A stretch of 32,378 nt of DNA from Candidatus Omnitrophota bacterium (GTDB taxonomy: Bacteria > Omnitrophota > Gorgyraeia > JAGLLT01). Location of the stretch: the NCBI GenBank assembly GCA_023140385.1, contig JAGLLT010000012.1:1-32378 (forward strand), read 5' to 3'. The translations under genes and the position numbers were made by a program. The notes beneath the pieces were generated by a model. That model made no database searches, was not told the DNA's origin, and saw only the letters and a list, made by a program, of their open reading frames with translations. The number at the start of each line of letters is the position of its first letter. The first letter of the stretch is position 1. Of the stretch, positions 1-32,378 are shown one piece after another.

Positions 1-34
1 TCGCACTTGTGATTACAATTTACAGATATGAGCT

Positions 35-1204
35 CTATTTAAAAATGATATTTGCTATCCACCCTAAAACAATTATTTGCGGAACAGTTATAATTGGCAG
101 CCATATAGCTGTTTTTTTACCAACATTATGCCACAGAAGGCCTATCTCTGTGTAGTCGGTTGCTACACCTGCCATAAGAAAGACAAGGCTGTTTCCAATG
201 GCACGTGTTTGTCTGAATATCTCAAAAGCCATTGGAGCGGAGCCTTCGGAGCATACTTCAATAACAGTGGCAACAAGCAATGTTACGAAGAGTCCGCCGA
301 CAGAAGCGCTCATATAGTTCTGGAAAATATGTGAAGGTACATATGCTCCCGCGAGAGAAGCAATCCCCATGCCTATAAGTATCCACCATAATACCATATT
401 GCTTAGAGACATCGCTCCCCGATAAACTCCCTTCATATCGTTTCGCAGGCTCTGCCATGATAATCTGTATTTTTTAAGCCGGCTCCTGATATCTTTTTTT
501 ATGGAGAAATCCTTATCGTATTCCAGTTGATTTGTATTTTTTTCAATAATATTCTTTCTCTCAAGTAACTGAAAGATAAGGCCCGTATTGATAGCAATTA
601 TAATTGCCGAAAAAACTATATACAGCGCTTTCATCCCGAAAAAACCTATAAGCATTATAGTCACGGCCACATTTGCCCACGGAGAAGCGAGCAAAAACGC
701 GACAACCGCGGCGTTTGACGCGCCTTTCTTATGAAGCTGTATCGCGAGAGCCAGTATGCCGTGTGAGCAAGTGCTCATCAAAAAACCGAGAAAAACAGAA
801 TAAAAAATAGTCTTTTTCTTCGGTTGCGCCAGGAGATGCGAGATGTACTCCCGGGGAACATAATGGTCTATTACTCCGCCAAGAAAAAAGCCTAACAATA
901 TCGCCCACCATATAATTTTAAAATATTCCCACAGCGCGATTCTGAAAGGCTCAAGCAGCGGAACCAGGTAAGATAGGAAGATGGTAGAAAGTAAGATTAA
1001 GATGACAATAAAATTTTTGTTTTTATAGATAGATTTCTTTTGGTTTGTACTGCAGGAGATTGTGCCATGAGTCGAAATACCATTTTTTTCCGCGAATTTG
1101 TTCATACAGCTTTTACTGCAGAAAAAATAGGTGTTTCCATGATGTGTGACGCGCAAGCTGTCCTTTTCGTTAACCGTCATTCCGCAAATTGGATCTTTAG
1201 CCAT
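35..1204 (-). CDS. YHS-domain metal permease (SO_0444/DUF318-like)
   Basis: Predicted inner-membrane permease of the DUF318/ArsP-like family, probably exporting a soft metal such as copper or zinc, with a metal-binding YHS domain fused at the N-terminus. The YHS part (residues 1-41) shows DPICGM with Cys7 and the FFCSKSC pair Cys29/Cys33. About eight hydrophobic helices follow from residue 65, with the family-typical CSHG at 146-149, the SPWANV stretch near 175, and a second CSEGSAP motif near 320. Length (389 aa) fits the family plus the extra domain. The ATG at 1204 is preceded by AGGA at about 9 nt. It is transcribed away from pcm. Family assignment is firm; the actual metal is not visible from the sequence. 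Confidence 0.85.
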   Translation of the reverse strand: MAKDPICGMTVNEKDSLRVTHHGNTYFFCSKSCMNKFAEKNGISTHGTISCSTNQKKSIYKNKNFIVILILLSTIFLSYLVPLLEPFRIALWEYFKIIWWAILLGFFLGGVIDHYVPREYISHLLAQPKKKTIFYSVFLGFLMSTCSHGILALAIQLHKKGASNAAVVAFLLASPWANVAVTIMLIGFFGMKALYIVFSAIIIAINTGLIFQLLERKNIIEKNTNQLEYDKDFSIKKDIRSRLKKYRLSWQSLRNDMKGVYRGAMSLSNMVLWWILIGMGIASLAGAYVPSHIFQNYMSASVGGLFVTLLVATVIEVCSEGSAPMAFEIFRQTRAIGNSLVFLMAGVATDYTEIGLLWHNVGKKTAIWLPIITVPQIIVLGWIANIIFK

Positions 1205-1389
1205 ATAAATTTATCCTATACTTATTTTTTATCTAACAATTAATAGACGAACGTCGTTTTTCAAGGAATTTTACTTCATACACACATATTTTACATCACC
1301 GGTATATACATTTCAAGTTCAATTGTTTGATTCTTACATCAATACCATTGGGTACAGCCCCTATTTGACATTACTTATATTTCCTGTAT

Positions 1390-1418
1390 TTGACAAACGC
1401 GTTATTCTGTGCTACGTT
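1390..1418 (+). promoter_or_regulatory. Putative sigma70 promoter upstream of pcm
   Basis: A perfect -35 TTGACA (1390-1395) is followed by a 17-nt spacer and a weak -10 TACGTT (1413-1418). A second TTGACA, in the same TATTTGACA context, lies 25 bp upstream (1365-1370). The site is in the 267-bp gap between the divergent permease and pcm genes, about 55 nt before the pcm start; I see no other feature in that gap. Confidence 0.4.
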
Positions 1419-1471
1419 TATAACAGCTTCTTTAGAGAAAGATATTGAGAGCCTGAAGTGATGGTTAAAAC

Positions 1472-2182
1472 ATGAAAAAATGTATACGAGTACTCTCTGT
1501 ATTATTTTTTATCTTTTTAATCGGCAATCAGCTTGATTACTTAAAAGCCGCCGATAGCCTCTTTAATGAACGCCGGGAAATGGTTGAAACTCAAATTAAA
1601 GAAAGAGGTATACAGGACAAAGCCGCTTTAGAAGCTATGCTTTCCGTCCCAAGACACAAGTTCGTCCCGCCGGCTCACAGAGCCTATGCTTACGCGGATC
1701 GCCCCTTGCCTATAGGCCATGGGCAAACCATATCACAACCTTATATCGTAGCCCTTATGACTTCCCTATTAAACCTCGATTCCAAGTCGGTGGTTTTAGA
1801 AGTGGGAACCGGCTCCGGCTATCAAGCCGCGATTTTATCCGGGATATGCAAAGAAGTCTACACAGTGGAAATCATTCCTCCTTTAGGCAAAAATGCCGCC
1901 GCTCTTCTTAAAGAGTATGATAATGTTACGGTTGAGATTGGTGATGGTTATTACGGCTGGAAAGAATATGCCCCTTTTGACGGCATCATGGTTACCGCGG
2001 CAGCTACCTACATCCCCCCTCCCCTAATCAAACAGCTTAAGCCCGGCGGCAAGATGATTATACCAATAGGCGGCGTTTTTCAGGTCCAGAGATTGATGCT
2101 TATTACAAAAAAACAAGACGGCACTTTGGTGAGTGAAAATATCATTCCGGTCCGCTTTGTTCCCCTAACCAGAGCAGATTAA
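1472..2182 (+). CDS. pcm: Protein-L-isoaspartate O-methyltransferase, exported form
   Basis: SAM-dependent methyltransferase that repairs isoaspartyl residues in damaged proteins. Visible motifs are the PIMT-specific GHGQTISQPYIVA at 82-94, SAM motif I LEVGTGSGYQAA at 109-120, and the FDGIMVTAAA and LKPGGKMIIPIG blocks in the C-terminal half. The catalytic core begins near residue 30. Residues 1-27 form a lysine-led hydrophobic segment ending in LKAAD, which looks like a cleavable signal peptide, so the enzyme may act in the periplasm; this is odd because SAM is cytosolic. No clear Shine-Dalgarno sequence precedes the ATG. It is followed after 16 bp by the spermidine-synthase-like gene, so the two are probably co-transcribed. 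The family call is secure; the location is inferred. Confidence 0.9.
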   Translation: MKKCIRVLSVLFFIFLIGNQLDYLKAADSLFNERREMVETQIKERGIQDKAALEAMLSVPRHKFVPPAHRAYAYADRPLPIGHGQTISQPYIVALMTSLLNLDSKSVVLEVGTGSGYQAAILSGICKEVYTVEIIPPLGKNAAALLKEYDNVTVEIGDGYYGWKEYAPFDGIMVTAAATYIPPPLIKQLKPGGKMIIPIGGVFQVQRLMLITKKQDGTLVSENIIPVRFVPLTRAD

Positions 2183-2198
2183 CCGTAAGTAATTAATT

Positions 2199-4607
2199 AT
2201 GATAATAACATTTATAACTCTTTTTTTAGCCGCTGTTACTTTCTTAGTATATGAAATATTATTAATGAAAACCTTAAGCATAGTCGGCTGGAGCCATTAT
2301 GCTTATATGGTTGTAAGTCTTTCTATGCTGGGTTTGGGCTTTAGCGGTGTACTTTTGAGCCTCTTCCCAAAATTTTTCCGTCAAAACCGCGACATCTGCA
2401 TACTAATCGGCGGCTTCCTGTTCAGTCTTATACTGCCCTTAACTTTTTACATAAATCAAAAACTACCCCTAAACTATCTTTATCTGGTATGGGACTGGCG
2501 GCAGTTTATATACATAGGAGTAAGTTATTTTTTATACGGAATTCCTTTTCTAATAATCTCCACCATATTAGCGATTTTTTTCCTCAGGCACCCCAAGAAG
2601 ACAAATCAAGTATATTCGGTAAACCTGTTCGGTTCGGGGTTTGGTGTTTTCTGCGCCGTCCTTATTATGCATTATGTTCAGCCGGAAAAGTATATATTTG
2701 TATGCAGCGTTCTAAGCGCTTTAATGGCTTTTGTTTGGGGATTAAGATACAAAAAGTTAAGCAAGCGGCTTATTCTCAGCTTCGTTTTTATAATAATCTT
2801 TTTAATAAACTTCTTTCTCATCCCCTCTTCTTTAATACAATATATCTCCGAATATAAAGGATTACCTTCACTTTTAAGATTACCGGGAACAAGAATAGTA
2901 GATACATACTTTAACCCCTTCGGCTGCCTGCATATTGTAGAAGGCGAAAAGATAAGAATAGCTTCGGGCTTGAGCATAACCTACAAAGAAAAGATACCGT
3001 TACAAAAAGCTATCACATTTGACGGCGGCGCCCCCTCTCCTATTTTAGATCCGGATAATATAAGTTCCGCCTTTTTTGAAGATCTAATTTTTTCAGCCCC
3101 TTACAGCGTTAAGTCAAATCCTAAAGTACTTCTGATAGGAGCCGGCGGTTTTGGCAGCGCCCTGCTGGCTAATTATCATAACAGCAGATACATTAAAGTA
3201 TTAGAGATAAATCCTAAGGTTATTTCCGCGTTAGAAAAGAATATGACAACTTCTTTTGGCCGGTGGATAAAAAAAGCAAATATACAAATAACCAAAACAG
3301 ACGCCCGAAGCTATATAGAAAAGTCTCAAGAAGAATTTGATATTATCCAAATGGATCCTGCAGGTACCCTGACTTCATCCGCTTCCGGACTATTCGCGCA
3401 AAATGAAGATTACTTAAATACCGTCGAATCATATAAACTTTTTATACAGAGGCTTGCCCCCGACGGTATGTTTATGATAAGCCGCTGGATGAGCACGCCG
3501 GCAAAAGGCGGAATAAAATTATTTGCTACCGGAGTTAGAGCATTAGAAGAGCTTGATATAGAAAACCCTGAAAATAACTTAGTTTTGATAAAAAATTGGG
3601 ACATCATAACCCTGCTGATAAAAAAAGACCCTTTTACCACTAACGAACTGAAGAATATAAAAAATTTCTGCGGCAAAAAACATTTTGATACTTCGTATTT
3701 TCCCGGGATAGAAAAATCGCGGACAAACCGCTTTCACATCCTGCCGGAACCCATATATTATCTGGCGGCGCGAAGTATAATAAACAAGCAAGACAGAGAA
3801 GATTTTTTTACAAATTATACATTTAATGTTAGGCCGGCTGTTGACAATAAGCCTTATTTTTCACATTTTTTTAAATGGACCTCCCTGCCCTATCTTATTA
3901 AAACTTTAGGCAGAGAGTGGATTCCTTTTGCCGAATACGGTTATCTAATACTCCTGGCCTCTTTCATTCAATCTTTGGTGGTAGGCGGATTACTTATACT
4001 TTTGCCTTTAGGAATTTTGGTTTTTAAGCGCGGGAGAGAAAACAGCGTTAAATTTAAATTCAATACCTGGCTGTATTTTGTATTTTTAGGTTTATCATTT
4101 ATGATTTTAGAAATGGGCTTGATTCAAAAATTCATCCTTTTTCTGCATAACCCTATATATTCCGCCTCTATAGTAATAGGTTCGTTTCTTACTATCTCAG
4201 GCATCGGAAGTATGCTAAGTAAAAGGTTTTTTAACAAACAGGCAAAATATCAAATAATACCTTTTATAATAATAACAATATTGGCCGTTTTATACGCTTG
4301 TTTTCTTGATTCACTTTTTTATAAGTTAATGGGACTAAACATTTACACCAAACTCTTGCTTTCGATTATAATTATTGCCCCTCTGGCCTTACTCTTAGGC
4401 ATTCCCTTTCCTCTCGGGATGCGGAAAATATCTCCTACGGGTGAAGTCAACACAGGCATCGCCTGGGGATGCAATGGGTTCTTCTCGGTAATAGGTGCTA
4501 TTCTAACTCCTATCTTAGCCATGCTTTTGGGATCTCAAATCGTGATTTTAATAGGCGGGCTGGGTTATCTTTTAGCAATGTTTATGTGGAAACTTAAATT
4601 TGACTAA
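2199..4607 (+). CDS. Membrane-embedded spermidine-synthase-like protein
   Basis: An 802-residue protein with about six or seven transmembrane helices (residues 1-215), a central soluble Rossmann domain (about 215-560), and a C-terminal membrane part (about 585-800). The central domain resembles spermidine synthase: glycine loop GAGGFG at 314-319, acidic strand end LEIN, a DARSYIE motif, and IIQMDPAG around Asp386. True aminopropyltransferases usually read GGGDGG and have a DSTDP-type catalytic loop; both are altered here, so I would not assign spermidine synthesis. Such multi-TM proteins are widespread in deep-branching bacteria and mostly uncharacterised. It follows pcm by 16 bp and converges on the MTAP-APRT fusion, which would consume the by-product of aminopropyl transfer. 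The start codon has no strong ribosome binding site. Confidence 0.75.
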   Translation: MIITFITLFLAAVTFLVYEILLMKTLSIVGWSHYAYMVVSLSMLGLGFSGVLLSLFPKFFRQNRDICILIGGFLFSLILPLTFYINQKLPLNYLYLVWDWRQFIYIGVSYFLYGIPFLIISTILAIFFLRHPKKTNQVYSVNLFGSGFGVFCAVLIMHYVQPEKYIFVCSVLSALMAFVWGLRYKKLSKRLILSFVFIIIFLINFFLIPSSLIQYISEYKGLPSLLRLPGTRIVDTYFNPFGCLHIVEGEKIRIASGLSITYKEKIPLQKAITFDGGAPSPILDPDNISSAFFEDLIFSAPYSVKSNPKVLLIGAGGFGSALLANYHNSRYIKVLEINPKVISALEKNMTTSFGRWIKKANIQITKTDARSYIEKSQEEFDIIQMDPAGTLTSSASGLFAQNEDYLNTVESYKLFIQRLAPDGMFMISRWMSTPAKGGIKLFATGVRALEELDIENPENNLVLIKNWDIITLLIKKDPFTTNELKNIKNFCGKKHFDTSYFPGIEKSRTNRFHILPEPIYYLAARSIINKQDREDFFTNYTFNVRPAVDNKPYFSHFFKWTSLPYLIKTLGREWIPFAEYGYLILLASFIQSLVVGGLLILLPLGILVFKRGRENSVKFKFNTWLYFVFLGLSFMILEMGLIQKFILFLHNPIYSASIVIGSFLTISGIGSMLSKRFFNKQAKYQIIPFIIITILAVLYACFLDSLFYKLMGLNIYTKLLLSIIIIAPLALLLGIPFPLGMRKISPTGEVNTGIAWGCNGFFSVIGAILTPILAMLLGSQIVILIGGLGYLLAMFMWKLKFD

Positions 4608-4615
4608 ATAGTGAC

Positions 4616-4652
4616 GACAATCCCATCGGATTTTTATTGGAACCGGATTGTC
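4616..4652. terminator. Possible bidirectional hairpin between convergent genes
   Basis: A perfect 8-bp inverted repeat, GACAATCC (4616-4623) and GGATTGTC (4645-4652), lies between two convergent genes. The loop is 21 nt and there is no U-tract on either side, so it is at best a weak factor-independent terminator. Confidence 0.3.
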
Positions 4653-4667
4653 ATAGAGATTAAAACT

Positions 4668-5939
4668 CTACTCTCCTTTGTATTTTACCAGGCTAAAAAC
4701 TTCTACTCCCTGTGATTCAAGATTTTCCCGGCCCTTTAAATCCTCCAATTCTACTACAAAAGCCGCTTCAACAATACTAACCCCTAATCTTTGTAATATT
4801 TTCACAAAGGCTGACGCCGTGCCTCCCGTAGCTATCAAATCATCTATAATCAAAACTTTGTCCTCTTTGCCAATAGCGTCTTTGTGAACTTCTATCTGGT
4901 CTTTGCCATACTCTAAATCGTATTCTTGACTATATGTAGGAGCCGGCAGCTTCCCTTTCTTTCTAACAAGAACAAAACCAACATTTAACCTGTCTGCCAG
5001 AATACTGCCAAAGACAAACCCTCTGGACTCTATTCCCGCGATTAATGTTATATCTTTATCCTTGTACCTGCCGCATAAAGCTTCCATCACTTTTCCCATA
5101 GCTTTGGTATCTTTTAATAAAGTGGTTATATCCCTAAACATTATTCCCTTTTTAGGAAAATCCGGAATTGTTCTAATACTATTCTCAACAACATTCTCCT
5201 TATCTGCGATCATCCTAACGGCTCCGGTAACTATTTTTACCATGTTTCCTATATTTTGAGAGAACATCTCTTTAATTTGAGGCCACGACACAGGAGCCTC
5301 ATCTTCTTTCCAACTGTCATAATCCGTAACCATGGCTATGGCCGCGTACTCAAGCCCTATTTCTTTTGCTAAAATAGCTTCTTGAGCCACTGTCATATTA
5401 ATAACATCGCCGCCTAACATTTTGTACATTTTTGATTCTGCTCTGGTAGAAAAGCGGGGGCCCTCTATTGTCACTACACAGCCTTTTTTATGATATCTAA
5501 TACCAAGCTCCTGACAACTTTCCGCCAACTTGCCTCTTAAAAATCCCGAAAACGGGTCACCCAAAGGAGCATGTACCGGCTCACCCTCAAATTTATCATA
5601 AAAAGTTGACTTCCTGCTTTTTGTAAAATCTAAAAATTGGTCTAAAACAACAAAATCGCCTCTCTTAATTTCCTCCTTTAAAGAACCTACTACAGTTGTT
5701 GCTATAATATGCCCTACGCCTTCGGCCTTTAGAGCGGAAATGATGGCTCTAATATTGACCTGGCTTGGCGGAGTTTGGTGCTCTTCGCCATGCCTCGAAG
5801 CCAAAACAATCTCTTGCCCGGATAAAAGTATTATATTTAATTTGACGGTTCCATAAGGCGTTGTTATTACGCTTGTTCTCCCCTTACCGATACTGTCCAT
5901 TTTCTCTAAACCGCTACCGCCTATCACGCCTAATTTCAT
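4668..5939 (-). CDS. Fusion of MTA phosphorylase and adenine phosphoribosyltransferase
   Basis: Two complete salvage enzymes in one chain. Residues 1-245 are a purine/MTA phosphorylase: GGSG (7-10), SRHGEEHQTPPSQVNIRA (48-65), EGPRFSTRAES (159-169), NMTVAQEA (181-188) and TDYDSW (205-210). The Asp pair in TDYDSW is the known mark of MTA or adenosine preference over inosine/guanosine. Residues 252-423 are a full-length APRT, including RTIPDFP at the start and the PRPP loop VLIIDDLIATGGTAS (362-376). The expected route is methylthioadenosine plus phosphate to adenine and methylthioribose-1-phosphate, then adenine plus PRPP to AMP. The junction (about 245-252) is short and in frame with no sign of a frameshift, so the fusion looks genuine. 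The gene converges on a spermidine-synthase-like gene, a possible source of MTA. Confidence 0.93.
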   Translation of the reverse strand: MKLGVIGGSGLEKMDSIGKGRTSVITTPYGTVKLNIILLSGQEIVLASRHGEEHQTPPSQVNIRAIISALKAEGVGHIIATTVVGSLKEEIKRGDFVVLDQFLDFTKSRKSTFYDKFEGEPVHAPLGDPFSGFLRGKLAESCQELGIRYHKKGCVVTIEGPRFSTRAESKMYKMLGGDVINMTVAQEAILAKEIGLEYAAIAMVTDYDSWKEDEAPVSWPQIKEMFSQNIGNMVKIVTGAVRMIADKENVVENSIRTIPDFPKKGIMFRDITTLLKDTKAMGKVMEALCGRYKDKDITLIAGIESRGFVFGSILADRLNVGFVLVRKKGKLPAPTYSQEYDLEYGKDQIEVHKDAIGKEDKVLIIDDLIATGGTASAFVKILQRLGVSIVEAAFVVELEDLKGRENLESQGVEVFSLVKYKGE

Positions 5940-6006
5940 TTCAACTCCTCAATTTCTTATCCTCATAATTGTATCATACATTATAATTCAAATAGAACCG
6001 TCTCTT

Positions 6007-6951
6007 TTACCCTCCAATTTCTGACAGGATATTTTCAGGGGATGGCGGGATAGACTTGCCTAGAGAGCTCTTTATATATTTTCCCGAACGCTTAATGAGA
6101 TATTCCCCCTGCTTTAGCACAATATCATTAATAGAAAAAGGACGCCGTCCTGTATTGATAATCATCTTATCCTCAAGTATCCATTTTCCTTTTTCAATAG
6201 CAATTTGGCTAATATCTATTGCGCCGCTTATAACTACTAAATTTCCATTCTTGTCAGCGTATATTGGGATAAGTTTAATATCCATTTCATGCGACAAATA
6301 TTTTCCTTTCTCTACGATTTGCTCACTTGCCTTGCTTAGCACGTAAGCTTTTTCGTTGGATTCTCTATCTTCAAGGATAGCTTCAGGAAGAATTCTTGAA
6401 ACAACCGATCCTTTATCATTCTTAACTATGATTTCCCGATCATACACTACAGTATAACGTTCTCCAGATTCAGAATTTACAGGAACTTTATAATTCCAAA
6501 CGGACAAAAGAAATTTATCTTCAGTCTTATTTTCATTTGTTTGCCCTTTTGATAAACATTTCATGCCTTTCATTGCAATAAAAAGTTCAATGTGGCCTGT
6601 GGGTACACACAGCGCCCGGTCGGCAGTGTCCATTAAATTTGCTATCATACCAAATGGAGTGACCATAAAAATAAGCTTACCTGTCATTTTGGCTATAGAG
6701 TCTTTGTCGACGATTAGATCTTTTTTTACCTCGCCTGAATCCATATGAACATATATTTTTGGAATATACATTGTGAACTTATCTACGCGACTTTCATAGC
6801 GAAGCTCAGAATATGGGTCACCATCCTTAAGGGACGCTGATTTTAGGTTAAATCTTGTTGCACCGCAACCTGCTAATGCCATGGTCGTTACACTTATGGC
6901 TAAAATAGTTAACATGCGGGTAGTGTTAAATATAACCAATCCTGGTTTCAT
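6007..6951 (-). CDS. Predicted lipoprotein, unknown function
   Basis: I do not recognise a family. The N-terminus is a lipoprotein signal peptide with lipobox LAGC and acylated Cys29. The rest (about 285 residues) is hydrophilic and likely beta-rich, with no transmembrane segment, and ends in a short proline-containing tail. A C-terminal stretch reading INTGRRPFSI near residue 270 resembles IKTGRPFEIS in the next lipoprotein upstream, which hints at a shared C-terminal fold or function. The ATG at 6951 is supported by GGGAG 7 nt upstream. It lies 86 bp downstream of the other lipoprotein gene on the same strand; the two are probably co-expressed in the envelope. Confidence 0.75.
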   Translation of the reverse strand: MKPGLVIFNTTRMLTILAISVTTMALAGCGATRFNLKSASLKDGDPYSELRYESRVDKFTMYIPKIYVHMDSGEVKKDLIVDKDSIAKMTGKLIFMVTPFGMIANLMDTADRALCVPTGHIELFIAMKGMKCLSKGQTNENKTEDKFLLSVWNYKVPVNSESGERYTVVYDREIIVKNDKGSVVSRILPEAILEDRESNEKAYVLSKASEQIVEKGKYLSHEMDIKLIPIYADKNGNLVVISGAIDISQIAIEKGKWILEDKMIINTGRRPFSINDIVLKQGEYLIKRSGKYIKSSLGKSIPPSPENILSEIGG

Positions 6952-7037
6952 GACTAAACTCCCGTTTATTTGTTTTTAAAAATGATATCGTCCAGGGCTT
7001 GATAGAATTCATAGATTATTTCGAGCAGTCATTCTAT

Positions 7038-7829
7038 CTATCTCAATGCCAAAACAGCTTTCTTTCTTATTGCTTTTTTTGATCTTCCGCCCCAATAGCC
7101 TTGCTGTTTCCATGACCATCTCGTAAACATTTTTTTGTCCATATCATACGCGGGGGAACCTAAAAAATCAATGTCATCCTCCCGCATGGCGCTGATTTCA
7201 AAGGGGCGTCCGGTTTTTATCTCAACTGTACCATTAAATATTTTCACAGTATCATTAGTTTCTTTGATTTTGTTGTTTTTCTCATTTTTTATTACGAGCC
7301 GCCTTTCTTCGTGGTAGGTAAATACGGATTTTACTCCAACGAGTGTTATCATATTTTCTCTAATGCTGATTTGAACTTCCTTTCTGTCATTTTTATTCGC
7401 GCCCGACCAGACATGATTGGGTATGTTGAAAGCACGAAATTCCTTTTCCGTAATCTCGTAAAGTTTCAATTTCTCTTTTTCGGCTTTGGTTTTTCCAATC
7501 AGTCCGTTCTTAACTTTTATAGCGACAAAAACAGGGTGTTCTATTATATATCTATGATTTCCCGGGCTATTTGCAATCGCGTAGCTTTCTCCTGAGAGTG
7601 CAAGATTAACAATATCCACCTCACAGCCATGCTCAATTTTTTTTACTCCATGCTGGGGATGCCATGAAAAAGCGTCTTTGTTATCTGTATCAAAGTCGCT
7701 GACAAACTTTACATATCCTTTGGGCCCCTCATGTGGAATCTCACCTAACCTATCCAAGTGGGAAACAGACGCGCAGCCATTTAATAATGTGATTAATGTA
7801 ATCGAGATAACAAGGTACATTTTTTTCAT
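7038..7829 (-). CDS. Predicted lipoprotein, unknown function
   Basis: A 263-residue protein with a short lipoprotein signal ending in LLNGC (lipid-modified Cys19). No known domain is evident. The C-terminal half contains a GTVEIKTGRPFEIS stretch that parallels a segment of the neighbouring lipoprotein (6007-6951), and the extreme C-terminus is strongly basic (WGGRSKKAIRKKA). The start ATG is preceded by AGGA about 11 nt upstream. The 388 bp on its 5' side contain no gene but hold a terminator-like hairpin, a tRNA-Glu-end repeat and an attC-like palindrome, all described separately. Confidence 0.72.
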   Translation of the reverse strand: MKKMYLVISITLITLLNGCASVSHLDRLGEIPHEGPKGYVKFVSDFDTDNKDAFSWHPQHGVKKIEHGCEVDIVNLALSGESYAIANSPGNHRYIIEHPVFVAIKVKNGLIGKTKAEKEKLKLYEITEKEFRAFNIPNHVWSGANKNDRKEVQISIRENMITLVGVKSVFTYHEERRLVIKNEKNNKIKETNDTVKIFNGTVEIKTGRPFEISAMREDDIDFLGSPAYDMDKKMFTRWSWKQQGYWGGRSKKAIRKKAVLALR

Positions 7830-7979
7830 GTGATTAAATTCCTTTTAAGTATTATTTAATTAAACAATCAAGCTTAAATCTCTGGTTTTATCTCACTTTT
7901 TATCCATAATAACATAAAATAAAGAGTTTTTGGCAAAAAAGAGAGGATATGCCTATTTATGATTTTTATATACCACAAC

Positions 7980-8011
7980 AAAAAACCCGAAAGGACTCAA
8001 TCTTCCGGGTT
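7980..8011 (-). terminator. Intrinsic terminator-like hairpin
   Basis: Read on the minus strand, the arms AACCCG and CGGGTT (8011-8006 with 7989-7984) plus three further pairs after one mismatch form a hairpin with an 8-nt loop. It is followed by a T-run at 7985-7980. It could end transcription from 8218-9099, or be the original terminator of a tRNA if the repeat at 8084 marks an old tRNA end. Confidence 0.5.
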
Positions 8012-8083
8012 ATAAGCATGGTAGAACTTTTGCAATAATCAATTCCTACGAAGCCAAAAACGAAAGCATTTTGGCGTAGTAGA

Positions 8084-8097
8084 ATGGTAGCCCCAAC
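8084..8097 (-). repeat. 14-bp direct copy of the tRNA-Glu 3' end (candidate att site)
   Basis: ATGGTAGCCCCAAC at 8084-8097 is identical to 23750-23763, which is the CCA end and acceptor arm of tRNA-Glu, in the same orientation. Just before it, both loci also share CGTAGT at similar spacing. Left of the copy there is a hairpin of GCCAAAA/TTTTGGC (8053-8075), then a terminator-like hairpin. The match is what an integrative element targeting the tRNA 3' end would leave at its distal border. The region around the copy does not fold into a second tRNA. Confidence 0.5.
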
Positions 8098-8133
8098 CCG
8101 CGCTGGACACTAGGGACACTTTATTTCTATTTT

Positions 8134-8214
8134 CAGTTGCTGGCATATAACGCTAGAGCTCACGGGCCACTGGACCGAAGGCATAGCGTTCCTTGTGCAG
8201 CAATTGGCTGGGCC
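8134..8214 (-). repeat. attC-like palindromic element A
   Basis: An ~80-bp nested imperfect palindrome immediately 3' of the stop codon of 8218-9099. Outer arms are CAGTTGCTG (8134-8142) and CAGCAATTG (8198-8206). Inner arms are AACGCTA (8149-8155) and TAGCGTT (8184-8190). The centre is CGGGCC-ACT-GGACCG. Its first 21 bp match element B (9723) at 18 positions, and a GTGCA box sits at the same offset in both. Conserved ends, a variable middle and a location after a gene are the marks of integron cassette recombination sites, though canonical RYYYAAC/GTTRRRY boxes are not exact. Confidence 0.45.
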
Positions 8215-8217
8215 ATT

Positions 8218-9099
8218 TTACTCAGTTACTAAAAAATCCGGCCTACCATGCCTGCTTGCTGACTCAGATATTTTTCTCTGTTTATCATCTAATGCATTTA
8301 TTTCTACTGTATAGTAGTGGCTTTTTTTTAATTTAATGCCTTGCTCAGTAATATTTATAAAAGCTTCCTGAACCGTGGGGCGTTTCGACCAGTTAAATAA
8401 ATACTTTTGTTCCATATAATCACGCGGATTTTTTTGCTCCATCAGTTGGATTCTATAAGTACTAGCGCCGGGATATGGTTCCCAAGTTACTATGATTGGT
8501 TCTGACAAAGAAACCTCACCTATTGGTCCTGATTTTATAACGGGATCAACATAATCTAAATCAAGCCCCCTGCCTATTTTCTTTTCATTAACTAGCATGA
8601 TTTCACTTGCATGAGCATTGCGGGGATTACCTATTTTGCCCGCGAGAATTAAATCTGCTGAAGAATGATCAAATTTATACCCATCAATTCTGTATTTCCC
8701 AAAAGGTACATTTATGGTGTACTCACCATCTGAATTTGTAACACCCCATTGACTCATTACGCTTCCATTTAGAGCAAGTCTCAAACGTAAGCCCTTAACC
8801 GGCTTGCCATTTGATGTAACTTGACCAATAATTTTTCCCCGGCCTTCTGTAAGAACTTTACTCCTATTATCGGAGAACTCACCGGAGTAAACTGCACTAG
8901 AGCCAAGAAAACGTTCCTTCTCAGCAATCTCAGGTAGCACAGTTACGGTTTCTTGTGATAGTGAAGTGAAATCCGAGCTTAAGAGGGGCTTGTAAAATTT
9001 GTAATAAGCAAAGCTTATTACTACTGTAATGAATAATAAAATCCCTCCAATACCTGATCCAATCACTATCAAAATTGTTTTAATTGTCTTCCTGTCCAT
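8218..9099 (-). CDS. Membrane-anchored protein with carboxypeptidase-regulatory-like domain
   Basis: A 293-residue protein with one N-terminal transmembrane anchor (about residues 10-32) and an extracytoplasmic remainder. Residues about 85-150 match the carboxypeptidase regulatory-like beta-sandwich pattern (GKIIGQVTSNGKPVKGLRL, then a TNSDGEYTINVPFGKY turn). Residues about 195-290 look like a fibronectin-III-type domain (PIIVTWEPYPGASTYRI). Both are non-enzymatic binding modules. A very strong Shine-Dalgarno sequence, AAGGAGG, precedes the ATG. The stop codon is three bases from attC-like element A. No function beyond a surface or periplasmic scaffold can be proposed. Confidence 0.75.
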   Translation of the reverse strand: MDRKTIKTILIVIGSGIGGILLFITVVISFAYYKFYKPLLSSDFTSLSQETVTVLPEIAEKERFLGSSAVYSGEFSDNRSKVLTEGRGKIIGQVTSNGKPVKGLRLRLALNGSVMSQWGVTNSDGEYTINVPFGKYRIDGYKFDHSSADLILAGKIGNPRNAHASEIMLVNEKKIGRGLDLDYVDPVIKSGPIGEVSLSEPIIVTWEPYPGASTYRIQLMEQKNPRDYMEQKYLFNWSKRPTVQEAFINITEQGIKLKKSHYYTVEINALDDKQRKISESASRHGRPDFLVTE

Positions 9100-9164
9100 T
9101 TTATCCTCCTTCCGAACAATTAATATACGGAATACGTTTTTTGCTATCCATTATAGATATCTGC

Positions 9165-9614
9165 CTACAAATTTAACAAACTCCATTGACTTAAATACTT
9201 TTCTTTAGGATCATCAAATTTTCTCATTTGATTATCATTATGTTTTTGACCCTTTTTGCCTGGCGTTTTCAACCAGTTTACATGCCCGTCTTTAACATAT
9301 TTTGCAACGACATTGCTTGGCACTACAAAAAAATCTGGATGCTTTTGATTGTTATTAAGATTCACAAAAACATAAAATAAATTATCCGCAAAATAATCCT
9401 CTGCCTTTTTGTTGAGTATCCAAGTTCTCTTTGAGCTACTATTTGTTTTTACTTGAATGCTAATAGTTTTAGAGGCATTTGAATTTGAACAAAGAATGTC
9501 AACTCCTTTTGTGTTTCTCAATGTTATTGAAGCGATATATCCTTGCATTGATAGTTCAGCAGCTACAAGATACTCTCCAGATACTCCTGCCAAAACTGTA
9601 TTTAATTTTCCCAT
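9165..9614 (-). CDS. PD-(D/E)XK-nuclease-like orphan protein
   Basis: A small soluble protein of a family that recurs as an isolated accessory gene in many bacteria. The pattern GEYLVAAEL (Glu14), GVDIL (Asp39) and IQVKT (Gln54, Lys56) is an E-D-QxK arrangement typical of restriction-endonuclease-like folds, such as DUF4365-type proteins. The C-terminal part (PGKKGQKHNDNQMRKFDDP) is a family-conserved tail. I chose the ATG at 9614 (MGKLN) because relatives begin there as I remember them; an in-frame TTG at 9623 has better Shine-Dalgarno spacing from AAAGGA and may be the true start. The nuclease fold is inferred from motif spacing. Whether it cuts DNA, and which, is unknown. Confidence 0.7.
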   Translation of the reverse strand: MGKLNTVLAGVSGEYLVAAELSMQGYIASITLRNTKGVDILCSNSNASKTISIQVKTNSSSKRTWILNKKAEDYFADNLFYVFVNLNNNQKHPDFFVVPSNVVAKYVKDGHVNWLKTPGKKGQKHNDNQMRKFDDPKEKYLSQWSLLNL

Positions 9615-9722
9615 GTCTTGCAACTTATTCCTTTTAATAGTTTCTTAAAATAGTGTTGAGTAATATTATTAATACTATATGACATAATTATACCAAACAC
9701 TACGGATAATCTATCTCTATAG

Positions 9723-9801
9723 CAGTTGATGCTATATAACGCTGATATTATCTGTTAAAAATGGCGTAACTTTTTTTGTCAGGTGCATTCTTTTATTGGG
9801 C
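9723..9801 (-). repeat. attC-like element B
   Basis: Homologous to element A: 18 of the first 21 positions agree (CAGTTG, then TATAACGCT), and GTGCA plus a terminal ATTGGGC-like end fall at matching offsets (60 versus 61 nt from the start). The central part is unrelated and only weakly palindromic. It overlaps the last codons of 9793-10545, so like element A it directly follows a gene on the minus strand. Confidence 0.45.
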
Positions 9802-10545
9802 ATCTTTTTTCTTTTCGGTTGTAATAGCATCACGAAGCCGATAGTCCTCGACAACCGCCAGCGCCTTTTTCTGAATCTCATTGGCAGCCGTCGTATCTCC
9901 CAAAGCAACAGCCACTTCAATTAAACGAAGACTTTCTTCAACAAAATGATCTTCACTGTATGCTTTGAAGTCCATTCTTCCGATTTTCGGATCGTTATAG
10001 AGTGTAGTGTCATGATCGTATGCTGCCTTCACGCGAGTGAATTCTCGGACTAGATTGCCCATATATTTCCGCGCAAGATCGAAGCGTTTAGCATCAATTA
10101 CTTCGTCTTTTGCGATATTCCAGCATTGCTTAGCCAATTTAGGATTCTCCTTGTCAAGGTATTCAAACAATTCGATCGTTTTGCTCCCTTCCTCAAGCGT
10201 CTCGTTTAAAGACGATACATCATGAAACAACGAAGAGTTGCCTTCACCCATTTCTATTTGATGTGCCTTTCGGTCACGTGTCTCTATGAGGGCCTTTTTT
10301 GCTGGTGGATAGACGTCGCCAAGGTCCTTCCAGTAGCCCAAAGCAAATGACAAGCGCACCCCGTACATCGCAGGCTCATGTTCAAGCGCATGGTCATGAA
10401 ACCAGATATACCTCTCAAGGGCTTCCTCATGCTTTCCTTGGTGAACCATTTCCCGGGTGTCACTCAGATAATTATTCATATCCTCTGCTTGCACCTGAGA
10501 AGACAGCACTATCAATGCAATGATCATGCCAAGTAACGTTCTCAT
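9793..10545 (-). CDS. Exported helical-repeat protein, unknown function
   Basis: About 250 residues with a cleavable signal peptide (MRTLLGMIIALIVLSSQVQA|ED). The mature part is strongly alpha-helical and repeat-like, in the manner of TPR or Sel1 proteins, but no canonical TPR consensus is visible. The start is the ATG at 10545: it follows AAAGGAGG at optimal spacing. An ATG 18 nt further upstream would place that Shine-Dalgarno sequence inside the coding region (as NKGG) and is rejected. The gene's 3' end overlaps attC-like element B, which makes it look like an integron-style cassette. No function can be assigned. Confidence 0.7.
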   Translation of the reverse strand: MRTLLGMIIALIVLSSQVQAEDMNNYLSDTREMVHQGKHEEALERYIWFHDHALEHEPAMYGVRLSFALGYWKDLGDVYPPAKKALIETRDRKAHQIEMGEGNSSLFHDVSSLNETLEEGSKTIELFEYLDKENPKLAKQCWNIAKDEVIDAKRFDLARKYMGNLVREFTRVKAAYDHDTTLYNDPKIGRMDFKAYSEDHFVEESLRLIEVAVALGDTTAANEIQKKALAVVEDYRLRDAITTEKKKDAQ

Positions 10546-10625
10546 ATATCCTCCTTTGTTCAATAATTAACACACTATCTTTGTTTTTTAAGGAATTTTA
10601 ATACTATATTCTTCACCTCTTTCTC

Positions 10626-11183
10626 TCAATCTAACCAAATATCAGTAACTATATCAAATAAATCCACATTGTCATAATCCGCCGGTAAAATATTCCATGC
10701 CGGTTTATCAAACAAATTATAATTCTGTTTAAAAAATCCATTTACTATCAGCTCTGAACATATCAATTTTTTATGGCTATCAAAAAGATTATGAACTTTT
10801 ACATATGCATTGCCAAACCCGAACCACCCGACAAGGAAGTTTAAAAGTTGAGGAAAATCATAAGGTGTGTTGTTCATTGCGGCCCACCACAATGCTACCT
10901 TTATTTTATCTTTTTCCTTTTCCCAATATTTTTTTCTCAAAACTCTTATTTCAATACCTTTCTCAACATAGTCCTTTTGCAAATTACAAGTTCTTGATTT
11001 TGGAACCTGGCCTTCAACCAAATCATAGCCTCCAATGCTTCCCGCCACATGCGTCCATTTGCTACTTTCGCCATACCCATATTTTTCCTGAATCTTAATA
11101 GTAACTCTAGTCCCGCTCGCAAATAGTATCACATCTCCTATTTTAATCTTATTAGGATCAATTTGTTTACTGTTCTGCATCAT
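10626..11183 (-). CDS. Permuted papain-like (NlpC/P60, YiiX-type) cysteine hydrolase
   Basis: A 185-residue protein with the layout of circularly permuted NlpC/P60 enzymes: KIGDVILF at 15-22, catalytic His45 in KWTHVA, and catalytic Cys142 in LICSELIVNGF. Relatives act as amidases or peptidases on peptidoglycan, lipids or proteins. There is no signal peptide, so it probably stays in the cytosol. The ATG is preceded by AGGAGG at 6 nt. It lies 46 bp downstream of the DUF6804-like membrane gene on the same strand and may be the tail of the long operon that starts near 20.2 kb, or a separate unit. The fold call is moderate; the substrate is unknown. Confidence 0.65.
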   Translation of the reverse strand: MMQNSKQIDPNKIKIGDVILFASGTRVTIKIQEKYGYGESSKWTHVAGSIGGYDLVEGQVPKSRTCNLQKDYVEKGIEIRVLRKKYWEKEKDKIKVALWWAAMNNTPYDFPQLLNFLVGWFGFGNAYVKVHNLFDSHKKLICSELIVNGFFKQNYNLFDKPAWNILPADYDNVDLFDIVTDIWLD

Positions 11184-11229
11184 ATTAACCTCCTACAAGA
11201 ATAAGCCTTGTATCTATCCACCCCATATA

Positions 11230-11541
11230 TCACCCTTGTAAATTTTTAAATTTAAACAAAAATATTCCAAAAATTACGACATTTACTAAATCAACAAAAA
11301 TCCAAAATTCTCGACCGAAATAAAGTGGTATAACTGGATTAAACACAAGAGCGAGCAACCCCATTATCCATGCCCAGCGAATCCTTTGTTTCTTGTAAGA
11401 AACCCATGCTAAGAAAATAGCCGTAAAGCAAACAACAAGCCTTAGTAATGTATAGTAACCATAAGGCAATGGTAAGATTGCCAATAAAAGCATTACAATT
11501 GATGCAATAACAGGTGGTTTTATCGAAATCTTTGTGTCCAT
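11230..11541 (-). CDS. Small DUF6804-like membrane protein
   Basis: A 103-residue protein with three or four transmembrane helices. The pattern ILPLPYGYYTLLRLVVC, then a WAW-containing helix, FNPVIPL and a REFW turn, is that of the DUF6804 family of small membrane proteins with unknown role. I start it at the ATG at 11541, which follows GGGG at 4 nt. The longer reading frame to 11589 begins with an unlikely basic leader and would almost touch the preceding gene's stop. Confidence 0.65.
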   Translation of the reverse strand: MDTKISIKPPVIASIVMLLLAILPLPYGYYTLLRLVVCFTAIFLAWVSYKKQRIRWAWIMGLLALVFNPVIPLYFGREFWIFVDLVNVVIFGIFLFKFKNLQG

Positions 11542-11579
11542 ATAACCCCTTTGCCTTAATTTGCTTTGAGAGTAACTTT

Positions 11580-12002
11580 TTAGTCCCAATTTTTATTTTG
11601 ATCAAAATCAGACCATAAACCGGTTCCCTTTAAATCTGGTTGTCCGAATTTTGCATTATATTCTTTTGTGAATTTCATTTGTTTTTCAACGGCATTATCA
11701 AGATGGCGTTTCCATCCCCTCACATCAATACCATATTTTTCTTTATCATTATCTTGCAAGTCAAGAGACACAAGGGATCCTATTCTTATATTTGTTTCTT
11801 TTCCGTTCAAATCCTCAAAATATATTTTCGAATTACCCATAACACTTTGAATCTCTGACCACCAAAAATGTGGAAGTTTAGACTTAAATATTATTTTATA
11901 GTACCTCTTTTTAAAGAATGAAGTACCCTGCAATAAATAAGTATATACGTAAATATGGCTTTCTTTTTTCATGTCAGCAAATTCTAAAACTTTTAATTTC
12001 AT
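11580..12002 (-). CDS. Hypothetical protein
   Basis: A 140-residue soluble protein that I do not recognise. It is lysine-rich, with an aromatic-rich N-terminal half (YVYTYLLQG, then HFWWSEIQ) that could form a PH-like or similar beta domain, and a charged C-terminal helix ending in a DFDQNKNWD tail. The ATG follows AGGAGG at 6 nt. It begins 18 bp after the preceding membrane-protein gene, so it is very likely part of the Hsp70-kinase operon. Confidence 0.6.
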   Translation of the reverse strand: MKLKVLEFADMKKESHIYVYTYLLQGTSFFKKRYYKIIFKSKLPHFWWSEIQSVMGNSKIYFEDLNGKETNIRIGSLVSLDLQDNDKEKYGIDVRGWKRHLDNAVEKQMKFTKEYNAKFGQPDLKGTGLWSDFDQNKNWD

Positions 12003-12020
12003 TAAATCCTCCTCTAAGAA

Positions 12021-12653
12021 TTATTCATCATATTTAACATCATCTACGTCAGGATCTTTATTCAAGTTTTTATCCTCTTCGATTAAATCAATATCTTCAA
12101 TTTGATCAGTGCTATCTGAAGTGCCCCCAACATCAATAACATCCTTTGATTGAATAAATTCGCCTGATATTCTTTTTTCCACTAGCGTTAATAGCCAGAT
12201 CCCATAAAAGCGCATACCATAGGTAAAAATAAGTCCTAATATTATTGAAAACCCCGCACCCCATTGCCCCTTAAAGAAAAGTCCAATGGCCGCGATTGGT
12301 GATACTATTTGAAACATAAACATAAAAAAGAAAGCTATCCATCCTAAATAATAAAATATGGTCAAGAAAGAAAACATGAATACTGATGCACCAACTATAT
12401 GAGAAAAAATAATCGATAATCCTGCGAGGTGATTATGAAGGCTTTTAAATAAAGACAATGGCAAAATAATTAACAGGAACAATCCTATGGAAGCGCCTGC
12501 TAATACAGATATTATTGGGTACAGAAATTCAGAAACCTTAAGGATGCCGAAAATGAAGATAAATGGGATCATGAGAAAACCCAGGAACATAAGGACACCT
12601 AAAATGCCTGAACCTAAACCCTTAATTTTGTCCTTAATATTAAATCCGGCCAT
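12021..12653 (-). CDS. Multi-pass membrane protein with acidic tail
   Basis: A 210-residue protein with about five or six hydrophobic helices (residues 12-165), rich in Phe, Ile and Gly, followed by a roughly 45-residue highly acidic cytosolic tail (SKDVIDVGGTSDSTDQIEDI and onward) that could be a kinase target or a chaperone docking segment. I recognise no family. AGGAGG precedes the ATG at optimal spacing. It sits 17 bp downstream of the zinc-ribbon membrane protein, so the pair are probably made together as the membrane part of the Hsp70-kinase system. Confidence 0.65.
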   Translation of the reverse strand: MAGFNIKDKIKGLGSGILGVLMFLGFLMIPFIFIFGILKVSEFLYPIISVLAGASIGLFLLIILPLSLFKSLHNHLAGLSIIFSHIVGASVFMFSFLTIFYYLGWIAFFFMFMFQIVSPIAAIGLFFKGQWGAGFSIILGLIFTYGMRFYGIWLLTLVEKRISGEFIQSKDVIDVGGTSDSTDQIEDIDLIEEDKNLNKDPDVDDVKYDE

Positions 12654-12670
12654 AAAGCCTCCTGGTTACT

Positions 12671-13603
12671 TCAGAAAAACCATGCTCTATTCCTAATGAT
12701 AGGAATTAATACTGTTAAAATCGGCATAACAATTAAAAATGTGACTATCTTAAATTTTCTGAATTTCACTTGTTTGTTCTTAACTGCTTCAATTCCTATA
12801 GCAAATAGTTTTAAAGAAACGGCAAGCAAAACAAATGGTATTAATATAACTATCAAAACGCCCACAAAATATCCCTTACTAAAAAAATCTGACCAATTAC
12901 TAACGTCGGTAATCGATTTGGAGCCAGTATAGAAAGCAAAAACTGATAATTTGCTTAAAAACTCAAGTATAGGGTTATAGGCAATAGTCATAAGAAACCA
13001 GAACTTTTTTGATAAACCGTAAAAAAAGAAATTAGTCCTATCTTTTTTATCTGAATAATCAAATTTGGCAGCTATTTTTGCCCCAATGAACGATCCAATT
13101 AAAACGGCAGTTATCTGTATTATCAATATATAAAGAAGTGAATCCGGCCAATCGCCTTCGAAGAATTGACCTTTAAAAATAAAAAGACCTGCCAGTAGCA
13201 AGGCTAACCAATATTTCATTAAGAGGCCTACCGTCAAATATATCCATGTTCTCAAACCTTTAAACCAATAGGCGAATAAACCGACAAAAAATATGCTACA
13301 TATAAAGTCGAAAATATATATTAAGGAATCAATGAAATGGCTTTGGAATTCTGAACTGAATATTTCAAGTTCGATGGATCGTTCATAAAATACTGTAATC
13401 ACATGACCTATGTTTGTGAAATACGAGAAACTCAAATAGAGAAGGAATATTGCCGCAAAACTGATCTGCTTGATAGTGCGGGAGGATTTATTTTTCTTTA
13501 CTTTAGCCGGTTTAATGGCGGGTAATTGTGTTCCACAAAATCCGCAAAACTTTGCTTCTACGCTTATATCTTTATTGCAATTAGGGCATTTCCTAAGGTT
13601 CAC
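12671..13603 (-). CDS. Zinc-ribbon multi-pass membrane protein
   Basis: Residues 5-23 form a double-knuckle zinc ribbon (CPNC, then CGFC; Cys6, Cys9, Cys20, Cys23). After a lysine-rich linker come about six transmembrane helices through residue 300. Bacterial proteins of this build usually anchor or sense at the membrane, and the ribbon is cytosolic. The second zinc-ribbon protein of the operon, the J-like protein at 18067-19920, carries a similar CPTC/CIQC module, which suggests that the two interact or share a partner. Translation starts with GTG at 13603 behind GGAGAG. The gene lies 33 bp downstream of the FHA gene. No specific function can be assigned. Confidence 0.68.
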   Translation of the reverse strand: MNLRKCPNCNKDISVEAKFCGFCGTQLPAIKPAKVKKNKSSRTIKQISFAAIFLLYLSFSYFTNIGHVITVFYERSIELEIFSSEFQSHFIDSLIYIFDFICSIFFVGLFAYWFKGLRTWIYLTVGLLMKYWLALLLAGLFIFKGQFFEGDWPDSLLYILIIQITAVLIGSFIGAKIAAKFDYSDKKDRTNFFFYGLSKKFWFLMTIAYNPILEFLSKLSVFAFYTGSKSITDVSNWSDFFSKGYFVGVLIVILIPFVLLAVSLKLFAIGIEAVKNKQVKFRKFKIVTFLIVMPILTVLIPIIRNRAWFF

Positions 13604-13636
13604 TTAAAACTCTCCAATATAATTTTAAGATGATAT

Positions 13637-13996
13637 TTAATCCTCAAAAGTTATATCTTCTTCTGAAGATTGTGATTTATTTTTTGGATGGTCTTCTACT
13701 CCTATTAGTAATTCCGTATCGCCAAACCCAATAGTGTCCCCTTTTGTCAACTCAATTTTTCCATGAACTTGACAATTGTTTACAAATGTTCCATTTGTAC
13801 TGTCGAGATCCTCAATTAAACAGATATCACCCTCCCAATATATAATAGCATGCCTCCTCGAACAAAAATCGTCATATCCTATACGTATATTTGCTTCCTC
13901 ACTTCGGCCTATTAGAATCTTGGAATCTGATTTTACGAAGTATTTATGCCCTTTTAGGGGGCCTGAAACAACAAGCACAACAACAAGTTTTGTCAC
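13637..13996 (-). CDS. FHA-domain phosphothreonine-binding protein
   Basis: A 119-residue stand-alone FHA protein. All signature residues are present: Gly30-Arg31-Ser32 in ILIGRS, Ser46-Arg-Arg-His49, and Ser66-Thr-Asn68-Gly-Thr70. It should therefore bind phosphothreonine peptides. About 20 acidic residues follow the domain. The GTG start overlaps the stop of the upstream kinase gene (GTGA), so the two are translationally coupled. FHA proteins are the usual readers of eukaryotic-like kinases, so a direct kinase-FHA relationship is the simplest reading. The target of binding (kinase autophosphorylation site, the J protein, Hsp70 or the acidic tail of the membrane protein) is not known. Confidence 0.9.
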   Translation of the reverse strand: MTKLVVVLVVSGPLKGHKYFVKSDSKILIGRSEEANIRIGYDDFCSRRHAIIYWEGDICLIEDLDSTNGTFVNNCQVHGKIELTKGDTIGFGDTELLIGVEDHPKNKSQSSEEDITFED

Positions 13997-15057
13997 ATTA
14001 TTACTCCCTTTTTCCAGTTATTTAATGTTTCCGCGTATTTTCCCTTCAAATGTTTTTGATGGTCTTTGGGATGTTGCGCTATAGACTCTTCCAGTAGTTT
14101 AATAGCATCATTAAGCTTCGTATATTGCTTCCCAAGCTGAAGCGCTTTTTGTATATTTACATTCGGTACTTTAATTTTTTGAAGCTCATATTGCTCTATT
14201 GCGTTATAAAATTCCCTAGCAGTTGAAAAACGGTTTTTCATATCAGGTTCTAAGGCTTTTAGAATAATTTCATCCAGCTCGCCATCTAAATCTGTATTGA
14301 ATTTAGAAGGTGGGTCTGGCTTTTTATTACGGGATGCCTTTATGGCTGATTTCATTTCATTTTTCTTAGTTGCCTGATAACCACTCGGCATTTTATAGGG
14401 AGGAATACCGGTTACCATAATATAAAAAATAATTCCTGATGAGAAGACATCGCTGGCCGGTGATTCATAGTCCCAGAAACCTTCAGGAGGCAAATAGGCC
14501 AGTGTTCCGGCTGCTTCTGTAATTCTTGTAACCGGATCAACATGTTTAGCTAAACCAAAATCAGAAACCTTGGCAACAAGATTATTGTGCCGTATTGATA
14601 ACATGATGTTTTGGGGCTTAACGTCTCTATGAACTAAAGGAGGCTTTGTATTGTGCAGTTTTGATAAACCGCAACAAATATCCTTTTGAAGCTTAATCGC
14701 TATATCAATCGAAAGCTTAATCTCAGATTCAATATAATCAGCTAGCGTGCCACCTTCCACATATTCCATCGCAATATAGCAATATCTATTACCATCAAAT
14801 TTAAAGGTATTTGCTTCATATACTCGCACAACATTTTCATGCGTAATCTTTGAGAGGATATAAGCTTCGTTAAATAACACAGGTTCTTGCTCTTTTGATA
14901 TGCTTCCCTGATGGAATATTTTCAGTGCCTGAATACCTAAATATTTGTGGCGCACCTTATATACGCCACCGAAAGCTCCTTCTCCAAGGAATCGATCAAT
15001 ACTGTAGGTCTCCCGTATTTTCGTGTACTTTGGTATTAAAATTCTCTTTATTGTCAT
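13993..15057 (-). CDS. Eukaryotic-like Ser/Thr protein kinase
   Basis: A 354-residue soluble Hanks-type kinase with every catalytic element intact: glycine loop GEGAFGGV (25-32), ATP-binding Lys46 in ALKIF, alphaC Glu64, HRDVKPQN (143-150) with catalytic Asp145, DFG (166-168), an activation segment with several Thr residues (TRITEAAGT), and PPEGFW in place of APE. After residue 290 a short TPR-like helical tail (NDAIKLLEESIAQHPKD) may bind partners. There is no transmembrane segment or PASTA repeat, so sensing must come from a partner. Its ATG overlaps the Hsp70 stop (ATGA) and its stop overlaps the FHA start, so Hsp70, kinase and FHA should be made in fixed ratio. Confidence 0.93.
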   Translation of the reverse strand: MTIKRILIPKYTKIRETYSIDRFLGEGAFGGVYKVRHKYLGIQALKIFHQGSISKEQEPVLFNEAYILSKITHENVVRVYEANTFKFDGNRYCYIAMEYVEGGTLADYIESEIKLSIDIAIKLQKDICCGLSKLHNTKPPLVHRDVKPQNIMLSIRHNNLVAKVSDFGLAKHVDPVTRITEAAGTLAYLPPEGFWDYESPASDVFSSGIIFYIMVTGIPPYKMPSGYQATKKNEMKSAIKASRNKKPDPPSKFNTDLDGELDEIILKALEPDMKNRFSTAREFYNAIEQYELQKIKVPNVNIQKALQLGKQYTKLNDAIKLLEESIAQHPKDHQKHLKGKYAETLNNWKKGVIM

Positions 15058-17555
15058 ATTTTCCGTATGCCTGCGTCACTCACCCTTTCACTTATCTTTT
15101 CTTGCTCATCTCGCGGCATTAAACTCCACAATTCAAACATTATGCTTTTCAATGAATCTAAATCTTGACGTTGCAAAGCAGCGCTTCCTTCATCAATTAA
15201 TTCTTCAGCTCTGTTTTTATCCGTAAAATTGCCTGGATCCTTTTTGACTTCTTGAAATGCAGAAACCCAAAACCCTGGCTGCCTGAACAATACTGCCCAT
15301 CTTATATTGATTATCTCTTCTGCAATCTTCTTGATCCTGTTAATATCTTTACTACCAATTGATTTCTCTGCCTCCTTTTTCAAGCTATATAATTGATCTT
15401 TATCATCATTGTTTCCATAAGAAGCGGTTATCTCTTCACAATCACTAACTATTTCATTGTATTCTTTCAGTGCTACTGGCCACTTGGCTAACTTCTCTAT
15501 AGAATCCAATTTTTGTTTTAACTCTTTCAAGTTTCGATCTGCTTTTTCCACAGCGTCAGGATCACCACCTTCAGCAGCTTGAATATCTGTTCTTATCTCT
15601 TTTATGCCTTCAGAAATATACGATTCAGACAGTTTATTCTCTATTGTCTTATCATTTGCCTGCATTATTTCTTGTTTTAATTTATTGAGCCTTTTTTCTT
15701 CACCATTGAGATCTGCCGCAATATGACCAGGCTCAAGCTTAGGTGATATTTTTTGAGTAACTATTCCGCTAATCTTTTTATCTAATAGCGGAATAAAAGC
15801 TTCTGCAGAAACAGCTCGTGACTGATCTACGCTAATTATTATTTCTACTTCACTATTTTCAGGAAGCGTTCTTGTAACGTCCGCCCCTTTAATCTGTAAC
15901 GTCCCAAGATGCCTATTTCTGTCTGCTATATCACTTTCTCCCTCCCATAGATGTATTTTTAATACGTCTTCATTCTCACCTGGCCGAACAGTTCGTGTTG
16001 TAAAATAGGAGAACGGCTTACTCCTTGCTGGCAAAGACTCACTTTTGGTCAAATGTTTACTAAGGGCTCCGTTTTCTAACTCTACCCCTATTGAACGGAT
16101 CAATGGTGGTTCCGCAACAGAGATACCCTGGGTAATCGTAAACGAATCTGGTTCAATTGGCACTTTATTTCCAGTTTTATCAAACAGCGCTAATGTAAAA
16201 TTATTAACTTTGTTTTCACGTAGATTTACATTTGCGAAAAAGGCATTATCTTTTATTTCTATCATACCGCTTTCCCAATCGCCGCCTGTTCTGTTTATTT
16301 GAACGCGCATACCCTCTGGCAGCTTCTCTTCTTCTTTGCTGGCGAAAAATCTACCTCCCACGGCGGGATCTATTTCTGTGGTCATCGGATTATACGCAAG
16401 CTTGACTGAAACTTTAGAATAATCCCTCTTTGTCAATTCATCAGGAATCAATTGCGAAGCCGCGAATATGGCAGCGCCTTGGGCAACAACTATTATCGGA
16501 TCAATCTTGCATTCAATTGGAATGCCAAAAGCATCCTTTAGTCTTTTTCGCACATAAGGAATTTGCGTGGGGCCGCCAACTAAAATAAGTTGAGATATAT
16601 CAGTAGGAGATAGCCCTTGGTTTTCCAAAACCGTACTAAATAATTGGATAGTTTTATCTATATAACATTCTATTAATGGAATAAATTCGCTTCTCTTAAG
16701 CGGAATAACGATATCAATTACCTTACCATTATTATCTTTATACCTATCACTATACACAACAATATCTGCTTCTTCACTTTGAGACAATTGTATCTTAGCG
16801 TCTTCGGCTGCACTTTTTAACCTCGCATTTAAGATTTGGTATTCTTTTGTCCTCCCTAATCCCGGTAAATTATATTCATTTGACAATACTGGATGTATTA
16901 TATTTTCAACAATTTTCCAATCGAAATCTTTTCCGCCCAAATGATTATCGCCAAAGTGATCAACAACACTTAATCTTCCTTCTTTTGCTGACATGATAGC
17001 TACATCGAATGTGCCTCCTCCAAGATCAAATACGATCCAATATCCTTTTGGCATTTTCTCAAGAAAACCGTAAGCAATTGAAGCAGCAATGGGTTCTTGG
17101 AGCAAAGGAGCATATTTTATTCCTGCGATTTTTGCTGCTCTTTGCGTTGCTTCACATTGGACTATCTCAAAATTGCAAGGAACTGTAATTACTGCGCAAC
17201 TAATTTCATCTTCCTCTGGTAAATTCTTTTTCGCAGTTATTTTTAAATCCTTTAAAATTTCTGCTGAAAGCTCTTCAGGGCTGAGTTTTTTATTACTTAA
17301 AACAAATTTTTTAACTTGTTGCGTCCCCATCCACCTTTTAAACTCTTCTACAGTATTATCGGGGTCATCAATAAGCCGTTCGTATGCTTTTCTCCCCACT
17401 CTAACAGTACCTTTTTCGTCTATCCTAACAACTGATGGGGTGAATTCTTCCCGCTTATAATTTTTAAAAACACGTACCTCACCATTTTCCATACATGCAA
17501 TTTCTGAGTTAGTTGTGCCTAAATCAATACCAAAATCTATTGTTTGTCTATTCAT
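15054..17555 (-). CDS. Hsp70-family (DnaK-like) chaperone with extended helical C-terminus
   Basis: An 833-residue divergent Hsp70. The ATPase domain (1 to about 385) has the phosphate-1 loop DLGTTNS (11-17), Lys73 in FKRWMG, LQEPIAAS (152-159), phosphate-2 DLGGGTFDV (177-185), and the adenosine motif LVGGPTQIPYVRKRL. A DnaK-like beta substrate domain seems to occupy about 390-590. Residues about 600-833 form a long helical region, larger and different from the DnaK lid, with no EEVD-type end. It is clearly not the housekeeping DnaK. The gene begins 3 bp after the GrpE-like gene behind AAGGAG and ends in an ATGA overlap with the kinase, so the chaperone and kinase are linked in translation. 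Its client is unknown. Confidence 0.92.
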   Translation of the reverse strand: MNRQTIDFGIDLGTTNSEIACMENGEVRVFKNYKREEFTPSVVRIDEKGTVRVGRKAYERLIDDPDNTVEEFKRWMGTQQVKKFVLSNKKLSPEELSAEILKDLKITAKKNLPEEDEISCAVITVPCNFEIVQCEATQRAAKIAGIKYAPLLQEPIAASIAYGFLEKMPKGYWIVFDLGGGTFDVAIMSAKEGRLSVVDHFGDNHLGGKDFDWKIVENIIHPVLSNEYNLPGLGRTKEYQILNARLKSAAEDAKIQLSQSEEADIVVYSDRYKDNNGKVIDIVIPLKRSEFIPLIECYIDKTIQLFSTVLENQGLSPTDISQLILVGGPTQIPYVRKRLKDAFGIPIECKIDPIIVVAQGAAIFAASQLIPDELTKRDYSKVSVKLAYNPMTTEIDPAVGGRFFASKEEEKLPEGMRVQINRTGGDWESGMIEIKDNAFFANVNLRENKVNNFTLALFDKTGNKVPIEPDSFTITQGISVAEPPLIRSIGVELENGALSKHLTKSESLPARSKPFSYFTTRTVRPGENEDVLKIHLWEGESDIADRNRHLGTLQIKGADVTRTLPENSEVEIIISVDQSRAVSAEAFIPLLDKKISGIVTQKISPKLEPGHIAADLNGEEKRLNKLKQEIMQANDKTIENKLSESYISEGIKEIRTDIQAAEGGDPDAVEKADRNLKELKQKLDSIEKLAKWPVALKEYNEIVSDCEEITASYGNNDDKDQLYSLKKEAEKSIGSKDINRIKKIAEEIINIRWAVLFRQPGFWVSAFQEVKKDPGNFTDKNRAEELIDEGSAALQRQDLDSLKSIMFELWSLMPRDEQEKISERVSDAGIRKI

Positions 17556-17558
17556 GCC

Positions 17559-18056
17559 TCACTCCTTTTTAGCTTTTTCTTTAGATTTTCCAACTATAAC
17601 TTCTCCATGAGATATAATTTTTCCTTTAAAATAAACAGATGGTTTTACTGTTTCCAGCATATTCATCTTACCATAAGGAAGATTATCAACCTCTTCAACA
17701 TGAAGTACTTTGACGGACATTCCATCGTTATAATCAGTATTTGCATGCTCAACAATTTCAATATCTTGTTTCTTAAAAATATCTTTAATTCGTCGAATTT
17801 GGTCTACAATTGAATTATCGATAGCGTTTTCACTAGCCTTACTTATCCTTTTATCAAGTCTCCACATCTCAATTGCAAATAAAGAAATAAGTTCAATGGA
17901 TGATATAAGTTCTGAGGCATCATGTGCATTCTCAGGTGATATAAGCTTACATCCGCTAGCAATACATCTTTCAAATTGAGCGCGGTCTTTGAAGAAATAT
18001 ATCAATCCTTTGTCATTTTTATTGGAAACCATCCTAATTTTTGGCTTTTGTGACAT
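17559..18056 (-). CDS. GrpE-like nucleotide exchange factor (divergent)
   Basis: A 165-residue protein directly upstream of the Hsp70. The N-terminal third is not GrpE-like. Residues 55-100 form a long helix, and residues about 110-157 have the GrpE beta-domain pattern: MSVKVLHVEE, then METVKPSVYFKGKIISHGEVIVGK, where GrpE has a TVxPGY…GKVIRPAxVxV strand pair. The operon position between a J-like protein and Hsp70 supports a nucleotide exchange role. The typical GrpE length is near 190 aa, so this is slightly short. GGGAGGG precedes the ATG. Identification rests on weak motif similarity plus context, so it is a probable call rather than a certain one. Confidence 0.7.
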   Translation of the reverse strand: MSQKPKIRMVSNKNDKGLIYFFKDRAQFERCIASGCKLISPENAHDASELISSIELISLFAIEMWRLDKRISKASENAIDNSIVDQIRRIKDIFKKQDIEIVEHANTDYNDGMSVKVLHVEEVDNLPYGKMNMLETVKPSVYFKGKIISHGEVIVGKSKEKAKKE

Positions 18057-18066
18057 GCAGCCCTCC

Positions 18067-19920
18067 CTATTTAACTTTTCTGTTGTAAGATTTCACTAAA
18101 TCATCATGCGTAGAAATATCTTGTTTATACGATTCGAATAGTCTTTGGTATTCTGAATATACATTATTATATGATTCAAGCATTGTGTTGTACTTATTGA
18201 TTTTTTGGTTGTATTTATCGAACAATTTATCTTTTCCAAACGACGTTCTCTTGATTTGCAAATCAAGTGCGTCTATTTCTGATTCCAATGCCTTTAGTTT
18301 GACGCCACTAGATTTCAGCGTTGCTTCCAAATCAAACAATCTACTTTCCTTCTCCTTTACTGTTTCAGCTAAAGCCTCACTTCTTGACTTCAGTTGGTAC
18401 AGGCTTGGGCTAGAACTAGAAGATTTACTTTTATATGAAGAAGTGCTTTTTGAAGTGCCGCCATTCGATGAATCATCATTCAAATTAACCATAACGACAA
18501 TAAATCCAATTAATAATATCCATCCAATAACAGACTTCCAATTTGAACCTGATGATGACTTTTTAGATGGATTATAACCTGCGGAACTTGAGGTTGATTG
18601 AGTAGACGCCCCTTCGTCATTATATTTACTACTCAAACGCGCACTTTCCATATTGCTTTTTGCAATTTCTTCGTCCTTTGCAAATTTTTGTTTAATATAT
18701 TGCGAACTAGCATACTCAAGTGCCTTTGTTACCATTTCATAGGCCTTTTGATAACCCCATTCACGCTTCTTTGCGGATATTGCTTTGTCTGCTGCCAGCA
18801 TATTATTAAGAATAATGCCCATATCTCTAAGATTACTTGCTAGCCCATCTCGGGCCAAGCCATAATCTGATATGCAATTAAAATCCACGATATTACCTTC
18901 CGCAATTATTTTCGAAACATTTTCTTCAAACCTAGAATATATATCTATAATAGTGTTTATTGGCTTGTTTTCTATTTGCTCAAATTCAGCAACTTCTTTA
19001 GATGAATTTTGACAATGTCTATTAATTAAAGTAACATGCGAAGCTAGTATTTCATTAAACCCTTCCCTTAAATATTCATATGAAAATGAGGATCCATTCA
19101 ATAAGGCAGCGTGCTGTTTAGTTCTTTCATAATCCTTAGACACAAGTGACTGAGATAAAAATCTGAAGTTGGGATTAGCTATATCACCTAAAAAATTATC
19201 GCGTATTTCTTGGATCTTCCTCACGGATAATCTTGGGTCATTAATTCTCTCGGCCTTTTCTCTTGTTCTTTCCCAGAATAATTCATTCGATGCAAGCAAT
19301 GAAATTCTGTTAATGGCAAATCTCCAATTTGTCCAGTGAGTTTCCGATAAATTGACGTTTCTTTTTTTCGCCGATTCGCTTTCTATTCTTAATTTTTTTA
19401 ATCTATTGCCACACTGTATGCAAAACCTATAATCTTGTCCAAACTGCATATTACACGTTGGACAAACCTCTTTAGTGAATGCGTCTACCTTATATTTAAG
19501 GTTCATCTCTCTTCCTATCACGCTACTATGAGATAAAATCATCTGGTTAACTAAAGCTGATACTTTCTCTTTCTCTGGGACATCAGAAGCAATAGTAGAC
19601 TTCCATAATTCATAAGAAGATTGGCGATTCTTATTAAACAAACAATCAAGTGCTTTTCTGTCACCGTCTGTATCAATCCAAAACCAGAAAATTTCTTCTT
19701 TTAGCCTAGAAATGGGGTTTTCCAGTCTTTGCAATGCATTAATAACACTTTGCTCACTTCTATCAACTTTTCCCATCCAAGAAAAGTCAAACTTATATGA
19801 CACACCGATACCCAATGACTTTTTTACTTTTATCTCATTAACCCGCTGCATTATCTCTCCAATGGAAGCATCAGAGGTTAACCCTAGCACTCTAAAAGCG
19901 TTATTTTGATATCTATACAT
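18067..19920 (-). CDS. J-like, zinc-ribbon, single-pass membrane coiled-coil protein
   Basis: A 617-residue protein with four recognisable parts. Residues 5-80 resemble a J domain start (NAFRVLGLTSDASIGEI) but the HPD tripeptide that stimulates Hsp70 is absent. Residues 153-170 are a C4 zinc ribbon (CPTC, CIQC). A transmembrane helix spans about 462-480. From about 500 to the end a charged region forms a long coiled coil. A serine-rich linker precedes and follows the membrane span. With GrpE-like and Hsp70 genes directly downstream, the protein could recruit the Hsp70 to the membrane and sense through its extracytoplasmic coiled coil. AGGAG precedes the ATG. The J-domain relationship is inferred from sequence pattern and context. 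Confidence 0.72.
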   Translation of the reverse strand: MYRYQNNAFRVLGLTSDASIGEIMQRVNEIKVKKSLGIGVSYKFDFSWMGKVDRSEQSVINALQRLENPISRLKEEIFWFWIDTDGDRKALDCLFNKNRQSSYELWKSTIASDVPEKEKVSALVNQMILSHSSVIGREMNLKYKVDAFTKEVCPTCNMQFGQDYRFCIQCGNRLKKLRIESESAKKRNVNLSETHWTNWRFAINRISLLASNELFWERTREKAERINDPRLSVRKIQEIRDNFLGDIANPNFRFLSQSLVSKDYERTKQHAALLNGSSFSYEYLREGFNEILASHVTLINRHCQNSSKEVAEFEQIENKPINTIIDIYSRFEENVSKIIAEGNIVDFNCISDYGLARDGLASNLRDMGIILNNMLAADKAISAKKREWGYQKAYEMVTKALEYASSQYIKQKFAKDEEIAKSNMESARLSSKYNDEGASTQSTSSSAGYNPSKKSSSGSNWKSVIGWILLIGFIVVMVNLNDDSSNGGTSKSTSSYKSKSSSSSPSLYQLKSRSEALAETVKEKESRLFDLEATLKSSGVKLKALESEIDALDLQIKRTSFGKDKLFDKYNQKINKYNTMLESYNNVYSEYQRLFESYKQDISTHDDLVKSYNRKVK

Positions 19921-19946
19921 TCATTCTCCTGCGAAATATTTTAATA

Positions 19947-20144
19947 TTACTTAATTCTTGCTCTTGTTTCTTCATCGTGTTTGCGCTTTACATACTTATC
20001 AATTTCTTGTCTAGTTATCCTATAGCCACCGCGCCTACCTTCCTTATAAGCCTTTATTTTCCCAGCTCGAATAAGCGCGCGTAAGTATTCTTCACTAACT
20101 CGTAACAAATCAGCAACTTCTCTTGTTAAATATATTTCTTGCAC
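19947..20144 (-). CDS. Excisionase/MerR-like HTH DNA-binding protein
   Basis: A 65-residue protein that is a single winged helix-turn-helix of the excisionase (DNA-binding domain, excisionase family) type: YLTREVADLLRVSEEYLRAL, then GKIKAYKEGRRGGYRITRQEID. It starts with GTG at 20144, 7 nt after GGGAG. It is the first gene behind a perfect consensus promoter and is followed after 26 bp by the J-like gene, so it probably regulates the Hsp70-kinase operon. Xis-type proteins in mobile elements also serve as recombination directionality factors, but no integrase is nearby, so regulation is preferred. Confidence 0.85.
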   Translation of the reverse strand: MQEIYLTREVADLLRVSEEYLRALIRAGKIKAYKEGRRGGYRITRQEIDKYVKRKHDEETRARIK

Positions 20145-20201
20145 TTCAAATCTCCCTTTTTAAAAAAGTATTTAAAATAACCATAAGCACAATTAAATAC
20201 C

Positions 20202-20230
20202 ATTATATGCAATCTAATACATTGTGTCAA
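20202..20230 (-). promoter_or_regulatory. Perfect consensus sigma70 promoter of the Hsp70-kinase operon
   Basis: On the minus strand, TTGACA (20230-20225), an exact 17-nt spacer and TATAAT (20207-20202) match the sigma70 consensus at all twelve positions. Transcription would start near 20195, leaving about 50 nt of leader before the GTG of the HTH gene. Such a strong promoter normally needs repression; the HTH protein is the obvious candidate. The remainder of the 209-bp gap (20231-20353) holds nothing I recognise. Confidence 0.85.
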
Positions 20231-20353
20231 TTATTTTTTCAATCTTTTACTAGGAAAAAACAGACGCAAAGGGCGGTGTGCACATCTCAACGGAACATTA
20301 GGAGACATTCTCTGACTACCTATGCTCTATGGGCATGACTGTTGCATGGGTTT

Positions 20354-21922
20354 TCATTCTTCCATCCTATTCAATATACCCTTTACATACGCATAATGCT
20401 TTTTTGGATTAGAAGTGCTCTTTTTGGCCACAATAGCAAACGCCTTCTTCACTTGCTCTTCACCAAAGGATTCCATCATCATTATGATATCTTCTACCGT
20501 CTGCGAGTCATTCTCCTTAAAGACTATCTTTGCGTGCTCTCTTGCTCTATTTAAACTCTTTGAGCCATAGGCTAACTCTAACCTATCCCACTCTGCCTCC
20601 AGCCGCTCCGGGTCATATAATGGTAATAGCTTATAGGATTTGGCTAAAAGGGTTTTGTAGGAATTTCCTTTAGGGCTGTCATAGGATACGTCTATAAGAT
20701 TTTCTCTTCTTAGCTCCTGCATCCCTCTACCTATAACCCACTTGCTTACATTAAAACGTTCAGCTAAGACATCCCCTGAAGAAAACCACCAGGGATTAGC
20801 ATTGCTTATGCTTACATAGGCTAAGTTAATAAAATAGCAAAATTTCGCCCTCATAGAGAGCTTTCTGCTCCATCCGTATTCCCAAAAATTATCCGGCACC
20901 TGGAAATACCATTCCTTTGGCGTTTTATAAATCTCGTCAGGATTATCATAATTTAATAACGTAACAGTCGCGTCCTTGCCATATTCCGGTTCAAATCTTA
21001 TAATCTCATAGGTGTCTTCAAGTTTTCTCAGGCTTTTTATAATCTGTCTTCTATAGCCGGTTCTTGTCATTTTATCACTCAAGCCTAAATCATCGGCTAT
21101 TTTTTCATAATTTAATATTATTTTACCTTGAGAGTTCCCATCAAATTCCCTTAAAAGTAACAAATATATATTAAAAGCTCTTTCATCGCGCTTTGTTAAC
21201 ATCCGGCCGGCTAATTTGGGATTCTCCAAAAGTTCCCATGATACAGGAACACTGCCCTCTGATATTGGCATACGAACTTTTTCATCTATCTTAATCTTCT
21301 TAAAATACTCATAAAGCTCACTTGCTAATCCTTCTGACTTTATCAAGGTGTTAGTCTCTACGTTTTTGCTAAACGCGTTCTCGCTCCAGTTAGCACTGCC
21401 TATTATGACAATCTCCTTATCTATCACTATTGTCTTGGCATGGGTATATGTGGTGAGGTTATCGTAATAAACGTCTATGCCTCCCTCATTGAGCATTTTA
21501 AAGCACCAGGCATTCTTACCCTCAGCTATCCATTTACCTTTATCCCGACGGTTAACAAAATCTATATTTTGATCCAGAATAACCCTTACATCCACTCCCC
21601 GCTTGTGAGCCTTCACCAACTCATCAACTATTTTATATACTTTTGAGTTTTTATGATAAGGGTTTAAACTTACCTGAAACATCACCATATATATTGATTC
21701 TCCTGCCTGCTCTATCGCTTTCTTAACGGCCGGATAATACTTTTTTCCACTTATATCCAGAACACCCGCGGAATATGAATTTTTTATGGGGGTATTTTCA
21801 GATATTTGCGCTGTGGAAGGAGTTGTGGTATATAGAGAAATACTTGATATGAAAAGGATAGCTGTCAAAAACAGAGTAAATCGTATTTTCTTTAACTTAG
21901 CTATCAATCTGCTTTCAGCCAT
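20354..21922 (-). CDS. Exported phospholipase-D-family protein with winged-helix C-terminus
   Basis: About 522 residues. A basic leader and hydrophobic segment (15-31) ending in STAQ look like a signal peptide or anchor. Residues about 50-215 form a single PLD/HKD phosphodiesterase module with His161-x-Lys163, Asp168, GSANWS (175-180) and Glu189; one HKD copy means it must dimerise, as Nuc-type endonucleases do. The C-terminal 300 residues hold two winged-helix-like units similar to plasmid replication initiators (residues about 255-320 and 395-450, the second around FNVSKWVIGRGMQELRREN). I start at the ATG at 21922, spaced correctly from AGAGAG; upstream ATGs fall within the AbiEii gene. It starts 19 bp after AbiEii, so it is probably the third gene of that operon. 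Confidence 0.8.
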   Translation of the reverse strand: MAESRLIAKLKKIRFTLFLTAILFISSISLYTTTPSTAQISENTPIKNSYSAGVLDISGKKYYPAVKKAIEQAGESIYMVMFQVSLNPYHKNSKVYKIVDELVKAHKRGVDVRVILDQNIDFVNRRDKGKWIAEGKNAWCFKMLNEGGIDVYYDNLTTYTHAKTIVIDKEIVIIGSANWSENAFSKNVETNTLIKSEGLASELYEYFKKIKIDEKVRMPISEGSVPVSWELLENPKLAGRMLTKRDERAFNIYLLLLREFDGNSQGKIILNYEKIADDLGLSDKMTRTGYRRQIIKSLRKLEDTYEIIRFEPEYGKDATVTLLNYDNPDEIYKTPKEWYFQVPDNFWEYGWSRKLSMRAKFCYFINLAYVSISNANPWWFSSGDVLAERFNVSKWVIGRGMQELRRENLIDVSYDSPKGNSYKTLLAKSYKLLPLYDPERLEAEWDRLELAYGSKSLNRAREHAKIVFKENDSQTVEDIIMMMESFGEEQVKKAFAIVAKKSTSNPKKHYAYVKGILNRMEE

Positions 21923-21941
21923 TACCATTCTCTCTAAAATT

Positions 21942-22856
21942 TTATTTCCATGGCCCGGGAGCTTTCCATTTTTCATTAAACCTAATACCTTTATTGATTG
22001 CAACTAACGGCTCAATAAGAAACTTGTCTATCTCTCTAACTGTTGTGCTCAACTTTTCCGGCGCATGTTTAATATCTCCCTTCTTTAAAAAAGCCTTCCA
22101 TAATGTTTGCCGGTCAGATTTCTCATTATAAATTTCTTCAGCAAATAATGGCTTACATTGCGGCAAAGAAGTTTTACGGTTTTTAAATGTTCTTTTTAAC
22201 GCCTCGGAAAGTCTTGTCCCATCAAAGTTAAACTGATGCATAATAAGCCAAACATCATAAAAATCTTTCATTCTGCTGTTTAAAAAACCAAGTTTTACCA
22301 TAGTCTCAAATTTCTCACTGACAACACTCTCCGCCGGATATCCTTTAAGCTTAGGTTTTGGAAAATCTAAAATAACAGGATATTCAATTATTTTTGGCTT
22401 TGGATAAATAGTATCTCCAAAACCTATATCAACCTGCATAGAAATACGAGAACGCTCAAGTAATCCCAAAAACTTAACTCGTACCCCTTCATAATCGGCA
22501 TCTTCTTTTATTCGTTGACCTTTAATGTTTTTACAATCAAAGATAAGCCCATCAGAAACCACATCGATTTTACAAATATCCTTTATCATTTTCTCAATAC
22601 TAGATACCTGATTATCATATTGCGCTGAAAAGTCTATATCAAGGGTTGTCCTTCGTTCAGGCACATGCCATGCAGTAAACATCAAAGCCCCCTTAAGGAT
22701 AAACTTATCCGCATATTTAGACTGACTCACACGATAAAGAAATCTCTCCATGCCGTAATATTGGAGAACTTCAGAAAATGGGCGATTCGTTTTTTTCGCT
22801 TTATTCTGAAGCTGAGCCTTAATGGAGGCTTCTATATTTTTAATATCTTTTTTCAT
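21942..22856 (-). CDS. abiEii: AbiEii-type nucleotidyltransferase toxin
   Basis: A 304-residue DUF1814 nucleotidyltransferase, the toxin of type IV AbiE-like toxin-antitoxin/abortive infection modules. Motif I is FILKGALMF (52-60) followed by TLDIDFSA with the metal-binding Asp73-x-Asp75. A further acidic strand QVDIGFGD and the motif KFETMVKLG…SRMKDFYDV are present downstream. Its ATG overlaps the AbiEi stop (ATGA), giving antitoxin-first translational coupling as usual in this family. Known relatives modify tRNA or otherwise act as bacteriostatic toxins on phage infection. All key residues are intact. Confidence 0.9.
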   Translation of the reverse strand: MKKDIKNIEASIKAQLQNKAKKTNRPFSEVLQYYGMERFLYRVSQSKYADKFILKGALMFTAWHVPERRTTLDIDFSAQYDNQVSSIEKMIKDICKIDVVSDGLIFDCKNIKGQRIKEDADYEGVRVKFLGLLERSRISMQVDIGFGDTIYPKPKIIEYPVILDFPKPKLKGYPAESVVSEKFETMVKLGFLNSRMKDFYDVWLIMHQFNFDGTRLSEALKRTFKNRKTSLPQCKPLFAEEIYNEKSDRQTLWKAFLKKGDIKHAPEKLSTTVREIDKFLIEPLVAINKGIRFNEKWKAPGPWK

Positions 22857-23455
22857 ATCATTGTTTCCAGCATTGGTTTAATAATTTTATGTACACGGCA
22901 GATTTTAGCGTATTTCATTATATCGAGTGGTTTTATGCCCTTCTCGGTAACCGCTATCCTAAGCGCGTCCCTGGCAATATTTACACCTATTCTATTGCGA
23001 AACTTAAAACAATCAGCAATCGTTTTAGCAAGGCTGTAAACTCTAATTTCATGTCCTTCAGCTTGATGTACATCAACGCCAGCATTCCAAGTTTTAACTG
23101 AAAAACGATAAAATCGTACTGGTGGGTACTTAATTCTATTGGCACGAGTCCCCGCGGGGATTGCAATATCTACATACCCGGGTATCTCATTCGTTGCTTC
23201 ATGAAAAAAAAGGGCAGACACAAGACAAATAATCCCTCTTGGCGCCTGAAGAGACGCAATGACAAGATCAGGATATGGCCCAAACGTATAATGAGTCATC
23301 CGGTAAAGCCCCCTGGCAATCTTCTCTATTTTACCTTCTTTCTCAAGTGCTCTAAGCGTATCTGGATGAAACCCCGCTTTTATAATTGAAGAAAACCGTG
23401 CAATGCCGCCATTTTTTTTGAAATAGTTGAGTATTTTTTCTGTTTTTTGTTTCAT
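22853..23455 (-). CDS. abiEi: AbiEi-type antitoxin and transcriptional repressor
   Basis: A 200-residue AbiEi-family protein: an N-terminal winged helix (residues 1-55, ILNYFKKNGGIARFSSIIKAG, then GLYRM) followed by the AbiEi C-terminal domain (VSALFFHEATNEIP, then AKTIADCFKFRNRIG). AbiEi antitoxins neutralise AbiEii and repress their promoter. I start it at the ATG at 23455, which is 6 nt after GGAGAG. The longer frame to a TTG at 23491 would begin inside the -10 box and is rejected. A palindromic operator overlaps its promoter. Confidence 0.88.
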   Translation of the reverse strand: MKQKTEKILNYFKKNGGIARFSSIIKAGFHPDTLRALEKEGKIEKIARGLYRMTHYTFGPYPDLVIASLQAPRGIICLVSALFFHEATNEIPGYVDIAIPAGTRANRIKYPPVRFYRFSVKTWNAGVDVHQAEGHEIRVYSLAKTIADCFKFRNRIGVNIARDALRIAVTEKGIKPLDIMKYAKICRVHKIIKPMLETMI

Positions 23456-23479
23456 AACCTCTCCGTATAAATTGTCACT

Positions 23480-23519
23480 ACTTGTTAACAAGTATATACG
23501 TTTTATACGAACATGTCAA
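23480..23519 (-). promoter_or_regulatory. AbiE promoter with palindromic operator
   Basis: TTGACA (23519-23514), a 17-nt spacer and TATACT (23496-23491) form a near-consensus promoter reading towards abiEi. A perfect 14-bp palindrome, ACTTGTTAACAAGT (23480-23493), covers the end of the -10 and the expected transcription start, and a CGTATA direct repeat lies in the spacer. This is a textbook position for autorepression by the AbiEi winged helix. Confidence 0.8.
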
Positions 23520-23618
23520 CACTTTTTCTTACCTAAATAATATGGTTTGAAACAGTTTCATTTTGTCAATATATTATAGTCATTTAAGAATAATTATAAA
23601 CCCTAAATCTATACCATT

Positions 23619-23639
23619 GTCCCACCTCGTAGGTGGGAC
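23619..23639. repeat. Short perfect palindrome (9-bp arms, 3-nt loop)
   Basis: GTCCCACCT (23619-23627) and AGGTGGGAC (23631-23639) flank a CGT loop. It has no T-run on either strand, so it is not an intrinsic terminator. It sits between the AbiE promoter and the tRNA-Glu terminator; it may be a REP-like element. Confidence 0.55.
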
Positions 23640-23648
23640 GCAGCGCGC

Positions 23649-23697
23649 AAAAAAAAAGGGAAGTTGCTCCGCATCGTATAGTACGGAATAACTTCCC
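23649..23697 (-). terminator. Intrinsic terminator of tRNA-Glu
   Basis: On the minus strand, GGGAAGTT (23697-23690 with 23665-23658) plus six further base pairs with one C-A mismatch make a long hairpin with a 12-nt loop. It is followed directly by nine T (23657-23649). Its position about 55 nt downstream of the tRNA 3' end makes it the tRNA terminator. Confidence 0.85.
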
Positions 23698-23750
23698 TTA
23701 ATTTATGTAACCCCTTGTGATCACTTAAGTCGCAAGAGTATCCGTAGTGA

Positions 23751-23827
23751 TGGTAGCCCCAACGGGATTCGAACCCGTGTTACCGGAATGAGAATCCGGC
23801 GTCCTGACCAGGCTAGACGATGGGGCC
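23751..23827 (-). tRNA. tRNA-Glu (anticodon CTC), CCA encoded
   Basis: A full cloverleaf on the minus strand: acceptor GGCCCCA pairs with TGGGGCT (one G-U pair), anticodon stem CCGGA/TCCGG encloses TTCTCAT with anticodon CTC, and the T-arm reads CGGGTTCGAATCCCG. The CCA end is genomically encoded (23753-23751). Its 3' end recurs at 8084-8097. Confidence 0.96.
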
Positions 23828-23837
23828 GCGTCACAAG

Positions 23838-23866
23838 ATATTATCATTACGCTAACTTCATGTCAA
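23838..23866 (-). promoter_or_regulatory. Promoter of tRNA-Glu
   Basis: TTGACA (23866-23861), 17-nt spacer and TAATAT (23843-23838), ending 10 bp before the mature tRNA 5' end. A strong promoter at the right distance for a monocistronic tRNA. Confidence 0.75.
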
Positions 23867-23902
23867 TCAAAAAGTAGCAATAACGTCTCAATCAACCCTT
23901 CC

Positions 23903-24208
23903 CTACATACCCATACCCGGAAGATTAAATCCTCCGAGAGACTCCTTCATCTTGCTCATCATTATCTTCTTTACTTCACTGGATGCTTCATTAATACAGG
24001 CCTTTAAATTGGCCTCAAGGAGCTCCTTATTCTCTTCCCGGAGGAGATCTCCGGCTATCTGAATATCTTTGATGTTATTTTCCCCGTCAAAGACCATCTT
24101 TATTTTGCCGCCCAACTTCTCAACCTCCACTTGCGCGTTTGCCAACTGCCCCTTTATCTCTTTGGCCTTTTTCTGCATTTCAAAAAGCTGTTTCATCTTA
24201 CCTAACAT
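23903..24208 (-). CDS. ybaB: YbaB/EbfC-family nucleoid-associated protein
   Basis: A 101-residue YbaB/EbfC homologue that dimerises and binds DNA as a small nucleoid protein. The N-terminal helix (MLGKMKQLFEMQKKAKEI), the KIKMVFDGENNIKDIQIAGDLL strand region and the Met/Gly-rich C-terminus are standard and the length is normal. It is usually found between dnaX and recR; here it is instead the last gene of the archaemetzincin/macro-Nudix operon, 14 bp downstream of DUF523. AAAGGA precedes the ATG. Confidence 0.9.
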   Translation of the reverse strand: MLGKMKQLFEMQKKAKEIKGQLANAQVEVEKLGGKIKMVFDGENNIKDIQIAGDLLREENKELLEANLKACINEASSEVKKIMMSKMKESLGGFNLPGMGM

Positions 24209-24222
24209 TTTAATCCTTTCTC

Positions 24223-24669
24223 TTAAATATCGTTTTCAGTAATAACCTTAATCTTATTCTTCATTAGCAAGGCGCAGGTAACGCCATTGCCCTCCTTCAG
24301 CTTTCCGCTAAAGGTTCCATCGTAAATCTGCCCCTTGCCGCAGGCGGTGCTTTTTGACTTTAATATAGCATTTTTTATCTTATACTTTTTAGCTATCTCC
24401 AATGCCTTTCTTGAGCCTTCAATAAAATTCTTGGTAACGTCAGCTCCCTCTTCATTGATAACCCCGGCCTTTTCTTCCAGGACATCCTCACCGGAACCAT
24501 CTATCATTTCAGAAGGCAGGCGCGGCGTCAAAAGGCCGCCGAGTTCTTCCGGGCAAACACATACAGCCTTGCCTTCTTCAAGCATCTTTTTTATTTTTTT
24601 ATTAACTTGATTTTTTCCGTTAAAGCGGCAATTTATACCCGCCAGACAGGCGCTTACCAGTATCTTCAT
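24223..24669 (-). CDS. DUF523 family protein
   Basis: A 148-residue DUF523 protein of unknown function. It has ILVSACLAGINCRFNG at the start, CPEELGGLLTPR, GADVTKNFIEGS, and LKSKSTACG where the family usually reads LKxxSPSCG. Conserved cysteines suggest metal or redox chemistry. I place the start at ATG 24669, overlapping the stop of DUF4416 (ATGA); a longer frame to 24756 adds a lysine-rich leader with no family match. Confidence 0.85.
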   Translation of the reverse strand: MKILVSACLAGINCRFNGKNQVNKKIKKMLEEGKAVCVCPEELGGLLTPRLPSEMIDGSGEDVLEEKAGVINEEGADVTKNFIEGSRKALEIAKKYKIKNAILKSKSTACGKGQIYDGTFSGKLKEGNGVTCALLMKNKIKVITENDI

Positions 24670-25187
24670 CTTATCTGCTTTCTGTAAACTTCTCTTATGG
24701 CATTTAGTGTTTCTCTGTACTCTTTTGTAGCATAGTCGGGATATGTCCACTCCCAACTGACAAACCCTCCCTCTTTATATCTCAGGGCGCACTCCGCGAA
24801 AATACCTTTCTTAAGATATATCCTCTGCTGTTGATTCTTGGTAGTTGCTAACACAAATTTACCCAGGCTCATATAGCCCGGGTCTATATTTATCCTTCTC
24901 TTATTATCTATCGCCAGCTTTCGCTCAAGGCTATTAGTATATATTTTGATGTCCGCTATTTTACCACGAGATATGAGCCTTTTGAAAGCATAAAATTTTC
25001 TTTTCAAATCAGAACCCATTTCACCGGCATAATAGCCTGTCCTGTTTATCGGCAGAAAGTTACTTTCCAGATCAACTTCACCCAACTTCTTCTTCAATAC
25101 AGCTATTGCTTTATCAAAAAACTCTTCCCGGTTAGAAAAAAGCGAGATAACAAGTTTTACCTTATCAGGCGAGTTGACAGTTCCCAA
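24666..25187 (-). CDS. DUF4416 family protein
   Basis: A 173-residue DUF4416 protein. Family marks seen are NRTGYYAGEMG, IKIYTNSLE, RRINIDPGYM, and the final SWEWTYPDYAT. No function is known; the family occurs in Nitrospirota, Desulfobacterota, Aquificota and Omnitrophota-like genomes, which gives a weak taxonomic hint. Translation starts at a TTG (25187) placed 6 nt after AAAAGGAG. That Shine-Dalgarno sequence lies inside the end of the glycosylase gene, with which this gene overlaps by 23 bp. Confidence 0.82.
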   Translation of the reverse strand: MGTVNSPDKVKLVISLFSNREEFFDKAIAVLKKKLGEVDLESNFLPINRTGYYAGEMGSDLKRKFYAFKRLISRGKIADIKIYTNSLERKLAIDNKRRINIDPGYMSLGKFVLATTKNQQQRIYLKKGIFAECALRYKEGGFVSWEWTYPDYATKEYRETLNAIREVYRKQIR

Positions 25188-25836
25188 TTGTAACTCCTTT
25201 TAGAGGACAAATTTCGCAGGCCGGCTTGACCTTGCATATATTCTTACCCAGACTCACTATCAGAGCATGGTACTCATTATAAAGCCTTACATCTTTCTTT
25301 AAGTTTTTATAGAAGATATTCTGAATCTCATCATAGCCGCTGCTTTTTTGAACAATCCCCAGACGGGAAAATACTCTTTTGGTATAGGCATCAACCACAA
25401 AAACCGGTTTCCCTCCGCCGTAAAGGAGAATTGAGTCCGCGGTCTCCTTGCCTATCCCGTTTACTGCAAGAAGTTTTTCTCTTAAAACCTCAGTCGAATC
25501 ATCAAACATCTTCTTTAAAGAACCACTATATTCACAAAAGATAAAATTAATTAGGTTTTTAAGGCGTTTGGCCTTGATATTATAGTAGCCGCTTGATCTG
25601 ATAAGCCCCGCGAGCCTCTTTATATTTATCAACTTCAGCGCTTTTAGGCTTAATGCCTTTTCTTTCTTTAGATTGACTATAGCTCGCTCAACATTCTGCC
25701 AGTTGGTATTTTGCGTAAGTACAGCGCCTACTATTATCTCCAAAGGACTGTCACCCGGCCACCAATGCTGAGATCCAAACTTTCTTAACAGCTCATCGTA
25801 GATACGGTTGATAGCTTTTTCCTTACTCAAGGCCAT
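25165..25836 (-). CDS. EndoIII-fold DNA glycosylase, MagIII-like (monofunctional)
   Basis: A 223-residue HhH-GPD protein. Catalytic Asp149 lies in VFVVDAYTKR. The helix-hairpin-helix reads NGIGKETAD (126-134), where bifunctional endonuclease III has a catalytic Lys at the Glu131 position, so AP-lyase activity is not expected. This GIGKETAD form is typical of the MagIII 3-methyladenine glycosylase branch. Four cysteines (201, 207, 210, 220) form the Fe-S cluster loop with C-x5-C-x2-C-x9-C spacing. It probably removes alkylated purines. It overlaps the rhomboid gene by 10 bp at its start and DUF4416 by 23 bp at its end. Confidence 0.85.
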   Translation of the reverse strand: MALSKEKAINRIYDELLRKFGSQHWWPGDSPLEIIVGAVLTQNTNWQNVERAIVNLKKEKALSLKALKLINIKRLAGLIRSSGYYNIKAKRLKNLINFIFCEYSGSLKKMFDDSTEVLREKLLAVNGIGKETADSILLYGGGKPVFVVDAYTKRVFSRLGIVQKSSGYDEIQNIFYKNLKKDVRLYNEYHALIVSLGKNICKVKPACEICPLKGVTIGNCQLA

Positions 25837-26498
25837 AGTATTTCGTACTTTCTTTTCCGACCTCTATAGTTTTTAAACAGGCCTATTATCCCCAGCCCAG
25901 CCAAAAATCCTCCTATATGGGCCAAAAAAGCAATCCCCTGATACTGCGGCGAAGCGGTGTATATCAATTGAAATATAAACCAGACGATTAAAAAGAAGCT
26001 TGCCTTAATCCAGATAAAACGCAAAAAGAAAAAAATCGGAACTATAGTCAAAATCTTCGCCCCGGGATATAAGAGCAGATAGGCGCCAAGAATTCCCGAG
26101 ATAGCTCCACTGGCGCCCAGCATAGGCACCCCTGATGCGTGGTGAATAAGGGCGTGTGTCAAAGCCGCTATAACACCGCAGACAATATAAAAAAATAAAT
26201 ATCTGAAATGTCCAAGCGCGTCTTCTATATCATCGCCAAAAATCCCCAGAAATAACATATTTCCGATTAAATGCGCCGGGCCCCCATGCAAAAACATAGA
26301 ACTTATAAGAGTTAAGAACGGAGGCGTACCCTGGCTGTGAAAAATATTCCGGGGAACAAGGGCAAATTTGTAGGTAAACATAGCTCCCTCCTTACCGGCA
26401 AAAAGCTGATAAAGAAAGATTATAACGTTTAAACCAATAAGGATAAAGGTGATATAAGGAACACGCTCCAGATAATTATCATCTTTTATCGGTATCAT
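25827..26498 (-). CDS. Rhomboid-family intramembrane serine protease
   Basis: A 223-residue six-helix rhomboid. The catalytic dyad is Ser130 in GASGAISG and His194 in AHIGGFLAG. The oxyanion-region His76 and Asn80 (HLIGN) are also present, so it should be active. It cleaves membrane proteins near their transmembrane ends. Length fits the compact bacterial form. The ATG overlaps the NYN nuclease stop by four bases. Its substrate is not visible; the operon contains no obvious single-pass membrane protein. Confidence 0.92.
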   Translation of the reverse strand: MIPIKDDNYLERVPYITFILIGLNVIIFLYQLFAGKEGAMFTYKFALVPRNIFHSQGTPPFLTLISSMFLHGGPAHLIGNMLFLGIFGDDIEDALGHFRYLFFYIVCGVIAALTHALIHHASGVPMLGASGAISGILGAYLLLYPGAKILTIVPIFFFLRFIWIKASFFLIVWFIFQLIYTASPQYQGIAFLAHIGGFLAGLGIIGLFKNYRGRKRKYEILWP

Positions 26499-26971
26499 CC
26501 TTCATCCCCCAGCCACTTTTTTTCTAACTCATCGGTTATTTTCTGTTCGTCTTCATCTTCCAGCTTAGTCTTTGAGGCTTCATTAGTAGACGTCTTTCTC
26601 TTTGACATTTTCCCGGTAAACTCTGAAACCGACATAACCTTCCGGCAAGAACTTCCCACTTTAAACCTTATCTCCTTGTCGTCGGTCACCACAACCACCC
26701 TTCGCGGATTGCTGTCCTTTGAAGCTAATCTAATAATCAAATTATCCGCCGGTTCACCCTCGGAAAACAGAACAACAAAACTGCTCTTATGCGGCGGCGC
26801 CACAACATCGCTTCTCCCGTCAAAAACCACCGTTACTTTATTTCTGCCGCACAGATTATGCCTTTTGATAATATCCAACAACTCCTGCCGTCCATCACTC
26901 AACTCCTTATCGGCAAGGCCGTTAATCTTATGCAAAACATTATAACCGTCTATCAGGTAATGAAGAGACAT
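26495..26971 (-). CDS. NYN (YacP/Rae1-like) endoribonuclease
   Basis: A 158-residue NYN/PIN-fold protein. The IDGYNVLH motif (Asp8, Asn11), VVFDGR (Asp51), PADNLI (Asp76) and VVTDD (Asp97) give the acidic metal site, in the order found in YacP/Rae1-like ribosome-associated RNases. The C-terminal 35 residues are highly charged, perhaps for RNA or ribosome contacts. Its ATG shares one base with the stop of the macro-Nudix gene (TAATG). Confidence 0.85.
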   Translation of the reverse strand: MSLHYLIDGYNVLHKINGLADKELSDGRQELLDIIKRHNLCGRNKVTVVFDGRSDVVAPPHKSSFVVLFSEGEPADNLIIRLASKDSNPRRVVVVTDDKEIRFKVGSSCRKVMSVSEFTGKMSKRKTSTNEASKTKLEDEDEQKITDELEKKWLGDEG

Positions 26972-27903
26972 TATTTTCCTTTTCGGCTTTTAAAATAATC
27001 GCTTAATATCCGCCTATGATCAAAGGTAATCTCATCCGGCAGTTCGCCTTCTCTAAAAAACTCCGCCTTTTTGGCATCGCTGGCCGCCTTTGGTTCATCT
27101 TCCGTCCCGGCCGTAAAAACACAGGATATGGTATGAAAACGTGGATCCCTGTCAGGCTTAGAATAAACATGAAACTGCTTCAGCTCCCTTACCTTGATAC
27201 CGGTCTCCTCCTCCGCCTCTCTGCCGGCCGCCGTTTCTACCGACTCGCCCACCTCTACAAAACCGCCCGGCAGAGCCCAGCCAAAAGGAGGATTTTTTCT
27301 CTCAACAAGAATTATCGCGCCGTCTTTCTCAATAATGATATCCACTGCCGGCACAGGATGCCTCTCTATCTTCTTTTTTATTCTATCAAGGTGCTCCTTA
27401 AATACTTCCTTAAAAGTCCGGTAAGCCTTCTCATTAAAGAGAACAAAAATTATTTTTTTCAAGCCGCGGTTATACCAAGTGAACCCCACTACCTCTTCAA
27501 GCATTATCTTGGCGGCCTGCTCCGGTGAAAACCCTCCTACTCCGCAGCCAAGCGCGGGAAAGGCAATTGAGGCTATATCCTTCTCCCTCGCGGCGCCAAG
27601 AGCGCTCCTGGTTGCCTCTCTGATAATGGACTGGTCTGTTTTAAAATCTACTCCCATCGTAGCCGCGTGAATAACATACCTGGCCTTTAAATTGCCAGCG
27701 CCTGTTATAGCCGCTTCTCCCTTTTTTATGGGGCTGATTTCGTCCGCCTCCTTCTGTATTGAAGGCCCGCCCTTTCTTTTTATAGCTCCCGCGACGCCTC
27801 CACCCATAAGCAGTCTGTTATTGGCGGCATTGACAATAGCGTCAACCTCTATTTCCGTAATATCTCCTTTTATTACCTCTATTTCAATACCGTTTGTTTT
27901 CAT
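26971..27903 (-). CDS. Macro domain-Nudix hydrolase fusion
   Basis: A 310-residue fusion. Residues 1-175 are a complete macro domain: [16 protein letters not shown] (13-28), [13 protein letters not shown] (34-46), and ALGCGVGGF (117-125), typical of ADP-ribose binding or hydrolysis (MacroD/YmdB type). Residues 185-305 are a Nudix hydrolase with an intact box G214-x5-E220-x7-R228-E229-x2-E232-E233-x-G235-I236 in an ADP-ribose-pyrophosphatase-like setting ([16 protein letters not shown]). The chain could free ADP-ribose, for example from acetyl-ADP-ribose or modified protein or nucleic acid, and split it to AMP and ribose-5-phosphate. It abuts the archaemetzincin stop (TGAATG). Confidence 0.92.
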
Positions 27904-28440
27904 TCAGTATTTCTCCTTAATCTTATCTCTACACACAGAGCAAAACTGCCCCCTTTTAAAATCAACTTCTCTAATACTCTCCGAATAAGTCATTACGCAA
28001 CTTTTATTATGACAATGGACCAGGCCCAGAAGATGGCCGATTTCATGCGCCGCCTCCTTTGAGAGGCGCATAAGAAAGAGGACCGCGTTCTCAGGCAGAT
28101 TATAAAAGCTCTGATAAAGCCGTTTGGCAGAGACAAGGCACACTTTACCCCCCACAGAGTCTGCCTGTCCAAAAACAAAATTAAGATTTGCCGTATACAA
28201 ATCTTCATCCACTATCCCCAAAACCTTATTATAGTCCTCTAAAACAGAATTATCCAGCATACCGCGCAATATCTCCGGACTGTTATATTGCCTTCTTTTT
28301 TTATTGAAAGCGGCCAAGGGCAGCGGCAGTGACAGCACACTGTCTGAAAAGTCCTCACTTTGGAAAACACCCTCCAGCCGGCCTTTTAACTTCGCGAAAA
28401 GTTCATTATCCGCTTTTTTAAAGAAAACTATAGCTATCAT
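27904..28440 (-). CDS. Archaemetzincin-family zinc metalloprotease
   Basis: A 178-residue protein carrying the archaemetzincin signature: HEIGHLLGLVHC with zinc ligands His132, His136 and His142, catalytic Glu133, then Cys143, Cys148 with the Met150 turn, and Cys167-x2-Cys170 that build a second structural zinc site. The family is common in archaea and patchy in bacteria. It lacks a signal peptide, so it acts in the cytosol; substrates are unknown. It is the first gene of an eight-gene operon behind a strong promoter, but its own Shine-Dalgarno sequence is weak. Confidence 0.9.
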   Translation of the reverse strand: MIAIVFFKKADNELFAKLKGRLEGVFQSEDFSDSVLSLPLPLAAFNKKRRQYNSPEILRGMLDNSVLEDYNKVLGIVDEDLYTANLNFVFGQADSVGGKVCLVSAKRLYQSFYNLPENAVLFLMRLSKEAAHEIGHLLGLVHCHNKSCVMTYSESIREVDFKRGQFCSVCRDKIKEKY

Positions 28441-28477
28441 CCTGATAAAATACCCGCTAATCTCCGATTTTCAGCCT

Positions 28478-28506
28478 ATTATAACATACCCAACTTCCTA
28501 TCTCAA
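28478..28506 (-). promoter_or_regulatory. Strong sigma70-type promoter of the archaemetzincin operon
   Basis: TTGAGA (28506-28501), 17-nt spacer and TATAAT (28483-28478) on the minus strand, with one mismatch to consensus. It lies about 40 bp before the archaemetzincin ATG. The 170-bp divergent gap also holds a TTGACA at 28546 facing the glycosyltransferase, but its best -10 partner is 20 nt away, so I do not call it. Confidence 0.75.
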
Positions 28507-28610
28507 ATCTTTTATATTCCGGTTTTTTCTAATTACAGGGCACTATTGACAAGTCACCTTTTATGTGCAATTATGATGAGAGAGAATAATCAACCACCGG
28601 GAGGCAATTT

Positions 28611-30035
28611 ATGTTTGACGACAGAAGCAAAAAGTTTAAAAATCAGTACGTTCCTCTTAAAAGGATGGACGTTGATAAATACATTCCTTTTGTCGGCAAA
28701 GATAAAATTAACCACCTTAAGTTTCTCGCCGAACCGCTCCTTCATAAGGTCTGGGCCAACGTCAACTCTACTATAATCGGCGGCGGTGTAGCAGAAATGC
28801 TTCAAAGCACCGTTCCTTTTGCCAAAGGACTGGGAGTTGACTGCAGGTGGTTTGTCATAGAAGGCACACCGGACTTCTTTCAGGTAACCAAAAAATTCCA
28901 CAACCTCCTGCAGGGCGTAAAGCAGGATATCACTATGGAGGAGGTCTTTCACGCCTATCTTGACACCCTCAACTGGAATACGGAAAAAACCAAGATAGTC
29001 GGCCATCTGGTGGTCATCCACGACCCTCAACCGGCGGCTATAGTAATGAGCGGCAACGTTTATGGACACATCCTCTGGAGATGCCACATCGATACCTCTC
29101 AGGCATCAAGAAGAATCTGGAGATTTTTGTTACCCTACATTAATCACTTTGACGGAGCCATATTCACCGCCAACGAGTTTATCAAGGAGCAAATTCAGGT
29201 GCCAGCCTATGAGGTACACCCCTCAATTGACCCGCTGAGAAAGAAAAATCACCTCTTTACGAAAAAAGAAGCCCGTGATATACTATCTGATTTATTTAAT
29301 GAGCATAATATAGACCCTCATCGCCCGATTGTGCTGGCCGTCTCACGTTATGATATACACAAAAACCAAAAAGGCATAATTCGCGCTTTTAAGCTCCTCA
29401 AAACGACTCTTTCAAAAAAGATTAAGCCCTATCTGATTATCGTCGGAAACACCGCTTCGGATGACCCCGAAGGAGAGCAGATGTACGCTGAAATTGAAAA
29501 AGAAATAGGCGGCGACAAAGACATTCAGACATGGCTTAATATTAAAAACAATGATGAGGCCATCGGCGCTTTAATGTCACTGGCGGACTGCTTCGTCCAC
29601 CTTTCAACCAAAGAAGGTTTTGGCCTGGTAGTTACCGAAGCTATGTGGCAAAAAACACCGGTCATAGGAAGCAAAATAGGCGGCATTAAACTTCAAGTCA
29701 TAGACGGAGAAACAGGCTATCTTGTCGAGCCTTCAGATTACAAATTAGCGGCCAAAAAAATACAATCTATATTAGAAAACCCTGCCGAAAAAAGAGAGTT
29801 TGGCAGGCAGGCTCACGAACACGTCAGAAACAACTTCCTTCTGCCCTCTCTGGTAGAAAAATACCTTATCCTCATGAGATACTATCTTGAGATTGACAAC
29901 AAGATACCGCCCTTCAGGCTTAATGAACTCACCTATAAAGAAATAAAATCAGCTCTTTATGGAAGAACTGTTTGGCCATTTTCTTCTAATGACCTGAAGA
30001 AAAAGATTGAAACAATTCTGGAAGGGATGCTCTAA
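28611..30035 (+). CDS. treT: GT4 glycosyltransferase, trehalose synthase (TreT) type
   Basis: A 474-residue GT-B glycosyltransferase of family GT4. The N-terminal half, with YIPFVGKDKINHL and NSTIIGGGVAEML, matches trehalose glycosyltransferring synthase (TreT), which joins NDP-glucose and glucose to trehalose. The C-terminal half holds AVSRYDIHKNQKG and the nucleotide-binding KEGFGLVVTEAMWQKTPVIG motif with the GT4 E-x7-E pair. GGGAGG at 7 nt supports the ATG. It is divergent from the archaemetzincin operon and convergent with the HIT gene (8 bp apart). Trehalose as product is inferred from family resemblance. Confidence 0.85.
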   Translation: MFDDRSKKFKNQYVPLKRMDVDKYIPFVGKDKINHLKFLAEPLLHKVWANVNSTIIGGGVAEMLQSTVPFAKGLGVDCRWFVIEGTPDFFQVTKKFHNLLQGVKQDITMEEVFHAYLDTLNWNTEKTKIVGHLVVIHDPQPAAIVMSGNVYGHILWRCHIDTSQASRRIWRFLLPYINHFDGAIFTANEFIKEQIQVPAYEVHPSIDPLRKKNHLFTKKEARDILSDLFNEHNIDPHRPIVLAVSRYDIHKNQKGIIRAFKLLKTTLSKKIKPYLIIVGNTASDDPEGEQMYAEIEKEIGGDKDIQTWLNIKNNDEAIGALMSLADCFVHLSTKEGFGLVVTEAMWQKTPVIGSKIGGIKLQVIDGETGYLVEPSDYKLAAKKIQSILENPAEKREFGRQAHEHVRNNFLLPSLVEKYLILMRYYLEIDNKIPPFRLNELTYKEIKSALYGRTVWPFSSNDLKKKIETILEGML

Positions 30036-30042
30036 AAGGCTG

Positions 30043-30390
30043 TCAGCCGGGAGGCCAGGTAAATTTTCTACCGCCTAAAAGATGCAGGTGCAAATGAAGA
30101 ACTTCCTGGCCGGCGTTTTCTCCGCAATTAAAGACTAACCTGTAACCATCTTCATTGAGGCCTTTATCTCTGGCAATTTTGTTGGCCGCCAAAACCAGTT
30201 TTGAAACAATATAACTGACATTCTCATTCAAATCCGATACCTTCTCAATATGAACTTTGGGCACGAGTAAAATATGAACCGGTGCCTGAGCCCTAATGTC
30301 CAAAAATGCCAGTACATCGTCATCTTCATACACAATATCCGCCGGAATCTCTTGTTTAATAATCTTACAGAAAACACAATTGTTATTCAT
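30043..30390 (-). CDS. HIT-family nucleotide hydrolase (HINT type)
   Basis: A 115-residue histidine-triad protein. The triad is HLHLH (His99, His101, His103) near the C-terminus; Cys5, Cys8 and His47 match the zinc site of HINT proteins. It starts with NNCVFCKI and has VHILLVPKVH, both typical. HINT enzymes hydrolyse adenosine phosphoramidates. It follows purU by 33 bp; AAAGGTG precedes the ATG. Confidence 0.93.
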   Translation of the reverse strand: MNNNCVFCKIIKQEIPADIVYEDDDVLAFLDIRAQAPVHILLVPKVHIEKVSDLNENVSYIVSKLVLAANKIARDKGLNEDGYRLVFNCGENAGQEVLHLHLHLLGGRKFTWPPG

Positions 30391-30423
30391 TTTATCACCT
30401 TTCTTATTACCGCTTTTACCCGC

Positions 30424-31308
30424 CTAAGCGAAAACTACAGTGCGCCTGTCGTAGACAAGAGTCTTTCTTTTCAAATGATACCAAATAGCCCTGGACAAAA
30501 CAATCTTTTCCAAATCACACCCTTTGCGAATAAGGTCTTCTATGCAATCCGAGTGGCTAACTTTAACAACGTCCTGCTCAATAATGGGGCCTCTGTCCAA
30601 TTTTGAGGTCGCGTAATGACTTGTGGCTCCAATCACCTTAACCCCGCGCTCATAGGCCGAGTGATAAGGCTTTCGGCCGGGAAAGGCTGGCAAAAAAGAA
30701 TGATGTATGTTAATAATCCGGTTGGGATACTCTTTAATAAAATTATTGCTCAAGACCTGCATATAACGCGCCAGGACAACGAAGTCAACATTATGCCTCT
30801 TTAATAGCTTGAGTTCCTTCTCTTCCCGGGCCTTTTTATTTTTCGGGGTAATTTTAAAAAGATGGTAAGCAATGCCAAACTTATCGGCTACGCGGCGCAG
30901 GTCGGGATGATTGCTGATAATCAAGGGTATCTCCATCCGGAACTCACCCGATTGACAGCGTGATACAATATCATACAGGCAATGTGAAAGCTTAGACACA
31001 AAAATGGCCACTCTGGGGACTTCATAAGAAAAATGCAGCTTCCACTTCATTTTAAATTTGCGGGCGATTAAAGTTTCAAATTCACCCGCGATATTCGCGG
31101 CCGGGATTTTAAAGTCTGCCAGCTCCCATTCAACACGCATAAAAAACACCTTTTTGTATACATCAACGTGCTGGTCAAGATAAAGGATATTGCCGCTGTT
31201 TTCTGACAGAAACTTGGTAACCGCGGCTACCAATCCTTTCCTGTCGGAACAATGTATCAGCAAAATCGCGGAGCCGGAGCGTTTTTTCTTATTCAGTTTA
31301 ATACCCAT
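30424..31308 (-). CDS. purU: Formyltetrahydrofolate deformylase
   Basis: A 294-residue PurU with an N-terminal ACT domain (about residues 14-85, LIHCSDRKGLVAAVTKFL) and a formyltransferase-fold domain (100-290). The catalytic trio is Asn200 and His202 in NIHHSFLPAF and Asp238 in KLDRGPIIEQ. It hydrolyses 10-formyl-THF to THF and formate, supplying formate or balancing one-carbon units. Length is normal, and the ATG has GGGA upstream. It lies 9 bp after the membrane-protein gene. Confidence 0.94.
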   Translation of the reverse strand: MGIKLNKKKRSGSAILLIHCSDRKGLVAAVTKFLSENSGNILYLDQHVDVYKKVFFMRVEWELADFKIPAANIAGEFETLIARKFKMKWKLHFSYEVPRVAIFVSKLSHCLYDIVSRCQSGEFRMEIPLIISNHPDLRRVADKFGIAYHLFKITPKNKKAREEKELKLLKRHNVDFVVLARYMQVLSNNFIKEYPNRIINIHHSFLPAFPGRKPYHSAYERGVKVIGATSHYATSKLDRGPIIEQDVVKVSHSDCIEDLIRKGCDLEKIVLSRAIWYHLKRKTLVYDRRTVVFA

Positions 31309-31317
31309 ATTTTTCCC

Positions 31318-31779
31318 TTATTGTTTATCCTCAGAGGGCATCCAGGGCCTGCTTCCTGATTTTAGTATAACCCTAATCATCAAAAATATAAAGGCAAAAA
31401 AGCTTAAACTCCCAAACGGTGAAAAACACGTACTTATATCTCCCGCCTTTCCCAAACCATACTGAACGACACCATAATGGTAACTTAATAAAATAAGGAG
31501 TAAAAAATTAGAAGCAAGGTAACCTTCGCGGTAATAATAGAAGCTATGCTTTTTGCAGATTCTCTGATAAAGGATGTCCATATAAAAAAAGAGAAGACAG
31601 CCGGCGGAAATAAAAGACGTAAAATAAAATATAGCGGCTTTATGACTGAGGAAATAACTCCCGCCTGCAAGTATTAACTTAACTGGCAGTGAAGAGTTGG
31701 GTGAGTTGTAAAAAACAATGCTTAAAATTAGTGAACTAAGCGCTATGGCGCCGGGAAAAATTTGTTTTCTAATTCTCAT
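31318..31779 (-). CDS. Small multi-pass membrane protein
   Basis: A 153-residue protein with four or five hydrophobic helices, about residues 8-145, and no known family. I start it at the ATG at 31779 (MRIRKQIFPG). The longer frame to 31839 would translate the 3' end of tRNA-Leu and is rejected. It precedes purU by 9 bp and is probably co-transcribed with it. Confidence 0.6.
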   Translation of the reverse strand: MRIRKQIFPGAIALSSLILSIVFYNSPNSSLPVKLILAGGSYFLSHKAAIFYFTSFISAGCLLFFYMDILYQRICKKHSFYYYREGYLASNFLLLILLSYHYGVVQYGLGKAGDISTCFSPFGSLSFFAFIFLMIRVILKSGSRPWMPSEDKQ

Positions 31780-31809
31780 TTTTAAACTCACCGTAAGCCC
31801 GCGGTAAAC

Positions 31810-31898
31810 TGGTGCGAGGAGGGGGATTTGAACCCCCACGAGATTTAACTCTCACTAGGCCCTCAACCTAGCGCGTATGCCAATTCCGCCACCCTCGC
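31810..31898 (-). tRNA. tRNA-Leu (anticodon GAG), CCA encoded
   Basis: A class II tRNA on the minus strand: acceptor GCGAGGG/CCTCGC, anticodon stem CTAGG/CCTAG around TTGAGGG (anticodon GAG), a long variable arm (TGAGAGTTAAATCTCG), T-arm GGGGGTTCAAATCCCCC, and an encoded CCA. Good pairing throughout. Confidence 0.95.
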
Positions 31899-31951
31899 AA
31901 TGTGATTTTTTACTATTCTATTCTTCTTTTTCCGCCGGTGAATATGACGCG

Positions 31952-32378
31952 CTATTTCCGGCCCTGGGATTGGCGCCATTGCTGATAAACAACCTGTCCG
32001 TCACGCACCATTTCTTTATAAACTACGCTTTCTTTTTCGACATCATAAATAATATCTGTCCCTACAATACTCCCCCACCAGACACCAATCTGTAAAAGTT
32101 TTTCATTAATCCATGTAAGAGTGGGCTCAGAATTGCTATGGTCAAGCAGGGTAATTTTAATCAGGTCTTTCCGCTCATTATAAATAAAAATAACTGTATT
32201 CCAGGGAGGCTGTCCCGTATAATCGGGGGCGCTGGCCGAAAACCAATAGGCTTTATTGGGCGAGAAGTGCTTTTCTCCCGGTACCAATTGGCGCGGAGAA
32301 TCCTCAAGCAGTATGCGGGAGGCAAACCTCTCCTCAAACGGCGTATGATAAAATCTCACCCTTCTCCATTTATCCGGC
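31952..32378 (-). CDS. Hypothetical protein, 5' end outside the window
   Basis: The reading frame is open from the window's right edge to a TAG at 31952, at least 142 residues. A GTG at 32359 is available, but residues upstream of it (DKWRR) continue in frame, so the gene probably starts beyond the window. The content is aromatic- and charge-rich (AYWFSASAPDYTGQPPWNTVIF is a notable stretch), with no family I recognise and no membrane segment. Confidence 0.55.
   Translation of the reverse strand, partial: PDKWRRVRFYHTPFEERFASRILLEDSPRQLVPGEKHFSPNKAYWFSASAPDYTGQPPWNTVIFIYNERKDLIKITLLDHSNSEPTLTWINEKLLQIGVWWGSIVGTDIIYDVEKESVVYKEMVRDGQVVYQQWRQSQGRK

Follow-up and report, generated by a model that had tools for sequence, protein, structure and literature searches.

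What is a complete Hsp70 chaperone set doing in one operon with a Ser/Thr kinase, a phosphothreonine reader and membrane proteins? This question is raised by a 32,378-bp stretch of a Candidatus Omnitrophota genome (contig JAGLLT010000012.1), hereafter the window. The canonical grpE-dnaK genes of the same genome lie on another contig; therefore, the chaperone set of the window is an additional one. Since the family relatives G001–G003 also lack this Hsp70 copy, a housekeeping heat-shock operon was rejected as an explanation.

Organization of the operon

All eight open reading frames (ORFs) of the operon were found on the minus strand, running from 20144 to 12021. The operon and its flanking features are as follows.

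20202..20230, minus strand: putative promoter TTGACA-17-TATAAT, a consensus match 58 bp upstream of the HTH gene
19947..20144, minus strand: HTH_17 (AlpA/excisionase-like) small DNA-binding protein, 65 aa (Pfam 3e-13)
18067..19920, minus strand: J-like protein, 617 aa, with an HPD-less J-like domain (1–80), a zinc ribbon (153–175), a single transmembrane (TM) helix (463–481) and a C-terminal coiled coil
17559..18056, minus strand: GrpE-like nucleotide-exchange-factor homologue, 165 aa (hhalign, AF2, fold search)
15054..17555, minus strand: long-form Hsp70, 833 aa (Pfam Hsp70 2e-86)
13993..15057, minus strand: Hanks-type Ser/Thr kinase, 354 aa (Pfam Pkinase 3.6e-50), overlapping hsp70
13637..13996, minus strand: FHA phosphothreonine-reader protein, 119 aa (Pfam FHA 3.6e-19), overlapping the kinase gene
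12671..13603, minus strand: zinc-ribbon membrane protein, 310 aa, five hydrophobic segments (Pfam zinc ribbon 2.5e-6)
12021..12653, minus strand: membrane protein, 210 aa, four hydrophobic segments, no Pfam family
11580..12002, minus strand: protein without assigned function, 140 aa, 18 bp after the 210-aa gene, ribosome-binding site (RBS) AGAGGAGG
11230..11589, minus strand: DUF6804 membrane protein, 119 aa (Pfam 2.8e-25), with a homologue in L028

Read from the sequence, the intergenic gaps are 26 bp (HTH to J-like), 10 bp (J-like to GrpE-like), 3 bp (GrpE-like to Hsp70), 33 bp (FHA to zinc ribbon) and 17 bp (zinc ribbon to TM protein), and the Hsp70-kinase and kinase-FHA junctions are ATGA and GTGA overlaps, respectively. 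The eight-gene operon is real: the original prediction of eight genes in one direction, with overlaps or gaps of 36 bp or less, is borne out by the presence of all the ORFs and by measured gaps of 3–33 bp, and both overlaps were as predicted. The putative promoter is the sole 12/12 match among 43 in the region to a sigma-70-type consensus, a match that does not by itself prove function. The HTH_17 protein is probably the regulator of the operon; similar HTH genes stand first in the cassette of L028, an unrelated prophage-like contig, and upstream of the grpE-like gene in L114.

The operon probably extends past 12021, through the ORF at 11580–12002, to the DUF6804 gene (11230–11589), because the gap is only 18 bp, the RBS is good and DUF6804 also closes the L028 cassette, where its homologue (phmmer 4e-18) is the last gene.

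A long-form Hsp70 with divergent J-like and GrpE-like partners

The window Hsp70 contains a nucleotide-binding domain (NBD, 1–370) with its catalytic residues and a substrate-binding domain (SBD-beta, ~489–598), as a canonical Hsp70 does; in addition, it has an extra beta domain (~380–480) and a helical tail (609–832). Its ATPase residues are intact, and the VLLLDV interdomain linker is absent. Among the 20 family members, GIDLGT, FKR, QEPxAA and DxGGGT are retained in all, FKRxMG and QEPxAA are invariant, and VLLLDV is replaced throughout by the extra beta domain. By sequence, this Hsp70 belongs to a rare long-form family (~830 aa), predicted to be ATPase-competent, with a beta domain preceding the SBD and a long helical tail.

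Neither the J-like nor the GrpE-like protein matched the J or GrpE families in Pfam. Profile comparison of the GrpE-like protein with GrpE gave P=9e-6 (hhalign), with column-shuffled controls no better than 0.2, and the first 12 PDB fold matches of its AF2 model (pLDDT 76) were all GrpE. The predicted assignment as a divergent GrpE homologue thus holds, as does that of the J-like protein as a J-domain homologue, which profile-profile comparison with controls supports (P=5e-6) despite the missing HPD motif. The triad originally proposed therefore stands in its assignments, with the qualification that the J-like domain lacks HPD. The motif is absent from the J-like domain of every cassette examined, and a J-like protein of this kind may fail to stimulate ATP hydrolysis.

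The architecture of the J-like protein varies between cassettes. It is fused to TM and peptidoglycan (PG)-binding parts in one protein in L019, and to TM parts and a region homologous to separate TM/PG proteins in L024 and L122. No TM helix or TM partner of the J-like protein was detected in L018; the TM link was thus not detected in every member.

The cassette is rare, scattered and carried by mobile elements

We identified 19 other full-length independent members of the long-form family, ~26–35% identical to the window copy in alignments. A contig scan with the window Hsp70 alone returned only an ordinary DnaK, and a viral scan with the L028 Hsp70 as single query matched only itself; DnaK matches overwhelmed a viral scan that used the whole-Hsp70 alignment, and the trimmed alignment yielded four more members. 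Members scored 807–1222 bits in whole-genome searches of 783 genomes, with nothing else at E<=1e-130, and the searches were repeated with a wider profile. The family was present in 2 of 384 genomes of the window's class, 3 of 399 Pseudomonadota and 1 of 5,426 E. coli genomes.

The Hsp70 tree is at odds with taxonomy. L026, the second copy in the window's class, clusters with the E. coli copy (92/90) and shares 65% identity with it, whereas the window Hsp70 reaches no more than 35% identity with any other member, which argues for horizontal transfer. Members were found on plasmids (several of them conjugative), in a Tn7-like element, on prophage-like contigs and in islands. Six of the 20 lie on viral contigs, adjoining structural or lysis genes, and the phage-type neighbours of members include lysis, tail, portal, head, terminase or integrase genes. 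The Tn7-like copies are cargo of TnsABCDE in hosts including Shewanella and Aeromonas, with mer genes nearby.

Beside nearly all members lie genes for a distant GrpE homologue and for a J-like protein that lacks HPD and is often membrane-anchored or has a PG-binding partner. The same gene order (HTH, J, GrpE, Hsp70, output gene, membrane genes, DUF6804) recurs in L028, and Haliscomenobacter carries J/CC/Hsp70/kinase-AAA/TerB next to BREX. The Hsp70 of L116 has no neighbouring GrpE-like or J-like gene; therefore, the chaperone core is not universal. The dedicated triad of the original prediction is nonetheless conserved as one block across distant bacteria and mobile elements, membrane-linked and output-coupled. 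Taken together, these results indicate that the locus is very probably one copy of a mobile Hsp70/J-like/GrpE-like cassette whose output gene can be exchanged.

The output gene varies between cassettes

The usual output gene encodes an AAA ATPase: such a gene directly follows hsp70 in roughly half of the cassettes, and both kinase-AAA fusions contain the AAA part as well; these AAA proteins gave IetA- and TRIP13-like matches. Their N-terminal region was considered as a hidden kinase, and this was rejected by hhalign (P=0.65). The AAA slot is taken in the window by an intact kinase, the FHA protein and membrane proteins. As predicted, the kinase keeps its catalytic motifs (GxGxFGxV, the ALK lysine, HRD and DFG) and the FHA protein its phosphothreonine-binding residues (GR, S..H and NG). 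No toxin, nuclease or NADase was recognizable among the window effectors.

Kinase-FHA coupling was seen in one cassette only, that of the window. No FHA-like protein occurs in the other cassettes examined, and the closest kinases belong to kinase-AAA fusions in which HNE or FNS stands in place of HRD; we thus rejected kinase-FHA as a conserved core, and the wiring first proposed does not generalize.

Genomic setting and a possible link to defense

The segment that holds the window copy is variable and lies close to a tRNA-Glu gene; it measures 17.3 kb here versus 2.1 kb in G003, between blocks 88–90% identical to that genome. A search at the left end of the segment for a direct repeat of the tRNA-Glu gene (att) gave no exact 15-mer repeat. 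The AbiE and PLD genes singled out originally do neighbor the operon, but they are separate loci, and a related genome without the chaperone operon also carries AbiE.

Cassettes in other genomes have striking defense neighbors (BREX, Gabija, Zorya and RADAR), and the copy in E. coli HeN100 sits in an island with RADAR and dptF. Defense loci were found near 4 of 8 plasmid copies versus 2 of 8 control windows from the same plasmids, a difference that is not significant with so small a control, and enrichment of plasmid copies in defense islands is thus undemonstrated. The original prediction had proposed a survey of the neighborhood and had named unconserved neighbors, or an existing description as a housekeeping stress locus, as grounds against it. 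The chaperone core proved conserved and horizontally spread, but the kinase/FHA part did not, the defense idea kept its neighbors without significant enrichment, and we found no paper that describes the cluster as a locus for housekeeping stress.

A proposed switch and its alternatives

Judged from its sequence, the spare chaperone set is probably a cell-envelope alarm or an anti-virus device. A defense role is plausible, and we put the chance that the cassette protects its host against phages or other mobile elements at about even. The J-like subunit, with its N terminus in the cytoplasm, would tether Hsp70 beneath the envelope and present a client. Hsp70 occupancy would shift when the envelope or protein folding is disturbed; phage entry is the favored trigger because the cassette is carried by mobile elements. 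The Hsp70 state would switch on the translationally coupled kinase, a step proposed solely because of the gene overlap, and the GrpE-like protein would return the Hsp70 cycle to its start. The FHA protein would read phosphothreonine on either the kinase or a protein of the cassette and would bring in the zinc-ribbon and TM proteins to act as membrane effectors. The whole statement, a mobile inner-membrane Hsp70 conformational switch with variable output and this signaling chain, could equally well prove right or wrong. Only tentatively do we suggest that the cassettes form a novel class of mobile immune switch, whose sensor would be the dedicated, wall-tethered Hsp70 machine with its HPD-less J subunit and whose outputs are swappable. 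Similarly speculative is the reading that this sensor watches client occupancy at the envelope rather than nucleic acid, with an AAA remodeller, a pseudokinase-AAA or, in this genome, an active kinase with FHA and membrane effectors as outputs.

The alternative that survives best, though unlikely, is an accessory envelope-stress or proteostasis system that repairs or monitors the envelope and membrane proteins under heat, metals or wall damage, as fitness cargo and not immunity. The PG-binding and TM parts of the cassettes, the TM proteins of the window, the mer genes near the Tn7-like copies, the TerB gene of the L017 cassette and the DjlA-DnaK-GrpE-Rcs precedent (PMC11709261) all fit it; however, the very sporadic distribution, frequent prophage location and defense-island neighbors suit immunity better. 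A regulated proteolysis or disaggregation machine, in which Hsp70 passes clients to an IetA/TRIP13-like AAA ATPase and the window has lost the AAA and uses its kinase for regulation, is improbable: the position and matches of the AAA genes speak for it, but the window operon has no AAA or protease gene (Pfam) and the N-terminal region of the AAA proteins does not resemble a kinase. Less probable still is that the set folds or assembles the phage particle, conjugation or partition machinery of its carrier, as lambda recruits host DnaK/DnaJ/GrpE, which would suit the viral contigs and conjugative plasmids but not the copies in Tn7-like cargo, chromosomal islands and the window, the lack of any phage or plasmid structural gene conserved with the cassette, or kinase, AAA and PG-binding partners that are not obviously assembly factors.

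If the proposed switch is correct, a portable Hsp70-J-GrpE machine of bacteria and mobile elements acts as a signaling switch rather than as a housekeeping folder, and it offers a direct bacterial test of an Hsp70 state read out as phosphorylation or as an AAA signal. The family is compact and occurs in hosts that are convenient for laboratory work, with an E. coli copy and the Tn7-like copies of Shewanella and Aeromonas; therefore, it is testable.

Comparison with known systems

No earlier description of this cluster was found in the literature (open-licence full texts); the nearest are the systems of Kaur et al. (2020) and the CoCoNuTs. The second theme of the GAP1-N2 GTPase-centered conflict systems combines HSP70, GrpE and a DnaJ-FNIII protein, and an active kinase with a zinc ribbon belongs to a third, separate theme (Kaur et al., 2020; PMC7159879). 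Like these predicted, membrane-linked systems, the window joins Hsp70, GrpE and a J-domain protein, the last without HPD. However, no GTPase family, such as the TRAFAC DO-GTPase of those systems, and no FNIII protein was detected by Pfam in the window operon, its neighbors or the related cassette genes scanned, the HPD-less J-like part is fused to TM/PG-binding parts, and the output is AAA or kinase-FHA. The GAP1-N2 Hsp70 theme has been reported chiefly in actinobacteria and firmicutes (PMC7159879), whereas the cassette occurs in Pseudomonadota, Bacteroidota and phages.

CnuD of Type III CoCoNuTs is likewise an Hsp70-like protein of mobile defense superoperons, and some of these include a Ser/Thr kinase (TerY-P) (PMC11090510). 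Its Walker A-like motifs are described as degenerate (PMC11090510), whereas the ATPase motifs of the window Hsp70 are intact; the cassette has dedicated GrpE-like and J-like genes, and no McrB GTPase or McrC DUF2357 gene lies beside the window Hsp70 (Pfam, operon and neighbors). The TerY-P triad (vWA, PP2C and Ser/Thr kinase-zinc ribbon) is similarly a kinase signaling module of defense and stress loci, but the window operon has neither vWA nor PP2C, and its kinase protein has no zinc ribbon (Pfam). The PADLOC profile of PD-T4-6, a single-kinase antiphage system, matched the kinase domain (5.8e-59), which in the window sits within an operon; none of the PADLOC 2023 families matched the Hsp70, J-like, GrpE-like or FHA proteins at E<=0.01.

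With canonical DnaK/DnaJ/GrpE the cassette shares a homologous core machine, fold and ATPase residues; it differs in the extra beta domain, the long helical tail, the absence of VLLLDV and HPD, and the divergent GrpE. The closest analogue in the way it would work is DjlA, a membrane-anchored J protein that drives the Rcs envelope-stress phosphorelay via DnaK and GrpE (PMC11709261), so that phospho-signaling is switched through Hsp70. However, DjlA relies on the general DnaK, its J domain carries a functional HPD, Rcs is a histidine phosphorelay and there is no dedicated operon. Phage sensing by bNACHT25 requires DnaJ (PMC12169576), and the proposed switch, if correct, would join the chaperone sensing of bNACHT25/DnaJ and DjlA/Rcs to mobile defense.

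Operon layout and promoter

An operon of eight genes in one direction, with overlaps or gaps of 36 bp or less, had been predicted, and ORF calls placed all eight on the minus strand (20144–12021) with that spacing; the predicted overlaps, ATGA at hsp70/kinase and GTGA at kinase/FHA, were both read in the sequence. Pfam matched HTH_17, Hsp70, Pkinase, FHA and zinc ribbon domains. The following features flank the eight genes, and the promoter-like site is the sole 12/12 match to its pattern within the region searched.

20230–20202, promoter-like site upstream of the first operon gene, perfect match to TTGACA-17-TATAAT
11580–12002, ORF 18 bp past the preceding operon gene, with a good ribosome site
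11230–11589, DUF6804 gene, whose homologue closes the cassette of L028, a prophage-like contig

Given the short gap and ribosome site of the ORF and the DUF6804 homologue that ends the L028 cassette, the transcription unit probably comprises at least ten genes.

The chaperone triad, kinase and FHA protein

As claimed originally, the kinase keeps its catalytic residues (glycine loop, lysine, HRD, DFG) and the FHA protein its phosphothreonine-binding residues (GR, S..H, NG). The Hsp70 retains the equivalents of the DnaK phosphate loop, K70, E171, D194/T199 and D201, and these ATPase residues are invariant across the family alignments. Its predicted structure (pLDDT 81) consists of an NBD, an extra beta domain (~380–480), an SBD-beta (~489–598) and a long helical tail; Foldseek aligned it with BiP (target TM 0.82, ~633 columns) and also with DnaK. 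The canonical VLLLDV linker was not found in its sequence.

The window GrpE-like and J-like proteins had no Pfam match to the GrpE or J families. In profile comparisons by hhalign, 17 aligned small proteins adjoining family Hsp70s matched canonical GrpE at P 9e-6, and 17 aligned J-like regions matched the DnaJ J domain at P 5e-6. Among the controls, wrong pairs gave P 0.2–0.85 and 60 column-shuffled versions never fell below 0.05 (J) or 0.2 (GrpE). The top 12 PDB matches of the predicted GrpE-like fold were all GrpE entries. The proposed triad thus stood by homology, but HPD was absent from every J-like domain examined in the cassettes. In the J-like protein of the window, basic residues precede and acidic residues follow a TM segment (463–481), a charge pattern suggesting that the N-terminus lies inside and the coiled coil outside. 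At three other loci (L019, L024, L122), the J-like protein joins a TM helix to a C-terminal part homologous to separate TM/PG-binding proteins (L021/L115 type); Pfam matched PG-binding in L019, L021 and L026.

Cassette composition across relatives

The cassette core is a GrpE-like protein, Hsp70 and a J-like protein, with one exception, L116, which has Hsp70 alone. That gene (L116, 9037–11565) lies without GrpE-like or J-like neighbours among housekeeping-looking chromosomal genes, and is possibly an orphan or decaying cassette. L028 follows the window order: HTH, J, GrpE, Hsp70, AAA protein, two further genes and DUF6804. An AAA protein follows hsp70 in about half of the cassettes, with IetA/TRIP13-like matches among those tested. 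L017 (Haliscomenobacter; 11523–13337) and L029 (12582–14360) carry a kinase-AAA fusion directly after the long-form hsp70, and in its kinase part HRD is replaced by HNE and FNS; this pseudokinase-AAA architecture is apparently undescribed. Conservation of the neighbourhood therefore held for the recurring core but not for its output: no other cassette examined has an FHA-like protein, and the related kinases lack HRD.

Distribution, descent and genomic settings

Family Hsp70s occur on plasmids, in viral contigs and in genomes. In a family-profile search of 783 genomes, members scored 807–1222 bits and no other protein passed 1e-130; each matching genome has one copy. Near-duplicates from sister plasmids were counted once, and a disrupted Aeromonas copy, 98.6% identical to that of Shewanella, was excluded. 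In the tree, L026, the sole other copy from the window's class, groups with proteobacterial copies, among them that of E. coli (65% identity), and stands well apart from the window Hsp70, whose closest match, L028, is only 35% identical. Because the tree contradicts class membership in this way, the family has spread horizontally, as the original prediction had proposed checking.

Phage genes lie near the cassette in all six viral contigs with full-length members:

L028, amidase and integrase
L029, terminase
L120, tail gene
L121, endolysin and integrase
L122, portal gene
L123, major head gene

One Tn7-like element carries the Shewanella and Aeromonas copies as cargo. A single E. coli genome among 5,426 has a family Hsp70, in the cassette of strain HeN100 (L117, NZ_CP044443.1, 14630–21413); its island is bounded by integrase remnants and holds RdrB (RADAR), a dptF remnant and CbtA toxin-antitoxin genes. 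The parts of the machine, their relatives and their mobility are documented.

Cassette neighbours at other loci include BREX, Gabija with a type IIG enzyme, Gabija with Zorya, and RADAR with the dptF remnant. Gabija pairs in downstream flanks are full-length in L022 and L023; L019 has only weak GajA/GajB-like matches. Enrichment near defence genes, also raised originally, fared less well: defence loci adjoin several copies, but on eight plasmids a defence locus lay around the cassette in 4/8 cases versus 2/8 for control windows of equal size placed opposite it on each plasmid, so the association is suggestive and not established.

A variable island in the window genome

The window genome also carries a canonical grpE-dnaK, on contig C7, and the extra Hsp70 is missing from three family relatives. 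Window blocks 1342–4605 and 21927–23527 (AbiE) share 88–90% DNA identity with one of these relatives, G003, and the core to their right is ~65–72% identical. Since 17.3 kb including the operon in the window faces 2.1 kb in G003 between these blocks, with a tRNA-Glu gene close by in each genome, the locus is a variable island. In this comparison (window 1342–23527 against L212, the G003 sequence), which spans genera, tRNA-Glu(CTC) lies close to the island. Short window stretches (8084–8206, 7919–8024, 10635–10731, 1222–1294) recur in the same G003 region. Other genes in the window include:

20354–22003, protein with a PLD domain (7e-28), a hydrophobic stretch at its N-terminus and a long C-terminal region that matches no Pfam family; beside AbiE, possibly an extra defence-type gene
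26971–27903, macro domain (ADP-ribose binding)-Nudix fusion, kept in G003 and a second relative, G002
4668–5939, nucleoside phosphorylase-phosphoribosyltransferase fusion, with no counterpart found in searches of the three family relatives

Proposed mechanism and comparison with known systems

We infer the direction of signalling, its trigger and its purpose. The membrane-tethered Hsp70 would act as a switch with an exchangeable output; in the window, this output would be phosphorylation, read by the FHA protein and acted on by the membrane proteins. The nearest precedents that may work alike are DjlA-DnaK-GrpE, which switches on the Rcs phosphorelay (PMC11709261), and bNACHT25, whose phage sensing depends on DnaJ (PMC12169576).

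No earlier description of the cluster was found in open-licence full texts, and an unseen one is possible. The nearest described neighbourhood is that of the GAP1-N2 systems with their Hsp70-GrpE-DnaJ theme (PMC7159879); neither the GTPase nor the FNIII part of those systems was detected in the present cassette. CoCoNuT CnuD (PMC11090510) has other partners and, unlike the window Hsp70, degenerate ATPase motifs. Since both differ, and PADLOC 2023 has no model for the window Hsp70, J-like, GrpE-like or FHA protein, we place the window set as a variant among the chaperone-centred cassettes for conflict or stress; that it forms a class of its own is less likely.
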